Under the pieces are notes generated by a model. The model saw nothing but the letters and a program-made list of their open reading frames with translations, had not been told where the DNA came from and made no database searches. From a virus, in the IMG/VR virus record IMGVR_UViG_3300050821_002270, positions 1 through 56,244 of that record: a DNA stretch of 56,244 nucleotides. The stretch is one strand, 5' to 3'. Below are positions 1 through 56,244 of this stretch, one piece after another (position 1 is the first letter of the stretch; each line of letters begins with the position of its first letter). The position numbers were made by a program, and so were the translations under genes.

Positions 1-158
1 ACCCTTCCCGGCTGGCGCATCGATTCTCTGGACGGCGTAAAGATATGGCGCAGTCACCGAGACCAGCTGATCAAGCGCGGGCTCTTGGAGCAATCAGGGG
101 AAGGCCGCTCGGCTATGTTCCGCATCACCGACGCCGGCCGCCAAGCCCTCCAACCCCC
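1..158. repeat. Terminal direct repeat, left copy
   Basis: Bases 1-158 match 56087-56244 at 157 of 158 positions. The only difference is G at 69 versus T at 56155, which is synonymous (CTG/CTT, Leu) in the gene crossing the join. This is the overlap expected when a circular or circularly permuted genome is assembled as a linear contig. Confidence 0.95.
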
Positions 159-177
159 GGAGCCCAGCCATGGATGA
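1..177 (+). CDS. Small winged-helix-like protein, C-terminal part (continues from 56033)
   Basis: Position 1 is the first base of a codon. Reading on from the gene that starts at 56033 gives one protein of about 76 residues that stops at TGA 175-177. The stop overlaps the ATG at 170 of the next gene. The residues LIKRGLLEQSGEGRSAMF resemble the recognition helix and wing of a small winged-helix DNA-binding fold. Function is not known; a DNA-binding role is inferred from the fold pattern only. The 5' part is missing here because the contig was cut inside the gene. Confidence 0.75.
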   Translation, partial: TLPGWRIDSLDGVKIWRSHRDQLIKRGLLEQSGEGRSAMFRITDAGRQALQPPEPSHG

Positions 178-1063
178 TGTAGATATCGGGGGAGTGGTGG
201 AGCGGGCCCGGAAGCTTGGCGAGGACTATTTGTCAGCCAGCGTCGTTCTGGCGGAGCGCGGCAACACCGATGCGGCCCAAGAGGTTGCGGGACATGCGGC
301 GGACATCTTAGCCCTACTCGCCCACGTTGCCCAGCAACGGGAAGAGATAAAGCGCCGAGAAGAAATGCTCACCGAGACCGTTCGGCGCTCAGACGCATGG
401 CGAGCCCAAGTCGATGAACACGCGGAAACGATCCGATCCCTCCAATCCCTCCTCAAGTCCAGGGACGAGGAGATCGAACGTCTAACCGACCTTCTGGAGG
501 AAATGCAGGATTCTGTCTCCGCTAAGGTGGCCGCCGGGACTAAGGATGCAGTGCAGCGCGCGGAGATCGCCGAGCGTGAGTGGGCTGCGTCCAAGGAGCG
601 TCTCGCCTCCCTGGTGGAGGCTTGTAGGCCGTTCGTGGATGTCGGGAAGAGGTTCTTGTGGCGATACGAGGACTCGGCCGAGGCTCTGTGCTGGGCCAGC
701 CCAGATGGCGGAGACCTCATGCTCTCGGACTTCCGCAGAATAGCCGATGCGGTTGCAGAGATCGATATGACAGACAGCGCTAGCCATAGCGGACGCGGGT
801 CCCCTCCCGCGCCGTCCCCACAAGCCAGCCAAGCTGGAAAGGAACGCGACCCAACGCGCCTGCCGTGTCGCGATCTGACCGACGACGAACTAAACGCCGA
901 GGAAAAGCGAGTGGGCGGCGCTTGGGACGATTTTATAGAGCAGACCCGCGACCCTAATTACGAGGGCCACGCAGGCTCTCCGGGCGAGTGGATGGACGAA
1001 CGCCTGTGTGAGATCGCCACCGAACAGGATCGCCGACGCATCAAAGGAAAATCCGATGACTGA
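170..1063 (+). CDS. Coiled-coil phage protein, function unknown
   Basis: A 297-residue protein with a long, highly charged heptad region at about residues 55-155 (rich in E, R, K and L), predicted to form a coiled coil. A compact region around 150-195 contains CRPFVDVGKRF and two Trp. The C-terminal third is Pro/Ser-rich and then acidic. No signal peptide or membrane segment is seen. The start overlaps the stop of the winged-helix gene (ATGGATGA) and the end overlaps the next gene by 8 bases, so it lies inside a tightly coupled early operon. I recognise no catalytic motif. Confidence 0.8.
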   Translation: MDDVDIGGVVERARKLGEDYLSASVVLAERGNTDAAQEVAGHAADILALLAHVAQQREEIKRREEMLTETVRRSDAWRAQVDEHAETIRSLQSLLKSRDEEIERLTDLLEEMQDSVSAKVAAGTKDAVQRAEIAEREWAASKERLASLVEACRPFVDVGKRFLWRYEDSAEALCWASPDGGDLMLSDFRRIADAVAEIDMTDSASHSGRGSPPAPSPQASQAGKERDPTRLPCRDLTDDELNAEEKRVGGAWDDFIEQTRDPNYEGHAGSPGEWMDERLCEIATEQDRRRIKGKSDD

Positions 1064-1391
1064 CACCCAACCCCAGCCCACAAGGCGCTCTGTCCCTCCT
1101 ATCCCCGTGTGCGAGTCGTGCGGGGGCCTGATATTCATGGAGGGGAACACCAAGCGCCTGCGCGACGAAAAGGGCCACTTCACGGGAAAGTGCCGCCATC
1201 ATGTGTGCCCTGAGCCAGCGTCAACCTTTAGGCCGATGTCGGGGCGCTTCGACATTCCGCCAAGCCCGATGCCCCCGCGCTATCACGCAAAGCCCAAGCG
1301 CAAGACAGACTGGACCTCCATCACTGTGATAGCCATCTGCATTGTGGTCCTGGCGGCTCTGGGGGTTGCTGAGGGATGGGTGCCGCTGTGA
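1056..1391 (+). CDS. Small membrane protein with zinc-ribbon-like cysteines
   Basis: A 111-residue protein starting at the ATG at 1056, which overlaps the previous stop; an upstream in-frame start at 1008 would add 16 residues and overlap more. It has a CESCGG knuckle near residue 15, followed by a CRHHVC-type pair about 30 residues later, giving a possible zinc-binding site. The C-terminal residues from about 88 form one hydrophobic segment (SITVIAICIVVLAALGV). The likely topology is a cytoplasmic zinc-ribbon head anchored in the inner membrane. Function is unknown. Confidence 0.7.
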   Translation: MTDTQPQPTRRSVPPIPVCESCGGLIFMEGNTKRLRDEKGHFTGKCRHHVCPEPASTFRPMSGRFDIPPSPMPPRYHAKPKRKTDWTSITVIAICIVVLAALGVAEGWVPL

Positions 1392-1594
1392 GTGCCGACT
1401 ACGAACTACGCACACAAGCCGGAGCCCTTCTCGCGACCAGCCCAGACAAGGCAATCGCCCTGGCCAAGGCTGAGGAACTGAAGGAATCCTTCGACCGGGT
1501 TGTGGTCGAGCGTGTCGTTGTCGTGGAGCGCAGAACCCTCGTCGGAGAGTTCCTTTCCGAGCGGGCTAAGGCTGAAGCGGAAAGGGCGGCGTGA
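1376..1594 (+). CDS. Small hypothetical phage protein
   Basis: A 72-residue protein. GTG 1388 overlaps the previous stop (GTGA) and is a realistic alternative to ATG 1376; it would remove four residues. The sequence is mostly charged, with a Val-rich strand (VVVERVVVVERR) and an Ala/Glu-rich C-terminal helix. Its stop overlaps the GTG/ATG of the next gene. No family is recognised. Confidence 0.6.
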   Translation: MGAAVSADYELRTQAGALLATSPDKAIALAKAEELKESFDRVVVERVVVVERRTLVGEFLSERAKAEAERAA

Positions 1595-2214
1595 TGCGCG
1601 AGCGACCGATCCTCTTTTCTGCGCCTATGGTCCGAGCCCTGCTTGGTGGTCGCAAGACGCAGACGCGGCGCATCATGAAGCCTCAAATCCGCGTCGTGCG
1701 CGAGTGGGAATGGTATTGGGACGCACCCCGCAAAGGCTTTGGTTCTGCCGGAGCTAATGTGCGCCCTCAGGACGGCATTGGGCTTTCCCATTTCTGCCCC
1801 TACGGCCAGCCCGGCGACCGTCTCTGGGTTCGCGAAACTCTCCGCCGAGCACCAGACCTGTGGACATACGCAGCCGATGGCGCGGAAGTTGGCTGGCCTG
1901 GACGCCACGATCTAGCGGGTAAAAACCGAGATACCATCGTCTCCATCCACATGCCTCGCGTGGCGAGTCGCATCACGCTGGAGATCACCGAGGTCAGGGT
2001 TCAGCGCCTAGACGAAATCAGCGAAGAGGACGCCACAGAGGAGGGTTCAAAAGAGCCTTCCCTTGTCCCCATCATTGGAGCGTGCTGGTCTGAGCGCGAT
2101 GCTTACGCGAAGCTTTGGGAGCACATCAACGGCCCCGGCTCATGGGAAGCCAATCCGTTCGTCTGGACCGTGTCGTTCAAGCGCGTCGAAAAAGAGCGTC
2201 AGGAGGCGTATTGA
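1591..2214 (+). CDS. ASCH-domain-like phage protein
   Basis: About 207 residues from GTG 1591 (GTGA overlap with the upstream stop); ATG 1594 is the next codon. The N-terminus RPILFSAPMVRALLGGRKTQ followed by TRR is characteristic of a widespread phage/prophage family with an ASCH (PUA-like, RNA-binding) fold. GDRLWVRET and RITLEITEVRVQRL fit the later beta strands of the domain, and the C-terminus NPFVWTVSFKRV is also typical. ASCH domains are thought to bind RNA or modified nucleotides; the exact role in phages is not established. It ends in an ATG overlap with the next gene. Confidence 0.8.
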   Translation: MMRERPILFSAPMVRALLGGRKTQTRRIMKPQIRVVREWEWYWDAPRKGFGSAGANVRPQDGIGLSHFCPYGQPGDRLWVRETLRRAPDLWTYAADGAEVGWPGRHDLAGKNRDTIVSIHMPRVASRITLEITEVRVQRLDEISEEDATEEGSKEPSLVPIIGACWSERDAYAKLWEHINGPGSWEANPFVWTVSFKRVEKERQEAY

Positions 2215-2423
2215 TGGCCGACCGGGAGCCGCCTCAATGGAGCACAGGCAGGCCGCCGAAGTCCGGTATCTACATCGGCTTCAGCGACCACCCAGAGCGA
2301 TCCGACAAAGCGGGTGTCTACCGATGGGATGGCGCAACCTTCCAGCATGTAAGCGGCTGGTTTGATCACGCCATCACGCATTGGATGGAGACGGACTTTC
2401 CCAACGAGCCTACGCAGCCGTAA
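2214..2423 (+). CDS. Small hypothetical protein at the end of the early operon
   Basis: A 69-residue protein. The start is chosen at ATG 2214, directly after a strong AGGAGG at about 2202 and touching the previous stop. It is rich in aromatics (GIYIGFSD, GVYRWDG, HWMETDF), suggesting a small beta fold. It converges with the late operon and overlaps the end of the leftward gene at 2410 by 14 bases. Function is not known. Confidence 0.7.
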   Translation: MADREPPQWSTGRPPKSGIYIGFSDHPERSDKAGVYRWDGATFQHVSGWFDHAITHWMETDFPNEPTQP

Positions 2424-2946
2424 ACGTCACACTCGCCGTTCCCGTCGCTCCAGTGGAGTCCGTAGCCGTAACCTCAAGGGTATCGGTTCCGGCGGTCGTC
2501 GGGGCATTGAAGAGGCCATCCGAGGTCAGCGAGGAACCCGTGCTGAACGGCGAGGACGTGCTGAAGGTGTACGGAGCCGTCCCGCCGGAAGCGACGAGCT
2601 GAGTGGACGGCATAGAGCCCACAGCGGCGTCAATGGTGGTCGGGGTGATGGTGATGGCGACGGGAACGGACGCGAGGGCCGCAATAGCCTTCGCAGCATC
2701 AGCCGTGGCGCTCGCGGAGGCCGTCAGGGCATCCACTTGCGGGGTAAAGTCGGCCGGCGCTCCCGCGCCCGAGTTCTGAAGATCGGTCACGGCCTTAGTG
2801 AGGGCGGCAGTTGCGTCCGTCTGGGCTTTGACGGCGGCAGTGAGGTCGGCGGCGCTTTTGGTCATGGCTGGGATTCCGTGTTCATAGAGGAAAGCGAGGA
2901 CGGTTTCGAGGCGGGAAGTCTCTAGGCGAGGACGGCGACCGAACAT
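2410..2946 (-). CDS. Ig-like domain protein at the distal end of the late operon
   Basis: 178 residues from ATG 2946, or 151 from an internal ATG at 2865. Residues about 28-90 form an Ala-rich helical segment (AALTKAVTDLQNSG). The C-terminal ~85 residues form an Ig-like/BIg-type beta domain with ITITPTTIDAAVG, QLVASGGTAPYTFS and DTLEVTATDSTGATG. Phages often carry such domains on the virion surface, where they bind surface polysaccharides. It is the last gene of the late operon, 12 bases after its neighbour. A role as a head or tail decoration is inferred. Confidence 0.75.
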   Translation of the reverse strand: MFGRRPRLETSRLETVLAFLYEHGIPAMTKSAADLTAAVKAQTDATAALTKAVTDLQNSGAGAPADFTPQVDALTASASATADAAKAIAALASVPVAITITPTTIDAAVGSMPSTQLVASGGTAPYTFSTSSPFSTGSSLTSDGLFNAPTTAGTDTLEVTATDSTGATGTASVTFTAA

Positions 2947-2957
2947 ATCATCGGCGC

Positions 2958-3161
2958 TCAGGTTTTTGCAGCAGCATCAAGATCGGCTTCGGCCTTCGTG
3001 AGATCGGCATTCGCGGCAGCCACCATGGAGGCCAAGGCGGTATCCACCGAGGCTTGATCCTCCAGAGAACTCGTGGATTTGATATCGGTTGCGAGCTGCA
3101 TCCCAACCGGGATCAGGCTGGTGATCAGGTTCAGGAGTTGAACGATAGCGGCGGGGTTCAT
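2958..3161 (-). CDS. Small helical protein of the lysis region
   Basis: 67 residues. The N-terminal half is hydrophobic (IVQLLNLITSLIPVGMQLA) and could be one membrane segment; the C-terminal half is an Ala/Asp-rich amphipathic helix. It overlaps the lipoprotein gene upstream by 4 bases. Its position just after the lysozyme and lipoprotein suggests a lysis accessory, but no family is recognised. Confidence 0.65.
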   Translation of the reverse strand: MNPAAIVQLLNLITSLIPVGMQLATDIKSTSSLEDQASVDTALASMVAAANADLTKAEADLDAAAKT

Positions 3162-3499
3162 TTGGAGGCTCCAGTGGTAATGGTGATGATGTCGGCAGCC
3201 AAAGCCGTCACCGAGGCAATCTCCACCGCGATGTTCGCCGAGTGGTTCGCCAGGTAGATCGTGTTGGCGTCGTTCAGAGCCGCCTGGGCTTGCTTCAGGT
3301 CCGCCGAGACGGTCGCAGCCGTTTGACCATGTAGCAGCCCGCTCTTGGCCGCAGCATCAGCCGCATCAGCCGCGCCCTTGAGGGCCGCAGCAGCGTCCGT
3401 AAGGCCCTTTCCGGCAGTGATGGAGGCGTTGCCGCCGCCGAGGGTGGAGCACGCTCCTAGGGCCATGCAGAGTCCGAGGACGGGGAGGATTTTTGTCAT
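3158..3499 (-). CDS. Predicted lipoprotein of the lysis cassette
   Basis: 113 residues from ATG 3499; an upstream in-frame extension to 3613 runs inside the lysozyme gene and lacks a good start context. The N-terminus MTKILPVLGLCMALGACSTL is a classic signal peptide II with lipobox LGAC, so the protein should be lipidated and moved to the outer membrane. The rest is an Ala/Asp-rich helical stretch. It follows the endolysin with a 4-base overlap. This position and topology match an o-spanin (Rz1-like) role, although it is longer and less Pro-rich than Rz1; o-spanin is an inference. Confidence 0.75.
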   Translation of the reverse strand: MTKILPVLGLCMALGACSTLGGGNASITAGKGLTDAAAALKGAADAADAAAKSGLLHGQTAATVSADLKQAQAALNDANTIYLANHSANIAVEIASVTALAADIITITTGASK

Positions 3500-4002
3500 T
3501 GGTCTTGTCCTTGCGATGGGGCGTTGGTGTTCCAAAGGGCCACTTCCGCAGTTCGGCGACGAACGAGGCCATTCTCTTTCACGGCCACGCCATTGACGTG
3601 CCCATAAACCCACTTTGGAAACTCAAGAACGGCTTCATCCAGATCATCCATCTTGATAAGATGGCAAAGAGTCGATGCAGCGAAGTTGCCGACGCCGGCA
3701 TTGTACGCAAAATCTATGACGGCTCCATATTGGCAGGCATCTAGGTTATTCACGGCCACACCAAGCGTATCGCATACCGCCTGCGCAATAGTTCCGAGGT
3801 CCTTCAGGGCAAGCGCTTCCGCCGCCGCCGCATCTAGCGTGGCGGACCAGAGAGGGTCTGTAGGGCCGTCAAGCTTGTGACTCCACCCAATTTCCCAATT
3901 GCCGACCGGATCACGCGTTCGCCGGGGCTCGAATTGGCCAGCGCTCCCTTCGAACTGGTGGATAATATCCAGCACTTGCACGGGAACCGGGCGCGGGTTC
4001 AT
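3496..4002 (-). CDS. GH24 (T4-type) endolysin, muramidase
   Basis: 168 residues from ATG 4002, whose ATGA overlaps the stop of the small membrane gene upstream. The N-terminus runs VLDIIHQFEG, with the catalytic Glu in FEG, then RDPVGNWEIGWSH, which aligns with the DxxGxxTIGxGH region of T4-type lysozymes. AVIDFAYNAGVGNFAAST and the C-terminal GLVRRRTAE are also typical. It cleaves the MurNAc-GlcNAc bond of peptidoglycan. No signal peptide is seen, so release depends on a holin. Oddly, the catalytic Thr (Thr26 in T4 lysozyme) is replaced by Glu, and the Glu-Asp spacing is 4 residues longer than in T4. Confidence 0.9.
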   Translation of the reverse strand: MNPRPVPVQVLDIIHQFEGSAGQFEPRRTRDPVGNWEIGWSHKLDGPTDPLWSATLDAAAAEALALKDLGTIAQAVCDTLGVAVNNLDACQYGAVIDFAYNAGVGNFAASTLCHLIKMDDLDEAVLEFPKWVYGHVNGVAVKENGLVRRRTAEVALWNTNAPSQGQDQ

Positions 4003-4121
4003 CCTGCCATCTTCGAAACGAGGAAATACGCCAGCCCAGCAAGGAGAGTTGCTCCAAGCCCAATAGCCACGATGTAAATCCATTCTGGGAACAGATGCGG
4101 CTTGGGGCGTAGGCGTGGCAT
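3999..4121 (-). CDS. 40-residue single-span membrane protein (holin/antiholin candidate)
   Basis: An ATG at 4121 opens a 40-residue frame with a basic N-terminus (PRLRPKP) and one hydrophobic span (IYIVAIGLGATLLAGLAYFLV), ending at a TGA that overlaps the endolysin ATG. It starts 2 bases after the stop of the two-span membrane gene upstream. The length, topology and place between a membrane gene and the lysozyme suggest a lysis role such as holin partner; no family is recognised. Confidence 0.7.
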   Translation of the reverse strand: MPRLRPKPHLFPEWIYIVAIGLGATLLAGLAYFLVSKMAG

Positions 4122-4123
4122 GG

Positions 4124-4501
4124 TTAGGCAGTCGTGGTAGTGATCTTGGGCGGAACGCCTGCCGTCGCTACCGTGGTAGTAGTCGAGGGCGTCTCGCCCT
4201 GCTTGATCACGGCGGCGGATTGGGCGGTCATCACGTCAGTGCCACCCTTTGTGCCTCCGAAAAGGTGATTCCCGATCAGGACCAGCACGCCAACAATAGC
4301 CGTGATGAACTGCATGTACGAGGCGTTTGCCAGCAGCTTAGGATTCGTCTGGATCATCACTAGGATGTAGATCACCAACCCGAACGTCCCCACGATGAAC
4401 ATGAAGCGGTTGCTCGTCGGAAGGCGGCTGATGATGGCGGCTCGGATCGACGGTTCCTCCGGGATTGGCGCCAATGGCTGAAGCGGAGGGTAATCAGTCA
4501 T
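4124..4501 (-). CDS. Holin-like membrane protein
   Basis: 125 residues with two hydrophobic segments, about 33-52 (FMFIVGTFGLVIYILVM) and about 66-83 (FITAIVGVLVLIGNHLF), separated by a short polar loop. A Thr/Val-rich soluble tail follows. This two-span topology, directly upstream of a membrane peptide and the endolysin, fits a class II-type holin that permits lysozyme release. Its start overlaps the stop of a short upstream frame (4498-4626). Assignment rests on topology and position, not on sequence family. Confidence 0.75.
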   Translation of the reverse strand: MTDYPPLQPLAPIPEEPSIRAAIISRLPTSNRFMFIVGTFGLVIYILVMIQTNPKLLANASYMQFITAIVGVLVLIGNHLFGGTKGGTDVMTAQSAAVIKQGETPSTTTTVATAGVPPKITTTTA

Positions 4502-4626
4502 TCTCGCCCCTCAAGCAGGCGCTCACGGATGATGCGGCGGATGGCTTGCGGGCGCGAGAGTACACTATCCGCCGCGTCTCGCCAATTATCCAGCGCCACC
4601 TTTTCTTCCGGGTGACGGCTGCACAC
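4498..4626 (-). CDS. Possible 42-residue basic helical protein
   Basis: A frame beginning at GTG 4626 encodes a charged peptide with EEKVALDNWRDA and SRPQAIRRIIRERLLEG, the pattern of a short ribbon-helix-helix or C-terminal helix pair. Its TGA overlaps the ATG of the holin-like gene (ATGA), as between most genes of this operon. There is no clear Shine-Dalgarno, and the frame stays open upstream without a better start, so the true start is uncertain. Confidence 0.4.
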   Translation of the reverse strand: MCSRHPEEKVALDNWRDAADSVLSRPQAIRRIIRERLLEGRE

Positions 4627-4696
4627 GAGCCGCGATGGCAGAGGTTTCCACGCCCCAGACCCGCATGTGGCAGGCCCAAGCGGAACTATAGCAGGC

Positions 4697-4736
4697 GCGG
4701 GTGCGAGCGCCCAGATTGCTCCGGGCGCTCGCCCGC
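4697..4736. other. GC-rich stem-loop in the intergenic island
   Basis: GAGCGCCC (4705-4712) pairs with GGGCGCTC (4723-4730), extended by GCGGG/CCCGC after a small internal loop. No T-run follows on either strand, so it is not a standard terminator. It could be an RNA processing or regulatory hairpin upstream of the lysis genes. Confidence 0.5.
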
Positions 4737-4843
4737 TATGCCTTGAAGCGACGATAGCCGTGGCGCCGGCGCCAGACCCAGCGGGTTCGGCTCAGGCGCG
4801 GTCGATGACGGTGGAAGTTCATGGAAATGGTCCGTCAAAACCG

Positions 4844-4872
4844 TTGATGACGTGACCGCGCCGTGAGAGAAT
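4844..4872 (+). promoter_or_regulatory. Candidate rightward sigma70-type promoter
   Basis: TTGATG (4844-4849), a 17-base spacer and GAGAAT (4867-4872). It points to the terminator at 4923-4957, with no protein-coding frame between them. The match to consensus is moderate. Confidence 0.35.
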
Positions 4873-4922
4873 CCAAGCTCCTGCGAAGGAAGCCAGACGC
4901 GTTCACGACGCGGCCGGTTAGA

Positions 4923-4957
4923 CGCCTCGGCCCCCTGAATCAGGGCCGGGGCGTTTT
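4923..4957 (+). terminator. Rho-independent terminator, rightward
   Basis: An 11-bp stem (CGCCTCGGCCC/GGGCCGGGGCG, one G-T pair) with a 9-base loop is followed by TTTT at 4954-4957. It works only on the plus strand, although all annotated genes around it are leftward. Confidence 0.75.
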
Positions 4958-5026
4958 GCTGTTTAGGGTCATGGCGACATGAGGCGACTCCATCAGGTGA
5001 GCGATGGGGAGAGGTTGATCGCGACG

Positions 5027-5144
5027 AATTTCGCCGTCTAATTCGCCTTGGATTTCGCCAGAATTTCGCCGAACTTTTTGGCGAAATATTGAAAACATTG
5101 AATAAAATTCAATTAGTTTCGCCAATGATGGTCCCTATTTCGCC
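5027..5144. repeat. Iteron-like cluster of TTTCGCC motifs
   Basis: Within 118 bases, (A)TTTCGCC or the variant ATTCGCC occurs seven times: at about 5028, 5041, 5052, 5063, 5117 and 5137 on the plus strand, and inverted at 5080-5087. The stretch is AT-rich for this genome. Such arrays serve as replication iterons or as operators. The last copy lies within the 3' end of the 5135-5848 gene. Confidence 0.7.
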
Positions 5145-5848
5145 GACTTGGGCTTCGGACCCGTCTTTTGTTTGCCCCGGACGGCCCGCATTCTGACGCG
5201 AGTCACGCTGTGTTCGGGCAGACATTGGGCAAAATGAGCGACCATGTCATCGTCGGTGCGATGCACTGGCTCGCGAACGGTTTTGTAGAGTTCCCACCAA
5301 GCATTTAATGTGGTCGCGCTAACCGGCGGCTTGGATGTCGAATTCTTTGGCTCAGAGAAAGGGGGAGCCAAGATGTCCGGCGGAGGCGGGGGGATCGACG
5401 AAGGTTTATAGCCGTAGACCATCGGCACGGTGGGGACTGTAGGCGCGCTGCCGAGCTGAAGGGCGAGCCCCTCGATTCCTACTGGATCAAGCCTTACTCC
5501 GGTTAGTTCCCGGTCACCCCCGGTACTGCGAAGCTGAAATCCCCCACCAGCGACACGCCCCGTCCCTTTGGGAGCCACAATGGTGATGGAGCCCAAGTCC
5601 CAAAACCGCTGTTCGGCCTGATCAATCCAGTCTCCCGATTCCAACAGGACATAGGAGCCGACCTGGCTTGATGGCTGGCCGGCGCTCACCTCGAACACGC
5701 GATGTGCAGCCGCCCTTATGGCGCCGGAGCGTATGCCCGCCTCTAGCGCATCGACGACTGTCGAGGCGGAGACTGGCCGCAGGCGTTCGATGGCCGCCCT
5801 GGGCGGAATCCACGCCTCGTACTCTTCGACCGGAATGCCATCTGCCAT
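5135..5848 (-). CDS. Hypothetical protein beside the iteron cluster
   Basis: 237 residues. The N-terminus (EEYEAWIPPRAAIERL) and a helix-rich stretch with STVVDALEAGIRSGAIRAAAHRV precede a beta-rich middle. A Pro-rich linker (SSIPPPPPDILAPPF) at about 150-160 follows, then a compact basic C-terminal domain with LNAWWELYKTVREPVHRTDDD and a Lys-rich tail. Its own promoter may be present (TATACT at 5891-5886, minus strand), and the TTTCGCC array begins inside its 3' end. A DNA-binding or initiator role is a guess from context; no family is recognised. Confidence 0.7.
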   Translation of the reverse strand: MADGIPVEEYEAWIPPRAAIERLRPVSASTVVDALEAGIRSGAIRAAAHRVFEVSAGQPSSQVGSYVLLESGDWIDQAEQRFWDLGSITIVAPKGTGRVAGGGFQLRSTGGDRELTGVRLDPVGIEGLALQLGSAPTVPTVPMVYGYKPSSIPPPPPDILAPPFSEPKNSTSKPPVSATTLNAWWELYKTVREPVHRTDDDMVAHFAQCLPEHSVTRVRMRAVRGKQKTGPKPKSAK

Positions 5849-5885
5849 GGCCCCGGGAGGCTTCGGCGCCGAGGACCCTGAGTCA

Positions 5886-5913
5886 AGTATATTGTTACCG
5901 TCACATTAATGAC
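5886..5913 (-). promoter_or_regulatory. Candidate promoter/operator upstream of the 5135-5848 gene
   Basis: On the minus strand TATACT (5891-5886) is a good -10 hexamer, but the -35 is poor. Just upstream lies the imperfect palindrome GTCACATTAATGAC (5900-5913). Together they suggest a regulated promoter for this gene. Confidence 0.35.
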
Positions 5914-5993
5914 TCCGAGGATGCGGGCTGGACAGCCGATGTGCGACGGAGGTTCCGGGATCGCCTCGTCAGCCAGCTGAAAGGTCGCCGCCC

Positions 5994-6395
5994 TTACTGC
6001 GGCTTCCCGTCAGCAATGTTCGGGCAGAAGAACACCTGACCGGGAAATTCCGAGACGCCCTTGAAAGCCTTATTCCACACAAGGCCGTTGATGCGCTGTT
6101 GCCAGACTAAGGATTTGCAATATTCGTCTATGCTCGCCCTGAGCTGCGTATCGATCTCGGTCTGACTGTCCTCAATCTTGGCGATCTCGACTTCGTTCGT
6201 CTGCGCTTGGGTTTCCACCCGCGCTAGGCGACGACTGATTTCGGAGTTCTCGTTGGTCAGCGACGTCACCTGATTGGAAAGCCCATTGACCTGCAACAGG
6301 AACGTGATTAGGCCGCCGATGACCAGAAATCCCAGCGTTCCGAATGAGGCCCACGTTTGCCACTTGGCCGAGCCGTTCCCATTGGACGGGGCCAT
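5994..6395 (-). CDS. Membrane-anchored coiled-coil protein (i-spanin candidate)
   Basis: 133 residues. After a short polar N-terminus there is one membrane span at about 17-35 (FGTLGFLVIGGLITFLLQV), then a long periplasmic coiled coil to about residue 90 (NENSEISRRLARVETQ). A small C-terminal domain carries two Cys (YCKSL, FFCPN). N-in/C-out topology with a coiled coil is that of an inner-membrane spanin (Rz-like). The outer-membrane lipoprotein candidate is encoded 2.5 kb downstream. Spanin function is inferred from topology. Confidence 0.7.
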   Translation of the reverse strand: MAPSNGNGSAKWQTWASFGTLGFLVIGGLITFLLQVNGLSNQVTSLTNENSEISRRLARVETQAQTNEVEIAKIEDSQTEIDTQLRASIDEYCKSLVWQQRINGLVWNKAFKGVSEFPGQVFFCPNIADGKPQ

Positions 6396-6396
6396 A

Positions 6397-6588
6397 TCAT
6401 CCGCCCCCCAGATGGCTCAGGATCGTCTTGGCGAAGGCCCCGATGAGAATGCCGCCGCCGCAGATCGCGCCACGAAGCCACCAGCGGTCACGGACCAATC
6501 CCCTAATCGCTTCGTCCCAATCCCCGCCACGCCGCTTTAGCTCCGCGACCTCTGCCAGCAGTGTCCCCAGGTCGCGCTCTGCGGTCAT
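6397..6588 (-). CDS. XhlA-like small membrane protein
   Basis: 63 residues. An N-terminal amphipathic helix (TLLAEVAELKRRGGDWDEA) is followed by one C-terminal hydrophobic segment (LRGAICGGGILIGAFAKTIL). This arrangement is that of the haemolysin XhlA family, which acts with holins in phage lysis. It overlaps nothing but follows the four-span membrane gene within 8 bases and precedes the spanin candidate by one base. Confidence 0.65.
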   Translation of the reverse strand: MTAERDLGTLLAEVAELKRRGGDWDEAIRGLVRDRWWLRGAICGGGILIGAFAKTILSHLGGG

Positions 6589-6596
6589 GGAGGGCG

Positions 6597-7112
6597 CTAA
6601 CGGAGCGCACGCCGAGAATCAGGCACACGATAGAGCCGATCAAGCAGCCGAGCCCCCAGAATAGCGACACCCCAAATCCCCGGCATGGCGACAAAACACA
6701 GTTCTAGCGTAGCAAGAAGCCTGCCCGTTTGCACGTACCGTAGGTAGACGTGATACAGCGCCCAATCGTAGCGTTCATTCCGATGGGGCAGCCAGCTGAG
6801 CCAGAGCGCGACCTGCAAGACGAGCCCCCCCATGAGACACGCGGACAAGCCATATGCCCACCAAGCCCTGCGCCCCTGTCGGATGGCTGCGACGGCCCCA
6901 AACAGGAGGAACAGATCAACCCCCGCTTCCGTCGCCCAACGCCACGGACGGTCCAGCGTAAGCCCTAGGACCATGGACAGGACCTGGCCGAACATCAAAC
7001 CTGCCGATAGCCACATGGCGCTACAGTTGCGACCAAGCGGTCTATCGACAAGTGCGTTCAGGGCCAGAACCCCGACGTCAACAGCTAAGAATCCTAAAGC
7101 CACGCCGTCCAT
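6597..7112 (-). CDS. Multi-span membrane protein
   Basis: 171 residues with about four to five hydrophobic segments (for example VALGFLAVDVGVLALNAL, VDLFLLFGAVAAI, GLSACLMGGLVLQVALWL and the segment near 140-155). Basic loops (RQGRRAWW, LDRLYRVPDSRR) suggest a cytoplasmic C-terminus. It sits among lysis-type membrane genes. Similar small integral membrane proteins are common in phages, but their function is not known. Confidence 0.7.
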   Translation of the reverse strand: MDGVALGFLAVDVGVLALNALVDRPLGRNCSAMWLSAGLMFGQVLSMVLGLTLDRPWRWATEAGVDLFLLFGAVAAIRQGRRAWWAYGLSACLMGGLVLQVALWLSWLPHRNERYDWALYHVYLRYVQTGRLLATLELCFVAMPGIWGVAILGARLLDRLYRVPDSRRALR

Positions 7113-7126
7113 AACGGATGGGATAC

Positions 7127-7252
7127 CTAGTCGTTTCCGTGGGGCGGTGGCGGATCGCCAGAGCCAGAGTCATCCGGCTTCGGCCCAGGATGCGGAACCG
7201 GCTCAGGAACCGGATGCGGAGGGAATTCCTCGGGAACGTGAGTCTCGGACAT
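7127..7252 (-). CDS. Small proline-rich protein
   Basis: 41 residues from ATG 7252, preceded by GGAG at a suitable distance. Pro and acidic residues dominate (PPHPVPEPVPHPGPKPDD, DPPPPHGND). It ends 14 bases before the multi-span gene. It was too short for standard ORF calling. Disordered; role unknown. Confidence 0.55.
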   Translation of the reverse strand: MSETHVPEEFPPHPVPEPVPHPGPKPDDSGSGDPPPPHGND

Positions 7253-7342
7253 AGCTCGCTCCATGTTTCAGCCGGAAGATAGCGGAAACGTCCTAGCGTT
7301 GCTAGGGGCGCAACCTATCGGGAGCGTGGCCGTTGAGAGAGC

Positions 7343-7525
7343 ATGGGACTCATCGAACTCATCATCGTGCTGGCCGTCCTCGGATGCGCTTGGATGCTAT
7401 TCAACCGTTACGTTCCGGCGCCAGAGCCGGTGAAAACAATCGTGGGCGTCGTCGTGGCAGTCGTGATGATCGTGATCCTGCTTCAGTGGCTATTGCCGTT
7501 CGCGGGTCTTCACGGGCGGCTCTAG
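7343..7525 (+). CDS. Two-span small membrane protein, isolated on the plus strand
   Basis: 60 residues with two membrane spans (LIELIIVLAVLGCAWMLF and TIVGVVVAVVMIVILLQWLL) joined by a short NRYVPAPEP hairpin. The pattern matches the small Thivi_2564-type membrane family found in bacteria and phages. It is the only rightward gene between 2424 and 12301 and must use its own promoter; GAGAG precedes the ATG. A membrane or superinfection role is possible but unproven. Confidence 0.7.
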   Translation: MGLIELIIVLAVLGCAWMLFNRYVPAPEPVKTIVGVVVAVVMIVILLQWLLPFAGLHGRL

Positions 7526-7547
7526 TCGGCCACAGACTGCTATTGCG

Positions 7548-7658
7548 CTAACCCCGCACCAGCCGGACAATCCCCACGATCAAGAGGCCCCAGAGTGCCG
7601 CGCTCGAAGTCCCGGCTATGAGCCATGTTCGGAGGGGAATGGTCACCTGTTGGGTCAT
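7548..7658 (-). CDS. 36-residue single-span membrane peptide
   Basis: ATG 7658 overlaps the stop of the beta-helix protein (ATGA coupling). The peptide has one span (AALWGLLIVGIVRLV) after a polar N-terminus and ends with basic residues. Its length and coupling support translation. A lysis or membrane accessory role is possible; no family is recognised. Confidence 0.65.
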   Translation of the reverse strand: MTQQVTIPLRTWLIAGTSSAALWGLLIVGIVRLVRG

Positions 7659-9697
7659 GGGATCACCCGGATATTGTACGTGGTCGCCGTAGGCGTTCCG
7701 GCGACCGCAGCACAAACTCTGGCGGTGACAACCCCAGTGGACGAAACGAATGCTTGCCAGTAGTTACCCGCACCAGGGTCGGCTACCGGGGTAGCCTCTA
7801 CTGCCATTGCCGTTGTGGCGCCTGTGATATTGACCGTGGTCGAGGCGCATGCCCCGGCGAGCAACGCGCCGCCTCCGATGCTGCTGGAGACGCCGGAAAG
7901 TGTGGCGTTCACGGTCGAGCAGTTCCACTGAAAGACGGTGCCGAGGCTGTTAGATTGCCCGGCATAGCAGTTGATGTTCTGACCAGGGATCAGGGTCTGG
8001 GTTGTGATGCCTGTGAGGCCGTTGAAGGTCTGCGTTCCATCGGTCGCCAGCGTGAGGTTGACCGCCCCGGAATTGGTGATGTCGAACTGGAGCCCGAGGT
8101 TGTTGTTGTTGACCGCCGTGTTGATGATCGTCGGAAGCGTCCAGGTGCAGCTCCCAGACGCCGGAATGGCCGTCAGGATGCCCGCACCGTTCCCTGCCGA
8201 GACCGTGAGATTGCAGGTCGCGTTGGCGATTTGAGTGCGCTGAGAAAATCCACCCAAAATGTTCGTGGGAGCCCAGTGCGAGAACGTGCCGAAGTTGGCC
8301 TCGACTTCCTGCGTTTGCCCAGTCGCTGCCTGGAAGATGCTGATACCACCCGTCCCATTGGTAGTATTTTCTTGGACGCCTTGGCAGGATTGCTGGACAA
8401 TCAGGCCAAGTGAATTCGGGCATTTGTCGCTGCCCGTGCTGGTGACATCAAACGAACCTGCAGACAGGAGACCGCCGTAGGTGTTACCGCCGCCACCGTT
8501 GCGGGCGATCATCGCTCCGCCGGGCGATCCACCAAAATTGAGATAGGTGTTGTAGGTTTGGTCAAGGGCGATAACAGTACCGGAGCCCTCCAAATCAAGA
8601 CCTGTATAGGTGTCGCCAGGGTGCAGGCCGCCGCCTTCGAGAGACAGGCCGGGAAAGCCGTCGAGAGCGAAGGTCAAGGCTGTCGTGCCGGTGGAGGAAA
8701 TCGGAGTCGCCTCAGCGTAGTTGGCCAGCTGCACGGTGCCGGAGCCGGACGCACCACTGACGCTGGTCACCACGTAGTGGCGATTGATCGTCAGGCCGTC
8801 CGCTGTGGATGTCGGATGCATCCACATGCCGACGCCCCACTTGGTGAGGTCGGAAACTGGCCAGTTTGGTGACCCGTTACTTGGGGTTACACTTAGTGAA
8901 TAAGGTACAAAACCTTTATTATCTTGAAGACCTGAAGAAATAATGCCACCAAAAACACTGCCGACAGTTGCAATTGACCGCCAGCCACGCAGATTATTGC
9001 AGAAGTCATTCCAGGCATAGACATTCCCGGCGCTATAGAAGTCGGTCGGGATGTCACCTTCAAGGATACCGCAGCCATTCGGGCCGCCGTTACGGATGAC
9101 GTTGCCCGACAACCAGAGCCCGACCATGTTCTCGAAGTTATAGCCTACGTCGGTCATGCCGATGATGACATTGTTCAGGATATGGCTATTCGCCAAGCCC
9201 GGGTTGTTGGTCGCGCCAATGTCAAATGCGCGGGTGAAATTGCTGAACCCGCAATTGTGGACGTTGAAATTTACAATCCAGTTTGTGAACGCTCCCGGCG
9301 AGCCGAGAGGCGTGTTGTTGCCCGTGAAGGCCGCGAAGGTCCCGTCGCCGGACAGCACGGTCCCATTGCCCGCTCCTCCGACGAAGGACAGGGAGTCGTA
9401 GATCGATTGCGTTGCGCCCTGGATCAGTGGTGTGACACAATTCACGGTCACATTGCTTAGCACCGGGAGCGCGGAGGCCAGAGTTACAGGCCCGTTGGGC
9501 ATATTGATGATGTAGGCGCGACCCGGATTGGCAGCGGCCGTCGTAAAGGCCGCTCGCACCGCTACGTCCGTAAGCCCATTCACGTTTACGACCGCTGGCT
9601 GAACGAAGGGCGCGGGCGGCGGAATCCATGGAACGCTGGCAATCGCTGGACCAGCAAGCGCCCACAGTGCCGCAATCGCGAGGAGAATGTGCTTCAT
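7655..9697 (-). CDS. Beta-helix tailspike-like protein with a Sec signal peptide
   Basis: 680 residues. It begins MKHILLAIAALWALAGPAIA, a textbook Sec signal peptide with an AIA cleavage motif. Residues about 40-330 show the repetitive beta-strand pattern of a right-handed parallel beta-helix (SNVTVNC, NWIVNFNVHNCGFSNF, SHILNNVIIGMTDV, LWLSGNVIRNGG), as in pectate-lyase-like tailspikes. The C-terminal ~200 residues are beta-rich with several Cys and contain a GITTQTLIPGQNINCYAG segment. Such spikes bind or cleave surface polysaccharide. A signal peptide is unexpected for a virion protein. It is flanked by other fibre-type genes. Confidence 0.8.
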   Translation of the reverse strand: MKHILLAIAALWALAGPAIASVPWIPPPAPFVQPAVVNVNGLTDVAVRAAFTTAAANPGRAYIINMPNGPVTLASALPVLSNVTVNCVTPLIQGATQSIYDSLSFVGGAGNGTVLSGDGTFAAFTGNNTPLGSPGAFTNWIVNFNVHNCGFSNFTRAFDIGATNNPGLANSHILNNVIIGMTDVGYNFENMVGLWLSGNVIRNGGPNGCGILEGDIPTDFYSAGNVYAWNDFCNNLRGWRSIATVGSVFGGIISSGLQDNKGFVPYSLSVTPSNGSPNWPVSDLTKWGVGMWMHPTSTADGLTINRHYVVTSVSGASGSGTVQLANYAEATPISSTGTTALTFALDGFPGLSLEGGGLHPGDTYTGLDLEGSGTVIALDQTYNTYLNFGGSPGGAMIARNGGGGNTYGGLLSAGSFDVTSTGSDKCPNSLGLIVQQSCQGVQENTTNGTGGISIFQAATGQTQEVEANFGTFSHWAPTNILGGFSQRTQIANATCNLTVSAGNGAGILTAIPASGSCTWTLPTIINTAVNNNNLGLQFDITNSGAVNLTLATDGTQTFNGLTGITTQTLIPGQNINCYAGQSNSLGTVFQWNCSTVNATLSGVSSSIGGGALLAGACASTTVNITGATTAMAVEATPVADPGAGNYWQAFVSSTGVVTARVCAAVAGTPTATTYNIRVIP

Positions 9698-9700
9698 GGC

Positions 9701-10138
9701 TCAGTTCCCCGTGAAGCTGATGGTGTCGGTGGTGGACGCCGCGCTGATGATGTAAATGGCGTTCAGGTTGGACACTCCGTAGGAAATGGAAGTGCCGGGA
9801 ACCAACTGGTATCCGGTTGATGTCGTGACCCCTGATGGGCCGACATAGATCGTCGCGCTATTCGTGCTGGGCGCGGTAATGACGATGCCATTGACCAGCG
9901 CCTTCGTCGGAAGGGCTGCGGCCGAGGTCGTGACGGTCTGCTGGTTGGAGTAGACGGTGGAGGGATTTGCCGCACCACACCCCGTCGTACAATATACCGC
10001 TACACCGTTTGTAGGGTCTACCGGGGCGGTGCTGGAGCCGGATAGATTGCCAATCGCCGTGACCGGAACAGCTTGGGCCGCGCTCGATAGCGCCAGGGCC
10101 AAGGCCGCTCCCGCAAAGATGGTTTTAGACAGCCGCAT
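9701..10138 (-). CDS. Small secreted beta protein
   Basis: 145 residues. A Sec-type signal peptide (KTIFAGAALALALSSAAQA) is followed by a Ser/Thr/Ala-rich, beta-predicted domain with a Cys pair (VYCTTGCG). The C-terminal SISYGVSNLNAIYIISAA and TDTISFTG resemble phage fibre trimming or decoration domains. It lies between two fibre genes in the same operon. Function is unknown; a receptor-binding accessory is plausible. Confidence 0.75.
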   Translation of the reverse strand: MRLSKTIFAGAALALALSSAAQAVPVTAIGNLSGSSTAPVDPTNGVAVYCTTGCGAANPSTVYSNQQTVTTSAAALPTKALVNGIVITAPSTNSATIYVGPSGVTTSTGYQLVPGTSISYGVSNLNAIYIISAASTTDTISFTGN

Positions 10139-10147
10139 TATCCGCCC

Positions 10148-10897
10148 CTATGACACCAGAGTTCCGCTGAACAGGCTACTCCAGACGCCGTCCCCAGCTC
10201 CATGATAAATCCCAACGTTCTTGGAACCGCTTCCGCCGCTGACCGCAAGCTGGACCCTCGCCACGTCCCCTACCGCCATGGGCAAGAGCGCCGCAACCTG
10301 TAGGGCCGCATTCCCCGCTCCATCCAGGTTCGCTATGCCGCTGGACCTGACAATGGTATTCTGGGTCGTGGCGATCTGGAGAACCGCCGTGGCGTGACCC
10401 GTCATGCTCGTCGCGGTGACGATAGCCTCGAAGTTGTAGTTGCCGGCCAGGGGGGCAGTGAATATCCCGTTCGCCGGATTGTAAGCCCCGGAGTTGGTAA
10501 GCGCGGTGTCAAAGATCACCGTCTGAACCGTCCCGTCCCCGGTCTGATTGGTCTGGTCCGCGCTCATTCTCGCCGAGAACACACAGGACCCGGAAAGCAG
10601 GTTGTCCACCGTCCAGATTGGAGTCGTCGGCGGGTCGGTGTCGGTTGGGGAGGTGAAGACCAGCTTATAGGCAATGCCGGTCGGAATCCATATGCCAACG
10701 CTGGCTCCGAAGGAGTTTTGGGGCTCGCCGCGCGCATTAAGCACGATGGGGTTGGTTTGGGCAGTACTTCCGGTTGAGTCGGTGTATGTTGTTATCTTTG
10801 TGGTTGTGGCCGCCGCGTAGATAAACAGCTTTCCGCCCAAGGCTGGCACGCCGTTGATAAAGAAATCTTGTACGGCGACGAGGCTTAAGGCTGGCAT
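10148..10897 (-). CDS. Tail fibre protein with C-terminal C1q-like domain
   Basis: 249 residues. The first ~100 residues match a recurrent podovirus fibre/spike N-terminal module: FFINGVPALGGKLFIYAA, YTDSTGSTAQTNPIVLNARG, then GIWIPTGIAYKLVF. From about residue 115 a C1q/TNF-like jelly-roll module follows (VIFDTALTNSGAYNPANGIF, TAPLAGNYNFEA), similar to the C-terminus of the 21869-23644 protein. It is likely a trimeric virion adhesin. Unlike its two downstream neighbours it has no signal peptide. The start touches the ATP-grasp gene's end. Confidence 0.8.
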   Translation of the reverse strand: MPALSLVAVQDFFINGVPALGGKLFIYAAATTTKITTYTDSTGSTAQTNPIVLNARGEPQNSFGASVGIWIPTGIAYKLVFTSPTDTDPPTTPIWTVDNLLSGSCVFSARMSADQTNQTGDGTVQTVIFDTALTNSGAYNPANGIFTAPLAGNYNFEAIVTATSMTGHATAVLQIATTQNTIVRSSGIANLDGAGNAALQVAALLPMAVGDVARVQLAVSGGSGSKNVGIYHGAGDGVWSSLFSGTLVS

Positions 10898-12219
10898 TAC
10901 ACCCCCGCTTCCATTTGGAGGGCATACCCATGCCGGTGGAGATCATCTAGCACAGCCACGATTTTGTCCCCGCCATCCGTTCTGAACTCCATGTCGCAGA
11001 AGCGGACCGCCTTCACAGCCTTATACGCCTTTGCCTTGGCCTTTTCGACCGTTGTTCCGACACCAGTAGCGACGCAGACCATTTCCCCCGCCGTCTGATA
11101 GGTCATGTCCTCTGCAACCTTATCACCCCTCATGACCGGCCCCTTGGCGCGCATCATCATGGCTGGGTGGATTTGATCGCGGACATCGTCAATCCCGCTC
11201 ACGGGATTGCCATCAACGCACTCGGGCTTGCCGTTGAACTGAGGCCACGGTGGCTGGGCGAGAACCACGCCCATAGACGGCCTGTAGTCCACAGACAGCG
11301 AGTCCTTGCCATCCAGCAAATCTCGCATCCACTGAACCGGGTCCCCCTTGTGCGTCGCCGTCTGCAAATAGAACGCGGGCCACCCCAAGCGCTGGGTTAG
11401 CTCAAACGGCCACGCCTTCCCCTTCTTGTCGATGCCACAGTTTATGGCAGTATCCCCGACATGCTTCAGCGCCACCATAACCGACTCTAGCGGCTTCAGC
11501 ATCTCGTCGGACATCTTTTCTTCTTCCTCATACTGGCATAAAGTGATCATTTCTCCAGTATTCGGGCCGATTTCTTCGTTCATGAGCTTTTTATGCTCAA
11601 AGGCTATTTGTGGTGTATTTATAAAACCTTCCGGTCCGCACCACATACTTACTCCCATCTCGCAATACATGTCGATTTTTTCTTGCAACATGCACTTTGA
11701 GTCGAGCCGCATTCCACGCGCCTTCTGGCGTCGGAGCCAGCCGACGAGTTCGGCCGGATCGTGAGCGATGAACGAAAGACTCTTGTCCTCTTCCGACCCC
11801 ATCGTCTTGAAGACATACGGATCGTTGGCCTTCATGGCGAAGGCTTCGGCCTCGTCTAGGGTGTTGAACATCTGGTAGTGGGGAAGGTCCAGCCCGGCGG
11901 CCTGCATGACTTTCATGCCCGCTTCCCGGTCGATTTCAAGCTGGGCAGAAGCGTAGGACGGCCCGAAGACCGGATAACCAAAATCGCGCCACCGCTCCAG
12001 CTCGGCCAAAAACTTAGCGTTCCCGGTCGGAAGGATCAGTCCGTCCTTCCCGCACCACTTGAGGCTGGCCTGAAGGTCCGTGACGCGCTTCACGCCCTTG
12101 AAGCCATCGCCGATGGGGTGCTTGGTCTGCTGGAATAGCTGGACTTCGTGACCGGCCTCAACGCAACGGATTGCGAAGTCCAGACCGGCTAGTTCCGTAT
12201 CGACGATGCAGACTTTGAT
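10897..12219 (-). CDS. PurD-like ATP-grasp enzyme (phosphoribosylamine-glycine ligase family)
   Basis: About 440 residues. It begins IKVCIVDTELAGLDFAIRC, the pre-ATP-grasp Rossmann-like strand of PurD enzymes, and continues with VFGPSYASAQLEIDREAGMK, YVFKTMGSEEDKSLSF and a late INCGIDKKGKAWPFELTQRL, matching the ATP-grasp core and metal-binding end. PurD joins phosphoribosylamine to glycine in purine synthesis, but the phage form is divergent and its substrate is unknown. The frame has no ATG near its N-terminus: the fold begins at an ATC codon (12219), 5 bases after GGGAGG. TTG 12282 is the only other in-frame start and would translate through a hairpin. It sits among fibre genes. Confidence 0.75.
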   Translation of the reverse strand: MKVCIVDTELAGLDFAIRCVEAGHEVQLFQQTKHPIGDGFKGVKRVTDLQASLKWCGKDGLILPTGNAKFLAELERWRDFGYPVFGPSYASAQLEIDREAGMKVMQAAGLDLPHYQMFNTLDEAEAFAMKANDPYVFKTMGSEEDKSLSFIAHDPAELVGWLRRQKARGMRLDSKCMLQEKIDMYCEMGVSMWCGPEGFINTPQIAFEHKKLMNEEIGPNTGEMITLCQYEEEEKMSDEMLKPLESVMVALKHVGDTAINCGIDKKGKAWPFELTQRLGWPAFYLQTATHKGDPVQWMRDLLDGKDSLSVDYRPSMGVVLAQPPWPQFNGKPECVDGNPVSGIDDVRDQIHPAMMMRAKGPVMRGDKVAEDMTYQTAGEMVCVATGVGTTVEKAKAKAYKAVKAVRFCDMEFRTDGGDKIVAVLDDLHRHGYALQMEAGV

Positions 12220-12246
12220 GTCAGCCTCCCGCCATGCTAAGGAGGT

Positions 12247-12276
12247 GGGGGCGCCGCGTTGACGCGCGGCGCCCCC
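12247..12276. promoter_or_regulatory. Perfect 12-bp GC hairpin in the ATP-grasp leader
   Basis: GGGGGCGCCGCG (12247-12258) and CGCGGCGCCCCC (12265-12276) form a perfect 12-bp stem with a 6-base loop. Leftward, it lies just upstream of CCTCC (12245-12241), which can pair with the GGAGG ahead of the presumed AUC start. No T-run follows, so a terminator is unlikely; translational control is more plausible. Confidence 0.6.
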
Positions 12277-12301
12277 GATCAATCAGGCTTAGGAGAGCCC
12301 G

Positions 12302-12775
12302 ATGACCAAGCCAACCCTTACCATTGAAGAGCGCTTCTGAAGCAAGGTTTCCAGCGCTGGCCCAAACGGGTGCTGGGAGTGGAGCGCCTATCGAAACAAG
12401 AGAAATTACGGGGTGTTTCGAATCGGGCCAGCTGGCCTCATGCTCGCCCATAGATATTCTTGGGAAAGGACGAAGGGGAATATTGCGGCTGGGTTGTGCA
12501 TTTGCCACCGCTGTGACAATCCGCCGTGCGTAAACCCGGACCACTTGTTTCTTGGAACGCACGCGGACAACGTGGCCGACAGAGACGCCAAGGGGAGGCG
12601 ACCGGCGCCCAAGGGCGTGGTTAATGGGATGGCGAAGCTGTCCGAAGACGATGTTCGGTACATTCGCAGTGTTCCGAAGAGGTACGGCAGGAACAAGGCG
12701 CTTGCCGAAAAATTCGGCGTCTCCACAGGCCAGATTTCCTACATTCTTCGCCGAAAAAATTGGGGCCATATCTAA
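12302..12775 (+). pseudogene. HNH endonuclease interrupted by an in-frame TGA
   Basis: The ATG at 12302, with AGGAG upstream, starts TKPTLTIEERF, then TGA 12338-12340, then SKVSSAGPNGCWEWSAY in the same frame. Phage HNH proteins of this family normally read ERFWSKV, so TGA replaces the Trp codon TGG. The rest is intact: HRYSWERTKG, the CHRCDNPPCVNPDHL zinc/HNH core and a C-terminal helix-turn-helix (NKALAEKFGVSTGQISYIL). The gene lies on the plus strand inside the leftward late operon, like a homing-type insertion. Either a recent nonsense mutation or TGA readthrough; reinitiation at ATG 12413 would remove the N-terminus. Confidence 0.8.
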
Positions 12776-13128
12776 CGCATAATCCCATACGCGTGGTTTC
12801 CGAGAAAGCTGGCAACCAGGAATTCTACCAAGCACGCCCGCCTGTGCTGAACTTGGTATGGCCCCCAATCTCCAGGCTCAGCGCCGGGATCGTCGGCGGG
12901 GGCAATAAAACTCCGATCCCAGTCGTCCACCGCCTCTTGCGAGACGCCTTCTTTCCGACACAGCCAGAATTCGACAAGCTCATGGAGCGCTACCAGAAAT
13001 GCCTGATCCTCTCCAGCATCCTCTGACGCGCGAATAGTCAGGTTGCCATCCGCGTCAACGATCCAGTCGCCGAGGGTGTCATACCTTTGCTCGCTGTGAG
13101 GGATGAACTCGATGACTATCCGCTTCAC
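12772..13128 (-). CDS. Small HExxE-type phage protein (metallopeptidase-like)
   Basis: 118 residues. The motif LVALHELVEFWLCRKEGVSQ resembles small phage proteins with a zincin-like HELVE helix related to the ImmA/IrrE fold. A third ligand is unclear, so activity is uncertain. The C-terminus CLVEFLVASFLG is helical. It overlaps the 702-residue ejection protein stop by 4 bases upstream and converges with the HNH pseudogene downstream. Confidence 0.7.
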   Translation of the reverse strand: MKRIVIEFIPHSEQRYDTLGDWIVDADGNLTIRASEDAGEDQAFLVALHELVEFWLCRKEGVSQEAVDDWDRSFIAPADDPGAEPGDWGPYQVQHRRACLVEFLVASFLGNHAYGIMR

Positions 13129-15233
13129 GGGGTTGGGCCTTGTTGGATGGGGGGCTGGGTGATTTGGCGGAGCATGTTGGGCTGTTGACGCTGGGCCAGG
13201 CCCCGCCTGGCAAGCTGCTTTTGGGCCAGGGATTCCAGACGAGCGCGGGCGAGGTTGTTGGCGGTCGGGGCTATGGCTCTATCCACCATGCCGCCGGCCA
13301 TTCCGCCCACCACGGACCCAATGCCACCGCCCTCGATGATACCGGGAAGCCCTCCGCCATGAAGACCAAGCCCGGCTCCCGCCATGCCACCCAATGCAGC
13401 CCCAATCGACCGCGCATGGCCCCGGTTGGCTAGGTTCCTGCCGGCCGTTCCTGAGTCAGGGACCTTGTCGGGCAACACGCGCTGAGCGGCCCTTGTCAGG
13501 TCTTGGAACTTGGCCTTACCCCTCGCCACCATGGCGCGCTGAAGCCGCCCACCCTTGCCGAGCGATGTCATGAACTGACGAGGCGTGAACCGTCCATCAG
13601 CCGCCCTGGCGCCATAGGCTGCGTCCTCGATGGTCTTGTAGCTGGCCCACGCGGTGTTGAGCTTTTTCAGCTGGTCTCGGACTTGGGGCGCGGAGTGGCG
13701 CTCCAGTGAGCCCCGCAACTCGGACTGCACGTCCTCCAGCGCATCCCCCAGCTTCCGCTGGTAGGCGTCCGGCGAGTTCTTGTAGCCCTTGACCTCCTTG
13801 GACAAGAAGCTTTCCAAGTCCTTGAAGCCCTGACCTGTCAGCCCATCCTTGCCAAACGCAGGCTTGATGCGGCGATCCAAAATGCTATCGAACTCTTGCT
13901 GCTCTCGGCTGCCTTTGACCCCCGCCATGTGGCGCGCGTCATCGATGCCCTTGGTGAAGTCCTCATCCATCTTGGCGTTGAGTTCAGGCTTGATCTTCTC
14001 ATAGCCCTGATTGAGCCGGGAGCGGACGGCCTCAACCCCGTCGTGCCCAACGGGACCATCCTTGGGATAGTCCTCGCCAATCTCTCCGAGGGTCTTCCGG
14101 TAGAGGGCGCGGTTGTAGTCCTCCATCGACTGACGAACACGCTCGTGGATGGCATGGCCTTGAAGCGGATCGCTGGAGCGCTTGCTTTCCAAGTCCCGCT
14201 CCAAGCCGCCTTGGATTTGACCCGGAGACATGCGGATACCGGCGTCGTGAAGCATCTTCACGTCTTGGGTATGGGGAGCCGAACGCAGGGCTTGGGTGGA
14301 CGCCCTGAGCGCATTGGGGGTCGCCGCCTCGGCTATGGCGGACGTAGCCTTGGCCCCCACTCGGGCAGGAAGATTGGCCGCTCCGGTCTTTGGTCCTCCA
14401 AGCAGATATCCGGCCGCCATCTCAGCCGCATCCACGTCCGCCGGGTTCACACCTAGCGCCCCATGCAAAAAGCCCTTCAGAGCATTGTTGGGCGCCCCCA
14501 GAATATCGCCACTGATCCGATCCGCCGCCCCGGCCTTAACCGGATCGGTCTGGTACTTCGGAGGCGCAGCTCCGCCCAAATCTTCGAACCACGCCAGGGC
14601 CCTGTCCGTAACCGGAGCATCAGCCGGTAAGACCTGCTTTTTGTAGGGCTGCGGAGCATCGCCAGGGGCATAGGCAGTCTTCACGTCCGAGGCGATATTG
14701 CCGACGCCCTCCTTGGCCTCTTGGACACCCTGAGCACCCCCCCGCTTGGGAGGTGGCTTGGGCTTGGCGACGGGCTTCTCAAACTGTGAGAAATCCAATG
14801 GAGGCGGCGGGTTATCCTCCCCCGCATCCGCCAGTTTCACCGGCTGGATTTTCTCGGGCGTGAACGAGATGTGGGTATGGGCCGGCTCCTGGCCATGCGG
14901 AGCCTCAGGAAAGTCCGTAGCGAGCGTAGCGCCACTATCCAGCTTGGTCCCTTGGAGCTTCAACGCCACGTCTTGAGGCGACATACCAAGAACAGTCAGG
15001 TCCCACGCGCCGGGGCGTTCGGGGGTCCCCATGGAATGCTGCGATACGTCCCCCTTGGGGACCGTGCCCGCGCCTTCGGCCCGAAGCTCGTCCTCCCGCT
15101 CAGGGGGGCGGAACTTGCTTCCAAAATGCCACTTGCCCCGACCGAACTTTTTGTCGAGTAGGGAAGCGACCTCTTCCTCAGGGGGAAAGCCCTTGTCCGC
15201 GTCCTTGAACTGAGAGAAATCCAGGTCCGCCAT
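13125..15233 (-). CDS. Large ejection/internal virion protein with M15-like N-terminal motifs
   Basis: 702 residues at the gp16 position of a P22-like ejection block. The N-terminus (DFSQF repeated at about 4 and 146) carries SQHSMGTPERPGAWDLTV and AHTHISF: His66, Asp78 and H-x-H 119-121 follow the HxxGxAxD...HxH order of M15/VanY-type zinc peptidases. A Pro-rich linker follows, then a long helical middle (about 290-580). A Gly/Ala-rich stretch (GGMAGAGLGLHGGGLPGI) near 620-665 looks like a membrane-inserting segment. A role in DNA ejection and local cell-wall opening is inferred from position and motifs. Confidence 0.7.
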   Translation of the reverse strand: MADLDFSQFKDADKGFPPEEEVASLLDKKFGRGKWHFGSKFRPPEREDELRAEGAGTVPKGDVSQHSMGTPERPGAWDLTVLGMSPQDVALKLQGTKLDSGATLATDFPEAPHGQEPAHTHISFTPEKIQPVKLADAGEDNPPPPLDFSQFEKPVAKPKPPPKRGGAQGVQEAKEGVGNIASDVKTAYAPGDAPQPYKKQVLPADAPVTDRALAWFEDLGGAAPPKYQTDPVKAGAADRISGDILGAPNNALKGFLHGALGVNPADVDAAEMAAGYLLGGPKTGAANLPARVGAKATSAIAEAATPNALRASTQALRSAPHTQDVKMLHDAGIRMSPGQIQGGLERDLESKRSSDPLQGHAIHERVRQSMEDYNRALYRKTLGEIGEDYPKDGPVGHDGVEAVRSRLNQGYEKIKPELNAKMDEDFTKGIDDARHMAGVKGSREQQEFDSILDRRIKPAFGKDGLTGQGFKDLESFLSKEVKGYKNSPDAYQRKLGDALEDVQSELRGSLERHSAPQVRDQLKKLNTAWASYKTIEDAAYGARAADGRFTPRQFMTSLGKGGRLQRAMVARGKAKFQDLTRAAQRVLPDKVPDSGTAGRNLANRGHARSIGAALGGMAGAGLGLHGGGLPGIIEGGGIGSVVGGMAGGMVDRAIAPTANNLARARLESLAQKQLARRGLAQRQQPNMLRQITQPPIQQGPTP

Positions 15234-16873
15234 CAGCGAGCGCCAGACAGGTCAACGCCATGATCACGTGCCCACTTACGCGCCTCCTCCTTGCGACTCG
15301 GAGGAAGGGATTCGAACTGCGAAATCTCAGTAGCCGATGGCTTGCGGAGCCCCCCTCCTCCAGAGCGGGCCGTCTGCTTCGCATCATCCGGGTGATTGCT
15401 CAGTAGTGACCGCGCGTTTGGCGAAAGCATGTCGCCGAAATTATCCAAGCCCGTCGATGTCTCATACTGACGCCGCAGTCCGTCCGCTTGGCCAGCGAGC
15501 AGTTTGTCTACGCTCTCGATAGCCCCCGAAAGCTGTTCAGGAGATGCCGCCCGATCCACGTTCTTGGCGAGGTTATCTCGCTCCTCAGCGCTACCGCCCA
15601 CACCAGCCACGCCCTTGTGGACTTCTTGACTGACGATCTGACGGATAGCGTCAAAGTTGGTGGGAACGGGACTCCCGGTCTCTTGGGCAATGATCTTGGC
15701 AACGGCGTTGAATTTGGGGACATCGCCGTTCTTGAGCGCGGCTGCCGCCTCCTTGAGCGTTCCAAGGTGATCCATGGCGACATTGAGAAAGCGCACTTGG
15801 TCGCCCTGCTTGCCCACACCGAACGCAGCAGCCGACCGTGTCTTGCGCGTATAATCGGCGCTGATTTGCTCGATCTGGTCGGAGGTTAGGGGGCCCAATC
15901 CCTTGGCTTGGTTTTCCGATTGAGCCGCCTGGATCGCGCCGGCAATACCCCCCCGGACCTGCCCTGATTGAATCCGGGCCGCTCCCTGAGGTTGATAGGG
16001 CGCCCCATCGAGCGTCTGATAGTGCGGCCCCTTGTCCTTGGTCGGAGGAAACGCCCAGTACTGCTGGCCAGTTACAGGGTCGTTCTCCAAGGTCGGCTTG
16101 ACGTTCTCGGCCCTCGCATCCGCAGCTTGGGGATTAAAGCCCGGCTCCTGCTTGATGATTGGCCCCGTAACGGGAATCTTCTCGTTGGTGTTGGGATCAT
16201 AGACCGCACCCGTCTTATCCACGGTAACGGGCTTGCCGTTCATAGTGGCGGGCGTCCGCTCCTCCGTCAGCAACTTCTCCGCCTTAGCCGTTTCGCCCAT
16301 CTCGGCGGCTTGGCGCTGGCGCTCCTCCGTAGTCATCGCCAGCTTTTGGCTGAGGGCCCTGAGGCCCGTCACAGGCATAGCCCCAACCCGCGCCCAATAG
16401 CCGTCTTGCCGCTCCTTGCTCCAAGGTTGGGAATAGACATAATCCTTCAGCGACGAGCGCAGGCCGTCCTCGGCGATCTTCGGATCAGTGTTTCCGCTAG
16501 CCATTTCGGCATCATAGGTATCGAGCCTAGACTGAAGCGTTTCGGAAGCCGCCTTCATCTCATCAACGGTAGCGACCGCCATGTCTCGCTTTGTGGTCAC
16601 GGCACGTTGCTGGGCGAGCGACGCCTGGTCCGCCAGCTTGGCGGCAAGCTCCACACCCTGAGGCCCAACCTTGGAGATGGCGGCTAAGGTGTTGTTGGTG
16701 GCTAGGCCGGTCTTATCGTCCACAGCCCCCGGCTGGGCGAGGATGGCCCTCAGGGCGTTATCAACCCCCATCTGCTGTTGCGCCTGCTTGATCTGAAGCG
16801 CACGCGCATAGATGGCCCCAACGTCAAGTTGGGGCGTCTGGACCTGAAGGGAGATTTCTGGATCGACTGCCAA
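15233..16873 (-). CDS. Ejection protein (gp20 position)
   Basis: 546 residues, predominantly alpha-helical and rich in Ala, Gln and Lys. The N-terminus has IYARALQIKQAQQQMGVDNA, the pattern found in many podovirus internal virion proteins. Long helices at about 75-130 and 300-470 contain SAAAFGVGKQGDQVRFLNVA and NNLAKNVDRAA-type segments. No catalytic motif is seen. It lies between the gp7-like and gp16-like genes, as gp20 does in P22, with start/stop contacts on both sides. It probably forms part of the trans-envelope ejection conduit. Confidence 0.7.
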   Translation of the reverse strand: MAVDPEISLQVQTPQLDVGAIYARALQIKQAQQQMGVDNALRAILAQPGAVDDKTGLATNNTLAAISKVGPQGVELAAKLADQASLAQQRAVTTKRDMAVATVDEMKAASETLQSRLDTYDAEMASGNTDPKIAEDGLRSSLKDYVYSQPWSKERQDGYWARVGAMPVTGLRALSQKLAMTTEERQRQAAEMGETAKAEKLLTEERTPATMNGKPVTVDKTGAVYDPNTNEKIPVTGPIIKQEPGFNPQAADARAENVKPTLENDPVTGQQYWAFPPTKDKGPHYQTLDGAPYQPQGAARIQSGQVRGGIAGAIQAAQSENQAKGLGPLTSDQIEQISADYTRKTRSAAAFGVGKQGDQVRFLNVAMDHLGTLKEAAAALKNGDVPKFNAVAKIIAQETGSPVPTNFDAIRQIVSQEVHKGVAGVGGSAEERDNLAKNVDRAASPEQLSGAIESVDKLLAGQADGLRRQYETSTGLDNFGDMLSPNARSLLSNHPDDAKQTARSGGGGLRKPSATEISQFESLPPSRKEEARKWARDHGVDLSGAR

Positions 16874-16875
16874 GG

Positions 16876-17946
16876 CTAGACGAGCCCCACATAGGAGTCA
16901 GGAATCCCGGTCCCCTGAGAGCCCGGAACGCCGCCGAAGTTGGCGTAGGGGTTGCTCCCGCCCTGCAACAGCGAAGCCAAGAGGAAGTTGCTGCTGAGAC
17001 CGTTGAGACCAGACCCAATGGCATTGGCAGAGCCCACCGTGCCGGCCGCCTGAGCCGCCGCTCCGCCCGTTAGGAGATTGGCGATATTGGACCCGGTTCC
17101 GAGGCTGAGCTGGCCCTGGCCCGCAGCCGCACTCTCTCCAAGACCCGCGAGGCTAAGATAGTTCTGAACCTGCTGCTGATAGGTCTGATCGGCTAGGCCG
17201 GTTCCATATGCTGTCAGGGCCTTGAGGGTATTGCCCCCATTGACCCCGCCCGTGGCCGTGGCCTTGTCCGTAATGCCTTGGAGGCCCTGTTGCAGGGCGA
17301 ACTGATATCCAGGCGTGTTCTGGAGTGTGGTCAGCATGGTATTCTGACCAGACCCCCCCCCTGGCGCTCCGGCCGTTACGCCGGGGGCGGTCAGGCCCTC
17401 AGCCGACAGAGCGACCTGACTTGGCGTCTGGCCCCCAAGATAGTTCGGAATCTGCGCTGCGTTCGGGATGCCATACCGACCCGAGCTTTGATCCCAGACT
17501 TCGAGGGTCGGGTTCTGGCCCCCCGTGTTCAGCCACTCCGTGCCGGAGACCGGATTGGCGGGAGATGTTCCCCCTACAGTGACCGGAGACCCATTGACGT
17601 TCGTGGTGGCCGTGCCGGCAAACCCGCCCCCCGGCATGATGCCTGAGGCCACTCCCGTCGCCGCCCCCACACCAGCCCCGGCGGCGGTCGTGGAGGGAAG
17701 GCCCAACAGGGCGGAGAGTTGATTGGTGGCCGGAACTCCACCTTGGACGTAAGGCGCGAGATTGCCCTGCGTCTGTTGGAACATCTGAGATTGAAGCTGG
17801 GCGGCTTGGTTCGCGGCCTGAGACTGCGTGTTGGCTGCACTCTTGGACGCACTGGACCCAATCAGGGCGCTACCAACGCTCGCCGCTCCGCCAATGCCGG
17901 CCGCCAAGGCTGTAGGAACGCTAATGCTCGGCATGGTCTTCCCCAA
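16876..17946 (-). CDS. gp7-like DNA transfer (ejection) protein
   Basis: 356 residues. The N-terminus has a Gly/Ala-rich hydrophobic segment (ALAAGIGGAASVGSALIGSS) followed by QSQAANQAAQLQSQMFQQ, as in the P22 gp7-like DNA transfer family. The middle and C-terminus are Gly-rich, with AYGTGLADQTYQQQVQNYLS and repeated GN/GS turns typical of this family. The first ATG overlaps the acetyltransferase end by 26 bases; the ATG 12 bases later is also possible. It is expected to leave the virion during infection and help form the periplasmic channel. Confidence 0.8.
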   Translation of the reverse strand: MGKTMPSISVPTALAAGIGGAASVGSALIGSSASKSAANTQSQAANQAAQLQSQMFQQTQGNLAPYVQGGVPATNQLSALLGLPSTTAAGAGVGAATGVASGIMPGGGFAGTATTNVNGSPVTVGGTSPANPVSGTEWLNTGGQNPTLEVWDQSSGRYGIPNAAQIPNYLGGQTPSQVALSAEGLTAPGVTAGAPGGGSGQNTMLTTLQNTPGYQFALQQGLQGITDKATATGGVNGGNTLKALTAYGTGLADQTYQQQVQNYLSLAGLGESAAAGQGQLSLGTGSNIANLLTGGAAAQAAGTVGSANAIGSGLNGLSSNFLLASLLQGGSNPYANFGGVPGSQGTGIPDSYVGLV

Positions 17947-18409
17947 TCCACAGCGTGTAGGTTCGCTGCGTCAGCTTGGCCCCTTGGCGCTCGAAGAAGC
18001 GGCCGATGTTGGCTCCGCGCCCCTGTTCCCGATGGTGGGGGAACAGGCACTTCACGCCCTCTTGCGCCAAGTGATCGCGTGAGACCTGGAACATATCAAA
18101 CGCCGCCCTCGGATGCCCTGGTGCAACATACCACGCTCCCATCAAAGCGATAAGTAGGCCCTTGCTTTCCACGTCGAGATGGACGTTCCATGTGTAGTAA
18201 CCCACGAGCCGGTCTTTGATCCGGGCGGTGAAGATGCGCAGGACTCCCGCGTCTTGGATCAACTTCATCAAATCCTTGTCGATATCGAACTTCCGGTTCG
18301 GCTCAACGTCCCCATCCACCTCCTCGAAATGCGCCTCAGCTAAGGCCTGGACCTCTTGCCAAAGCTCATCCGACCAGGGCTCAATGTTGATCTCGTATCG
18401 ACTCGACAC
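17921..18409 (-). CDS. GNAT-fold acetyltransferase-like protein
   Basis: 162 residues with the GNAT order: an N-terminal LWQEVQALAEAHFEE helix, ILRIFTAR-type central strands (VLRIFTARIKDRLVGYYTW), the strand LLIALMGAWYVAPGHP at the acetyl-CoA-binding beta4/A-motif region, then a helix FDMFQVSRDHLAQEGV and a final FFERQGAKLTQRTYTLWIG. Such proteins recur next to ejection genes in podoviruses. In this genome it stands at the gp14 position of the P22 order. Enzymatic activity is unproven; a structural GNAT-like role is possible. Confidence 0.7.
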   Translation of the reverse strand: MSSRYEINIEPWSDELWQEVQALAEAHFEEVDGDVEPNRKFDIDKDLMKLIQDAGVLRIFTARIKDRLVGYYTWNVHLDVESKGLLIALMGAWYVAPGHPRAAFDMFQVSRDHLAQEGVKCLFPHHREQGRGANIGRFFERQGAKLTQRTYTLWIGEDHAEH

Positions 18410-18965
18410 GCCGCCTCACTTCCGCCTTCAGGACCTCGATCCTATCGCGATTTTCGGCCACGCGCGACAATTGCCAAGCCAAGTCGATCTGGACGTTGGT
18501 GTGCTCCATCTTCTGCCACCAGGCATAGGACAGGGGCTTTCCAGTGCAGAACTTATGTAGGGCGTCGCATCCCTCGAACGTCCCGATAGCGGCTTGATCC
18601 ACAAACAGAACACCGGGCTCCTTGGCAAGCATGAGCAAGTCCTGCGCCCGCGTCATGATCTCAACGTTGGTATCCCCAATCCCCTGCGCCTCAAGGCTAC
18701 GGATCACTTGGGCCGGCGACCTCCAGACCACGGCCAGCTTGATACCCGGAATCTCCTGACGGATCAGTGGCCAAGCGAAGGCGGCTCCGGTCTCCACCGT
18801 GCCGCCCTGCGCCCAGAGCCGAGAGATAAAATCCTCGGGCGTCTCGCATTCAACCCCGATATCATGTCCGCAGACTAAGCCTCCTTGGCTGAGCAGGGCG
18901 CTTAGCCATGTCGAGCGGCTTCTCGGGAGGCTAAGCACGCAAAATGGATTAGGCACGGCGGGCAA
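18381..18965 (-). CDS. Sulfotransferase-like P-loop protein
   Basis: 194 residues. FCVLSLPRSRSTWLSALLSQ is the 5'-phosphosulfate-binding loop of sulfotransferases (PRSRST like PRSGST), and KLAVVWRSPAQVIRSLE matches their second phosphate-binding region (RxP...S). It is shorter than typical sulfotransferases (about 250-300) and the C-terminal part is reduced to helices. The substrate is unknown; it could modify a virion or host-surface component. It overlaps the acetyltransferase gene by 29 bases and the upstream tail gene by 17. Confidence 0.65.
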   Translation of the reverse strand: MPAVPNPFCVLSLPRSRSTWLSALLSQGGLVCGHDIGVECETPEDFISRLWAQGGTVETGAAFAWPLIRQEIPGIKLAVVWRSPAQVIRSLEAQGIGDTNVEIMTRAQDLLMLAKEPGVLFVDQAAIGTFEGCDALHKFCTGKPLSYAWWQKMEHTNVQIDLAWQLSRVAENRDRIEVLKAEVRRRVESIRDQH

Positions 18966-19602
18966 AGAGCGAGGATGACGTGAGGGTGTAGGTCAGGACA
19001 TCAAGCACAAAATCCAATCGATAGCTGACTGAACCCGTTGAGGCTTCCGAGAAGTTGACCCCCGACCATGTGCTTGTGCTCGTGTCGGCTATGACCGCGA
19101 TCCATCCATTCTGACCAGCCGGCGTATAGTTGGGATAGGACGATACCTGTAGCGTCCCTGTGAAAACCGTAGTCTCGACGCCAGAGATGATCTGCTGGAC
19201 CCGGTAGTTGCCATTATCGGCGAGGAAGGTGGAAGAAGCTTGGCTTCCCGCGAAGCTGATCGTGACACTTAGGTTTCCGGCAATGACGCTTGTCAGGTCA
19301 ACCCGAGGGCCGTTCGTCCAGATCGGGGAGACGGTCGGGCCAGCCTGTGAGGTGGTTCCCGATTGAGCCCCCGCACTCCCTCCATTATCGGCAACCGTCA
19401 GGGCGTTGTTCGCCTGCGTGATGGCTGCCTGGGCTTGGGCTAGAGCGGCATTGATCTGGCTTACTTGGGTCTGAACGGAAGCCGCCGACGATTCCAGCGT
19501 GGTGGCGACCTGATCCCACCACCTGACGAATATCTGTGTCGCGCTCCCATTCTGATCGACCAGGGGCGTATTCAGGGTCAGCCGGGGCAGCTGGAGCGCC
19601 AT
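18949..19602 (-). CDS. Tail protein at the gp26 position
   Basis: 217 residues. The N-terminus LPRLTLNTPLVDQNGSATQI followed by FVRWWDQV is common to tail proteins encoded next to gp10 in podoviruses. Residues about 35-75 are a heptad-type helix (VSQINAALAQAQAAITQANN). The C-terminal part is a beta domain with YRLDFVLDVLTYTLTSSS. It starts in contact with the gp10-like gene. A tail needle or fibre-attachment role is inferred from position; it is not recognisably P22 gp26 in sequence. Confidence 0.65.
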   Translation of the reverse strand: MALQLPRLTLNTPLVDQNGSATQIFVRWWDQVATTLESSAASVQTQVSQINAALAQAQAAITQANNALTVADNGGSAGAQSGTTSQAGPTVSPIWTNGPRVDLTSVIAGNLSVTISFAGSQASSTFLADNGNYRVQQIISGVETTVFTGTLQVSSYPNYTPAGQNGWIAVIADTSTSTWSGVNFSEASTGSVSYRLDFVLDVLTYTLTSSSLFARRA

Positions 19603-21035
19603 CAGGCGATCTCCGCGCCCATGAAGGCCGGGACGAAGTTATCCGTTGATGACAGTTCGAACACTCGATCGGAGTTTAGTCCCCGACGAGTCGATCCTAG
19701 GCGAGGAAAATTCAGGTTGGTCATGGTCTCGCCCTGCATGCCGATAGCGGCGTATTGCTCGGCAGACCAGTTGTTGCCGTCATCAAAGCTCTGCCTTAGG
19801 ACGACTTGCGGATTGGTTCCTACCGGGACTTGAACCCCCGTCTGACACTGGATATTCAGATAGTTGCACTTCTCAGTAGCATAGGCCGCCTCAGCCTGAG
19901 CCCTCCATGATCTAAGCCACTTCCTCGGTTGGCCATTATCAAGGAAGCTGTTCAGGTCAGCTGTGTAGATATTCGAGGAGTTGTTGTCCCCCATGTAGAT
20001 GACGCCGCCCGATTGAGCAGCGCAGCTCACCGTGTAGGCCGTCAGGAGCCCATTATTGAACCCGGCCCGCTGATGCCAGACAGGGAACCGCATCAGGTCG
20101 CTTTCCTTCAGGTCGTTGACATAGGTCACGTTCCCGGTCGGAAAGGTCAGGACATAGAAGGAGTGTCCTTCCTGCGTGTACCCAAACGCAAAAGCATCCA
20201 AGACGGTGAAGTTGGTCATCTGGTAGTCGATAGCGTAGGTCGAGACCTCAACTGGCTGATAACCGTCGATCCGATAGACCCTAGGCCCTCCATCCTGCGT
20301 CTGCCCGAGGAATAGGACCCGGTCGCTCACCGTGACAATGGCCGACGCTGTCACTGCCCCAATCGCCGGGAAAATCCCAGCCAGGCGTTGATATACAAAC
20401 CCATTAAGCCCCGCGTTGACATAGAAGCAGAGCGAGTTGACCTTGAAGACAATGACCTGATCATGGATAGCGACAAGCCCCACGACATTATCGTTATTCC
20501 CATCCTCTTCCGTGAAGTTGAGGCTTTGCCAGCTAGTCAGATCGCCTGAATCGCATTGCCAGATCGTCTGGGTTCCGGGCTGGGTCAGGAGACACAACGT
20601 GTCCTGATAGGCAGGCATCCCCACCGCGCCACTGAAGGGTAAGGTTACATTGGCCCAGCTCGATCCTCCCGGCGTCCACACCCATAGGCCCGTCGAGTCG
20701 AAGAACCCGATCTGCGTCTGGTTGGCCACGATGTAGGCTTGGCCCGTCGTGGTGCCGATATTCCCCAGATTGGTCCCGCTGCCATTGGCCTCGATTCGCA
20801 CGGCCGTATTGCCCGAGATGACATAGAGCAGCCCCTCCACAACCCGCATCGCACGGATTGAGGGACCGCTCCCGATGCCATGCCAGAATGTCAGCCCGGG
20901 GCAGCCGAGGAAGCCGCCTGGAGCATGCCCCTCCTTGGTTTCGACAGTTTCCAAGTATAGATTGACCAGCCTCTGATCGGCAAGAGTCTTCGACCTAGAC
21001 TGGTAAGCTGATCCCAGGAACGGCGTCCTTGCCAT
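19602..21035 (-). CDS. P22 gp10-like packaged-DNA stabilisation (tail accessory) protein
   Basis: 477 residues. The start RTPFLGSAYQSRSKTLADQR and LVNLYLETVE are family hallmarks of gp10-like proteins. Beta-propeller-like repeats follow (AMRVVEGLLYVISGNTAV, AYIVANQTQIGFFDSTG, RVYRIDGYQPVEVSTYAI), ending with ...FPRLGSTRRGLNSDRVFELS, also typical. It plugs and extends the portal after packaging and carries distal tail parts. It lies immediately downstream of the gp4-like gene, as in P22, with an 11-base gap. Confidence 0.9.
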   Translation of the reverse strand: MARTPFLGSAYQSRSKTLADQRLVNLYLETVETKEGHAPGGFLGCPGLTFWHGIGSGPSIRAMRVVEGLLYVISGNTAVRIEANGSGTNLGNIGTTTGQAYIVANQTQIGFFDSTGLWVWTPGGSSWANVTLPFSGAVGMPAYQDTLCLLTQPGTQTIWQCDSGDLTSWQSLNFTEEDGNNDNVVGLVAIHDQVIVFKVNSLCFYVNAGLNGFVYQRLAGIFPAIGAVTASAIVTVSDRVLFLGQTQDGGPRVYRIDGYQPVEVSTYAIDYQMTNFTVLDAFAFGYTQEGHSFYVLTFPTGNVTYVNDLKESDLMRFPVWHQRAGFNNGLLTAYTVSCAAQSGGVIYMGDNNSSNIYTADLNSFLDNGQPRKWLRSWRAQAEAAYATEKCNYLNIQCQTGVQVPVGTNPQVVLRQSFDDGNNWSAEQYAAIGMQGETMTNLNFPRLGSTRRGLNSDRVFELSSTDNFVPAFMGAEIA

Positions 21036-21046
21036 ATCCGCCTAAC

Positions 21047-21868
21047 CTAGCTGGTAGAGATCGCGGAGCCCGTCGAATCGGTATACACGTTGTAAGAAAT
21101 CTCCGCATGACTTACAATTTCTGGATCATACAGCGCATAGTTCTCACGCTGGTTCGTGCGCTTGATAGCTCCGAGAGACCGCCGCGCGGTCTCGGGAATG
21201 ACCGGGTCCATCTGCCCGTCGAGGAAGAAGGGCTTGGCAAGGACGGCGAGGTTGCTCCACATGGCGAGATTGTAGCCGGGGGGCAGGATGACCTGAGACG
21301 AGAGGCTGGAGAACTCCCCAAATTGGAGCATGGAGTCGAAGAACATCGTATAGGCGATGGTCGGGAAGGGGGTGATGTTGATTATCCCCAGGGGAAACTG
21401 AGGATCATAAAACATGATGTTGGGGAAATTCGAGGTGACGAGGTTGGATCGGTTGGCGTAGAGGTTCCACTTATCCCGAGGAACGACCTGGACGTTGTAG
21501 TTGTTGCCGTTCGAGTCCTGCACATAGGCCGTTCCTGGATCGGTCAGGATTTTCAGCGGGCGCGTGGTATTGATTTGGCCACCCGGTCCAATGGTATAGG
21601 ACGCCTGACCAGGAACTAGTGGGAAAGACTGCTCAAGGACCTCGTAACAGATGAGGCTGTAGTTGGACCATTCGTCCATCATGTCATTGAGCAGGGAGAG
21701 GAGAAGTTCCCCGTCCGCATCTGTCAGGGGACTGCGCGCTCCATAGGCCCCCGTAGCCTGAACGGCCTTCTGGCAGATATCTCCAGCCGTCGTAATCGCC
21801 ATGGCTTCCTCGCCCCCGCCCCCAAAGGGGCTGTCTCCAAATGTGAACTCGCCGAACCCGGAGCCCAT
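21047..21868 (-). CDS. P22 gp4-like head-completion / packaged-DNA stabilisation protein
   Basis: 273 residues. After a Gly-rich leader the core AITTAGDICQKAVQATGAYG, LLSLLNDMMDEWSNY and YTIGPGGQINTTRPLKI match gp4-type adaptor proteins that bind the portal ring. SLSSQVILPPGYNLAMWSNL is also conserved in the family. An internal ATG (MAITTAG, residue 23) would give a leaderless form closer to the family length. It is not a lysozyme by sequence here. Confidence 0.85.
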   Translation of the reverse strand: MGSGFGEFTFGDSPFGGGGEEAMAITTAGDICQKAVQATGAYGARSPLTDADGELLLSLLNDMMDEWSNYSLICYEVLEQSFPLVPGQASYTIGPGGQINTTRPLKILTDPGTAYVQDSNGNNYNVQVVPRDKWNLYANRSNLVTSNFPNIMFYDPQFPLGIINITPFPTIAYTMFFDSMLQFGEFSSLSSQVILPPGYNLAMWSNLAVLAKPFFLDGQMDPVIPETARRSLGAIKRTNQRENYALYDPEIVSHAEISYNVYTDSTGSAISTS

Positions 21869-23644
21869 CTATTCCACCAGATAGCACGAGAGGGTGGTCG
21901 CGCCGTTTCCTCCGTTGAATCCCACCACCTTGGAGCCCCCGCTGACCTGTAAGTGTAACTGCATGGTGGCGGTTGCGCCTAGTGTGATCAGGGACGATCC
22001 CATGATGGTGGCTACGCCGCCGCTGTTCTCCTTGGGAATTCCTTGAGTGAGTCCGTACAGGTTCCCGGAGTTATCTTTCAGGAAGGCTTGGGCAGCTGTA
22101 TAGGAGGCAGAGGCATATCCAGACATGACGATATCATAGGTGCAGGCATAGATGCCTGTGGCGGGAGCGGTGAAGGTTGACGTGCCTGTGTTGAAGTTGG
22201 TATTTCGGTCAAATCTCACGCTGTCCAAGACTACCGTGTAGTCGGTTCCATCCCCCGTGGCATTCGAGGCGCCAGTGGTTTTATACGCCGAGAAAGCGCT
22301 TTGGGCGGCCCTGGTGATTTGGCTCGTCGCGGGGTCGTAGTGCTCAACGACGGTGCGCGTACTGGAGTGAACCGTCATCAGGTCCACACCCGTTCCGGCG
22401 GTCATGCCCCAATCTACGCCCTCGCCGTGGGCTCCGTACTGGCGGATAGCGAGCGCCGCGTTGTTGTGGTCCGTCGAGTTGGCGTAATTTGTCGCGATGA
22501 TGCTAACGTTCGCCCAGCCGTTGAGGGTGTAGTCCCAGTCTAGGCAGGGGGAGATTCCCGAGATCGTCGTGGGAGCGCTGTACGGATAGGTCGCCCCGCA
22601 CGCCTCGAACGCTGCTTGCCCGCCAAAAACGCCGTTCCCGATATTGGACACCGTCTCGCGCAGGAAGTGCGTGCCGTAGTTGTTCGGCGTAACCGCCATC
22701 ACAATCGCACCCCCCGTCCCACTCAGGGTGGGGTTTTGCAGGATGGGAAACTCAAGGTCTGAAGAATACCCCTGGAATGCGTAAGAAGGGGAACCGCCGA
22801 AGCCCACCCATCCGGCCGTGCCATTATTGGGCGTTCCCGTTATTCCGCCCCCCAAAGACATGACGGGCTGCGAGAAGAAGTGCGCACCTTCATAGGGTGC
22901 ATTTGTCCATGGCTTACAGCTTCCGTCCGTTGAGTTCATATCACATGGCTGAAACCCGATTTGTGGCGTGTCACCCGGAAAGGAAAGACGAATACCACCA
23001 GTGTATATTTTGTTGACGGACGGAAGGGGAAACACACACAGAGCGCAAACTGGAATATTGTTGGTGGCGTTTCCGCCAGCTATAGGCCCCACCCCCCAAT
23101 ATGCCAGAGGGGGGCTGTCGCTATAGCCACCTGCACCGTAGATGTATCCATAGTTATACATACTTTGCGCGGAATAATTGACAATCTGCCATTGGTCCGA
23201 GCCCAGAGAGACCACATCAACCGTCTCCCCGACCCTGACAGGAAGGACATTGCTATATCCAGAGCCCCCTCCGGTCGAACCGATGGGCTGAAAGCCAGCA
23301 ATGTGGGTCCCGTCCTGAACGATCCCAATCGTGGTCGTGCCCACATTCTTGATCAGACGATGCAAGCCGCTCGGGCAGGCGCCAAAGTCCGTGACCGCGT
23401 TGCCCGAGGGGATGGTGGCCAGCAGATTTTCGCCCCATCCCGACTGACACAGATTCACCAACCCCGATCCAGTCGCGAAGGAAACCGATTGCCATTGGGT
23501 GGTGGCATAGTCCGTCTTGGACGCCCACGCCGAGTTCCATTGCGTCGGTGTCCAGACCTGACCCTGGAGGATCGGGGCATAGGGCACTGTCTGAGCGCTA
23601 GCCGCTGACGCCAATAGGCAAAGCAGGACAGCTAGTCGCTTCAT
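21869..23644 (-). CDS. Fibre/adhesin with signal peptide and C1q-like C-terminus
   Basis: 591 residues. MKRLAVLLCLLASAASAQ is a clear Sec signal peptide. The N-terminal third contains VWTPTQWNSAWASKTDYA and a beta-rich LIKNVGTTTIGIVQDG region as in phage tail-fibre modules. The middle is Gly/Asn-rich. The last ~135 residues form a C1q/TNF-like module (SVRFDRNTNFNTGTSTFTAP, ATGIYACTYDI) related to that of the 10148-10897 protein. It lies directly upstream of the gp4-like gene. It is probably a receptor-binding protein; the signal peptide is unexpected. Confidence 0.8.
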   Translation of the reverse strand: MKRLAVLLCLLASAASAQTVPYAPILQGQVWTPTQWNSAWASKTDYATTQWQSVSFATGSGLVNLCQSGWGENLLATIPSGNAVTDFGACPSGLHRLIKNVGTTTIGIVQDGTHIAGFQPIGSTGGGSGYSNVLPVRVGETVDVVSLGSDQWQIVNYSAQSMYNYGYIYGAGGYSDSPPLAYWGVGPIAGGNATNNIPVCALCVFPLPSVNKIYTGGIRLSFPGDTPQIGFQPCDMNSTDGSCKPWTNAPYEGAHFFSQPVMSLGGGITGTPNNGTAGWVGFGGSPSYAFQGYSSDLEFPILQNPTLSGTGGAIVMAVTPNNYGTHFLRETVSNIGNGVFGGQAAFEACGATYPYSAPTTISGISPCLDWDYTLNGWANVSIIATNYANSTDHNNAALAIRQYGAHGEGVDWGMTAGTGVDLMTVHSSTRTVVEHYDPATSQITRAAQSAFSAYKTTGASNATGDGTDYTVVLDSVRFDRNTNFNTGTSTFTAPATGIYACTYDIVMSGYASASYTAAQAFLKDNSGNLYGLTQGIPKENSGGVATIMGSSLITLGATATMQLHLQVSGGSKVVGFNGGNGATTLSCYLVE

Positions 23645-23646
23645 GG

Positions 23647-24306
23647 TCAGTTGGCCTTCTGGCGCTTGTTGTAGGGGCGCTTTTGGCGAGGGTTGGCCGC
23701 GACAGATGACGCAGCCTGAAAGGCTTGGCTGGCCGCAGCTTGGGCCGGACCCTGAGCAGCGCTTTCTTTCGCCTTCAGCTGTGCGTTCTCTGCCTGTGTA
23801 GCCTGCATCTGCGCCATCATCTGCCGCATGGTCTCTTGCATGGAGTCCATTTGGGCGCGGAGGTTTTCAGCCTCGTTTGGCTGGTGGACGACTTCGGCGG
23901 GTTCCTTTTCCTCCGCGACTTCGGCGGCCTCAGGATCGTACTCGGGGTCATCCTCCGCACGTTGGATCAGGACTCCGTTCTTCCACATCGGATAAAGCTC
24001 AGGCTTGTAGGCTTCCACGGGGGACGAGGAGTGCGCCTTGACCCAGGCGGCCGGGTCCATCTTCCCGGCCCGTTCATAGCCCTGTGAGCGGTAATATTCC
24101 TCGTCATCCTCGTTCATCGCTGTGACGGGAGGCATTCGCTCTGGCGTCCCACGATAAGCCGGGGGCTTGATCATCACTCCGGCGGCGTTGACAACCTCAG
24201 TCCCCGGAATCGGAACCGGCTCGGACTTCTGAAACGCCGGGTGAGCCATCAAGATCGGATACTCGACATACCCCGCATCCTTGGCGGCTTGATCGACTTG
24301 CGACAT
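23647..24306 (-). CDS. Hypothetical virion-region protein with coiled coil
   Basis: 219 residues. The N-terminal half has YPILMAHPAFQKSEPVPIPG and YPMWKNGVLIQRAEDDPEYD, segments seen in small structural-cluster proteins of podoviruses. A coiled coil follows at about 145-180 (LRAQMDSMQETMRQMMAQMQ). The C-terminus is basic (RQKRPYNKRQK). It touches the glycosyltransferase gene upstream (overlap of one base). No enzyme motif is visible; function is unknown. Confidence 0.65.
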   Translation of the reverse strand: MSQVDQAAKDAGYVEYPILMAHPAFQKSEPVPIPGTEVVNAAGVMIKPPAYRGTPERMPPVTAMNEDDEEYYRSQGYERAGKMDPAAWVKAHSSSPVEAYKPELYPMWKNGVLIQRAEDDPEYDPEAAEVAEEKEPAEVVHQPNEAENLRAQMDSMQETMRQMMAQMQATQAENAQLKAKESAAQGPAQAAASQAFQAASSVAANPRQKRPYNKRQKAN

Positions 24307-25076
24307 TACGCAGGCTCCATGTTCATCGGCTCGGCTTCGGCAAGCTCGGCCTTTTGTTTCATGTAAAAAGCTTCTTGGGCTCTAGCAGAGAAGGTTCCCA
24401 GCGACCCATAGAGGTTGCCCCGCCAGCGTTTCTGGCCCCTGTGTGAAAACTCGATGTTTGGATCGACCCACAGCTCATAGCCAAGCGCCATGGCGTTCTG
24501 ACCGAAGGCGTGATCCTCACCCCACCACTGGTGATCTGGACCAATCCCGGCATTGAAGAACCCCCGATAGCGCCGATTCACGCCATCAGAGCCCATTTCC
24601 ATGAACCATGTGGGAGCCTCTTCGGGGGCCTTGTCCAGTTGCTTCGCAAGCGCCTCCAAGACCGAGCGATGTATCTTGGTGAACCCCGTGGGGATCATGG
24701 TCGCGCGGACCATTCCATCCCGCCGCTCAAGCTGGCCCTCGTTGCTATAGAGGGCAACCGGCCAGTCCTCGGTGTCCTGCTTTTTGGGATAGATGCCCGC
24801 GATGATAGGTTCGGGCCGGCTCAAGAACTCCACAACCTTTTCCGCAGGCCAGCCAATGTCATCATCGAGGAAGAACAGGTTCTCGGCCTCACCTTCGAGG
24901 AATTCCTCCACCAGCCGACACCGTGCTTTGGCGACGAACTGATCCCCCCCGATGGGGAGCCAGTTGATGCGTATGCCAGCTTGAAGGCACGCAAAGATGG
25001 TCTCAGTGTGGGCTTGGAGATATTCCAGGCTGACACTATGAGTGCGGCTAGGCGTGCAGAACGTGACGGAGGTCAT
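24306..25076 (-). CDS. GT-A type glycosyltransferase
   Basis: 256 residues. VTFCTPSRT at the N-terminus and NLFFLDDDIGWPAEKV (DxD metal/nucleotide-sugar motif) are those of a GT-A glycosyltransferase. MIPTGFTKIHRSVLEAL and WWGEDHAFGQNAMALGYELW supply the acceptor-side Gly loop and ED motif. It may glycosylate a virion protein such as coat, decoration or fibre proteins encoded on both sides. The substrate is not deducible. The gene is inside the structural operon, between two structural genes. Confidence 0.8.
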   Translation of the reverse strand: MTSVTFCTPSRTHSVSLEYLQAHTETIFACLQAGIRINWLPIGGDQFVAKARCRLVEEFLEGEAENLFFLDDDIGWPAEKVVEFLSRPEPIIAGIYPKKQDTEDWPVALYSNEGQLERRDGMVRATMIPTGFTKIHRSVLEALAKQLDKAPEEAPTWFMEMGSDGVNRRYRGFFNAGIGPDHQWWGEDHAFGQNAMALGYELWVDPNIEFSHRGQKRWRGNLYGSLGTFSARAQEAFYMKQKAELAEAEPMNMEPA

Positions 25077-25124
25077 GGGGCGTACTCTAACCTCACAACC
25101 TCCGCCAAACTAGCCCCCCAACAC

Positions 25125-26543
25125 TCAGGAGCCTTTGATGATACCCATGCTGACAAGCGCGCCACGAATGCTCGTGCTATCGTCCGCATTGGCGATATCG
25201 ACCATGCCGGTGGTCTGGTAGACGCAATTGCCCGCCCCCGGCGCCGGAACTTGGAAGTTGCCGATCACGTAGGCCTCTACCGGGGGAATGATCGCCGCAG
25301 CCGTGGTGTTGATGTAGTTGATCGCCAGGGTGTTGGTCGCCGAGACGCGGACCCCCGCAATGCCTAGTCCGGTGGTGGCGCTGGGCTTATTCACCCAAAC
25401 GGGCGTCCCGGAGATCAGGCCCGTTACCGTGAAGGTCTGCTCGGCAGCGGTATTGGCCGCCACCGACACGGGCGTCAGGGCTTGCGTATAGACCACCAGC
25501 GGCGCAGCTGGGTTCTGCCGATAGACAACCTGATTGTAGGACAGGGCCGCAGTCGGGGTCGCGCCAGTGCCGATGCCAAGGAAATACATGGTCATCGTGT
25601 TGGCGCTGATGATCGAGAAGGCTGGAGAGGCCGCGTTGGTGGCCGCAGCCTGCGCGGTGGGCTGGGCAGGAGGGCCAACCGGGATATCCGTCGCCAAGGC
25701 CCCAGTGAAGGTGGTCGCACCGCCCGTGATCACCAAGCCCGCCCCAATCGCCCCGATGGTCCCAGCGTTCATCTGGAAGCCCATCAGATTGGAGAACGCA
25801 TCAAGGCCAGGGAGAGCCCAGATGGTGTAAGCCTCCGAGGCGGTCGGGGTGATGGTCGCAGCCGTGACGTTAGCGAAGGTGATGCCCACGACGTTGCTGG
25901 ACACGACACGGCAACCGACGATGTCCAAGCCGGCCTGAGAGGTGGGCTTGGAGACCTGCACGAGTTGGCCCAGCGAAAGGCCAAACCCGTTGGTCGGCGC
26001 GGTGACGGTGAACTGTTGCTCAGCCGTGGTGTTCGGAGCTACGGCAACCGGACTCAAGGTGGCGGAGACCGGAGGAATCCCCCTGAGGGACACCACCTTG
26101 TAGACTTCCGAGGCCGTGGGGGTGATCGTGGCGCCCGTGGCATTGGAGAACGTCACGGCGATCTGGTTGGCCGCCGAGGCCCGCACGTTGCCCATGCCCA
26201 ACCCCGCCTGAGCCGTGGGCTTGTTGACATAGATCAGGTCCGTGGTCGCGATCAGGTTCGGGGTCGCCGTCACGGTGCCGGACTGCACCGTCATGGTGGA
26301 CTCACCCGTGGTGATATTCGCCACCGCAGACGGGCTTTGCGTGGTAGACCAGGTGAAGATCGTGGCGCCAGGTTGCGGACCCAGTTGAGCCTCCGCCGGA
26401 CTCGTCGGCTGAGGAACCGGCGTCGCGCCATAGAACCCGACTAGGTCAGTTGAGGAGATGCCAAGGAGGGTCCCCAACGAATTCCCGTCGCTAAGCTGGC
26501 GCGGGGCATTGGTCGGAGACGGTTGCGCAGTGGTCGTGCCCAT
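25125..26543 (-). CDS. Repeat-containing head/decoration protein candidate
   Basis: 472 residues, beta-rich, low in charged residues. Three related segments at about 80-150, 163-242 and 356-428 share VNKP-x3-x-GL...VR-x-S/A-x-N-x-(V/I)xF/Y-N-x-T...(I)TP-x-x-E-x-Y, each about 70-80 residues. They are preceded by a conserved TAEQ(Q/T)FTVT strand in copies 2 and 3. Internal duplication of a beta module next to coat suggests a capsid decoration or head-fibre protein. No family is recognised. Confidence 0.7.
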   Translation of the reverse strand: MGTTTAQPSPTNAPRQLSDGNSLGTLLGISSTDLVGFYGATPVPQPTSPAEAQLGPQPGATIFTWSTTQSPSAVANITTGESTMTVQSGTVTATPNLIATTDLIYVNKPTAQAGLGMGNVRASAANQIAVTFSNATGATITPTASEVYKVVSLRGIPPVSATLSPVAVAPNTTAEQQFTVTAPTNGFGLSLGQLVQVSKPTSQAGLDIVGCRVVSSNVVGITFANVTAATITPTASEAYTIWALPGLDAFSNLMGFQMNAGTIGAIGAGLVITGGATTFTGALATDIPVGPPAQPTAQAAATNAASPAFSIISANTMTMYFLGIGTGATPTAALSYNQVVYRQNPAAPLVVYTQALTPVSVAANTAAEQTFTVTGLISGTPVWVNKPSATTGLGIAGVRVSATNTLAINYINTTAAAIIPPVEAYVIGNFQVPAPGAGNCVYQTTGMVDIANADDSTSIRGALVSMGIIKGS

Positions 26544-26555
26544 ATCTTGGGTCTC

Positions 26556-26864
26556 CTAGAAAACGCGCCCCACCGCCATTTGCAGCGGCAGGGGCTTGAT
26601 GGTCGGGTTCGCCCAGCCAGTGATCCGGCCAGACTTGATCGAGAGGTTGATTGTCGCGTGGAGATCGTCGATGACGTCCTTGCCCATCGCAGGGCCTACC
26701 GGGATTTCCCCCTTCTCCGAGTCGTCCACCCACACTTGATATAGCCGACGCTCCAGCGGGGATTTCCACCCCGCCGGCATCGCAGCCTTCCGACCCCAAG
26801 GATTGATGGGGCTGAAGGGAATGTGCTCAGAGCCCGGCATCCGGGGGCCAGAGACGCGGTTCAT
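26556..26864 (-). CDS. Small structural-cluster protein
   Basis: 102 residues, basic, with RRLYQVWVDDSEKGEIPVGP in the centre and INLSIKSGRITGWANPTIKP near the end. It lies between the repeat protein and the nuclease gene downstream of coat. The gene order suggests a minor head component. No domain is recognised and there is no signal or membrane segment. Confidence 0.65.
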   Translation of the reverse strand: MNRVSGPRMPGSEHIPFSPINPWGRKAAMPAGWKSPLERRLYQVWVDDSEKGEIPVGPAMGKDVIDDLHATINLSIKSGRITGWANPTIKPLPLQMAVGRVF

Positions 26865-26876
26865 GCGAAGGCCCCC

Positions 26877-27335
26877 TTATCGAGCACGATATTTCTCCAC
26901 GCGCTCGCGGCCCACGCGCTGAAGAAGGCCCTCGTATCCCCCGAGGGCGATGTTACAGCGGTGGCACAGAAGCCCACGAACCTCTCCGCCAGCAGCCTTG
27001 AAGCCGTGATAGCCAGCGCCGATTTCGTGTTCGTGGTCGATGGACCACTTTCCCTTGCCGCCCGGCTCGGTTGTTTCACACAGCGCGCACTTTCCGCCTT
27101 GGCTTTCGAGCATGGCCGCGAAGGTCTCCGCAGTGAGTCCGTAGCGATCAAAGCGGCCAAACGCATCGTAGCGGCGCTTAACCAAAGCTGCATGATGTTC
27201 CGTGTTTTCGAGATAGCGGGCACGCGAGCGCGCAGACCGGCAGGCCTTGCACTCCGTCGTGTGTTTTCCCGTGTCACTCCGAACATAGAACTGATTCCAA
27301 TCCTTGGTTTCCAAGCAGTAAGAGCACTGTTGCAT
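26877..27335 (-). CDS. Endonuclease VII-type HNH nuclease
   Basis: 152 residues. CSYCLETKDWNQFYVRSDTG and CKACRSARSRARY form one zinc site. The catalytic part GKCALCETTEPGGKGKWSID (continuing HEHE) with GLLCHRCNIALGGY is the recombination endonuclease VII/His-Me finger signature. It is inserted between coat and the next structural gene, so it is probably a free-standing homing nuclease rather than a packaging enzyme. Spacing to coat is 50 bases, larger than most gaps in the operon, which agrees with insertion. Confidence 0.85.
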   Translation of the reverse strand: MQQCSYCLETKDWNQFYVRSDTGKHTTECKACRSARSRARYLENTEHHAALVKRRYDAFGRFDRYGLTAETFAAMLESQGGKCALCETTEPGGKGKWSIDHEHEIGAGYHGFKAAGGEVRGLLCHRCNIALGGYEGLLQRVGRERVEKYRAR

Positions 27336-27385
27336 TCCGCGTCCTCCGTTGAGTCGGAGGACAGTACGGGAATACGACTAGCCCG

Positions 27386-28573
27386 TCAATTAGATAAGCG
27401 AACCCCTAGGTCATTGTAATACTGGGCGGTGCCGTAAAGAACATCAATCCTCGTGGGCAGCACATCGTTGGTGACGTCATATGCTCTAATAATCCGCATC
27501 GAAATCCCCTTCCACATCTCACGACTACGGAAGTCCACCCCATCGGGCAGTTCGAGCGGGACGGTGACGAGGCCGATGGCGTCGCGACAGAAGCCCAGGT
27601 TGTTGAAGTAGGACGTGCTCTTGACCGGGGCAGTGGCGGCGCTGACCGTGGCGAGGTTGGCGGGCGAGGCGGAGGCGTTCTGATAGGCGCCCGAGATGTT
27701 GATTGACGGGAAGATGGACAGGGTGGCGTTACCGCCGGAGTCAGAGTTCACCGCGCTGGTGATGACGAAGTCCTTCAGGGCGCCGGTCGATTGGCGGTTC
27801 TGCGGGTTGACTTCGAAGACGCCCGCGAAGGTCACGACGTCGCCCGCGTTGAACAGGCCGGTGATGGAAGGCGTCCAGCCATTGGTGACGATGAGGTTGC
27901 CGGTCTGATTGGCGCCGTTGACCACGCCAGCGCCCGCGAAGGCTCCCCACATATGGGCTTGGGCGTTCTGGTCGACGTAGATCGAGAAGTTGGCGATGTT
28001 GGCGAGGAAGCCCTTCAGGGCCGGTTCGGACACCATGGTCACGAACAGGTTGCTGACACCGTTGGCAAGCGACCAGTAGGCCGCCGGGTTCAGGACCAAG
28101 GTCCGCCCATCCTGAGGAGCCGCAAGCTCGTCAAGCCGCTGGCCGACGTTGGCGAGGGATTGGAAGCTGGCGGGGAGGGTGCCCGCCGTACCCACGAGGT
28201 TGGAGAACGAGGAGAAGTTGGAGAAGACGGTGTAGTCAATCGAGTTGGCGATGGTGACCGCAGCGGGCTTCAGGTAGCGCTCGCTGAACTCCTCGATGGT
28301 GAGGGTCAAATCCTGCGAGGAGAACTGGAAATCGACGTGTTGCTGGTTCGAGATGGTGATCGAGGTGGAGGGCTCGGAGATGTTCTGGATGACCAGGCCA
28401 GGCCCGTTCGTGATGACGAAGCGGTTGGGCTTGCGGATCGTGATCGCGTTGCCGATCTTGACGAACTGGTTCTCAAACTGGCGATTGACCTTGCCGGCCA
28501 TCACCAGATTGTTCTCCAGAATCACCAAGGTCTCCTTGGTGATCAGCGACGGAGTAAGAAGCGTATTGCTCAT
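27386..28573 (-). CDS. Major capsid protein, P22 coat (gp5) family
   Basis: 395 residues. LLTPSLITKETLVILENNLV, then GKVNRQFENQF and GNAITIRKPNRF, are the N-arm and first strands of the P22 coat family. SQDLTLTIEEFSERYLKPAA followed by VTIANSID is the conserved spine-helix region. The C-terminus contains FRSREMWKGISMRIIRAYDV, also typical. It assembles the HK97-fold shell on the scaffold encoded just upstream. The segment at about 70-112 is duplicated in the small 33569-33823 protein. Confidence 0.93.
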   Translation of the reverse strand: MSNTLLTPSLITKETLVILENNLVMAGKVNRQFENQFVKIGNAITIRKPNRFVITNGPGLVIQNISEPSTSITISNQQHVDFQFSSQDLTLTIEEFSERYLKPAAVTIANSIDYTVFSNFSSFSNLVGTAGTLPASFQSLANVGQRLDELAAPQDGRTLVLNPAAYWSLANGVSNLFVTMVSEPALKGFLANIANFSIYVDQNAQAHMWGAFAGAGVVNGANQTGNLIVTNGWTPSITGLFNAGDVVTFAGVFEVNPQNRQSTGALKDFVITSAVNSDSGGNATLSIFPSINISGAYQNASASPANLATVSAATAPVKSTSYFNNLGFCRDAIGLVTVPLELPDGVDFRSREMWKGISMRIIRAYDVTNDVLPTRIDVLYGTAQYYNDLGVRLSN

Positions 28574-28611
28574 CGTTGGCCCTCACGGGGAGGGCCAGAG
28601 GACAGCCCGCC

Positions 28612-29550
28612 CTAGTTTGCTTTCCTGTTCGAAGAGGCGCGGTGGGCTGCGTACTCTTCCATGGTCATCTCGTTGGGGTCTTTCGGCCCCGAGTTATTGC
28701 GTGCGGCCAGAGGCTTGATCGGAGCTGGCTTGGGGGGCGGAGGGGCGGCCAGCTTCGCGCTGATCCTGCCAATCTCGTACACCTGCTTAGCCGGGCTCAG
28801 ACCTGTGATCCGCTCCGCCACCTCCGGGTTCTGGCCCAGGTAGTAGGCAATCGCGGGTCCGTCCTCCGCCTCCAAGAGCGCCTGAGTCATCACCGCACTG
28901 ACCTTGACGTCCTCGCTGAAGACATCATCGAAGTCCGGATGTTGCTCCTCGAAAGCCGCCACGCGCTCGTTGTAGGAATCGCGCAGGGTTTCGAATTGGC
29001 GAACTCGGTCTTGCTGAACCTGTTCTTGCTGGGCCTCAGCCTTGGCTTTCGCGGAGGCCTGTCGACCCGACCAGTCCACGAGCGCGTTGTCGTAAGCCTC
29101 TGGGTCCGTGAAGGTCTCCCGCGTCGGGCGGGGATCGTCCTTCGGTTGGTCCCTTTCGCCGACTAGCTTGGCCACCGTTTCGGTGAGCTGTGCCAGTTGC
29201 GTTTGGAGGGCTTGGCGCTCTTGTTCAGCGGCTTGGCGTTTGTTGCGCTCGCGCGCAAAGGCGGCGCGTTGCTGCGGGGAGGTCTTATCCTTCCCCTCGC
29301 CGGCCTCTTTGCCCTCGTCGGGCTGCGGGGGACCGTCCCCCTCGCCTTCGACCTTAGCCGAAGTATCCGCAGTATCGGGGGCATTATCTTTATTGTCAAC
29401 TACCTCTGCTTCAGCCTCTTCTTGGGGCTTGGTGAGGTCAATGACCGGCTCGTCAGAAACTGAGGACAGCGACGGCTTGCCTACATTCACCAGCACATCA
29501 GCGTAGGGAATGCGGTCGCCGGGATTGGTGGCGGTGGCGAGTTCAACCAT
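28612..29550 (-). CDS. Scaffolding protein
   Basis: 312 residues, very charged. The N-terminal ~100 are acidic and low-complexity (EEAEAEVVDNKDNAPDTAD). A long coiled coil at about 95-180 follows (ARERNKRQAAEQERQALQTQ). The C-terminus is Pro/Lys-rich with basic residues (PPPKPAPIKPLAA, AHRASSNRK), typical of scaffold domains that bind coat. Its location between portal and coat is exactly that of P22 gp8. Confidence 0.8.
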   Translation of the reverse strand: MVELATATNPGDRIPYADVLVNVGKPSLSSVSDEPVIDLTKPQEEAEAEVVDNKDNAPDTADTSAKVEGEGDGPPQPDEGKEAGEGKDKTSPQQRAAFARERNKRQAAEQERQALQTQLAQLTETVAKLVGERDQPKDDPRPTRETFTDPEAYDNALVDWSGRQASAKAKAEAQQEQVQQDRVRQFETLRDSYNERVAAFEEQHPDFDDVFSEDVKVSAVMTQALLEAEDGPAIAYYLGQNPEVAERITGLSPAKQVYEIGRISAKLAAPPPPKPAPIKPLAARNNSGPKDPNEMTMEEYAAHRASSNRKAN

Positions 29551-29788
29551 TGGTCACGTCCTTGGGGGCAGTAGCGGCTTGAATGCGCTTGTCAATCAGG
29601 GTCCTGATACCATCACAGGCCAAATCCGCCCAATCCCCCAGGCGGTCGCGAAGGGCATGCAGGTCTGGGGCGATCTCGTGGATGAACCGATCAGTGCCCA
29701 CGTCGTAGGTCTTCAGCACATAGCCGTTTTCCGCCACAATGATCTCGGGGGGCTTAATGACGTACTCAAACCGAGGGGCCTCAGCCAT
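29543..29788 (-). CDS. Small hypothetical protein between portal and scaffold
   Basis: 81 residues from ATG 29788, which overlaps the portal stop region; an in-frame start at 29830 would lie inside portal. It has FEYVIKPPEIIVAENGYVLK and HALRDRLGDWADLACDGIRT. It overlaps the scaffold start by 8 bases. Function unknown; its position suggests a head-assembly accessory. Confidence 0.65.
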   Translation of the reverse strand: MAEAPRFEYVIKPPEIIVAENGYVLKTYDVGTDRFIHEIAPDLHALRDRLGDWADLACDGIRTLIDKRIQAATAPKDVTNG

Positions 29789-32120
29789 CGGCCTTGGCTC
29801 CAGACGATGCCGGCTCAGGTTCGGGTTCATGGGCCATTTTATCCAAGTCTAGTTCATGGTCATGTTCTGCGGAGGCGCGGTCGAGAATGTGGGCGTGATG
29901 AGCCAGCGCGTGATCATGGGTCTCTGCCCGGCGAGCGCGCATCTCGGTCATGATGATATCAGCCGTAGCCCTGGCCTGCTCTGCGGCGATCTTCTTGGAG
30001 CTATCGTCGGACTTGACGAGCATGGCCAGAAGCTTGCTTTCGAAATTCGTCTCGATAGCCTGCAATTTCACATCGCGATCCGCCGCCTTGTCCTGAAGTG
30101 CCTTCATGGCCTGTTGCAGCTGAAGCGTCAGGTCTTTGGACTGCTTTTCGAGGTTCTGGATCAGCGCTTGGATTTGCGGCGGCACGTCCTTGACGTCTGC
30201 CGTGAGCATCTGGGGCGAAATGGCCTTGGCGAGCCTGGCCGCGATCTTCTCAGCCCCGGGCCAATCCATCTCGCTGGCGATGAGGTCCATGACCAGTTGC
30301 GCCGTCTGAGGCATGGCCTTGACGAACGCCATCATGGACTCGGACGCTTCCTGACGCTTGGTGGCGTAGGACGGTCCAATATCCACCGTCACCCCGTACT
30401 CACCAAATGAGGGGTTGAAGAACCTCTGAATACCCTTGGGGCCCTGCACTTCCTTGTAGGCCGACTCCAGATTGGGATCGATGGTGACGTTCTGCTCCGT
30501 GTCGTCCTCGCGCAGGATCGTCATGACCTGCTTGCGGTTGTAGACCTTGCCGATGGCCTGCACGAGCTGTCTGCCCAGGAATGTCAGCGCGCGGCCTAGA
30601 TTGTCGTAGTAGTGGAACGCCCCAATATCCGTGTGACGCCCAAGCTCGCGGATCGCCCGACCGGACTCATCGTTCATGCGCTCCTGCATGGTAGCATCAA
30701 ACCGGATGCCGGTCGTAGCTATCATGTTCTGTTCGGCCTGCTGTTTGGCCACCACTACCCCGTCGGGCACGCCTGGCGGGGGTTGGCGCTGCGGGGGTGG
30801 AGCAACGTTCCCATCTACAGACGTGCCCTTGTAGGTCAGATATGGCCTTGACCGCGTGTTGGCGGTCTTCCATTCTTGCTCGTGGCCTTCGAACTGTCCC
30901 TCTTCCCCGATGTAGGGGGCCTTAGGAGCAAGGGCGACGAATTCGGTGATCATCGAATCCCAATAATTCGCCATCCGCTGGGCGTCCTTAGCGTCGCGGA
31001 TGATGCCAGATAGGACCACCTTGCCCTCGATATCAATCTCGTCCCCAATCACAGGGATGAGCGGAATCCAGTTCCCGATCCACTCGTTGGATTCGAGGAC
31101 CTCCAAGGCCGTGGCCTTGTAATACATCACCTTGCGTTCGTAGCTCTCACGGTCTTCGATGATATCGACCGCGCCCTTTTTGATCCGAGCTTGTGTCACT
31201 TCGTCCAAATCGTCCCATAGGCCCGTGTACCCCGTGGACAAAGACACAAGCCGCTTGGGCTTCTGGACAACCTCGAAATACTCCGCGACCCGGATGCCGT
31301 CCTTGGTGATCCAGTTCTTGTAGCGCTCGCCTTGGCCGCCCTGATCCCATGGGATGAGTTGGGCTTTGGGATACTCCAGCTCGAACTCGTCTTCCGGGAT
31401 GACCTCGGTTACGAAGCCGAAGCGAGCGTCTGACCCATCTGGCTCTTGCCTATCTGGGTCTAGGTAGACCGTGAAGGGATTGCGCACGCGCCGGATGACC
31501 AGCACTTGATCGAAGCTGTTCTCCGACTTCCATTCCGTGCCTAGGCGGATGTAGCCCCACCCCGACGTGACAGCGTCATCAAACGCTGTGTCATAGGCAA
31601 TGTCGGCATGGCTATCGCGCTCGATGGAGCGGATCAGGCCCTTGTACATCTTCGCCGCCTCCTTGTCGGAGCGCGAGCCTACGGGACTGATGTTGATGGA
31701 CGGGCGGTTTTCTCTGGCCGGGTTGGTGATCTGGTGGACGAAGGTCTTCATCCGGTTGTTGGTTAGGCAGGGTCGCTTGTCGGTGTTGCGCTGCTGCGCG
31801 ACGTCCGCCGGCCACTGATTACCCGCCTTGAACTTGCGGTCATCGACGGCGGCTTTACGGTTGTCCGACTCCGCCGCAATACATCGCTCCATACGCTTGC
31901 GCATACGGGCGATGACCTTTTGATCTTCCTCGGCTGAGCCCTTCTTGTCCTTCTTGTCGTCGTGATCGGGCGGAATGTCTGGCCCGACCTTGTCGCCCCT
32001 ACCCCTGATGACGTTGTCGTTGGGCTTGATCTTGTTCATGCCGGGCAGCACTTCAGGCAGGCTTAGCGTGCCCTTGGTGCGGGGCTTCTTGGGCGCGGCT
32101 GATTGCGGCTGGTCAACCAC
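29781..32120 (-). CDS. Portal protein, P22 gp1 family
   Basis: 779 residues from GTG 32120. The core RKAAVDDRKFKAGNQWPADV, NNRMKTFVHQITNPARENRP and TSGWGYIRLGTEW-type segments belong to the P22 portal family, longer than the ~725 of P22. A charged N-terminal extension (DDKKDKKGSAEEDQ) and a His/Ala-rich C-terminal helix (MRARRAETHDHALAHHAHIL) are present; the latter may extend the barrel seen in P22. Twelve subunits form the DNA entry ring and bind gp4-like adaptors. Confidence 0.92.
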   Translation of the reverse strand: MVDQPQSAAPKKPRTKGTLSLPEVLPGMNKIKPNDNVIRGRGDKVGPDIPPDHDDKKDKKGSAEEDQKVIARMRKRMERCIAAESDNRKAAVDDRKFKAGNQWPADVAQQRNTDKRPCLTNNRMKTFVHQITNPARENRPSINISPVGSRSDKEAAKMYKGLIRSIERDSHADIAYDTAFDDAVTSGWGYIRLGTEWKSENSFDQVLVIRRVRNPFTVYLDPDRQEPDGSDARFGFVTEVIPEDEFELEYPKAQLIPWDQGGQGERYKNWITKDGIRVAEYFEVVQKPKRLVSLSTGYTGLWDDLDEVTQARIKKGAVDIIEDRESYERKVMYYKATALEVLESNEWIGNWIPLIPVIGDEIDIEGKVVLSGIIRDAKDAQRMANYWDSMITEFVALAPKAPYIGEEGQFEGHEQEWKTANTRSRPYLTYKGTSVDGNVAPPPQRQPPPGVPDGVVVAKQQAEQNMIATTGIRFDATMQERMNDESGRAIRELGRHTDIGAFHYYDNLGRALTFLGRQLVQAIGKVYNRKQVMTILREDDTEQNVTIDPNLESAYKEVQGPKGIQRFFNPSFGEYGVTVDIGPSYATKRQEASESMMAFVKAMPQTAQLVMDLIASEMDWPGAEKIAARLAKAISPQMLTADVKDVPPQIQALIQNLEKQSKDLTLQLQQAMKALQDKAADRDVKLQAIETNFESKLLAMLVKSDDSSKKIAAEQARATADIIMTEMRARRAETHDHALAHHAHILDRASAEHDHELDLDKMAHEPEPEPASSGAKADG

Positions 32121-32256
32121 GTTGGCACACGTACTGAATCAACAGCCCACGCAACAAAGGGAGATGAAGCAGGTAGCCGTAGCCAGCGTCGCGCAGCATG
32201 TCGTCTTGAAGGGCGCGATACACATCGCCGTTCAAAATCAGAGTCGGTTCACCCAC
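32113..32256 (-). CDS. 47-residue hypothetical protein upstream of portal
   Basis: GTG 32256 overlaps the end of the upstream gene, and the stop overlaps the portal GTG. The peptide runs VYRALQDDMLRDAGYGYLLH and ends in a hydrophobic stretch (LPLLRGLLIQYV). Exact tiling with both neighbours supports translation, although it was too short for standard calling. Function unknown. Confidence 0.65.
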   Translation of the reverse strand: MGEPTLILNGDVYRALQDDMLRDAGYGYLLHLPLLRGLLIQYVCQRG

Positions 32257-32419
32257 TGACAGCCCCGCTCTTAATCAAGCCCCGACGCCTCATCTCTGCA
32301 CGCAACTTAGCCTGATCGTCCTCGCGGGTGACTTCATCGTCTCGCGTGCGAACGCTGCGGAAGGAGATTTCCGCTTCTCGGCGTAATAGGTCAAGGTCGC
32401 TCAACTCGGCATAGCTCAA
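32249..32419 (-). CDS. Small charged helical protein
   Basis: 56 residues from TTG 32419, which overlaps the TGA of the membrane peptide (TTGA). It is very charged: LRREAEISFRSVRTRDDEVT and KLRAEMRRRGLIKSG. The longer in-frame ORF to 32650 would read through the neighbouring genes and is not credible. Function unknown. Confidence 0.6.
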   Translation of the reverse strand: MSYAELSDLDLLRREAEISFRSVRTRDDEVTREDDQAKLRAEMRRRGLIKSGAVSG

Positions 32420-32514
32420 CGGAACACCATCTGCGCAAGCCCATAGACGAACATGGCCGCGATAACGAGGCAGACTGTAGCGAAGGACCAGCCGATGACG
32501 CGGGCAGGGCTCAT
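32416..32514 (-). CDS. 32-residue membrane peptide
   Basis: The ATG at 32514 overlaps the end of the upstream gene by 4 bases. The peptide has one span (VIGWSFATVCLVIAAMFVYG). Its stop overlaps the next TTG start. Tight coupling on both sides supports it as real. Role unknown. Confidence 0.6.
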   Translation of the reverse strand: MSPARVIGWSFATVCLVIAAMFVYGLAQMVFR

Positions 32515-32798
32515 GCGGTTGCTGTCTCATCCTTTGGATTAAGCGAGCTCGCCCAGTTCCAACCCCAACACAGGCGCAGAGAGGCGCCATATTGGTTCGC
32601 CCGCATGGTTCCGAACGCCTTCGTGCCCAGCGACTCCACATAGAGAGCAAGCGAGAACCACCACCAGCCGGTCCTGAATAGGTCGGCGTTGATGTCGTAG
32701 CTACGCTTGCGCCATGCCATCACGGGCAGCAGTAGGCGAAAGCCACCCAGAGAGTTACCAACGTCGTGGGGCTGAACCTTGCTGAATCCATAGCCCAT
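32511..32798 (-). CDS. Small aromatic-rich structural-cluster protein
   Basis: 95 residues with a striking aromatic core (MAWRKRSYDINADLFRTGWW, WFSLALYVESLGTKAFG, LCWGWNWASSLN). The neutral, compact sequence suggests a folded domain or a membrane-associated protein. Coupled to genes on both sides. No family is recognised. Confidence 0.65.
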   Translation of the reverse strand: MGYGFSKVQPHDVGNSLGGFRLLLPVMAWRKRSYDINADLFRTGWWWFSLALYVESLGTKAFGTMRANQYGASLRLCWGWNWASSLNPKDETATA

Positions 32799-33112
32799 CA
32801 GTTCACCACCCTCTTCGCCCGCGTGCGACGAGCCTTGCGGTTGGTTGGCAGGGTTAGAAGCTGCTTGGCGAGAGCGACAGCGCGCTCTAGTTCGTCCTTG
32901 GTCATGCCCACGGCTTGGATGGGGTAGTATGGCGGCTCGCGCTCACCCTCGGGCAGCAGATACTTGGGCAACATGATCCCGCCCGTAAGCCAGACGCGCA
33001 TTGTCCCGTCAGGGTGGGCCGTGACCGAATATCCGGGCGTCTCATACTCATAGACGGCTGACCCATCAGCCGGATAGGTATCACGTAGGGGCGGGGGAAT
33101 GGCGGCGCTCAC
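32798..33112 (-). CDS. Hypothetical protein
   Basis: 104 residues. The N-terminal half is beta-rich (AVYEYETPGYSVTAHPDGTM, then RVWLTGG), and the C-terminus is a helix with a basic tail (ELERAVALAKQLLTL, RKARRTRAKR). It overlaps the gene upstream by 4 bases. The region upstream of portal in this genome is filled with such small coupled genes. Function unknown. Confidence 0.65.
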   Translation of the reverse strand: MSAAIPPPLRDTYPADGSAVYEYETPGYSVTAHPDGTMRVWLTGGIMLPKYLLPEGEREPPYYPIQAVGMTKDELERAVALAKQLLTLPTNRKARRTRAKRVVN

Positions 33113-33375
33113 AGTCCAAGAGCCTCGCCAAACAAGTTCCCAAGCGCCGCTGAAAACGGCGACGCGCCTGCGTTATACATGGCCTGTTGGTTCAGTTGGA
33201 GACTAGGCGTGGTGTAGGTTCCGACCATGTTGGCCATACCGGCGTTTTGCATCCATCCGGCCGTCAGAAACCATCCTGACAACTCCCGGACGGGAGTTCT
33301 GCGTGCGTTCGCGGCTCGGCAATAACGACCCGGCCGCTCCGGCTCGATCTCTGCGTAACCAAGGTCGTCGCTCAT
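33109..33375 (-). CDS. Hypothetical protein
   Basis: 88 residues, coupled at both ends by 4-base overlaps. The N-terminus is charged (YAEIEPERPGRYCRAANARR) and the C-terminal half is rich in Ala, Asn, Gln and Met (QLNQQAMYNAGASPFSAALG). No motif is recognised. Confidence 0.6.
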   Translation of the reverse strand: MSDDLGYAEIEPERPGRYCRAANARRTPVRELSGWFLTAGWMQNAGMANMVGTYTTPSLQLNQQAMYNAGASPFSAALGNLFGEALGL

Positions 33376-33578
33376 ATGATAACCTCTCCCGGCGCATCTT
33401 CAGCGTCGATAGCGTCCAGTATAGCCGCCATCGCCCGCTCGCGCATCTCTCGGTAAGCCCTGCCTTCCGTCTCCGTAAGCATGGCATAATACTCCTGTCC
33501 CCGCTCGTCCGCCATACTGAGCCGTATGACTTCACAGTCCGTCAGCGGGGAGTAGGATTGGAACTGGATTACGCGCAA
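33372..33578 (-). CDS. Hypothetical protein
   Basis: 68 residues with a beta-rich start (MRVIQFQSYSPLTDCEVIRL) and a helical end (AYREMRERAMAAILDAIDAE). Start overlaps the coat-fragment gene by 10 bases and stop overlaps the next by 4. Function unknown. Confidence 0.65.
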   Translation of the reverse strand: MRVIQFQSYSPLTDCEVIRLSMADERGQEYYAMLTETEGRAYREMRERAMAAILDAIDAEDAPGEVII

Positions 33579-33823
33579 GCTTGCTCGACCATTTGAGACG
33601 CGAGCGCATTCATCGCCGGCATGAGGTATCGCTCCGAATACTCATCAATGGTAAGGGCGAGTTCGGAATCGGCGGTGAACGTTGCTGCGACAGGCGTGGC
33701 GTGCGCAATCGTGACCGTCTCGGCGGCGACCGGCCGCGCCAAAGCGGCGGCAGGCGCAACGGCCACACCGAACAGCAGCCCCAGAAATCCACGTCGGCCG
33801 AACCCGCTCACGATGCCATCCAT
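33569..33823 (-). CDS. Twin-arginine leader fused to a coat-protein-like fragment
   Basis: 84 residues. The N-terminus GFGRRGFLGLLFGVAVAPAA is a twin-arginine (Tat) type signal with an ALA-like cleavage region near 28-34. The remaining ~50 residues, TVTIAHATPVAATF then SELALTIDEYSERYLMPAMN, align with coat residues about 70-112 (SITISNQQHVDFQF, QDLTLTIEEFSERYLKPAAV), with about half the aligned residues identical over the LTI(E/D)E(F/Y)SERYL region. Thus a capsid fragment appears to have gained an export-type leader. It overlaps terminase by 16 bases. Function unknown; not a remnant, as the frame is clean. Confidence 0.7.
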   Translation of the reverse strand: MDGIVSGFGRRGFLGLLFGVAVAPAAALARPVAAETVTIAHATPVAATFTADSELALTIDEYSERYLMPAMNALASQMVEQACA

Positions 33824-35385
33824 CCACCAGAGCTATCGCTCACCCGCTCAGGCTCCTCTTTGGGCCTCGCCTGGCGAATGGCCTTCTTCACCCATTCGCC
33901 GCGACGATGCCAAGCCATGACAACCGAGTCCGCCTCGTCTGGCGATGATCCAACGCGGTCCTTCACTTGGCCCTTTTCTTCAAGCAGGATGTTGATGCCT
34001 CGAACCTTATACCTCACGGCGCATAATCCCGCCACCATTCTAGGGTCGGGCGGTAGCATGATGTCCTCGCCGCTCTCAGGGTCCAACGCCTCTCGAAACG
34101 CCCAATACATCTCGGCCCTTAGATTGGCATAACCCAAGCGCCCATCCTTAGACTTCTTCGCCGATCCCGCCGAGAACACCAGCGATGTACAGGCGATGTT
34201 GTGTTCACGCTTCAGCGCCGACACCACGCCTGAGCCCCAACCTCCGGTTCCATCAACGCTCATGTCGGCGTCGTTCTTCTGAACCACCACCATCATAGTC
34301 GCGACCTCGGCGATGTCCTCAATCTCAGCCGCCTTCTTGGTCACGATGGGCGCGAACCAGTTCTCTTCGTGCAGCGCAGCCACCGCGACCTTGTCAGGGC
34401 CGCCCTTGGCTGGGTCTGCGGCTACCGCCAGCATCCGTCTGCGCTTGGCTGGCGCGTTCTTCCACCGCTCCTGAGCCAGCTTCACCCACTCCGAGGGGAT
34501 GACCTGCCATTCATGGTCTTCCCTGCCTGCCATGAAGTCGCCGTAGAGAAGCTGCGACCTCAGCGGCTCGGGCATGTTCTCCAGCGTGGCCCGGTAGTTC
34601 GTGTCGTTCAGATATGGGTTGTCGGCGAGCAGGGCGGGGATAAAGGTGCGAGACTGAGCGGTATAGCTCTGGCCCTTGTGCTCATAGCGTCCAGGCCCAT
34701 CGACCCACACCACATCGCTGTCTGGCCTGATGGCCCACCTCAGCTCGCCAGGCATCGCGGGGCTTGGATACATCGGGTCCAGCCAAGGCGCGAACCACTC
34801 GACCAGCCAATCGCCCTCGCCACCTATCGGAGGGTTGGACGCGAACACGATGCGCGAGTGCTGGTCAGGATCGGTAGACCTCAGCCAGCCCATGACGAAC
34901 GCTACCTTGGCCTTGTCAAGTTGCCCGGCCTCATCGAAGCAAATCAGGTCATGCGCCCGGCCCGTCCAGCCCTTCTCGGCTCCCGGCTTGTCGAGGGCGC
35001 CACACTCGATCAGCATGTTCTTGCGGCGCATGACCATGTCTTGGCCGTTGTAGCCGTCGCGTCCCGCGATATCCACAAGCCGCTCCTCAACGCCCCTCAG
35101 GTCCACGTAGGCTCGGCGGAAAACAACGGTTCGCTGGTGCTTGGTCAGGGCCAGGCCCAACAGAAGGTCGGTCTTGCCCCCGCCGGCCGCGCCTCCGTAA
35201 AGCAGGATGTCCGCGTTGGATTCGTAGGCTTGGGTCTGAGGCCCTGGGTTTGGTATCCACGGCGCGCTCAGCTCAGGGGCCAGCAGCTCATCTATCTCAG
35301 CCAGTTGCTTGGGCGAGAGTTCGGCTAGGATGCGCTCTAGGTCGGTTAGGGAGGTCACTCGGGAGGTGGCGGCAGGGGCATCCAA
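33808..35385 (-). CDS. Terminase large subunit
   Basis: 525 residues from TTG 35385, 17 bases after the upstream stop; GTG 35358 is an alternative, and the longer frame to 35499 overlaps the upstream gene. ATPase: Walker A YGGAAGGGKT (about 63-72), Walker B LICFDEAG, and coupling motif RIVFASNPP. Nuclease: AADPAKGGPDKVA, MSVDGTGGWGSG and the final acidic DEADSVVMAW, the RNase H-like triad. The motor packages DNA into P22-type procapsids and makes headful cuts; the headful mechanism is inferred from the P22-like head. Confidence 0.92.
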   Translation of the reverse strand: MDAPAATSRVTSLTDLERILAELSPKQLAEIDELLAPELSAPWIPNPGPQTQAYESNADILLYGGAAGGGKTDLLLGLALTKHQRTVVFRRAYVDLRGVEERLVDIAGRDGYNGQDMVMRRKNMLIECGALDKPGAEKGWTGRAHDLICFDEAGQLDKAKVAFVMGWLRSTDPDQHSRIVFASNPPIGGEGDWLVEWFAPWLDPMYPSPAMPGELRWAIRPDSDVVWVDGPGRYEHKGQSYTAQSRTFIPALLADNPYLNDTNYRATLENMPEPLRSQLLYGDFMAGREDHEWQVIPSEWVKLAQERWKNAPAKRRRMLAVAADPAKGGPDKVAVAALHEENWFAPIVTKKAAEIEDIAEVATMMVVVQKNDADMSVDGTGGWGSGVVSALKREHNIACTSLVFSAGSAKKSKDGRLGYANLRAEMYWAFREALDPESGEDIMLPPDPRMVAGLCAVRYKVRGINILLEEKGQVKDRVGSSPDEADSVVMAWHRRGEWVKKAIRQARPKEEPERVSDSSGGWMAS

Positions 35386-35402
35386 TGCGTCGGCTTGTCT
35401 AG

Positions 35403-35585
35403 CTAATAGTCTACATCGTGACCGCCCACCCACGATAGGTGAAAGTACTCGCTGGTCCCGAATGTGACGAAACGACCAACCGAAATCATGTCCGGCCAAA
35501 GAAGCTTGTCGCCTCCGCCCGCTTGAAACACCAAGAAGTCGCTGCCGTCTCTAGGCGCGGTCTTTATCGGCTGCCACTCGCTCAT
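35403..35585 (-). CDS. DUF551-like small protein
   Basis: 60 residues from ATG 35585. WQPIKTAPRDGSDFLVFQ is the signature of the DUF551-type phage proteins, followed by FHLSWVGGHD. The frame is open further upstream to ATG 35777, which overlaps the previous stop, so either a 124-residue protein or a separate upstream piece is possible. The upstream part has AEQMHRRAQKAEAALAR and a (CTATCG)3 microsatellite coding LSLSLS. Confidence 0.65.
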   Translation of the reverse strand: MSEWQPIKTAPRDGSDFLVFQAGGGDKLLWPDMISVGRFVTFGTSEYFHLSWVGGHDVDY

Positions 35586-35652
35586 CCCACGCACCCCAGC
35601 CAGTCGCCCAGGCGGTCCCAGAGAGAGCGGCGATAGCGATAGCGATAGGCAT
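35551..35652 (-). CDS. Possible overlapping 33-residue membrane peptide
   Basis: In another frame of the same stretch, ATG 35652 opens a peptide with one hydrophobic segment (PIAIAIAALSGTAWATGWGA) and a charged tail (DERVAADKDRA), ending at 35551. It spans the start of the DUF551-like gene. No Shine-Dalgarno is seen, but composition is protein-like. Low confidence. Confidence 0.35.
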   Translation of the reverse strand: MPIAIAIAALSGTAWATGWGAWDERVAADKDRA

Positions 35653-35773
35653 CCAGGAGGGTGGCGGCGCGCCAAAGCGGCTTCAGCCTTCTGTGCTCGG
35701 CGATGCATCTGCTCAGCCTTGGCGCGGAAATCTACCGAAGAGGCCGCCCCACGATGGATTCCCTGGGATGAGG

Positions 35774-36013
35774 TCATAGGGCTTCCCAGGGACGCTCAAG
35801 CCTGCGGCGGACTTGCCGGCTGATCTTGCTGGGCGCTGGCGCGTGTGCGTAGAACTCAGCCCGCCAAGCTGCTAAGCGCTTCTCTCGCCGAGCTGCTAGC
35901 TCTGTGCCAGGCGCTTGGCCCCAGCCAACCGTCCATTGGGACCTCTTACCTTCTGGACCGAGCGGGATATCAATGGCCCACTCTTCGTTAGCTCTCTGTC
36001 TCAACGTTTTCAT
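35774..36013 (-). CDS. Small basic hypothetical protein
   Basis: 79 residues with RANEEWAIDIPLGPEGKRSQ and a basic helical half (LAARREKRLAAWRAEFYAHA). Both ends are coupled by 4-base overlaps. Trp and Arg content suggests nucleic-acid contact, but no family is recognised. Confidence 0.6.
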   Translation of the reverse strand: MKTLRQRANEEWAIDIPLGPEGKRSQWTVGWGQAPGTELAARREKRLAAWRAEFYAHAPAPSKISRQVRRRLERPWEAL

Positions 36014-36522
36014 TCCGTCTTCCCCTTAGCCCAAGGCGAGCCCTTTGGATCGGTCGGACCCCGACAGACGCGCACAACCTGATAGCCCGGCGGGATTGGG
36101 CCACCCTTATAAGGACCGATCAGCTTCATCGTAGGCTTGCCGGTCTTTACGTCACGTGGCGACAGGCGCTCGGAGAACTCCTTGGCCGTCGTCGGCTTCA
36201 TGCCGGGAGGTAAGGCGACGCGCTGGCCACGCATCCAGACGTATTCCACGTCCGGGTCTTCAGGCTCGGCGGCCTTGGCGCGCCCATCAGGAGCCACGAC
36301 CTTGAGTTTGCGCGGAGGCTTCGGAGCTGGTTCAGGAGGGTCCGCCTCAGCCATCACTGGCGCTCGGATCGTGGCCAGAACAGGCTCAGGCAAGGGGATT
36401 TGCCCAGCCATCCACATTTCGACCAGCATCGCCGGAATACCCAGCCGCTTGCCAGCCATGTCAGATGTGAAGCCCTCGCGCTCCATCCATGCGCCAAGCT
36501 CCTCGATCTCACTTGGAGGCAT
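36010..36522 (-). CDS. Helix-turn-helix-like protein upstream of terminase
   Basis: 170 residues. An N-terminal ~45-residue helical unit (FTSDMAGKRLGIPAMLVEMW) looks like a Cro/HTH fold. A Pro/Lys linker follows (PEPAPKPPRKLKVV), then a C-terminal domain with YVWMRGQRVALPPGMKPTTA and GPIPPGYQVVRVCRGPTD. It overlaps the ribbon-helix-helix candidate by 14 bases. A role in regulating late genes or aiding terminase is inferred from position. Confidence 0.65.
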   Translation of the reverse strand: MPPSEIEELGAWMEREGFTSDMAGKRLGIPAMLVEMWMAGQIPLPEPVLATIRAPVMAEADPPEPAPKPPRKLKVVAPDGRAKAAEPEDPDVEYVWMRGQRVALPPGMKPTTAKEFSERLSPRDVKTGKPTMKLIGPYKGGPIPPGYQVVRVCRGPTDPKGSPWAKGKTE

Positions 36523-36709
36523 CAGCCGATCCCTTCATGGTGACATTCGTCTTGATGTGCAGCACGATGCTCTCGTGCAGGCTCGGCAGCATGTAGAGCT
36601 TCTGCCAGGCCACCGCCTGTTCATAAAGCTCCAACGGAAGCCGCAAGACAATCTGCTTGCGCTTGCCCTTCGACGGCCGACCCGTCTTGATAGCTGAAGC
36701 TCGCTTCAT
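36509..36709 (-). CDS. Arc/ribbon-helix-helix-type DNA-binding protein
   Basis: 66 residues. A basic arm (KTGRPSKGKRKQ) precedes the strand IVLRLPLELYEQAV and a second helix, the layout of Arc/MetJ ribbon-helix-helix repressors in which the strand contacts DNA. Four TGATAGC-type half-sites lie across its start and upstream spacer (36688-36767), suggesting autoregulation. Confidence 0.65.
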   Translation of the reverse strand: MKRASAIKTGRPSKGKRKQIVLRLPLELYEQAVAWQKLYMLPSLHESIVLHIKTNVTMKGSADASK

Positions 36710-36767
36710 AGCAGCGGTGATATCAGGAACTCAGAGTTTAAGCTATCACAATCTCCGGCCTGATAGC
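36688..36767. promoter_or_regulatory. Operator-like cluster of TGATAGC sites
   Basis: TGATAGC at 36688-36694, TGATATC at 36718-36724, GCTATCA (inverted) at 36742-36748 and TGATAGC at 36761-36767. Spacing is 30, 24 and 19 bases. The pair TATCAGG/CCTGATA forms a dyad across the 64-base spacer. It is likely bound by the small repressor that starts at 36709. Confidence 0.5.
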
Positions 36768-36773
36768 AGAAAC

Positions 36774-37100
36774 CTATTCCTCCGCAGAGCCCTTCGCCTT
36801 AGCCAGCAGCACAGCAAGGGCCTTGGCGCGGTCTCTGGGCGAGCTGATGATGATCGGCGGGTCTTCGTCAGAGCCGGCAATGGGCTGCACGCTCTTGCCG
36901 TCTACGCGGTCAGCTATCTCTTTGATAGCCGGAACGTCGCCCGCTATAGCTTTTTCCACCAGTTTAGCGGCTACTAGATTGAGTTTCTTTGTGATTTGTC
37001 CGTCAGCGTCTTCGGCCTCGCGGTGGAGCGCCAAGATAATGGCGTCTCGCATGAGCTTGTCGGGCTTGCCGCCCCTGGAGCTGTTGAGTCTGACCGCCAC
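36774..37100 (-). CDS. Small terminase-like protein
   Basis: 108 residues. MRDAIILALHREAEDADGQI followed by AAKLVEKAIAGDVPAIKEIA-type helices is a common pattern in small proteins encoded just before TerL, with an N-terminal basic arm and a DRVDGK turn. It would recognise the packaging site. Three genes separate it from TerL, which is more than usual, so the assignment is tentative. Confidence 0.55.
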   Translation of the reverse strand: MAVRLNSSRGGKPDKLMRDAIILALHREAEDADGQITKKLNLVAAKLVEKAIAGDVPAIKEIADRVDGKSVQPIAGSDEDPPIIISSPRDRAKALAVLLAKAKGSAEE

Positions 37101-37119
37101 GCTTGTTCACTTGGGCCGG

Positions 37120-37302
37120 TTACAGGAATGCTCTTGTGCGCTGGAGGGCGCGGAATTCTTTGGTGATTTCAGCCTTGGGCACAAAATGCTGATCACAGGA
37201 CCAAAGCTTGATGAGCTGGCGATGGGAGACTGAGGGGGCGGGCGCGGTCATCTTGCGCGCGGCGCGCTCAACGGCTCGATCAAGCATCTGGGCTCTGGTC
37301 AT
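37120..37302 (-). CDS. Small basic protein
   Basis: 60 residues, basic and helical (QMLDRAVERAARK, RALQRTRAFL) with WSCDQHFVPKAEITKEFRAL. It overlaps the upstream gene by 4 bases and is separated from the TerS candidate by 19. Function unknown. Confidence 0.6.
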   Translation of the reverse strand: MTRAQMLDRAVERAARKMTAPAPSVSHRQLIKLWSCDQHFVPKAEITKEFRALQRTRAFL

Positions 37303-37604
37303 GCGGCGCGGGCCTTGGCCTTCATGGTCAGAACGCCGAGAACAATCAAATCGTCTGTCTCGGTCAAATCCCAGCCAAGCGGTTGTTTTTGAAGGCCATT
37401 GTGATCGACATAGCTGACGAGATTGGAGAGCATCGGCTTGCCGCAGCGAGCCCAGAAGCGCGCGTTCGGAAGCGTTTCCTTAGCCATGTCCACATGAACG
37501 GCCCACTCAAGAGCTGGGCGGAACGTGGGTTCATCGGCAGGGATTCGATTGCCAAATAACCGCGTCAGGAAGGCCGCATCATCGCGCGGAATGACCAGAC
37601 TCAT
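37299..37604 (-). CDS. Hypothetical protein
   Basis: 101 residues from ATG 37604, which overlaps the previous stop (ATGA). It has DDAAFLTRLFGNRIPADEPT and WARCGKPMLSNLVSYVDHNG, with a C-terminal strand DDLIVLGVLTMKAKA. The longer frame to 37742 runs over the upstream gene. No family is recognised. Confidence 0.65.
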   Translation of the reverse strand: MSLVIPRDDAAFLTRLFGNRIPADEPTFRPALEWAVHVDMAKETLPNARFWARCGKPMLSNLVSYVDHNGLQKQPLGWDLTETDDLIVLGVLTMKAKARAA

Positions 37605-37777
37605 TTGCGCTTGGCCTTGTGTGGCTGGGGGCCAGGCTTGCCCTTGTCGCCCTTGGGGCCGATGATCTTGGGGGAGTCGGAGCGGGTTTGATCCTTCGGC
37701 GGCGATTTGAAGTTCACATTGGATTTGGGAGGGTGAGCCCACATTCCGAGGTTGTGGATGGCCTTATGCTTCTTCAT
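37601..37777 (-). CDS. 58-residue Lys/Pro-rich protein
   Basis: ATG 37777 to TGA 37601. Composition is very basic, with KSPPKDQTRSDSPK and a collagen-like GPKGDKGKPGPQPHKAKRK tail. Coupled to neighbours at both ends. Probably disordered and nucleic-acid binding; function unknown. Confidence 0.65.
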   Translation of the reverse strand: MKKHKAIHNLGMWAHPPKSNVNFKSPPKDQTRSDSPKIIGPKGDKGKPGPQPHKAKRK

Positions 37778-37931
37778 TGGCCTTAGCCGCCTCCAAGCGC
37801 CTGCGCGCGTCTAGCGCGATCTGCATGTGACGGCGGACCTCTGGATCAGTCGTTGCCGCAAGGATGGATTCCCACTTCTCAATGGGATCGTTCTGAGTGG
37901 CCTTGAATGCAGCGTAGGCTATCGCGTTCAA
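37764..37931 (-). CDS. 55-residue helical protein (TTG start)
   Basis: TTG 37931 follows GAGGAG at an ideal distance. The peptide (AFKATQNDPIEKWESILAAT, then HMQIALDARRRLEAAK) is helical and charged. It overlaps the next gene by 14 bases. No upstream ATG exists in frame after the previous stop. Confidence 0.65.
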   Translation of the reverse strand: MNAIAYAAFKATQNDPIEKWESILAATTDPEVRRHMQIALDARRRLEAAKANEEA

Positions 37932-37946
37932 GGCCGACTCCTCAGA

Positions 37947-38123
37947 TCACTTGAGCCAGTTTTTCCCGTCGTAACGCTCCAGTTTGTGAGCGTCAGCAGG
38001 AGCGCTGGTTGGGATCATGATCTTGCCGCCGTTTGGGCGCGATCCTGACCCGACGGCGGTGTTCTGCATCGCGGAACCACCCTTCGAACTCGGCATAACG
38101 CCGCCGACATCTCCCTTTAACAT
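37947..38123 (-). CDS. First gene of the late operon, 58 residues
   Basis: ATG 38123 to TGA 37947. Gly/Ser/Asn-rich (KGGSAMQNTAVGSGSRPNGG) with a C-terminal HKLERYDGKNWLK that resembles the end of small phage head or tail accessory proteins. The longer in-frame ORF to 38450 is an artefact crossing the terminator. Candidate late promoter 36-64 bases upstream. Confidence 0.65.
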   Translation of the reverse strand: MLKGDVGGVMPSSKGGSAMQNTAVGSGSRPNGGKIMIPTSAPADAHKLERYDGKNWLK

Positions 38124-38158
38124 AACCGTACCCTCGCGAGGTGTGAAACAGATGGGGG

Positions 38159-38187
38159 AGTTTAGCCTAGCGCTAGCGTCTGCGCAA
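38159..38187 (-). promoter_or_regulatory. Candidate late promoter
   Basis: On the minus strand TTGCGC (38187-38182), a 17-base spacer and TAAACT (38164-38159). The spacer holds the perfect palindrome CTAGCGCTAG (38167-38176). It stands between a strong terminator and the first gene of the ~36 kb leftward operon. Confidence 0.5.
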
Positions 38188-38190
38188 ATT

Positions 38191-38226
38191 GAAAGAGGCC
38201 GCCGCGAGATGATCCAAGCGGCGGCC
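38191..38226 (-). terminator. Rho-independent terminator, leftward
   Basis: Perfect 9-bp stem GGCCGCCGC/GCGGCGGCC (38197-38205 with 38218-38226), 12-base loop, followed leftward by TCTTTC. It would end transcription from the 39324-38242 genes before the late promoter. Confidence 0.75.
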
Positions 38227-38241
38227 AGTGGGGAGGTGGGA

Positions 38242-38514
38242 TCAGCGAGATGGGCTGACGGCTGATAATGGCACGGTCGCAGCACACTCGCCAGACGCTT
38301 GTGCATGGCGCTCCAAAACGCCGCGATTGAGACCGCGCGCGGCCATTTCGTGGTACAACTCCGCCACCGCGACCAAGTTCTCTTTCTCTCGCTTTTCGAG
38401 GGCTCCAGTATGCCCGCAGCCGAGCCACTCTTCGTCTTCAAGCCGGACAATGTAAGCGCGCAGTTCGGCCTTGCGCATTCGCACCAATTGTCGATGCGAC
38501 GGCCTCTCGCTCAT
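38242..38514 (-). CDS. Hypothetical helical protein
   Basis: 90 residues with a basic coiled N-terminus (HRQLVRMRKAELRAYIVRLE) and ENLVAVAELYHEMAARGLNR. A single CGH motif is present but no partner for zinc. Last gene of its operon, 16 bases before the terminator. Function unknown. Confidence 0.65.
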   Translation of the reverse strand: MSERPSHRQLVRMRKAELRAYIVRLEDEEWLGCGHTGALEKREKENLVAVAELYHEMAARGLNRGVLERHAQASGECAATVPLSAVSPSR

Positions 38515-38843
38515 GGCTCACCCTCTGACAGGGCGGCTTGGATCATGGCTTTCCAAGCGAGTCGCGCCGACACCGATGGAAACTCCTCTGGACCCTCAGA
38601 GAGGGCCACCGACCCCGCGTGTGCCATCTCCCTAGTTGGGGTCAGCATAGCGGAGATTGCAGCTCGGGCGGCGTCCAAGTAGTCTCCGCGCATAGGCTCG
38701 TTGATGTCGCGGAACCGGCCTCCGCGCTCGCCTCTACTCACGTTCCAATCATGTTTTGTTTCGAAGGCGTTGTCGAAATCATCGCCGAGCCCAGAGGCTA
38801 TAGCCCTTGCGACACGTTCGAGGAGGGATTGGGAGTGGGTCAC
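38511..38843 (-). CDS. Hypothetical protein
   Basis: 110 residues. SLLERVARAIASGLGDDFDN at the N-terminus and YLDAARAAISAM in the middle resemble many phage proteins of unknown function that carry an LERVARA(I/M) start. Coupled to neighbours by 4-base overlaps. Confidence 0.65.
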   Translation of the reverse strand: MTHSQSLLERVARAIASGLGDDFDNAFETKHDWNVSRGERGGRFRDINEPMRGDYLDAARAAISAMLTPTREMAHAGSVALSEGPEEFPSVSARLAWKAMIQAALSEGEP

Positions 38844-39127
38844 GGCGTAGCCTCAGCGGGCTCGGAAAGAGCTTTCCAGCGCTCAAACGTGATCTTGGTC
38901 GAGCGCGAGAGGAACCTGCAAACCATCCTGCGGCCGTTGTCAAAATCGGCCACCACAATGCGCGTTTGGCCAAGTTCATCGAACCAGCCAACACAGTCGG
39001 TTAGCACGCCCAGACCCTCTCCGAGTGGCCCCAAGAGCCTGCGAGAGCTGTCTAGCGTCATGGAGCAGCGCTCCCATTCAGGCTTGACGCGAGGCGGAGC
39101 GAAGCCACTGGCGTATAGGTCGCTCAC
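38840..39127 (-). CDS. Hypothetical protein
   Basis: 95 residues. Contains CVGWFDELGQTRIVVADFDN and KITFERWKALSEP. Mixed alpha/beta composition, no membrane segment. Coupled by 4-base overlaps on both sides. Function unknown. Confidence 0.65.
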   Translation of the reverse strand: MSDLYASGFAPPRVKPEWERCSMTLDSSRRLLGPLGEGLGVLTDCVGWFDELGQTRIVVADFDNGRRMVCRFLSRSTKITFERWKALSEPAEATP

Positions 39128-39324
39128 GTCTTCTCTCCGGTGTTTCTATCTGCGTAGCGGGCGCGCTGGAGGGCGCGATTGGCGATGAGCTGGCGTTCGT
39201 CCCGAGCCGGTATCCATTGGCTTTCCAGGGCGTCGATCTTGGCCATGCGGGCGCGTTCGTCCTGCGTCATCCAATCTCGCCAGCGCGGCTTTTTCTTCTC
39301 ATAGAGCATGGCCGTTCGTCGCAC
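39124..39324 (-). CDS. Small basic protein, first gene of the leftward operon
   Basis: 66 residues; ATG 39309 (LYEKKKPRWRDW) is a plausible alternative start. Very basic and helical (QDERARMAKIDALESQWIPA, ANRALQRARYADR). Divergent from the rightward gene at 39408. Function unknown; DNA binding is possible from charge. Confidence 0.6.
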   Translation of the reverse strand: MRRTAMLYEKKKPRWRDWMTQDERARMAKIDALESQWIPARDERQLIANRALQRARYADRNTGEKT

Positions 39325-39356
39325 AAAATAAAATGAGGTTCAAGCATGAAAATCGC

Positions 39357-39392
39357 TTGACCCGGTCGGCGTCCTCACTCAATGTGGTGAGG
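39357..39392 (+). promoter_or_regulatory. Candidate rightward promoter with dyad
   Basis: TTGACC (39357-39362), 17 bases, CAATGT (39380-39385). A dyad CCTCAC/GTGAGG (39373-39378 with 39387-39392) overlaps the -10. Drives the 39408-42784 genes if real; the -10 match is weak. Confidence 0.35.
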
Positions 39393-39407
39393 CAAGGGAG
39401 ACACGAG

Positions 39408-39632
39408 ATGACCTACCAACGCACCTCTTACGACGACGCCAAGGACGCGGCCAAGGTTCGCATCACGCATTGCACCAAGTCCGGTCATGGCATCACCATT
39501 CAGAATGGTGCGCCGGCTCCGAGCGGACGTGGCGTTACCAAGTGGGATGATACCCACTACACCTTAACCGACCGCGCGATGGATGCCTATCAGGCCCAGT
39601 TCGCTCGCGGCGAAGTCGTCACCGATTTCTAA
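39408..39632 (+). CDS. Hypothetical protein, first gene of a rightward operon
   Basis: 74 residues from ATG 39408, preceded by AAGGGAG. Beta-rich with HCTKSGHGITIQNGAPAPSG and a C-terminal helix (DRAMDAYQAQFARG). The frame starting at 39333 lies over the promoter. Function unknown. Confidence 0.65.
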   Translation: MTYQRTSYDDAKDAAKVRITHCTKSGHGITIQNGAPAPSGRGVTKWDDTHYTLTDRAMDAYQAQFARGEVVTDF

Positions 39633-39659
39633 CCCCACATCGAACGAGGAGAGACGCAG

Positions 39660-39875
39660 ATGACCAAGCCAATCGCAATTGTCGCGGACAGCTACGGCCA
39701 TGAGCACCACGTCACAATCACTCGCAGCCGCGCCAGCATCACGCGCACCCGTCCCGGCTGGGATAAGGCGGTCACGTTCTACGCCCCGGCTTGGCGGCCG
39801 ATGATCATGCAGGATTATGCTGCTGCCCAGTGCAAGATCGAGCGTCATCCGAACTTTATCCGCTGGGACGCCTAA
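39660..39875 (+). CDS. Hypothetical protein
   Basis: 71 residues with a strong GAGGAGAG Shine-Dalgarno. IAIVADSYGHEHHVTITRSR and KAVTFYAPAWRPMIMQDYAA suggest a small beta-alpha fold. The 5' junction shares CCACATCGAA with the junction before the next gene. Function unknown. Confidence 0.65.
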   Translation: MTKPIAIVADSYGHEHHVTITRSRASITRTRPGWDKAVTFYAPAWRPMIMQDYAAAQCKIERHPNFIRWDA

Positions 39876-39914
39876 CCACCACATCGAAGCGCTACGGCGT
39901 GAGGGAGAAGAGAG

Positions 39915-40169
39915 ATGAGCAGCAAGACCACCACTACCGCTCTGAGCGACACAGAAATTGAGCTGCTGAAAGTGGCCCTTGAGGCGGCTGCAGCCCGATG
40001 GAACGAATGGGACGCCTCTTGGACCGGCACTCCGGCGAGCGGCATTTGGCGCCAGCAAGCCGCTGAGGCGCAAGCGCTGGCCGTGAAACTCGCCGGGGCC
40101 GACAGCGTCGACCTGTACTTCAACCTTCCGTCTTCCTTGGATGAAATCTTCGCTGAATCGGAAGCCTAA
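39915..40169 (+). CDS. Helical hypothetical protein
   Basis: 84 residues, mainly helical (SDTEIELLKVALEAAAARWN, QQAAEAQALAVKLAGADSV). GAGGGAGAAGAGAG precedes the ATG. No domain recognised. Confidence 0.65.
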   Translation: MSSKTTTTALSDTEIELLKVALEAAAARWNEWDASWTGTPASGIWRQQAAEAQALAVKLAGADSVDLYFNLPSSLDEIFAESEA

Positions 40170-40187
40170 CACAGGAGAACCCACCAC

Positions 40188-40355
40188 ATGAACCGCAAGA
40201 ACTTCCCTCGCCGCAAGGCCGCCCGTCAAGCCGCTGCACTTGCTCGGCACAATGGCCAGCCCGTCACTGATCATCTGATCAATCGGGGCGTCTGCGTCAC
40301 GACCGATATCCATCGTGTCGGAAAGCAGAACCCGCGTTACGCGCCGGGCAAGTAA
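40188..40355 (+). CDS. 55-residue basic protein
   Basis: ATG 40188 follows CAGGAG. The basic N-terminus (RKNFPRRKAARQAAALARHN) suggests nucleic-acid binding, followed by a small beta region (NRGVCVTTDIHRVG). It was too short for standard calling, but the spacing and SD are good. Function unknown. Confidence 0.65.
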   Translation: MNRKNFPRRKAARQAAALARHNGQPVTDHLINRGVCVTTDIHRVGKQNPRYAPGK

Positions 40356-40360
40356 GCTCC

Positions 40361-40534
40361 ATGACATCCGGGGGACCAAATACCCCCGCCGTTAGGCTCC
40401 CAGTCCCCCCGGCTGTGGAGCCTGAGGGCGTAGGAAGACATGGTTCCTCCCAGGACTTTCATCAGCATATTGCGGCGCGTCCAAGTACGCTGCCCCCAGC
40501 CACCAAAAGGAAGACAGATGAGCGACGAGATTGA
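40361..40534 (+). CDS. Possible 57-residue Pro-rich protein
   Basis: ATG 40361 to TGA 40534, overlapping the next gene by 17 bases. The first half (Pro/Gly-rich) overlies two RNA hairpins; the second half reads DFHQHIAARPSTLPPATKRK. There is no clear Shine-Dalgarno. It may be coding or only a structured leader. Confidence 0.3.
   Translation: MTSGGPNTPAVRLPVPPAVEPEGVGRHGSSQDFHQHIAARPSTLPPATKRKTDERRD
40369..40423 (+). promoter_or_regulatory. Tandem RNA hairpins in a leader region
   Basis: CGGGGG/CCCCCG (40369-40388, 8-base loop) and AGGCTCC/GGAGCCT (40394-40423) lie back to back in the 162-base gap before 40518. No T-run follows. They may act in attenuation, processing or translation control of the downstream genes. 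Confidence 0.45.
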
Positions 40535-40940
40535 TACTGAAGCTTTACTATACACCGTCTTGCGCTCCCTCGCAAACCGAGCGGCCCAAGGGGCGGCCTA
40601 TTCTTCATGGAGCGACGAGTTCGCCCGCAAGGAAGTCCGTGAAGTGTGGGCCGACAAACCATCCATCTTCCGCGAGCGGATCGTCCAGCGCGTCACCGTC
40701 GCCGATCTCCAAGCCGTTCCCGTCGAGTCGCTGAACCTGCTGGGCTTCGGCAACTGGGATGATGACCTTACGCTCATTCCTCTCTGGGCTTGGAACTACA
40801 TCGCGGATGGCGAGGAACTGACCTCCATCAATGGCGAGACCAAGCGCAAAGGGGTTGAGGAAATCGACCTTGACGTTCGGTTCGGCTGCATCGCCTGCGG
40901 ATTCAAGACAGCCGCTAAAGCTACTGGAGAAACGAAATGA
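40518..40940 (+). CDS. Hypothetical protein with a CxxC-type end
   Basis: 140 residues from ATG 40518 (AAGGAAGA upstream). Helical N-terminal part, then SLNLLGFGNWDDDLTLIPLW and the C-terminal FGCIACGF motif. Similar phage proteins are known but uncharacterised. Ends in a 4-base overlap with the next gene. Confidence 0.65.
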   Translation: MSDEIDTEALLYTVLRSLANRAAQGAAYSSWSDEFARKEVREVWADKPSIFRERIVQRVTVADLQAVPVESLNLLGFGNWDDDLTLIPLWAWNYIADGEELTSINGETKRKGVEEIDLDVRFGCIACGFKTAAKATGETK

Positions 40941-41260
40941 CCGCCCTCCAAAACGTTGACCAAGCCGAGGTCGAGCTACGCGACCACTGCCAAGCCAACC
41001 ACGCTGATGGAGCCGTGACCTACACGGAAGACTCCAAGCGCCTTGAGGACATGGCCGAGTTCGTGGTGGCGCTCTCTAAGGTCGTGGCTCCTGCTATCAG
41101 TAAGCTTCACTCCAGAGACAACCCTAACCCTACGCCAGTGGGAGATGTGGCGAGGTTGGTTGCGGAGGCCTTGGATAGAGACTTGAGCCAGCCAGCCGCC
41201 GCTTTGCTTTGCGCGCAGGTGGAGTATCTGCTGTCCAAGCCTGAAACCGTCGCTGTATAA
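40937..41260 (+). CDS. Helical hypothetical protein
   Basis: 107 residues. AEFVVALSKVVAPAISKLHS and DVARLVAEALDRDLSQPAAA are amphipathic helices. Coupled to the gene upstream, 32 bases before the next. Function unknown. Confidence 0.6.
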   Translation: MTALQNVDQAEVELRDHCQANHADGAVTYTEDSKRLEDMAEFVVALSKVVAPAISKLHSRDNPNPTPVGDVARLVAEALDRDLSQPAAALLCAQVEYLLSKPETVAV

Positions 41261-41292
41261 TCTAGCGGAAATCTGGGAAAAAGGATAGTCTG

Positions 41293-41820
41293 ATGGGACG
41301 CGAAGTTAGAATGGTTCCGGCCGATTGGGTCCATCCGCGCAAGAATACTGGCCTCTTCATCCCGCTGAAAGGCGGCTCTTATGGCAAAGATGCTGCCGAG
41401 TGGGACTTTGCGCGGGCTCAGTGGCAGGCCGGGCTTCAGGAGGTATGGCATTATGACCGGCCCTCCGAATGGAAGCCCAAAGAAGACTCGGCCCTTGAAT
41501 GCGTCACCTACACCGAGTGGGCTGGTGATCGCCCGTCGCCTGACGATTACATGCCCGATTGGTCACCAGAACAGCGGACGCACTTCATGATGTATGAGGA
41601 CACGTCAGAAGGGACCCCGCTTTCGCCAGCCTTCGCCACGGCCGAGGAATTGGCGCGGTGGCTAGCCGACAATGGCGCCAGCTCCTTCGGAGACATGACC
41701 GCATCCTACGAACAGTGGCTATCCACCATCAAGCGCGGATCGGCCATCAGCATGGTCATGGATGGCAATGGCATACGCTCGGGCGTGGAAGCCATGGCAG
41801 CCCCACAGGCTCAGCCATGA
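41293..41820 (+). CDS. Conserved phage protein of unknown function
   Basis: 175 residues. REVRMVPADWVHPRKNTGLF at the N-terminus and the central WAGDRPSPDDYMPDWSPEQR, HFMMYEDTSEGTPLSPAF and AEELARWLADNGASSFGDMT belong to a family common in phages of Gram-negative bacteria. It is acidic and Trp-rich, probably a compact cytoplasmic protein; no activity is known. The next gene starts inside its last codons. Confidence 0.75.
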   Translation: MGREVRMVPADWVHPRKNTGLFIPLKGGSYGKDAAEWDFARAQWQAGLQEVWHYDRPSEWKPKEDSALECVTYTEWAGDRPSPDDYMPDWSPEQRTHFMMYEDTSEGTPLSPAFATAEELARWLADNGASSFGDMTASYEQWLSTIKRGSAISMVMDGNGIRSGVEAMAAPQAQP

Positions 41821-42017
41821 CCTTCGACCAAGAACTCGGAGACTGCGACGAGGAGGAGCTGATTGGCTCTTGGAGGCCGGTGTATGCGCCTGGACGGAGG
41901 GTTGTTTCCCTGAGCGTTGGGGAATGGATCGGCTACGGATTGCTTTTCGGGGTCTGTGCGTCTTGTACGTTCGGGGTCTGTGTGGCGATTTGGCTTTTTA
42001 CCACATCGGTAAGGTAA
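41817..42017 (+). CDS. Small single-span membrane protein
   Basis: 66 residues from ATG 41817 (ATGA overlap). An acidic N-terminus is followed by one long hydrophobic segment (IGYGLLFGVCASCTFGVCVA) with three Cys. The stop abuts the next ATG. Function unknown. Confidence 0.65.
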   Translation: MTFDQELGDCDEEELIGSWRPVYAPGRRVVSLSVGEWIGYGLLFGVCASCTFGVCVAIWLFTTSVR

Positions 42018-42235
42018 TGAGCGAACTTAGACAAGAGCAATGCGAGTATTGCGACGGCGGATGGTGCGAAGGCCCCCCAATTGCTACTCCGGACGGACCG
42101 TACTATCCTTCATATCGCTGCACTGCGTGCAGCGGCGACGGGTGGATTATAGTCGAATACAGGCCCGTGGAGGAAGAGGATTTGTGGGTTGAGTACGGCG
42201 GGGTCGAAGACGGTGAAGACCCAAACTGGTACTGA
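42017..42235 (+). CDS. Zinc-ribbon-like protein
   Basis: 72 residues from ATG 42017. Two CxxC knuckles, CEYCDGGWC and CTACSGDGW, resemble DnaJ-type zinc repeats. The C-terminal third is strongly acidic (EEEDLWVEYGGVEDGEDPNW). It likely binds zinc and a protein or nucleic-acid partner; function unknown. Confidence 0.7.
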   Translation: MSELRQEQCEYCDGGWCEGPPIATPDGPYYPSYRCTACSGDGWIIVEYRPVEEEDLWVEYGGVEDGEDPNWY

Positions 42236-42238
42236 TCC

Positions 42239-42784
42239 ATGACCAGCAAGCGCCTAGATGGCGCCACACCACGTCGAGGGATGACCAAGAAGCGCCGTCA
42301 AGCTGCATATGATCGGGCTGGCGGTCGCTGCCAAGCGTGCGGTTGTTCGCTTGCCGGTGGGTTCGAGGTGGATCATGTTTTGCCACTTGCCCTCGGCGGA
42401 TCGGAAGAACCAGACAATCTGGAATGTCTCTGTCTCATCCATCACGATTTCAAGACCAAAGCTGATGTCGCCCGGATAGCCAAGGCTAAACGCCAGCGCG
42501 CCATGTCAGAGCCTCGCAAGCCCTCCAAATGGGCTCAGGTGCGGCCCCAAGCGGCCCAGGACGCCGATTCCGACACTTCCCGCTCATCCGTGAAGCCAAA
42601 GCGGAAATGGGCCTCTAGGCCGTTTCCTGTGGGGGAAGAGGAAGATGAGGGTAAGGGGCTTTTCGAGGTAGGTGGTTCTATCTCCTCACGAAGTGCGGGC
42701 AGCGGAACTCGGCGCCGACCTCGAAAAACTGGCTCTGGACTCCGCAGCTTTCGCATCGACCATCCCGCCAATTCGCGCAATTGA
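42239..42784 (+). CDS. HNH endonuclease
   Basis: 181 residues. The core is GGRCQACGCSLAGGFEVDHV (first Cys pair and catalytic His region), then PLALGGSEEPDNLECLCLIH followed by H, a standard McrA-type HNH. A Lys/Arg-rich linker follows. Family members usually end near the segment KWASRPFP; here about 50 more residues follow, overlapping the convergent gene at 42678 by 107 bases, so the tail is probably a readthrough extension. It may be a homing nuclease or support packaging; the location at an operon end is consistent with either. Confidence 0.85.
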   Translation: MTSKRLDGATPRRGMTKKRRQAAYDRAGGRCQACGCSLAGGFEVDHVLPLALGGSEEPDNLECLCLIHHDFKTKADVARIAKAKRQRAMSEPRKPSKWAQVRPQAAQDADSDTSRSSVKPKRKWASRPFPVGEEEDEGKGLFEVGGSISSRSAGSGTRRRPRKTGSGLRSFRIDHPANSRN

Positions 42785-42923
42785 TCGCGACGGGCTCGTT
42801 GCCGTGCGCCATGCGCTCTTCAAAGCGACCACGATCGACGCCTCGGCGGAATGCCGCCTGCACGCGCACATCTAGGTCGCGGGCGCTCAAGATGAACACG
42901 CCGTCGGAGATGTTCGTTCTCAC
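42678..42923 (-). CDS. Small zinc-finger-like protein
   Basis: 81 residues from GTG 42923 after TAGGAGCGGCC. It has a CANWRDGRCESCG motif and a C-terminal FRCPH, giving four possible zinc ligands. The middle is basic (AAFRRGVDRGRFEERM). Last gene of the leftward operon, convergent with the HNH gene. Confidence 0.65.
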   Translation of the reverse strand: MRTNISDGVFILSARDLDVRVQAAFRRGVDRGRFEERMAHGNEPVAINCANWRDGRCESCGVQSQFFEVGAEFRCPHFVRR

Positions 42924-42931
42924 GGCCGCTC

Positions 42932-42958
42932 CTAACTCTTCTGTTTGGGTTGGATCAT
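42932..42958 (-). CDS. Eight-residue coupled mini-ORF
   Basis: ATG 42958 overlaps the stop of the nuclease gene, and its TAG forms the Shine-Dalgarno of the next gene (TAGGAG). It encodes only MIQPKQKS. The same stop/SD fusion occurs at the other four junctions of this operon, which argues that this mini-ORF is a translated linker that keeps the coupling. Confidence 0.4.
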   Translation of the reverse strand: MIQPKQKS

Positions 42959-43548
42959 GCCGCGATCCTCGCCGCCCCAATGGGCTCGTCGCACGTCCAT
43001 CCGAAGCGGCGCGCGCGCAGAGCAGCCATCACGCCGCGTCGGATTTCTCGGCCGGTCAGGTTTTCGTGGACGATCGATTGAAGCTCAGGAACGGTGTGAC
43101 GGACCTTCCCGCCATGCGGCCGAGCCAAGGCCAGAAGCTCCGGCTTGAGCAGCAGCCAGAACAAGGCGCGGTTGTCATATCGGTCATGATCGGCTGTGAT
43201 GCGCCTGTGGCCAAGTCCCGAGAAGCCGTCATCGGTCTCCATCAGCCATTCGACGCGCCAGCGATCTGCAAAATCAAGCGCCCTGATCGGCTCTTCCCAC
43301 TTCGGCGCGTAGCAAACCAGCACCGGGCCTCCGATGCGCAGGCCGAACTTCACCTGTCGCTCCAAGCGGCTCAGGGTGTCGAGTTCGCTCTTGATCTCTA
43401 ACACCGCAAGGCGATCTTCCGTGATCGCCGCAAGGTCAAGCCGGACGCCTCCCAGATCGAACTCATGGACGATCCGCGCTCCTGGAAAACTGTCGCGTAA
43501 CAGGCGCTCGGCCTTCTCTCGGATGCGCGCTTCAGCTTGGGATGCCAT
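42955..43548 (-). CDS. sce7726/MmcB-like PD-(D/E)XK nuclease candidate
   Basis: 197 residues. FDLGGVRLDLAAITEDRLAV (Asp) with VLEIKSELDTLSRLERQV (E-x-K) is the PD-(D/E)XK core of the sce7726 and MmcB-type families; MmcB is a DNA-repair gene of alphaproteobacteria. The C-terminus has a helical RREIRRGVMAALRARRFG region. Suggested role: DNA repair or host DNA processing. Start after TAGGAGCTGG. Confidence 0.7.
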   Translation of the reverse strand: MASQAEARIREKAERLLRDSFPGARIVHEFDLGGVRLDLAAITEDRLAVLEIKSELDTLSRLERQVKFGLRIGGPVLVCYAPKWEEPIRALDFADRWRVEWLMETDDGFSGLGHRRITADHDRYDNRALFWLLLKPELLALARPHGGKVRHTVPELQSIVHENLTGREIRRGVMAALRARRFGWTCDEPIGAARIAA

Positions 43549-43560
43549 CGCGCCCAGCTC

Positions 43561-43866
43561 CTATGATTTCATCGCTTCGGCGGTGCAGTCGCCGATCCGG
43601 GGACGGTCCTCAAAACAAGCGTCCACGCTCTGCACAATCTCGTAGTCGCGGTAGATCGTGCCATCCTTCGCTAGGTGGTAGCCGTCGTCGCTTTGATTGA
43701 GATGGCTCAAGAACCAGTAATCAGCTTGGGACTTGCCAAGGAGTCGCTCGCCGATCACCTGCTTGTACATGTAATGGCGCTTGCGGCGGCGGCCGGTGAA
43801 GTGGAACACCTTCAGGATGTCGCCTCGCATGATTTCGCGCCCCGTCTTGTCGTATGCTTTGCCCAC
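43561..43866 (-). CDS. Hypothetical protein (YopX-like layout)
   Basis: 101 residues from GTG 43866 after TAGGAGCGGCC. The sequence TGREIMRGDILKVFHFTGRR, then YWFLSHLNQSDDGYHLAKDG and DYEIVQSVD, resembles small phage beta proteins of the YopX/SH3-like type. Function unknown. Confidence 0.65.
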   Translation of the reverse strand: MGKAYDKTGREIMRGDILKVFHFTGRRRKRHYMYKQVIGERLLGKSQADYWFLSHLNQSDDGYHLAKDGTIYRDYEIVQSVDACFEDRPRIGDCTAEAMKS

Positions 43867-43875
43867 CGGCCGCTC

Positions 43876-44070
43876 CTATCTTGACCGAGGCCGCGACGAC
43901 GCGAAGGCTGTTTTCCGGCCGCAGTCCCAGCGCTGGCACGTCTTTTCCGAACCGGGCGGGCAGATACAGCCCCTCGGCGGATCAATGACACGGACGGCCG
44001 GGCGAGGCTGGCATGGGGCCGTTCGCTGGCAGCCGTAGCGGAGGCAATTTGGGTTGTTGCAGCAGTCCAT
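43876..44070 (-). CDS. Cys-rich small protein
   Basis: 64 residues with seven or eight Cys: CCNNPNCLRYGC at the start, CQPRPAV, CICPPGSEKTC and WDC. This pattern suggests a zinc-binding fold. Junction to the next gene is TAGGAGCGGCC. Confidence 0.65.
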   Translation of the reverse strand: MDCCNNPNCLRYGCQRTAPCQPRPAVRVIDPPRGCICPPGSEKTCQRWDCGRKTAFASSRPRSR

Positions 44071-44086
44071 GGGATGCGGTCGGCTC

Positions 44087-44284
44087 CTAATTCTGTTGGC
44101 CGTAAAGGTGATGATAGGTCGCCCATCGCGCCACCGGATCAGTCTCGAATTGATCGGGCTCGCAGCACGAGAAATCCGGGCAGCACTCGTTGTCGATCTC
44201 GTTGTGGCGCGAACTGCCTTGCGCCCAATTCAGCGCCTGGATTCTGGCCCGTTCGCGGTACTGATGGCGCTCGCCGGGGGTCAT
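44087..44284 (-). CDS. Small Cys-containing protein
   Basis: 65 residues from ATG 44284, directly after TAGGAGCGGCA. Helical N-terminus (GERHQYRERARIQALNWAQG) then ECCPDFSCCEPDQ with four Cys. The long frame to 44344 overlaps the upstream gene. Function unknown. Confidence 0.65.
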   Translation of the reverse strand: MTPGERHQYRERARIQALNWAQGSSRHNEIDNECCPDFSCCEPDQFETDPVARWATYHHLYGQQN

Positions 44285-44292
44285 TGCCGCTC

Positions 44293-44874
44293 CTAAGTCT
44301 TGGGTTCGTCGGGCTTCGGCTTGCCGAAGCGGTTCCAGCACCACGTGCGGCCCGGTTCACGGCCGATCTGCGCCTTGATGGCCGCAAGCCGCGCCTTGTC
44401 GTTGGCATACTCTCGGCTGCGCCAGATGAACTCCGCCGTCCTGAGTTGGTCGGGGGTCAGTTCAATGGGGTTGCCCCGCTTGCCCTTCGCTCCAGCCCTG
44501 CCGGCGCTGGCGATGTCCGCGACGCCCTCCACGATCATCTGGCCCAAGATGCCATCCTGATCGGTGCGGCATCCACTCTCGCCCACCATCACCACCCCAC
44601 CGGCCGCCCTGATGGCATCGACGCGCTTGGCCATGATGTTCTTGCGCACGGTCGGTGTCCCGATCCACGGCGCCAGGCAGAACAGCCGGCGCACCACCAC
44701 CACGCTGCCCGGCCGCAAAGACCGGATCAGGGCGTCGATCTGCTTGCCGGTCCTGTCCTCGGTGTAGTGCTCGCACTCGATGCCCACCGGCGGCAGATGT
44801 TCGAGCTGCCACTTCGCGCTGAAGCGAGGCGTCTTGCCGGGCTGCGGATTGATGTAGCAGCGAAAATCATCCAT
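44293..44874 (-). CDS. Serine-recombinase-fold protein lacking catalytic residues
   Basis: 193 residues. The pattern LPPVGIECEHYTEDRTGKQI, DALIRSLRPGSVVVVRRLFC and KRVDAIRAAGGVVMVGESG follows the catalytic domain of serine resolvases (LxALRPGDxLVVxxLDRLxR...I..AG). However, the N-terminal YxRVST serine motif is absent and the DRLGRS arginines are replaced by FCLAPW. The C-terminal part ends in a short helix-turn-helix-like stretch. It is likely a catalytically dead DNA-binding derivative, as first gene of this operon. Family assignment is mine by pattern, not search. Confidence 0.55.
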   Translation of the reverse strand: MDDFRCYINPQPGKTPRFSAKWQLEHLPPVGIECEHYTEDRTGKQIDALIRSLRPGSVVVVRRLFCLAPWIGTPTVRKNIMAKRVDAIRAAGGVVMVGESGCRTDQDGILGQMIVEGVADIASAGRAGAKGKRGNPIELTPDQLRTAEFIWRSREYANDKARLAAIKAQIGREPGRTWCWNRFGKPKPDEPKT

Positions 44875-44880
44875 GTGCGG

Positions 44881-44909
44881 AAATTACACACGTATTTGTG
44901 GACACGCAA
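44881..44909 (-). promoter_or_regulatory. Candidate leftward promoter
   Basis: Minus strand TTGCGT (44909-44904), 17 bases, TAATTT (44886-44881), just ahead of the ATG at 44874. It overlaps the opposite promoter. The short leader (about 5 bases from the -10 end to ATG region) implies a near-leaderless mRNA. Confidence 0.4.
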
Positions 44910-44927
44910 GCCAGACGGTCATATATT
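44899..44927 (+). promoter_or_regulatory. Strong rightward sigma70-type promoter
   Basis: TGGACA (44899-44904), 17 bases and TATATT (44922-44927), each one base from consensus. About 30 bases separate it from ATG 44957. It is the best promoter match in the window. Confidence 0.65.
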
Positions 44928-44956
44928 CCGCTCAGACCGAACACGGACCGCCCGCG

Positions 44957-45256
44957 ATGACCGACCTTTCACAAACCCCCGCGACTGAGACGCTCACCAC
45001 GTCCGAGGACCATGACCGGGTCCACGCGATCCCGAGTTACCGGCGTTGGTACGAGGGGCGTCACGACTGGTGCTGGAAATGGGCGCAGAAGCAGCGCGCC
45101 AAGGCATCGAAGATGCGCGCGAGCGCAGAGGCGAAGTACCGAGCCGAGCTGGAACGCATCGCCGACTGGGAGAACGAACACAGCAGCGATGACGCTGCCT
45201 ATAAGGCCTGGAGCGCGGCCGATGAGCGCCGTTACTGGCCTTTGCGGAGGGTGTGA
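44957..45256 (+). CDS. Hypothetical helical protein
   Basis: 99 residues from ATG 44957; the frame open from 44873 covers the promoter. Trp- and Arg-rich centre (SYRRWYEGRHDWCWKWAQKQ) and a long charged helix (ASAEAKYRAELERIADWENE). First gene after the strong promoter, so probably expressed early. Function unknown. Confidence 0.65.
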   Translation: MTDLSQTPATETLTTSEDHDRVHAIPSYRRWYEGRHDWCWKWAQKQRAKASKMRASAEAKYRAELERIADWENEHSSDDAAYKAWSAADERRYWPLRRV

Positions 45257-45259
45257 CCA

Positions 45260-45373
45260 ATGATGCGCCTGCACTTGGTCCTGATGTTTAGCCGCCTGCT
45301 CGGCCTGCACGCCTACGTAGCTGGCATGGGCACCTGCCTCAACGTGGTTGTTGAGCGGTGGGAAGACCTGTGA
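45260..45373 (+). CDS. 37-residue hydrophobic peptide
   Basis: ATG 45260 (or ATG 45263) to TGA 45373. The sequence LHLVLMFSRLLGLHAYVAGM is moderately hydrophobic. GCGGAGGG lies upstream, and the end overlaps the GTG of the next gene. Function unknown. Confidence 0.5.
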   Translation: MMRLHLVLMFSRLLGLHAYVAGMGTCLNVVVERWEDL

Positions 45374-45561
45374 AAGTTCACCTTCACGCCGAGCAATTCG
45401 ACGGTGCGCTCCACACGACTTGCGGTCGCGCCGACGACAGGACAGCTCACATTGTCCACGACGAGGAGTTTGAATCCACCCCGCATGCGGCCCGCTGCGC
45501 TTACTGCGAGGCGTCATACTGGCCGCACGGCGGATGGACCGACCGCGCGGCTTGGGCCTGA
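45370..45561 (+). CDS. Small zinc-binding-like protein
   Basis: 63 residues from GTG 45370 (overlap with the previous stop). HTTCGRADDRTAHIVHDEEF and HAARCAYCEASYW supply one Cys, two His and a CxxC, a plausible zinc site. Function unknown. Confidence 0.6.
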   Translation: MKVHLHAEQFDGALHTTCGRADDRTAHIVHDEEFESTPHAARCAYCEASYWPHGGWTDRAAWA

Positions 45562-45580
45562 GAGGAAGGAAAACGCCCGG

Positions 45581-45811
45581 ATGAGCGACCAAGCCGACGA
45601 AGCGACCCCGGCCGAACAGGTCGAAAGCCACACCCAGAACATCCGCTCCTACGCCCAGGACCTGCTTGACAACGGCCACCTGTTCGGCGGCCAGGTCGGC
45701 AGCGTCATGGCGATCCTTCGCGGCCCGAGAGGAGACCGTGTCGCGCGCGTCCTTCTCAGGCACTGGCTGGAAGCGTCGTCGCTGCACTGGCTGGCCAGGT
45801 TCATTCCGTAG
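45581..45811 (+). CDS. Hypothetical protein
   Basis: 76 residues from ATG 45581, after the repeated leader GGAAAACGCCCGG. Helical, with ESHTQNIRSYAQDLLDNGHL and ARVLLRHWLEASSLHWLARF. Function unknown. Confidence 0.65.
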   Translation: MSDQADEATPAEQVESHTQNIRSYAQDLLDNGHLFGGQVGSVMAILRGPRGDRVARVLLRHWLEASSLHWLARFIP

Positions 45812-45833
45812 CCAAGAAGAAGGAAAACGCCGG

Positions 45834-46007
45834 ATGATGCCTAAGAGGCCAACTAAGCGAGCCGCGCTGAGCGCCCTGGAGGTTCTGACGGCCTACGTAG
45901 AGTCGATGAACCAAGAGCGGTCTCCCTTCGGGCTGGACCCGTTTTGCTGCGGATTGCTGACGCATCTTCGGAGACTCAAGCGCTCCATGACCGGCGAGAA
46001 GGATTAG
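45834..46007 (+). CDS. 57-residue hypothetical protein
   Basis: ATG 45834 (a second ATG follows) after GGAAAACGCCGG. Helical and basic (KRAALSALEVLTAYVESMNQ, LLTHLRRLKRSM). It ends in EKD, whose codons and stop (AAGGATTAG) form the SD of the next gene. Confidence 0.65.
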   Translation: MMPKRPTKRAALSALEVLTAYVESMNQERSPFGLDPFCCGLLTHLRRLKRSMTGEKD

Positions 46008-46011
46008 CCCG

Positions 46012-46203
46012 ATGACCGAGGCCCGATCAGCCAAGCTCCAGTCACACCGTCTCGTTGATGACTGCGTCGTGCGAGAGGGAGACGGAATTACAGCCCGGTG
46101 CATTTGCGGATGGGAATCACGCGGGCATGTCACGTCCCTGGGGGCCTCGGGGGCTTTCCAGGATCACAAGGACGCCGCCACCCGCGTCGAGAACAAGGAT
46201 TAA
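46012..46203 (+). CDS. Small hypothetical protein
   Basis: 63 residues. Has a CICGWESRGHVTSLGASGAF stretch, resembling small phage zinc-knuckle proteins, and HxxH spacing. Ends ENKD with AAGGATTAA, again serving as SD for the following gene. Confidence 0.65.
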   Translation: MTEARSAKLQSHRLVDDCVVREGDGITARCICGWESRGHVTSLGASGAFQDHKDAATRVENKD

Positions 46204-46209
46204 CCCCGG

Positions 46210-46557
46210 ATGAGCGAGATGACGCCAGCCACCGCTGAACAGGCGCAGGAATCCTACCGCAAGGAGGCGCGCTTTCATGCCGTGTGTCAGTCCATCGTGG
46301 CGGAAGAGATGAAGCGAGCGCGCCGGGCGCTGGAGGAAGTGGAAACCAGTGAGCCTTGGCGCGCCAGCCAAATCTGCGACCGGATCGCTACCGCTGTCGC
46401 CGCGCGTGTGCTTCAGACCGTCTACCAGAACGATGGCGAGATTGCCTACTGGAAGAGTCTGGGCGAGCGCATCAGCTCTAGCGCGATGGAGATGGCCCTC
46501 GCCAGCCCGATGCCGATTCTCGTCACCGACATCGGCTCCCTCAAGAACAAGGATTAG
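46210..46557 (+). CDS. Helical hypothetical protein
   Basis: 115 residues, mainly helical (AEEMKRARRALEEVETSEPW, QICDRIATAVAARVLQTVYQ). Ends KNKD (AAGGATTAG). Function unknown. Confidence 0.65.
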   Translation: MSEMTPATAEQAQESYRKEARFHAVCQSIVAEEMKRARRALEEVETSEPWRASQICDRIATAVAARVLQTVYQNDGEIAYWKSLGERISSSAMEMALASPMPILVTDIGSLKNKD

Positions 46558-46561
46558 CCCC

Positions 46562-46765
46562 GTGGACCAGCTATCGAAGCCCACCTACGAATCGCTAGAG
46601 CAGACTGTCGATCAGTTTCGGGCGGATCGCCGGAGACTTCGCGATGCGTTGGAGCTGGCCGCGACAGCCCTTCGCGGCGTTCTCGACGCCGATCTCGTGC
46701 CCACGGGTCGGACAGTCAAATCGGCGTTTGAGCATGCCGCTCAGACGCTAACCGCAATCCAGTAG
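46562..46765 (+). CDS. Helical hypothetical protein (GTG start)
   Basis: 67 residues from GTG 46562, positioned after AAGGATTAGCCCC. Charged helices (EQTVDQFRADRRRLRDALEL, FEHAAQTLTAIQ). The next gene follows after TAGGAAAACGCCCGG. Confidence 0.6.
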   Translation: MDQLSKPTYESLEQTVDQFRADRRRLRDALELAATALRGVLDADLVPTGRTVKSAFEHAAQTLTAIQ

Positions 46766-46777
46766 GAAAACGCCCGG

Positions 46778-46972
46778 ATGATCAGCTACGGCCAAACCAT
46801 CAGGTGGACCGATTTCGATGGAACGATCAGCCGCATCACGAATAGCGGCTATGACAGTGCCGATGAGGCGCGACATGAGGCGATTGAACGCGCGCGAGAA
46901 CTCGGGTGGACGCCGCCAAAATGGTGGCAGTTCTGGCGATGGGACGATACCCGCATCAAATTGGAAGGCTAG
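46778..46972 (+). CDS. Small hypothetical protein
   Basis: 64 residues. IRWTDFDGTISRITNSGYDS then a helix (EARHEAIERARELGWTPPKW) and an aromatic end (WWQFWRWDDTR), a pattern seen in several phage proteins of unknown function. Last gene of the operon; 95 bases without a gene follow, with a weak hairpin at 47044-47064. Confidence 0.65.
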   Translation: MISYGQTIRWTDFDGTISRITNSGYDSADEARHEAIERARELGWTPPKWWQFWRWDDTRIKLEG

Positions 46973-47067
46973 CCCCGCTCCTAGGGCTTTCCAAGGGGGT
47001 TTGAGGAGTTCAGAACCGGGCTTGGCTGGGGTCTGTGTGTGGACGAGGGAACCCTTAGCCCTCGCCA

Positions 47068-47445
47068 TCAAAGGCTTTCCGAGGCTGTGTGTCTGATGCG
47101 CGTCGCCATCCACTCGCCCAGCTTGGCCGTCGCCTCTTCCGCGAAGAACTCCATCTCGGCTCCCGAAACTCGGTCGTGAATCCACAGATACCGGGATTGA
47201 TCGGGCGAGACGTGGTATTCTAGCTCGACTCCCTTGAGATGCCACTCGGCTTGCAAGGAGCCGTCGCCGCCAGGGCAGAGGGCAACCGGAGGCGTTTGAT
47301 CTGTCGCGCTCCAGGCCACGTCCACCACGACGCGCGCTAAGACCTTAGCCGATAGAACCGGCCCACCGTAGCCATCCCAATTCGGCTTCAACTCGGAAAG
47401 CCTCTTGAGCTGATAAACGAGCGAGTCTCTGAAGGTCGGTGTCAT
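47068..47445 (-). CDS. Hypothetical protein with LKPNWDGYG motif
   Basis: 125 residues. LKRLSELKPNWDGYGGPVLS matches a widely distributed uncharacterised domain in phages and bacteria. HLKGVELEYHVSPDQSRYLW and a helical C-terminus follow. It is the last leftward gene before a convergent junction. Function unknown. Confidence 0.7.
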   Translation of the reverse strand: MTPTFRDSLVYQLKRLSELKPNWDGYGGPVLSAKVLARVVVDVAWSATDQTPPVALCPGGDGSLQAEWHLKGVELEYHVSPDQSRYLWIHDRVSGAEMEFFAEEATAKLGEWMATRIRHTASESL

Positions 47446-47446
47446 C

Positions 47447-47524
47447 TCAGCTCCTCAAGCTCTCCGAGAGGGTCTTGAATAAGTGTTTCATGTGGGCGTT
47501 TTGTTGGGGCCGAGCGGGCGTCAT
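47447..47524 (-). CDS. 25-residue coupled peptide
   Basis: ATG 47524 overlaps the stop of the PAPS-reductase-like gene (ATGA). The peptide is basic and helical (HMKHLFKTLSESLRS) and ends just before GAGGAGCTGAG and the next ATG. It may be a translated linker. Confidence 0.45.
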   Translation of the reverse strand: MTPARPQQNAHMKHLFKTLSESLRS

Positions 47525-48336
47525 GTTTCACACAATCCGCCGTCGCATCCGGTTTGGCTCGCGTTTGGCCCGTCGCCATCGTCCAGTAGGTCTAGCTGGG
47601 CCGAGTTGTACTTTCCGCGCGCCGATTTGGCCCAATCAACAACCTCGCGGATTCCCGTCGCGCCCATCTTGCGGGCTGGCCTGAACATGGTGCGGGGCTT
47701 TCCATTGGACGTGTAGCCTAGATCATGCTCGACGCGCTCAACCCACGCAACCGCGACCTCAGGAGCCGCCAGAAGCCCCTTGCGGCCGGTGTTGACGCAC
47801 AGCATGCACTCCCGCGATTTGTGGGGCAGAACGGCATGGCCAGCGCGGAGGATCAGCGCATCCCGCATCTCGGCCGTGTGGGCGTATAGCGGCTGCCAGA
47901 CGAGTCGGCCGCCGTGCAAGGGGCTTTCCTCTACCCACTCGACCGTATCGGAGCGCTCTTGGCTTTCCGCCGCTCGTTTGCCGTTGACGCAGATGAGGGC
48001 CTTCTCGGGATCGCGTTCGGCAAGCCACTTCAGCGTCGGCCCAAGTTTTAGCGCCTCCGTGCAGAACTGCATCCCTTGGCGCGGCCACGCTTTCTTGTGG
48101 TGAACCAGGGCCTCCATGCCGATTGAGACCGTCCGGTCGGTTTGATACCCTAGCGAGTGCGCCCAACGCTCCATGCGGGCGACACGATCAAGCCAGCCTT
48201 CTTCGTCGCCATTCGGCGGCATTGGCCAGCCCGTGTCGTTGTAGAGGCACAGCACGCCAATCACCCCTCGCTCGTGCAGGAATTGCACCGTGGCGATGGT
48301 GTCATTCCCCCAGCTTGCGCCCGCGACGAATTTCAT
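47521..48336 (-). CDS. PAPS reductase-like / PP-loop ATPase protein
   Basis: 271 residues. VAGASWGNDTIATVQFLHER at residues about 4-23 is a variant PP-loop (usually SGGKDS), with LCLYNDTGWP after strand 2. GMQFCTEALKLGPTLKWLAE (Cys92) matches the CT..LK motif of PAPS reductase/DndC-like proteins. A later HKSRECMLCVNTGRKG gives a possible second Cys pair. Phage members are common; in family terms they activate a substrate with ATP or reduce PAPS, but the phage role is not known. Confidence 0.75.
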   Translation of the reverse strand: MKFVAGASWGNDTIATVQFLHERGVIGVLCLYNDTGWPMPPNGDEEGWLDRVARMERWAHSLGYQTDRTVSIGMEALVHHKKAWPRQGMQFCTEALKLGPTLKWLAERDPEKALICVNGKRAAESQERSDTVEWVEESPLHGGRLVWQPLYAHTAEMRDALILRAGHAVLPHKSRECMLCVNTGRKGLLAAPEVAVAWVERVEHDLGYTSNGKPRTMFRPARKMGATGIREVVDWAKSARGKYNSAQLDLLDDGDGPNASQTGCDGGLCET

Positions 48337-48932
48337 TTCATGCCTGCTTTCCGGGCCGCTCCAACTTCGGCGGCAAGTTCGCGAAGTCGTTCCCCCATCT
48401 GCTTTCGTTCGTTCGCATCTTGAGCCGGAGGCGTCGGAGCGCCATCAAGGCGCGCGACGGCAACGACGGCGGGGATAGTATCCCTCTGCTCTGTAGGAGC
48501 AGAGATACTATCCTGTGAAGGTGATTGTGAATGGCACACTCGGAGCACCTGCTTGGAGAGTGCTCGGCGAGTGCTCGGAGCACACCCCTCTTTTCTGGCC
48601 TTGATGGCGGCCTGTTTTGCCTTGGCGGCCTTGCGGGCCTTGGCGCTTCTGGCGCGGGCCTTGACTAGCTCTTGGTCGGACCTCTTTTGGGTCCAGCGTC
48701 CTGATTTCAAAGAGAAAAACACGGACACCTTTGCCCATGTCGCTGGCCATTCGGTTGGAGGACATCGGCATATCAGAGCGAGCGTTTCGTGATCATCCGG
48801 AGGGGGGCCGTTGACCCAATAATCCATCAGAAGAAGCATGTAAGCGCCCACTTCAGAGCGATTTAAACGCATCGTATGCTTCTGAAAATCGCCCAAAAAA
48901 ATGGGCATAAAAACGTCTGGTTTTTTGCTCAC
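48333..48932 (-). CDS. DUF1376-like (YdaU-type) protein
   Basis: 199 residues from GTG 48932, which overlaps the upstream stop (GTGA). KPDVFMPIFLGDFQKHTMRL followed by EVGAYMLLLMDYWVNGPPPD is the DUF1376 domain, found beside replication genes in phages. A Lys/Ala-rich linker and a C-terminal helix (ERKQMGERLRELAAEVGAAR) follow. A role in replication initiation or helicase loading is inferred from family context. Its coding sequence contains a strong inverted repeat at 48474-48512. Confidence 0.75.
   Translation of the reverse strand: MSKKPDVFMPIFLGDFQKHTMRLNRSEVGAYMLLLMDYWVNGPPPDDHETLALICRCPPTEWPATWAKVSVFFSLKSGRWTQKRSDQELVKARARSAKARKAAKAKQAAIKARKEGCAPSTRRALSKQVLRVCHSQSPSQDSISAPTEQRDTIPAVVAVARLDGAPTPPAQDANERKQMGERLRELAAEVGAARKAGMK
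48474..48512. other. Long inverted repeat inside the DUF1376-like gene
   Basis: GATAGTAT (48474-48481) and CTCTGCTC (48484-48491) pair with GAGCAGAG (48497-48504) and ATACTATC (48505-48512), leaving a 2-base bulge and a 5-base loop. The 16-bp stem is AT-rich in its outer half. It lies in the low-complexity linker of the protein. Confidence 0.65.
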
Positions 48933-49330
48933 GCCCGGATCACCCGAACACCGCAAGCCTCGGCCCTCGCAACCATGTCGGCCGTGCCACGACCGCCTGC
49001 GAAGGCGATCACCGCATCAGGCTTTCCCTCGGCAAGCATCCGCTGATTTCGAAATGGTCCCGCGCTCTTGCCGTACTTCCGCCAGTTGGCCTTGAACTCA
49101 ATGGTTTTGACGCCATCCGACGCAGCTCTAGCGCCCCATTCCGCCGCCGCTTGGTCTGCGCCCGTGGCGCCCCCGTGGATCAGGACAGCGATGTTCGCGC
49201 CCAGCTCGGCGGGGGCGTAGTGCTCTAGATAATGCCAGACAGCATCAGCCGGATAGTCGCGTCCGCCGCACACGAGAACGCGCAGGGGCTTGCCCGAAAC
49301 GCGGTATGTCTGTAAATTGGTCCTAGTCAT
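48929..49330 (-). CDS. DUF2493 / SLOG-family protein
   Basis: 133 residues from ATG 49330. RVLVCGGRDYPADAVWHYLE, IHGGATGADQAAAEWGARAA, KYGKSAGPFRNQRMLAEG and VIAFAGGRGTADMVARAEAC give the full YspA/DUF2493 signature of a SLOG Rossmann-like domain that binds nucleotide-derived ligands. These proteins are common in phages; links to nucleotide signalling have been proposed. First gene of this leftward group. Confidence 0.85.
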   Translation of the reverse strand: MTRTNLQTYRVSGKPLRVLVCGGRDYPADAVWHYLEHYAPAELGANIAVLIHGGATGADQAAAEWGARAASDGVKTIEFKANWRKYGKSAGPFRNQRMLAEGKPDAVIAFAGGRGTADMVARAEACGVRVIRA

Positions 49331-49520
49331 TCGCGCGACCCTCCAGCGAGCGCGGTTGATGAAGGCGGGGGGGCTGAGCGGATAACTCGCTCCCTCGCCG
49401 CCCCCCACTCTACCAGAACAGCCTTAGCCTTCAACCCCTTCCTTCTCGAAAAGCCTCGTGGTAGATGAGGGACTATGTACGGCGGCGATCCCACCATTGA
49501 CCGACAGACCCCCGCGTTGA

Positions 49521-49595
49521 TCGCGGATGGGGTAATCGGTAGCCCATCAGGCTTTGGTCCTGAGAGCGCAGGTTCGACCCCTGCTCCGCGAACCA
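49521..49595 (+). tRNA. tRNA-Gln (anticodon TTG)
   Basis: Acceptor TCGCGGA/TCCGCGA, D-arm GGGT/GCCC, anticodon stem TCAGG/CCTGA with loop CTTTGGT (anticodon TTG at 49554-49556), T-arm GCAGG-TTCGACC-CCTGC, discriminator A and encoded CCA. U1-A72 is typical for tRNA-Gln. No mismatch is seen. Confidence 0.95.
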
Positions 49596-49628
49596 CGCGA
49601 ACACACACGCCACGACCGTAACGCCCAT

Positions 49629-49703
49629 CTGGGCGTAGCTCAGCGGTAGAGCGCCGCGCTTGGGACGCGGAGGTCGTAGGTTCAATCCCTGTCGCCCAGA
49701 CCA
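49629..49703 (+). tRNA. tRNA-Pro (anticodon TGG)
   Basis: Acceptor CTGGGCG/CGCCCAG, D-arm GCTC/GAGC, anticodon stem CCGCG/CGCGG with loop CTTGGGA (TGG at 49661-49663), T-arm GTAGG-TTCAATC-CCTGT (two wobble pairs), discriminator A and encoded CCA. Confidence 0.93.
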
Positions 49704-49709
49704 ATCTAG

Positions 49710-49787
49710 GCCAGCGTAGCTCAGCCCGGTAGAGCAACGAGTCCGTACCTCGTGGGTCGCCAGTTCGAATCTAGGCCGTTGGCTCCA
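49710..49787 (+). tRNA. Atypical tRNA-Thr-like gene (anticodon CGT)
   Basis: Acceptor GCCAGCG/CGTTGGC, D-arm GCTC/GAGC and anticodon stem ACGAG/CTCGT are good, with anticodon CGT at 49744-49746 and encoded CCA. Two oddities: position 33 is C, not the near-universal U, and the T-stem 3' strand has an extra A (49773) that must bulge. Discriminator U. It may be a decaying or modified tRNA. Confidence 0.75.
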
Positions 49788-49902
49788 TTCCACTTCCCCC
49801 GCCCAGCCCAACGCGCTAAGCTATACGAGCTGCGGCGTCAGGCGCTGGAATCATCCCGCACGCGAGGACGCTCGCCACAGAGACCAGGGGGCGCCGCAGC
49901 GC

Positions 49903-50421
49903 CTACCTCAGCCGATAGCCCATCACACCATTCAGAACCGCCCACTTCCTGAAAGGCCCCGTAAGCCATTCCTGCTTGGCAGGGCTTGCCATGATGAGGG
50001 TGTCGCCGTCCAGTTCACAGCCATCGAACCACTTACGGGCGCGCTCGTCTTGAAAGCGCAGATGGAAGGCCGCACGTAGCCCTTGATCTGGGAATAGAAC
50101 CTCTGGCTTGGGGGTTGGTATAAACTCCTCGTGGGCTCGCCAATGCTCCCACCTTCCCCACCGGAGCCAGCGATGGAAGCCAGGCGCTCCAGACTCTTTC
50201 CGGTGCTCCTTGTCCTCGGAGGCGTAGCGCTTTACCCTAGAGGCTAGATCAGGCTCACCAAGCACTCCAGCTATCTCGCACCAGATGGGCCAGGATTCCT
50301 TGCGTGAGGAGCGTAGGCGCCCGGTCTCAGGATATGCCTGCCAAGCCTCCTCAAACGCCGGAGACGTGCTCACCACAACGGGTGACTTGCGTCTGGGCTT
50401 GAGCCTTACGACGTTGGTCAT
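49903..50421 (-). CDS. Candidate replication protein (helix-rich plus DnaA-N-like end)
   Basis: 172 residues. AFEEAWQAYPETGRLRSSRK and APGFHRWLRWGRWEHW form the N-terminal helical domain common to phage replication O-like proteins. The C-terminal HLRFQDERARKWFDGCELDG, then DTLIMASPAKQEWL, follows the DnaA domain I-type pattern (helix, GDTL, strand). Such proteins may recruit host helicase or primase. Tentative. It is coupled to the gene upstream by 4 bases. Confidence 0.55.
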   Translation of the reverse strand: MTNVVRLKPRRKSPVVVSTSPAFEEAWQAYPETGRLRSSRKESWPIWCEIAGVLGEPDLASRVKRYASEDKEHRKESGAPGFHRWLRWGRWEHWRAHEEFIPTPKPEVLFPDQGLRAAFHLRFQDERARKWFDGCELDGDTLIMASPAKQEWLTGPFRKWAVLNGVMGYRLR

Positions 50422-50603
50422 GATGGACGAATGAGCGCCCTCCAGAGGGCCAAATCAAGCTCTCTGGCAGTCGTATCGAGATAGGCGGCGATCTGGCCCA
50501 GCTTCCATTGCTCGACAAGCTTCCGCCGCGCTATCTGGAGCTGGAGATCGGATAAGACGCCGAAGTGATCCCGGCGCATGTAGGGGCCGCGAGCGCTACG
50601 CAT
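50418..50603 (-). CDS. Small helix-turn-helix-like protein
   Basis: 61 residues; ATG 50579 (RRDHFGVLSDL) is an alternative start. LQIARRKLVEQWKLGQIAAY, then LDTTARELDLALWRAL, resembles a small HTH. The start overlaps the end of the GcrA-like gene. Function unknown. Confidence 0.6.
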   Translation of the reverse strand: MRSARGPYMRRDHFGVLSDLQLQIARRKLVEQWKLGQIAAYLDTTARELDLALWRALIRPS

Positions 50604-51096
50604 ATCTGCGGATCGCTCTTTCGAGGTCGCGCAATGTGACCTTCTCGCCAGGCTGGACGGCTAGGAGATGATGTCGGCTGCAATAAGGGCCTTCCCGAGG
50701 CTTCGTGGCTCCGCAGAATAACTGAGCCCCCGACTCGCCCACGGGCCATTTGCAGCGCCGCTCGTTCAGGTCCATCAATCGCACAGCTGTTTGCGACGGT
50801 TCGTACTGAACCTCCGGACGTGGATCACGTATAATGCCAGGCGATAGGCCGGTGAATCTGGTCATGGGCTTATCGGGTTTGGGTTTGCGAGGAGCGGGTT
50901 TAGAGCTACGCGGGACTTGAGGGCGAGGATGGGAGCCGTTCGGACCCGCTACGCCAGTGCGTGTCAAATGTCCGAGAACGGCTCCGCGAGAAATCCCTAG
51001 CGCCTCGCCTATCTCGCCGCCGCTCTTGCCCGCTATCCAGAGGCCAACGGCTTTAGCGTGCCATTCATCGGACCATGCGTCGTTGTAGCCCATCAT
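50596..51096 (-). CDS. GcrA-family cell-cycle regulator homologue
   Basis: 166 residues from ATG 51096, whose ATG overlaps the stop of the winged-helix gene. WSDEWHAKAVGLWIAGKSGG, then EIGEALGISRGAVLGHLTRT, is the GcrA N-terminal HTH. The C-terminus LMDLNERRCKWPVGESGAQL, FCGATKPREGPYCSRHHLLA and VQP is the GcrA sigma-binding/zinc-like end. GcrA is an alphaproteobacterial regulator that binds RNA polymerase-sigma70 and acts at promoters with CcrM-methylated GANTC. A phage copy could redirect host or phage promoters. The family is confined mainly to alphaproteobacteria and their phages, which supports the host inference. Confidence 0.85.
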   Translation of the reverse strand: MMGYNDAWSDEWHAKAVGLWIAGKSGGEIGEALGISRGAVLGHLTRTGVAGPNGSHPRPQVPRSSKPAPRKPKPDKPMTRFTGLSPGIIRDPRPEVQYEPSQTAVRLMDLNERRCKWPVGESGAQLFCGATKPREGPYCSRHHLLAVQPGEKVTLRDLERAIRRYA

Positions 51097-51425
51097 GCCG
51101 CTTCCGAGAGGTGAAAGACAACCTTCATCACCCGGTCCCAAATCTCCCGAGCGTGGCCTTCGGCCATCCGGTAGCCACAGCCGCTGACGTTTTCGATCTT
51201 CGCCGCAAAGCCCAAGTCCTTGAGTTGGCTGCGCAAAGTGCTAACGTACACGACGACAGAGCTCTCGCTGAGGTCGGAGCCGGAAACTAGGCACTCGGTC
51301 TGACACGTAAGCCCAGCGCGGCGAATCAAGCGGGCCAGAATCATCGCCTGCGCACCGCGCCCGATGAAGTACTTCTGGACGGCCAGCTCGAACCCAAGCC
51401 ATTCAAGCTCGCTAGGCTCACTCAT
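51093..51425 (-). CDS. OmpR/PhoB-type winged-helix DNA-binding protein
   Basis: 110 residues. ILARLIRRAGLTCQTECLVS, then SSVVVYVSTLRSQLKDLGFA and IENVSGCGYRMAEG, follow the Trans_reg_C effector domain (VYVSRLRRKL, I.TVRG.GYRL). No receiver domain is present. It is coupled to the GcrA-like gene (4-base overlap). In Caulobacter, CtrA has the same effector fold, so it might compete at CtrA sites; this is inference. Confidence 0.7.
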   Translation of the reverse strand: MSEPSELEWLGFELAVQKYFIGRGAQAMILARLIRRAGLTCQTECLVSGSDLSESSVVVYVSTLRSQLKDLGFAAKIENVSGCGYRMAEGHAREIWDRVMKVVFHLSEAA

Positions 51426-51568
51426 CCCCTCACCTCCCGCTCAAGCTGTAGGGTGACAAGACGCTTCAACTCTTCCTGAGCACGCCGTGCGACTCCAGAC
51501 CTGCCAGATGCGGCCTTGGCTTGGAGGCTGGATAGGTCGGTTCGGAGGGGGATGAAGCGGACGCTCAT
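51422..51568 (-). CDS. 48-residue hypothetical protein
   Basis: ATG 51568 overlaps the upstream stop; the longer frame to 51643 covers that gene. Helical and basic (LSSLQAKAASGRSGVARRAQ, EELKRLVTLQLEREV). Coupled at both ends. Function unknown. Confidence 0.6.
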   Translation of the reverse strand: MSVRFIPLRTDLSSLQAKAASGRSGVARRAQEELKRLVTLQLEREVRG

Positions 51569-51963
51569 GCGAGGACTCCCAAGTCCTTGACGCCGACTAG
51601 GATCGCTGGCGGCCGACGTGGTTCCTTTTGCGTGTCGCGCCAAAGATGCAGACAGAACGAATGGTTGTTCACGTAGTCAGCCTCAGGGGGATGGAACTGC
51701 ACAACCGTTTCGTCGGGAGCCCAGAAGAGGCTTTTCACGAAGCACATTTCTGGCCAGTTTGGACAACGTCGGCGAGTTGAAACGCTGACATGCTCCCAGC
51801 CCTCGGAGTCGGGAAAGTCGGCGTTTGAAGCGATGATCTTGAGTTCTTCACCGCGCGGCCCTTGGATGATGAAGCATCCCGTTGAGCCCCACGAATCATC
51901 AGACCCGAGCGGGCCGTTCCGAACGCGGGCGCCAAATAGCCGAGGGTCTGGGATCGCCCTCAT
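51565..51963 (-). CDS. DUF7694-like conserved phage protein
   Basis: 132 residues. GWEHVSVSTRRRCPNWPEMC, then KSLFWAPDETVVQFHPPEAD and YVNNHSFCLHLWR, is a motif set shared by a family of phage proteins of unknown function (I recall DUF7694). A compact beta domain precedes it. Coupled to neighbours by 4-base overlaps. Confidence 0.75.
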   Translation of the reverse strand: MRAIPDPRLFGARVRNGPLGSDDSWGSTGCFIIQGPRGEELKIIASNADFPDSEGWEHVSVSTRRRCPNWPEMCFVKSLFWAPDETVVQFHPPEADYVNNHSFCLHLWRDTQKEPRRPPAILVGVKDLGVLA

Positions 51964-52169
51964 GCTATCCTCCAGACACGCACGCCGCCCTCAACCTTGC
52001 GAACGGTGAACTTCTTATCGGTGTCGGAAGCCAAGATGCTTGCCGTGACGCGGACAGACCGAAGCTTGTCGGTCTCCACAAAACAGGACTGATTCACCTT
52101 GAGCGAGCCAATCGCCCCGCGCATGGAGGGGCCAGGCAGTTCGACATCGTCGCTGACTTCAATTCTCAT
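51960..52169 (-). CDS. Hypothetical protein, first gene of the leftward regulator operon
   Basis: 69 residues from ATG 52169; the frame to 52226 runs through the promoter region. Beta-rich (RIEVSDDVELPGPSM, KLRSVRVTASILASDTDKKF). Divergent from the gene at 52306. Function unknown. Confidence 0.65.
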   Translation of the reverse strand: MRIEVSDDVELPGPSMRGAIGSLKVNQSCFVETDKLRSVRVTASILASDTDKKFTVRKVEGGVRVWRIA

Positions 52170-52185
52170 GATCCGAGCGATACCA

Positions 52186-52204
52186 TGCAATAAAATTGAT
52201 TGCA
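52186..52204. promoter_or_regulatory. Dyad operator in the divergent promoter region
   Basis: TGCAAT (52186-52191) and ATTGCA (52199-52204) form a perfect dyad with a 7-base AT-rich spacer, just upstream of the rightward -35. On the minus strand TTGCAA and TATCGC, 17 bases apart, make a possible leftward promoter across the same site. Confidence 0.55.
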
Positions 52205-52209
52205 ACGGG

Positions 52210-52237
52210 TTGACACGCGATAACACGCCTGTACTGT
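52210..52237 (+). promoter_or_regulatory. Candidate rightward promoter
   Basis: A perfect TTGACA -35 (52210-52215), 16 bases, and TACTGT (52232-52237). It precedes the early operon that starts at 52306 and runs through the join to 2423. Confidence 0.5.
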
Positions 52238-52305
52238 CTCCTCAGGTCCGGCGAGCAAGCCCCAAGCCCCCCCCATTGCTCGTCGGGCCGCTAAGGAGAG
52301 ATCAG

Positions 52306-52821
52306 ATGCCCAAGGTGCTCACCAAGAAGGCCGCCAAGGATTACCCGGATGCGGGGATCAAGAAGGGAGAGAGCTATTACAGCTGGAGCATGAAAGTGCC
52401 CAGCGGCGGCGGCTGGTACAGTGCCAAGCGCCGAAGCAAAACTTATCCCAGCCGGTCTCAGCTGACCACCTCGGCATTCTTGGGCGCAGTCTATGCGGCT
52501 CAGGACTCCATTGATGCGGCGGATGATCCCGACGTTCTCCGCGCAGTCGCAGAGGAAATCCGCGATCTGGGCACAGAGCAAGAGGAAAAGTTCGAGAACA
52601 TGCCCGAGGGCCTTCAGCAGGGCTCAACGGGCCAGCTCTTAGAAGAGCGCCGCGACGGCTGCGAATCTTGGGCCGACGAAATCGAGCAGGCCGCTGACGA
52701 TTGGGAGCACGCCATCAGCGACTACGAAGATGCGATGGCTACCGAGCGCGGCGAAGACGAAGATGAGCCCGACGAGGTTGACCCGGCCGATTTCAAGGGC
52801 GACTGCGGCGGTCCCTTCTGA
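52306..52821 (+). CDS. Hypothetical acidic protein, first gene of the early operon
   Basis: 171 residues from ATG 52306 after AAGGAGAG. The basic N-terminus (KKGESYYSWSMKVPSGGGWY, SAKRRSKTYP) is followed by a helical middle and a highly acidic C-terminus (ERGEDEDEPDEVDPADF). DNA mimicry or protein binding is possible from charge; no family is recognised. Strongly predicted to be expressed early. Confidence 0.7.
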   Translation: MPKVLTKKAAKDYPDAGIKKGESYYSWSMKVPSGGGWYSAKRRSKTYPSRSQLTTSAFLGAVYAAQDSIDAADDPDVLRAVAEEIRDLGTEQEEKFENMPEGLQQGSTGQLLEERRDGCESWADEIEQAADDWEHAISDYEDAMATERGEDEDEPDEVDPADFKGDCGGPF

Positions 52822-52869
52822 TCAACGCCTAACCATTTACCCCCACTCGTTGGGTATGGGAGAGAGAAG

Positions 52870-53622
52870 ATGGCCGCTAAGGCTAAAGAGGCTACCGAGG
52901 TGGTGATTCACGGCGTGAAGGGATTCGATAAAGACCTTCGATGCTTGAATTTCCCGTTTTCGCTGGGCGAGACCTTCAAACACGACGGCCCCGTGAAGGC
53001 TTGCGCGAGCGGCTTCCACTGCGTGACGGGCCATCCCCTCGCCGTCTTCGGCTACTACGCCCCCGCTGGTTCTCGCTTCTGCAAGGTGGAGATTAGTGGC
53101 AAAACCCACTCCGATGATGATACCAAAACCGCCGCCGAAATCCTAGCGGTGGGCCGCGAAATCGGCATCACCGATCTGGTCAACGAGGCGATTTCGTGGG
53201 TGACGGCGCGCAGCCATCCTGAAGGCATTCACGCCACTGGAGACCAAGGCGCGTCCTCCGCCACTGGAACCCGAGGCGCGTCCTCCGCCACTGGATACCA
53301 AGGCGCGTCCTCCGCCACTGGAACCCAAGGCGCGTCCTCCGCCACTGGATACCAAGGCGCGTCCTCCGCCACTGGAGACCAAGGCGCGTCCTCCGCCACT
53401 GGATACCAAGGCGCGTCCTCCGCCACTGGAACCCGAGGCGCGGCTCTCGCTATCGGCTACGAAAGCAAAGTCATGGGGGCCGAAGGGAACGTACTGTTCT
53501 CCATCGAGCGAACGGAGAATGGCGACGTGCTATCGGCCGCGTGCGGGATCGTGGGTCAGAAAGGCATCAAAGCCGGACGCTGGTACAGGTCCGTGCGTGG
53601 CAAGCTTGTGGAGGCGGTGTGA
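52870..53622 (+). CDS. DUF7666-like protein with nonapeptide repeats
   Basis: 250 residues. The N-terminal ~110 residues are the conserved domain: [40 protein letters not shown] and [20 protein letters not shown]. Residues about 123-194 are eight copies of a nine-residue repeat, ATG(D/T/Y)(Q/R)GASS, predicted to form a small beta-solenoid. The C-terminus ([28 protein letters not shown]) is a further conserved part. Found in many phages; function unknown. Confidence 0.8.
53236..53451 (+). repeat. 27-bp tandem coding repeat, 8 copies
   Basis: Seven near-identical 27-base units (ACTGGA, variable codons, GGCGCGTCCTCCGCC core) plus a diverged eighth. Variation is confined to two codons per unit (GAC/ACC/TAC and CAA/CGA). 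Order of variants: DQ, TR, YQ, TQ, YQ, DQ, YQ, TR. Expansion by slippage or recombination is expected. Confidence 0.95.
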
Positions 53623-53624
53623 TC

Positions 53625-53696
53625 ATGAATTTCAGCGCTGACCAATCAGCCGACAACGTCGGCGATGCCGCACGGCAACTCCGGGAGGAACAATAA
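53625..53696 (+). CDS. 23-residue peptide
   Basis: ATG 53625 to TAA 53696. It contains the sequence DNVGDAARQLREEQ; the end codons GGGAGGAACAATAA act as SD for the next tiny frame. Coupled to its neighbour by one base. Uncertain as a product. Confidence 0.4.
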   Translation: MNFSADQSADNVGDAARQLREEQ

Positions 53697-53753
53697 ATGA
53701 ATCCCCCTTCCCCACCCACACCCCCCAATCCCACCGTAGGAGATGGAAAGTGA
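53697..53753 (+). CDS. 18-residue Pro-rich peptide
   Basis: ATG 53697, 9 bases after GGGAGGA, to TGA 53753. It encodes mainly Pro and Asn (PPSPPTPPNPTVGDGK). It ends with GGAGATGGAAAGTGA that leads into a GTG start. Probably a translated linker. Confidence 0.35.
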   Translation: MNPPSPPTPPNPTVGDGK

Positions 53754-54010
53754 TCTCTCCGCACGAGGACCCGCAAACGGCGCAAGAGTTTCGCTTGGCG
53801 GACTATGAGGCAGAGCTGACGCTATGCGAGAGCCATCAACGGGTGAACAGCGCTGGAGCTGGTGGGAAGACGCCATCGAAGGACGAGAGCCACCTGTTCA
53901 CGAAGATGAGCCCCACGCCGGTTTCTACGCCGTCCGAAAGTTCCAATACGGGCGATGGCCGCAAGGCCCGTGGATACCGGCCCGCATCTGGTGGGAACCG
54001 AGCGAAATAG
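53750..54010 (+). CDS. Possible overlapping frame (GTG start)
   Basis: GTG 53750 (GTGA overlap) opens 86 codons. The first part (HEDPQTAQEFRLADYEAELT) looks protein-like, but beyond 53824 it overlaps the better-supported gene in another frame and is low-complexity. It may be a short coupled gene whose real 3' end is lost, or a translational leader. Confidence 0.35.
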   Translation: MISPHEDPQTAQEFRLADYEAELTLCESHQRVNSAGAGGKTPSKDESHLFTKMSPTPVSTPSESSNTGDGRKARGYRPASGGNRAK

Positions 54011-54192
54011 ACCCTGAGACCGGAGAGCTTCTGTCCGACGAGCGCTGTTGCGCCGAGATTGACGGAAAGCCGGTAGACCCTTGGAGAACGTGGACATGGA
54101 TGGCGCACAAACCAATACCCGAGAGCGAGTGGAAGTGGCTGAGGGCGTTGAGCCCGCTTCTCCCCAAAACGATACCCCCTCGCACTCGCTGA
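53824..54192 (+). CDS. Conserved phage protein of unknown function
   Basis: 122 residues. Trp-rich N-terminus (QRWSWWEDAIEG), then WPQGPWIPARIWWEPSEIDP, TGELLSDERCCAEIDGKPVD and WTWMAHKPIPESEWKWL, features of a small family common in phages of alphaproteobacteria near recombination genes. Function unknown; overlaps the ERF gene by about 110 bases if ERF starts at 54081. Confidence 0.65.
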   Translation: MREPSTGEQRWSWWEDAIEGREPPVHEDEPHAGFYAVRKFQYGRWPQGPWIPARIWWEPSEIDPETGELLSDERCCAEIDGKPVDPWRTWTWMAHKPIPESEWKWLRALSPLLPKTIPPRTR

Positions 54193-54872
54193 GTCTCGCC
54201 GAGCGCCTGGCCGAAATCCGCGCTGGCGCCTTCGGCATCGGCAAGGACAATATAGAGATGTCCTACACCGACAAGAAGACCGGCGAGCGCAAGAAGTTCA
54301 TGATCAAAGGCCACACAGTAGAGGCCGTGTTGTCGGAAATGCGTCCGCTGCTCAACGATAACCGCGTGCTCCTGATCCCTAATCTGGTCGAACGTGCCTA
54401 CAACGGCAACCGCTGTGACGTGCTGGTGGACTTCGAATGGGAGAGCCTAGACGATCCCAAGGACCGCCGCATAGTGCGCTGGGCTGGCGCCGGGACCGAC
54501 GACGGCGACAAGGGCTTCTCCAAGGCTGGAACCAACGCCCTCAAGGAGCATCTAAAAAAGCTGTTCCTGATCACAGACCGCGACGACGCGAAGGAAGAAG
54601 AAGACAAGGTCGAGCACAAGACCGGAGACGGTGCCAGTCGCGCCGATCTGGACCATGCTCGCGACGAGCGTCGGGCCGCAATTGAGCAGTGGGCAAAGAC
54701 TTTCAAGGAAGCCCTGTCCAACGCCGTATCGGTCAAGGACATCCAGCGCCTGCATCGCGAGAACGCCGAACAGCTGGGCTCCAAGGACCTGCCTGAGGTC
54801 ACGCGCTCGTTCTTCAATGAACTGATCGAAACGCGCAAGGCGGCGATCATCAAGGCGGACTCTGAGGAATGA
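54081..54872 (+). CDS. ERF-family single-strand annealing protein
   Basis: 263 residues; ATG 54096 is an alternative start. From about residue 35, LSLAERLAEIRAGAFGIGKD then MRPLLNDNRVLLIPNLVERA and VDFEWESLDDPKDRRIVRWA match the ERF core, including the GAGTDDGDKGFSKAGTNALK loop typical of the family. The C-terminus is a charged helical tail. ERF anneals complementary strands in recombination and circularises permuted phage genomes, as in P22. This fits the terminal redundancy here. It is coupled to NinB by 4 bases. Confidence 0.85.
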   Translation: MENVDMDGAQTNTRERVEVAEGVEPASPQNDTPSHSLSLAERLAEIRAGAFGIGKDNIEMSYTDKKTGERKKFMIKGHTVEAVLSEMRPLLNDNRVLLIPNLVERAYNGNRCDVLVDFEWESLDDPKDRRIVRWAGAGTDDGDKGFSKAGTNALKEHLKKLFLITDRDDAKEEEDKVEHKTGDGASRADLDHARDERRAAIEQWAKTFKEALSNAVSVKDIQRLHRENAEQLGSKDLPEVTRSFFNELIETRKAAIIKADSEE

Positions 54873-55264
54873 CCCGCGCCCTTCTCATCCTTGCCAGCGA
54901 AGCAGAGAAGATCAAGGCTATCGGCTGGATCAAGAAAGCACCATGGAACACCCGCGTTGAGTTCAAAGCTGCGCGCAGGTCTCCTGACCAAAATTCTTTG
55001 ATGTGGTGCCTGCTTACTGAATTGGCAGAGCAACTTCGATGGCATAATCTTAAACTGTCGGCCGAAGACTACAAGGACTTGCTTTCTGCCGGGCTGCGCC
55101 GAGAGGTTCGCACGGTTCCTAACATCACTGGCGACGGCTTCGTGCTCCTCGGAATGCGGACTTCGGATATGGGCCGCGACGAGATGAGCCAGATGATCGA
55201 GCTTTGTTACGCTTTCGGGGCGCGGCATGGCGTGACCTTCAGAGAACCGGAGACAGTGGGATGA
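54869..55264 (+). CDS. ninB: NinB-like recombination protein
   Basis: 131 residues. IKAIGWIKKAPWNTRVEFKA, RRSPDQNSLMWCLLTELAEQ and LSAEDYKDLLSAGLRREVRT follow the lambda NinB (Orf) family, which substitutes for RecFOR functions in phage recombination. MGRDEMSQMIELCYAFGARH is also conserved. It directly follows ERF and overlaps the next gene, an early recombination module. Confidence 0.8.
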   Translation: MTRALLILASEAEKIKAIGWIKKAPWNTRVEFKAARRSPDQNSLMWCLLTELAEQLRWHNLKLSAEDYKDLLSAGLRREVRTVPNITGDGFVLLGMRTSDMGRDEMSQMIELCYAFGARHGVTFREPETVG

Positions 55265-55524
55265 GCGAGCACCTGGACCTGAAATGGGGAACCGTCAAAG
55301 GCTGGAGCGGTCTAAGCGAAGCGTCCCAAGAGATCATGAAGCGCTTCTTCGCGGACGGCATGTGCATGTCCGCCATGGCCGACCATCCCGACGAGAACCG
55401 TAGGCGCATCCTCTGCGAACTGATCGACCAGTTGGACGGAGTAATCTGGAACGATTGGGATGACGTCGAGATGACCAAGGATGAGGCCAAGCGGTACGTC
55501 ACTGAGTACGGAGTTAAGTCATGA
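55261..55524 (+). CDS. Hypothetical protein
   Basis: 87 residues from ATG 55261 (ATGA overlap). WGTVKGWSGLSEASQEIMKR, then RRRILCELIDQLDGVIWNDW and DDVEMTKDEAKRYV, an acidic helical protein. Similar small proteins occur after NinB in other phages. Function unknown. Confidence 0.65.
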   Translation: MSEHLDLKWGTVKGWSGLSEASQEIMKRFFADGMCMSAMADHPDENRRRILCELIDQLDGVIWNDWDDVEMTKDEAKRYVTEYGVKS

Positions 55525-55595
55525 TCTCCGGGGGCAGCGCTCTTGAGGCGCGCCGCACGGACGGTGATGAAGGTCCTGGGAGGAATAGAAAATGA
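55521..55595 (+). CDS. 24-residue coupled peptide
   Basis: ATG 55521 overlaps the previous stop (TCATGA) and its TGA overlaps the next ATG (AAATGA). The sequence is Gly/Arg-rich (ALEARRTDGDEGPGRNRK). GGGAGGAATAGAAA inside it provides the SD for the next gene. Probably a translated linker. Confidence 0.4.
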   Translation: MISGGSALEARRTDGDEGPGRNRK

Positions 55596-55981
55596 CTAAC
55601 CTAACCCCCCAACGGATAGAGGAAGTGACCGAGGCAATCCGCGCGAAGCTCGGGCCCCTTTTCCCCGGCGAGACGGGCGCTGCCGTTGCGCGCGAGTTGG
55701 CCGAAGCCGCATTATCCGCCCTTCCCATCTCAGGCCCAACTCGGGAAGAGGTGGCGAGGATTATTGATCCTCAGGCTTGGCGGCCTGACGAGGAACTGTA
55801 TCCCCTCAACGAGCTTGGACGCCAGAGATATCGCGAAGAGCATCAGGGCTGGGCGCTCAGGAAGGCAGATCAAATCCTAGCCCTTCTTCCCCACTCTGAC
55901 CAATCAGCACGGATAGGGGAACTGGAGAGAGCGCTGCGTGAGGTCATGCCAACCAATCGGACGGCGACACCGAGCGTCTAG
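55592..55981 (+). CDS. Hypothetical protein
   Basis: 129 residues. QRIEEVTEAIRAKLGPLFPG and AAVARELAEAALSALP are helices, followed by RRQ-type repeats and LPHSDQSARIGELERALREV. This organisation recurs in phage proteins that combine helices with a coiled end. Function unknown; 51 bases before the join gene. Confidence 0.65.
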   Translation: MTNLTPQRIEEVTEAIRAKLGPLFPGETGAAVARELAEAALSALPISGPTREEVARIIDPQAWRPDEELYPLNELGRQRYREEHQGWALRKADQILALLPHSDQSARIGELERALREVMPTNRTATPSV

Positions 55982-56032
55982 ACGATGCGATAGAGGCCGC
56001 CAAGGTCCTTCTCTCTCCTACAGGAGGCGATC

Positions 56033-56244
56033 ATGGGTGAGGTGAATCTGAGCCGAGACAGAGCGTGGTATCTGTCGCGCTACACCACCCTTCCCGGCTG
56101 GCGCATCGATTCTCTGGACGGCGTAAAGATATGGCGCAGTCACCGAGACCAGCTTATCAAGCGCGGGCTCTTGGAGCAATCAGGGGAAGGCCGCTCGGCT
56201 ATGTTCCGCATCACCGACGCCGGCCGCCAAGCCCTCCAACCCCC
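56033..56244 (+). CDS. Small winged-helix-like protein, N-terminal part (continues at 1)
   Basis: ATG 56033 after CAGGAGG. NLSRDRAWYLSRYTTLPGWR leads into the segment also encoded at 1-177. The frame reaches the contig end without a stop; joined to 1-177 it gives about 76 residues. See the left-hand part for the fold. Confidence 0.75.
   Translation, partial: MGEVNLSRDRAWYLSRYTTLPGWRIDSLDGVKIWRSHRDQLIKRGLLEQSGEGRSAMFRITDAGRQALQP
56087..56244. repeat. Terminal direct repeat, right copy
   Basis: This copy equals 1-158 except T at 56155 (G at 69). The ends therefore overlap by 158 bases and the unit length is 56,086. Confidence 0.95.

Follow-up and report, generated by a model that had tools for sequence, protein, structure and literature searches.

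Predicted Sec signal peptides on fibre- and spike-type proteins encoded by the late genes of a P22-like phage

As the cytoplasm is the assumed site of assembly for the virion proteins of tailed phages, the late operon of the viral contig IMGVR_UViG_3300050821_002270 raises the question of why some of its virion-type proteins should begin as exported proteins do. The window, that is the whole stretch of DNA analysed (56,244 bp), bears this operon on its minus strand, and an earlier note had singled out three open reading frames with Sec-type leaders within it, encoding proteins of 680 (7655-9697), 145 (9701-10138) and 591 residues (21869-23644). Their coordinates, their strand and the n/h/c layout of their leaders were all confirmed, and the remark that export is unexpected for such proteins proved well founded, since it clashes with the cytoplasmic assembly of tailed phages.

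From its gene content, the genome is that of a P22-like podovirus, with P22-type portal, coat and scaffold genes as well as gp4-like and gp10-like genes all present. The portal protein (29781-32120; PF16510, E 1.7e-164), the major coat protein (27386-28573; PF11651, E 2.7e-39), the gp4-like tail adaptor (21047-21868; phrog_12985, E 7e-29, named from its position and its similarity to the same gene in contig L287) and the gp10-like nozzle or head closure protein Hc3 (19602-21035; phrog_578, E 9.5e-72) are all encoded on the minus strand. The late operon also codes for the scaffold (phrog_8865), ejection proteins (phrog_598 and phrog_26400) and the large terminase, with an endolysin gene and a weakly matched spanin-like gene downstream. 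Regarding the host, the phage carries a GcrA homologue (50596-51141, minus strand; PF07750, E 1e-20), of a family which we take to be confined to Alphaproteobacteria, and the host is thus probably a Gram-negative alphaproteobacterium, in which a Sec leader would lead to the periplasm. Besides serving as a host clue, this homologue of a cell-cycle regulator may be a cell-cycle takeover gene. No close relative of the whole genome was found.

Several other genes of the window deserve mention in their own right. An ATP-grasp protein resembling phosphoribosylamine-glycine ligase (10897-12282; GARS domains, below the curated cut-off) is encoded in the middle of the structural operon, adjoining fibre genes, and has a TTG start in the list of open reading frames. 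A recombination endonuclease VII-type gene (26877-27335; PF02945) lies between the coat protein gene and the next structural genes, and an 84-residue open reading frame with a Tat-like start (GRRGFLGLLFGVAVAPAAALA), which may be a gene or a chance occurrence, stands beside the large terminase gene (33569-33823). Farther away are a PAPS-reductase-like gene of the auxiliary metabolic or DNA-modification type (47521-48336; phrog_424) and, on the plus strand and far from the structural operon, a gene combining DUF7666 with a collagen-like stretch that matches tail-fibre families (52870-53622).

All three leaders display a positive n-region, a hydrophobic h-region and small residues at positions -3 and -1, the predicted cut following AIA in the 680-residue protein (MKHILLAIAALWALAGPAIA, then SV; leader at 9638-9697), AQA in the 145-residue protein (MRLSKTIFAGAALALALSSAAQA, then VPV; 10070-10138) and ASA in the 591-residue protein (MKRLAVLLCLLASAASA, then QTV; 23594-23644). 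The choice of start is constrained in each case by an upstream stop codon 2-10 bases away from the ATG, namely an in-frame stop two codons before the ATG of the 680-residue protein, another four codons before that of the 145-residue protein, and the TGA of the upstream gene two bases before that of the 591-residue protein. With a home-made score combining the n/h/c layout and a -3/-1 matrix, for which about 31 E. coli signals served as the training set, the leaders reached 11.9, 15.0 and 16.7 for the proteins of 680, 145 and 591 residues, respectively, compared with 10.5-19.4 for the training signals, a maximum of 10.8 among the 451 non-gene open reading frames of the window, and no other gene of the structural operon rose above 6.7. 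Leaders are accordingly absent from the portal, coat, scaffold, gp4, gp10 and ejection proteins of this contig. In an E. coli control stretch, which was scored with a first, sharper matrix and not with the smoother one applied to the three leaders, YaaX and YaaI, both expected to be exported, ranked at the top and the membrane protein NhaA just below. The leader of the 680-residue protein is the weakest of the three, and the score prefers for it a cut between ALA and GPA over that between AIA and SV. A lipoprotein signal processed by signal peptidase II was considered and rejected, as no lipobox is present and the +1 residues are S, V and Q and not Cys. As far as sequence can tell, these are real-looking leaders of the Sec and signal peptidase I type, for which export and cleavage are predicted.

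The 680-residue protein matches a leaderless protein of 584 residues (L288:4510-6264; 28% identity over 577 residues, E 6e-24), the gene of which sits between a phage portal gene and a major head gene. In addition, its C-terminal module (7661-7927), corresponding to the last 89 residues, is 73% identical to the end of a protein from the P22-like contig L287, encoded directly downstream of the gp10 gene of that contig and itself equipped with a leader (MKIILILLAISAIPAIA, then HQG); the leader of the 680-residue protein gains support from this leadered homologue. Neither the 680-residue nor the 145-residue protein matched any PHROG or Pfam tail family, and direct searches of phage records and viral contigs with the full-length proteins of 680 and 591 residues returned no relatives; searches by module gave matches for the domain of the 145-residue protein and for the C-terminus of the 680-residue protein, and none for the N-terminus of the 591-residue protein. 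An AlphaFold model of the 680-residue protein made without relatives was unusable (mean pLDDT 34).

The 591-residue protein is encoded directly upstream of the gp4-like adaptor and ends in a C1q-like domain (21872-22297) that matches phrog_15750 (E 4e-7), a family of unknown function, as well as Pfam C1q below the cut-off (E 0.0035), with cerebellin-1 among the matches in PDB sequences. The same operon encodes a leaderless fibre-type protein of 249 residues (10148-10897, minus strand) with a C1q-like domain of its own (Pfam C1q, E 1.5e-8; phrog_15750), and the two domains share 31% identity (E 2e-9). This 249-residue protein, which provides an internal control, has an N-terminal module with about 40 homologues, all of them leaderless. 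The impression recorded in the earlier note that two of the three proteins look like fibres or spikes is thus borne out by the match of the 680-residue protein to L288 and by the C1q-like domain of the 591-residue protein.

For the 145-residue protein, AlphaFold predicts a jelly-roll domain with high confidence in the C-terminal part (9704-9946), preceded in the sequence by a CTTGC cysteine pair. Its match in BFVD is a protein of Gordonia phage Bakery (TMt 0.82), and the domain is found without leader in many phages, e.g. the Gordonia phages Vivi2 and Bakery; the nearest solved structures are only weakly similar, namely Bacillus Ena1C (9t3p; E 4e-4, TM 0.45) and 8pdz (TM about 0.45). Leadered homologues were found in L191 (77% identity), L192 (55%), L193 (52%; the same contig as L002), L194 (53%) and L204 (51%), where those of L194 and L204 fall below the signal-score cut-off because of unusual c-regions and are still counted as leadered; the other homologues are mostly short, leaderless and cysteine-free. 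In a domain tree of 67 rows, the clade formed by the 145-residue protein, L191 and L192 is leadered throughout, a second leadered clade comprises L002/L193, L194 and L204, and leaders are almost absent elsewhere, so that the leader label changes three times on the tree (about three gains), a number as low being reached in none of 500 shuffles. A profile search for this domain across 782 genomes, drawn from the order and class around two alphaproteobacterial genomes, recovered leaderless copies only, in two genomes. Regarding the surroundings of the leadered homologues, L191 is not P22-like (portal phrog_146, head phrog_264) and has three consecutive leadered genes between its portal gene and a head-morphogenesis gene, and L192 encodes a leadered protein with a GDSL-like region, over which it matches a tail-fibre family.

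The recurrence of leaders in several unrelated phages, which the earlier note had overlooked, indicates from sequence that they are not a peculiarity of this genome. Acetobacter phage phiAX1 (LC644973), with its P22-like portal, has two leadered genes between its gp4-like and gp10-like genes, one of them encoding a GH66 glycoside hydrolase (L012:26424-28349), the annotated start of which (26529) omits a Sec leader in the same frame (MKKIIILALLLLAPCVHA). Directly upstream of gp4 in a betaproteobacterial prophage (L021/L184) lies a single leadered gene. In the prophage L181, which comes from the order to which a Methylocystaceae genome belongs, a leadered tail protein (phrog_8763, E 1e-42) with a single cysteine has its predicted cut between ADA and AGLWPLSY, exactly where its leaderless homologues begin (M-AGMWPLSY and M-AGLWNLSL); its leader begins with a GTG preceded by CTGGAG. 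Independent leadered homologues have leaders of unrelated letters but alike in their n/h/c layout, and practically every leader has an AXA-type cleavage site. Such leaders are rare, with one fibre-type case among 88 gp10 loci and two among 37 prophage loci. An N-terminal fibre motif suspected to be common to the leadered proteins was dropped, as it was not enriched (11 occurrences vs. 15 in shuffles). The sharing of leaders by relatives in unrelated phages suggests a site of production outside the cytoplasm for some phage fibre proteins.

The cysteines of the mature chains bear on where these proteins would fold. The mature proteins of 680, 591 and 145 residues contain 12, 10 and 2 cysteines, respectively, and among 19 leadered proteins from nine contigs the mature count is even in 18 and odd in one (binomial p 4e-5), a sample that includes homologues and that amounts, by family, to about 13 even for one odd out of some 14 families. 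Of the 89 leaderless open reading frames of the same operons, 26 have an even count, 37 an odd one and 26 no cysteine at all, and the cysteine content is 1.67% in leadered vs. 1.02% in leaderless proteins. A high and even number of cysteines in leadered chains is what periplasmic disulfide folding predicts, and it argues against cytoplasmic folding with an uncleaved leader.

This pattern is broken by a phage lineage represented by the contig G780 (L273-L275) and by G781 (L280), in which about ten genes of the structural operon have Sec-type leaders, the cysteine counts of the G780 leadered proteins being 3, 0, 1, 9, 6, 1 and 3. With gene roles read from sequence and gene order, only some of which family searches confirm, the leaders of G780 fall on outer-type proteins (decoration-like, nozzle-like and fibre-like), and the terminase, portal, scaffold, major coat, adaptor and ejection-type genes are leaderless. 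The leadered nozzle-like protein contains a laminin-G domain, its homology to the virion structural family phrog_3287 begins right after the leader, and its hhalign match to gp10 is weak; a leader on such a protein is hard to reconcile with full export, since the tail needs this part.

In the reading we consider probable, fibre- and spike-type phage proteins have acquired functional Sec signal peptides that can be cleaved off, and these proteins would be exported, folded with disulfide bonds, released at lysis and then either act freely or dock late on the virion. Late in infection, the three proteins would cross the inner membrane of their host, probably an alphaproteobacterium, signal peptidase I would cut their leaders, and the mature chains would fold in the oxidising periplasm with disulfide bonds, out of reach of the heads, which assemble in the cytoplasm, until the action of holin and endolysin opens the cell. 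What speaks for it is sequence-based, namely the leaders and their starts, the fact that they recur, the pattern of cysteines and the homology to virion-type proteins; export, cleavage and disulfides are what we infer from them for the three proteins. As for their fate after lysis, our guess is that they bind, and possibly degrade, glycans or receptors, either as free proteins, which is the simpler outcome, or by docking on particles at or after lysis, which is the more novel one. A more specific version, a two-compartment assembly in which fibres, spikes and decoration proteins would be produced and joined by disulfides in the periplasm, docking only once lysis opens the inner membrane, is less likely than not and is proposed tentatively, on account of the G780 leaders being confined to outer-type proteins and missing from the terminase, portal, scaffold, coat, adaptor and ejection-type ones.

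One branch of this preferred reading can also be taken on its own: the proteins may be exported and never enter the virion, as cargo secreted from the late operon, for instance soluble receptor blockers (preventing superinfection and keeping progeny from being lost on debris), adhesins or hydrolases acting freely on polysaccharides. We regard this as possible, though clearly short of an even chance. It agrees with the leadered GH66 hydrolase of phiAX1, with the rarity and patchiness of leadered genes among otherwise similar phages, and with the leadered SGNH esterase encoded outside the structural operon of the P22-like phage PBR31 (PMC10975493), but sits less easily with the leaderless homologues in structural operons (L288, L182 and Gordonia phages), with modules common to leaderless fibres of the same operon and with genes interleaved with gp4 and gp10. 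The secreted adhesins or depolymerases proposed in the earlier note keep their place within it, the GH66 neighbour in phiAX1 and the GDSL-like protein of L192 being of that kind. The other proposal of that note, a leader retained as an anchor, has been weakened: that an uncleaved hydrophobic N-terminus fixes the protein to the virion or to the inner membrane, without export, would suit genes at the canonical place among virion genes and the leadered nozzle-like protein of G780, a core tail part expected to assemble in the cytoplasm, but appears unlikely given the AXA-type sites, the L181 cut falling on the ancestral N-terminus, leadered chains rich in cysteines in even numbers, and the lack of leaders on the portal, coat, scaffold, gp4, gp10 and ejection proteins of this very contig. 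Least credible of all, and very improbable in our judgement, is that hydrophobic N-termini merely resemble signals through chance or wrong starts. The score of the 680-residue leader is indeed moderate, the predictor is home-made and GC-rich open reading frames are rich in alanine, but the non-gene open reading frames of the window all score lower, leaders with unrelated letters and the same layout occur in independent homologues, and the ATGs abut upstream stops.

A recurrent and apparently functional Sec leader on fibre-type proteins challenges the assumption of cytoplasmic assembly. Either phages would export soluble receptor-binding or sugar-degrading proteins beside their particles, or part of the virion would be completed only at lysis, and either outcome would alter the annotation and the expression of receptor-binding proteins. 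In practice, leadered proteins should be expressed under oxidising conditions with the leader removed. Where a gene caller trims the start, the signal is lost, and the GH66 gene of phiAX1 is an example. In the literature searched, which left aside most subscription journals and preprints and hence is no proof of novelty, signal peptides of tailed phages were limited to lysis-type proteins, unspecified hypothetical proteins and gp40 of phage PBR31, the latter being the closest case, and no description of leaders on fibre-type proteins from the structural operon of tailed phages was found.

Exported phage proteins as such are known for lysis and superinfection exclusion. Filamentous phages have virion proteins with cleavable Sec signal peptides, namely pIII and pVIII, but inovirus particles take shape in the inner membrane and leave the cell by extrusion, whereas the present phage is tailed and its heads form in the cytoplasm. 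Llp of T5 and Cor of phi80 are exported periplasmic or surface blockers, the llp gene of T5 even adjoining the receptor-binding gene; unlike these small lipoproteins, the present proteins are large, virion-like and of the signal-peptidase-I type. The jelly-roll protein Ena of the Bacillus endospore appendage provides the best solved-structure match of the 145-residue protein domain, and its subunits form disulfide-linked fibres, but the fold match is weak, there is no sequence match and Ena is cellular. Among phages, phiAX1 comes near by its P22-like portal and the position of its two leadered genes between gp4-like and gp10-like genes, but one of these encodes a hydrolase and no sequence similarity to the three proteins was found; the paper on this phage makes no mention of signals (PMC8566455). 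In the P22-like Xanthomonas phage PBR31, a signal peptide has been published for gp40, an enzyme resembling tail-associated hydrolases, for which the authors suggest a role in lysis (PMC10975493); its gene lies outside the structural operon and on the other strand. There is also a resemblance to the tailspikes and fibres of P22-like phages themselves, which are receptor-binding proteins, through the position in the late structural operon, the beta-rich and modular organisation with C1q-like and spike-like domains, and the full-length homology of the 680-residue protein to a leaderless protein of a structural operon. Yet the classical ones lack a signal peptide and are both synthesised and attached in the cytoplasm, whereas in this phage an AXA-type Sec leader precedes mature chains in which cysteines are frequent.

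Follow-up and report, generated by a model that had tools for sequence, protein, structure and literature searches.

Capsid-protein homologues that alter capsid assembly are known mainly from satellites. One example is Ccm of SaPIbov5, a homologue of the capsid protein by which capsid assembly is redirected (PMC8569155). Assembly can also be blocked: the small prophage protein Tab, whose gene lies between TerS and TerL, prevents other phages from assembling virions (PMC10884400). The window analysed here is an IMG/VR virus record of 56,244 bases, in which the minus-strand head genes follow the order TerL, small genes, portal, scaffold and coat. The small gene located directly behind the terminase large subunit encodes a protein that joins a twin-arginine-like leader to a fragment of the coat (Table 1).

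When compared to the P22-type coat (PF11651, phrog_283), the fragment shares 47 in-register residues with about 40-45% identity to the family. However, this coat has about 400 aa, whereas the window protein has 80 aa and carries an RR/hydrophobic leader instead of the N-arm, the rest of the P-domain, the A-domain and the I-domain. Like Ccm, it is a second divergent capsid-protein homologue besides the main coat, but Ccm is satellite-encoded and occupies pentameric capsomers, whereas the window protein is a fragment encoded in the phage's own late operon, its effect on assembly being a prediction. It has no A-domain and lacks most of the P-domain, which speaks against its taking a capsomer position as Ccm does; a Ccm-like way of working is possible by analogy. 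The likeness to Tab is one of size and position, with no sequence relation claimed: both are small proteins encoded beside phage terminase genes, and Tab may serve as a model for blocking the assembly of competitors, although it acts on the tape measure protein and has its own promoter and an anti-Tab. With twin-arginine leader proteins, the window protein shares the RRGFLG-type n-region, the hydrophobic stretch and the small residues before the junction. In the literature searched, with partial coverage, neither a Tat substrate with a coat fragment as its mature part nor a description of small coat-fragment genes was found.

Table 1. Features of the window and of related loci. Positions refer to the window unless a locus handle is given.
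Feature	Position	Strand	Evidence or setting
Terminase large subunit (TerL), upstream partner of the small gene	33808-35499	-	PHROG phrog_979, E 1.5e-39
Small gene for an 80-aa protein of RR leader and coat fragment; GTG start (probable)	33569-33811	-	GTGA overlap; junction common to L102/L078
GTGA, small-gene start overlapping the TerL stop	33808-33811	-	Junction comparison
Leader VSGFGRRGFLGLLFGVAVAPAAALARPVAA, twin-arginine-like or membrane anchor (predicted)	33722-33811	-	Sequence; maximum 18-residue hydropathy 2.07
Coat-like segment TVTIAHATPVAATFTADSELALTIDEYSERYLMPAMNALASQMVEQA, distal E-loop strand and spine-helix start	33578-33718	-	BLASTP, HMM, hhalign
Downstream neighbour of the small gene, 68 aa, 'YWSPxxG...GEV' homologue	33372-33578	-	ORF lists, by eye
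P22-type portal	29781-32120	-	PF16510, E 1.7e-164
Scaffolding protein	28612-29550	-	Between portal and coat; PF09306, E 0.0018, below the family cut-off
P22-type major coat protein	27386-28573	-	PF11651, E 2.7e-39
Own-coat segment matching the small gene, coat residues 71-112	28238-28363	-	40% amino acid and 52% nucleotide identity
L136, RR-leader ORF, 70 aa, MEHSRRGLFGLLAAAPLVPVFAKAPPSVTIANHKFVDFVISDADWPGAEAVAKRLVDHCVAHETERVTLG	7149-7361	+	Just before the portal
L019, ORF, 130 aa	15808-16200	+	Between portal and scaffold
L005, ORF, 115 aa	4366-4713	+	Between TerL and portal
L003, small gene, 58 aa	4363-4539		TerL-portal interval
L008, small gene, 58 aa	4556-4732		TerL-portal interval
L125, ORF, 109 aa	13692-14021	-	Directly upstream of TerS

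The original prediction, made from the sequence, described an intact 84-residue frame coupled to its neighbours, with a Tat-type signal at the N terminus and about 50 remaining residues that align with coat residues about 70-112. The frame (33569-33823, minus strand) is real and intact, and its coupling is made likely by the GTGA that overlaps the TerL stop, but the start and the strand were revised. An ATG at 33823 in the same frame gives 84 aa; the GTG at 33811 is the likelier start because its GTGA overlaps the TerL stop and because the junction, TGGATGGC[AG]TC[AG]TGAGC, is common to the window, L102 and L078, with ATGA starting the next gene in the latter two. The gene thus probably starts at this GTG and encodes the 80-aa protein VSGFGRRGFLGLLFGVAVAPAAALARPVAA-ETVTIAHATPVAATFTADSELALTIDEYSERYLMPAMNALASQMVEQACA, and it is likely to be translationally coupled to TerL via GTGA. 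Its GC content by codon position is 0.70/0.54/0.70; the minimum at the second position is seen in the neighbouring genes too. At the N terminus, RRGFLG is followed by an uncharged hydrophobic stretch of 18 residues, the combination expected of a Tat substrate, and a SPase-like V-A-A/E lies exactly at the junction between the leader and the coat part. Leaders of this type were found in 12 of the 8,908 small ORFs of the fetched loci (all frames). Judged by these features, the first 30 residues or so are predicted to be a textbook leader, either of the twin-arginine type, as originally proposed, or a membrane anchor.

The coat alignment of the original prediction was also recovered, both the quoted peptide and its alignment being present, and the match extends over small-protein residues 32-78 and coat residues about 71-118 (47 residues, in register). 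A BLASTP comparison with the window's own coat gave 38% identity over 45 residues (E 4e-7). Since some of the loci had been fetched by a pattern taken from the query motif and are biased toward it, the key statistics use coats fetched through TerL. With an HMM of eight coats, which were taken from the window or selected by TerL similarity and did not include the query, the small ORF scored 28.8 bits, whereas none of 20,000 shuffles exceeded 11.2; it ranked second among all window ORFs, behind the coat only (E 3.5e-8). With a profile of 18 coat segments the score was 50.6 bits, and E was 2.4e-13 when the ORFs of every fetched locus were searched; the profile alignment proposed as a check was significant by hhalign against 11 coats (98.2%, P 3.9e-14, 47 columns). 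From this match, residues 32-78 are assigned by descent to the P22-type coat family. The protein covers only coat residues about 71-118 in 80 aa, without the full HK97 fold, and by this reading it is a coat fragment and not a functional capsid subunit. The AF2 model of the small protein contains one helix (residues 55-79).

The fragment scored 43.9 bits against other coats and 33.1 bits against its own coat. A recent duplication of the window's own coat was rejected because nucleotide identity in the aligned part is just 52%. A continuation of the coat fragment through a frameshift into the downstream neighbour was also rejected (5-9 bits), that gene having its own homologues. Members of the 'YWSPxxG...GEV' small family to which this neighbour belongs were observed in L038, L039, L078, L102 and L136-L147, where their place is behind TerL or ahead of the portal; the family corresponds to none in the databases.

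The small ORF had no significant match in Pfam, NCBIfam, solved structures or the PADLOC anti-phage defence models, remained below significance in PHROGs (E 0.02-0.07; phrog_283, E 0.07) and had no match at E 10 among cultured phages and plasmids. The nearest cultured relatives of the window TerL are 40-44% identical to it, and the records of Caulobacter phage RapA, Acidovorax AP1, BPP-1 and Limnohabitans DC33, which are cultured relatives by TerL, contained no coat-like match at E 0.5 at any position. Pattern searches with the small ORF returned full-length coats only, and no close homologue of the gene was found in the viral and genome scans. In 385 alphaproteobacterial genomes, the A2 coat profile detected only full-length coats, in 4 genomes; PHROG families 37875 and 18858 were not found in these genomes, where the control likewise had no match.

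Short ORFs with coat pieces were found by scanning the fetched loci and then the portal relatives. Significant pieces in small coding-strand ORFs near TerL, portal or scaffold were present in the window, L019 and L005, and weaker ones in L125, L102, L147 and L039. The coat part retained differs between these genes, the recurring one being the E-loop strand with the spine start. The ORF of L019, whose TerL is 58% identical to that of the window, joins coat residues 81-117 (25.2 bits) to 335-382 (21.0 bits), and with its N-arm-like start and two distant coat pieces it has the appearance of a miniature coat without the middle. The ORF of L005 corresponds to the C-terminal strands (coat residues 337-382, 28.9 bits), with 51% identity over 45 residues to the coat of L089; this fragment scored 48.5 against other coats and 40.4 against its own, whereas for the pieces of L019 and L136 the own coat is the best match or close to it. 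The coat resemblance of the 58-aa gene of L003 and L008 is marginal.

The small ORFs of L102 and L078 lie directly after TerL, at the same junction as the window gene; that of L147 likewise follows TerL immediately and is placed one gene before the portal, and that of L039 is two genes after TerL. Together with the L125 ORF, they encode proteins of about 100 aa with an N-arm-like start (xLTPxxIxxE) and a spine-start motif (LxLSxDEFSxRxLxP). The coat match is short (16-30 residues) in L125, L102, L147 and L039, and five leaderless small proteins, with the window ORF left out, aligned to the same coat stretch by hhalign with P 3.9e-11 over 30 columns. The AF2 model of the L102 protein is alpha-beta-beta-beta-alpha with moderate confidence (pTM 0.61), and Foldseek with this model found no match at E <= 0.001 and nothing coat-like in the viral and PDB libraries. 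According to this model, proteins of the L102 type may share only a motif with the coat. A coat gene split by a stop codon into frames of 160 and 246 aa was observed in L096 (4824-6047, plus strand), either a sequencing error or a split coat.

The combination of RR leader and coat fragment was also sought in other phages, with a partial outcome: L136, with a portal 64% identical to that of the window, offers a weaker second case, and the remaining coat-fragment ORFs (L102/L078, L125, L147, L039, L019 and L005) are leaderless. Behind the RR leader of the L136 protein, SVTIANHKFVDFVISDAD matches the E-loop strand SVTINNQKHVDFQFSSQD of its own coat at 11 of 18 positions, a value equalled by none of 5,000 shuffles. 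The coat HMM did not detect this ORF, and the window and L136 small proteins showed no significant alignment to each other. L136 is a probable parallel to the window chimera, as judged from sequence. The C-terminal half of the L136 protein, DWPGAEAVAKRL, resembles the portal stretch DWPGAEKIAARL, marginally by profile; a portal fragment (DWPGAE) in this protein was considered unproven, with a pairwise E of 6e-7 and a portal HMM E of 0.22. Because other coat-fragment ORFs of the same genome region carry no leader, the RR leader is taken to be a variant and not a defining feature of these genes. The original interpretation is supported in part: the two-part architecture of the window gene is real, but it falls within a broader and heterogeneous group of small genes with coat pieces, most of them leaderless.

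Our preferred explanation, which is tentative and held with rather less than even confidence, is that the window carries a small, translationally coupled late gene for a coat-derived peptide that most likely acts on capsid assembly. The gene itself, its coat homology, its neighbourhood and the coat pieces in other small ORFs are established. Within the packaging/head module of P22-type phages it would stand beside several other short genes for coat fragments, its coat part having been taken long ago from a coat gene, more likely that of another phage lineage than the resident one, and the leader having replaced the coat portion upstream of the E-loop strand. The fragment retains the parts through which HK97-fold subunits pack (PMC5701804), namely the E-loop strand and the beginning of the spine helix, so that, if expressed, it could dock on assemblies of coat, scaffold or portal. 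Once docked, it might modulate assembly, or block that of a competitor whose coat matches, and the hydrophobic RR leader might tether it to the inner membrane or send it through Tat. Such a role is plausible because Ccm and Tab are published precedents. That the window and L005 fragments are nearer to foreign coats would suit a competitor-directed role, but this is only a hint because L019 and L136 lack such a preference. The main weakness of the assembly explanation is that an exported fragment would miss the cytoplasmic coat, and a working Tat signal is hard to reconcile with an assembly role.

Alternatively, the gene could be a non-functional or transient by-product of mosaicism, a coat-gene fragment that landed behind TerL, came to be joined in frame with leader-like sequence and has been tolerated. 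This is a serious alternative, though on the unlikely side. Gene fragments accumulate in the packaging-portal interval, neighbouring phages keep different coat parts, the window gene lacks a close homologue in the viral and genome scans, and a module junction is nearby, as indicated by the different nearest relatives of TerL and of portal and coat. However, the frame is intact and the GTGA coupling tight, L102 and L078 have a similar small gene at the same junction, L136 provides a second RR-leader case, and purifying selection was strong in the 58-aa TerL-portal gene of L003/L008 (pN/pS 0.07). The L102/L078 gene gave a pN/pS of 0.63 (0.47 in the coat-like half), which indicates weak purifying selection; these figures belong to genes of relatives, the window gene having no close homologue for comparison.

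An envelope factor, exported through Tat or anchored in the membrane (superinfection exclusion, or an accessory of ejection or lysis), in which the coat part is a helical head with no coat-related job, would account for the strong RR-hydrophobic leader and for the SPase-like site at the coat-part junction, and the order of leader and then strand recurs in L136. It is nevertheless unlikely, when the leaderless positional relatives and the location among late structural genes rather than lysogeny genes are considered, and it leaves the strong coat similarity unexplained. Capsid sensing is established for CapRel and for a capsid-sensing TIR system, which recognise the major capsid protein (PMC9712102, PMC11312562), and a fragment that retains a conserved coat stretch could act as a decoy, occupying such a sensor without triggering it. 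We consider this very improbable: for a decoy, co-expression with TerL would be late, the coat stretch in question has no known sensor, PADLOC gave no match and a membrane leader would be a hindrance. A chance or convergent helix motif (DEFSERxxxP), with no common descent with the coat, would agree with the short matches of L125, L102, L147 and L039 and with their predicted fold, which is not coat-like, but it is scarcely credible for the window ORF, whose 47-residue match has P 4e-14 and is not approached by any shuffle; here convergence is refuted unless the coat profile itself is biased.

Since different small genes with coat fragments occupy this part of the genome in related viruses, the window gene appears to represent a putative class of coat mimics about which little is known, as predicted from sequence comparison. 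In its widest form, P22-type phages would have a class of terminase-adjacent small coat mimics that dock on the coat lattice of competitors or tune their own assembly, some of them tethered to the membrane or exported through Tat by a twin-arginine leader, a generalization that we rate as quite unlikely. If it is true, phages would have in such coat fragments, encoded beside the packaging motor and sometimes preceded by an export-type leader, a simple means to interfere with or regulate capsid assembly, and a part of the numerous small genes in late operons that lack an explanation would be accounted for.

The nearest relatives of the window TerL are cultured Rauchvirus-type phages and contigs such as L016-L020, and those of portal and coat belong to another group (L038, L136); because the two sets differ, a module junction is placed between TerL and portal/coat. 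A homologue of the GcrA cell-cycle regulator (PF07750; 50596-51141, minus strand) suggests an alphaproteobacterial host of the Caulobacter kind. An ATP-grasp protein with weak similarity to phosphoribosylglycinamide synthetase is encoded among the tail genes (10897-12282, minus strand), and the protein encoded at 52870-53622 (plus strand) contains a region of tandem G-A-S-S-A-T-G repeats.
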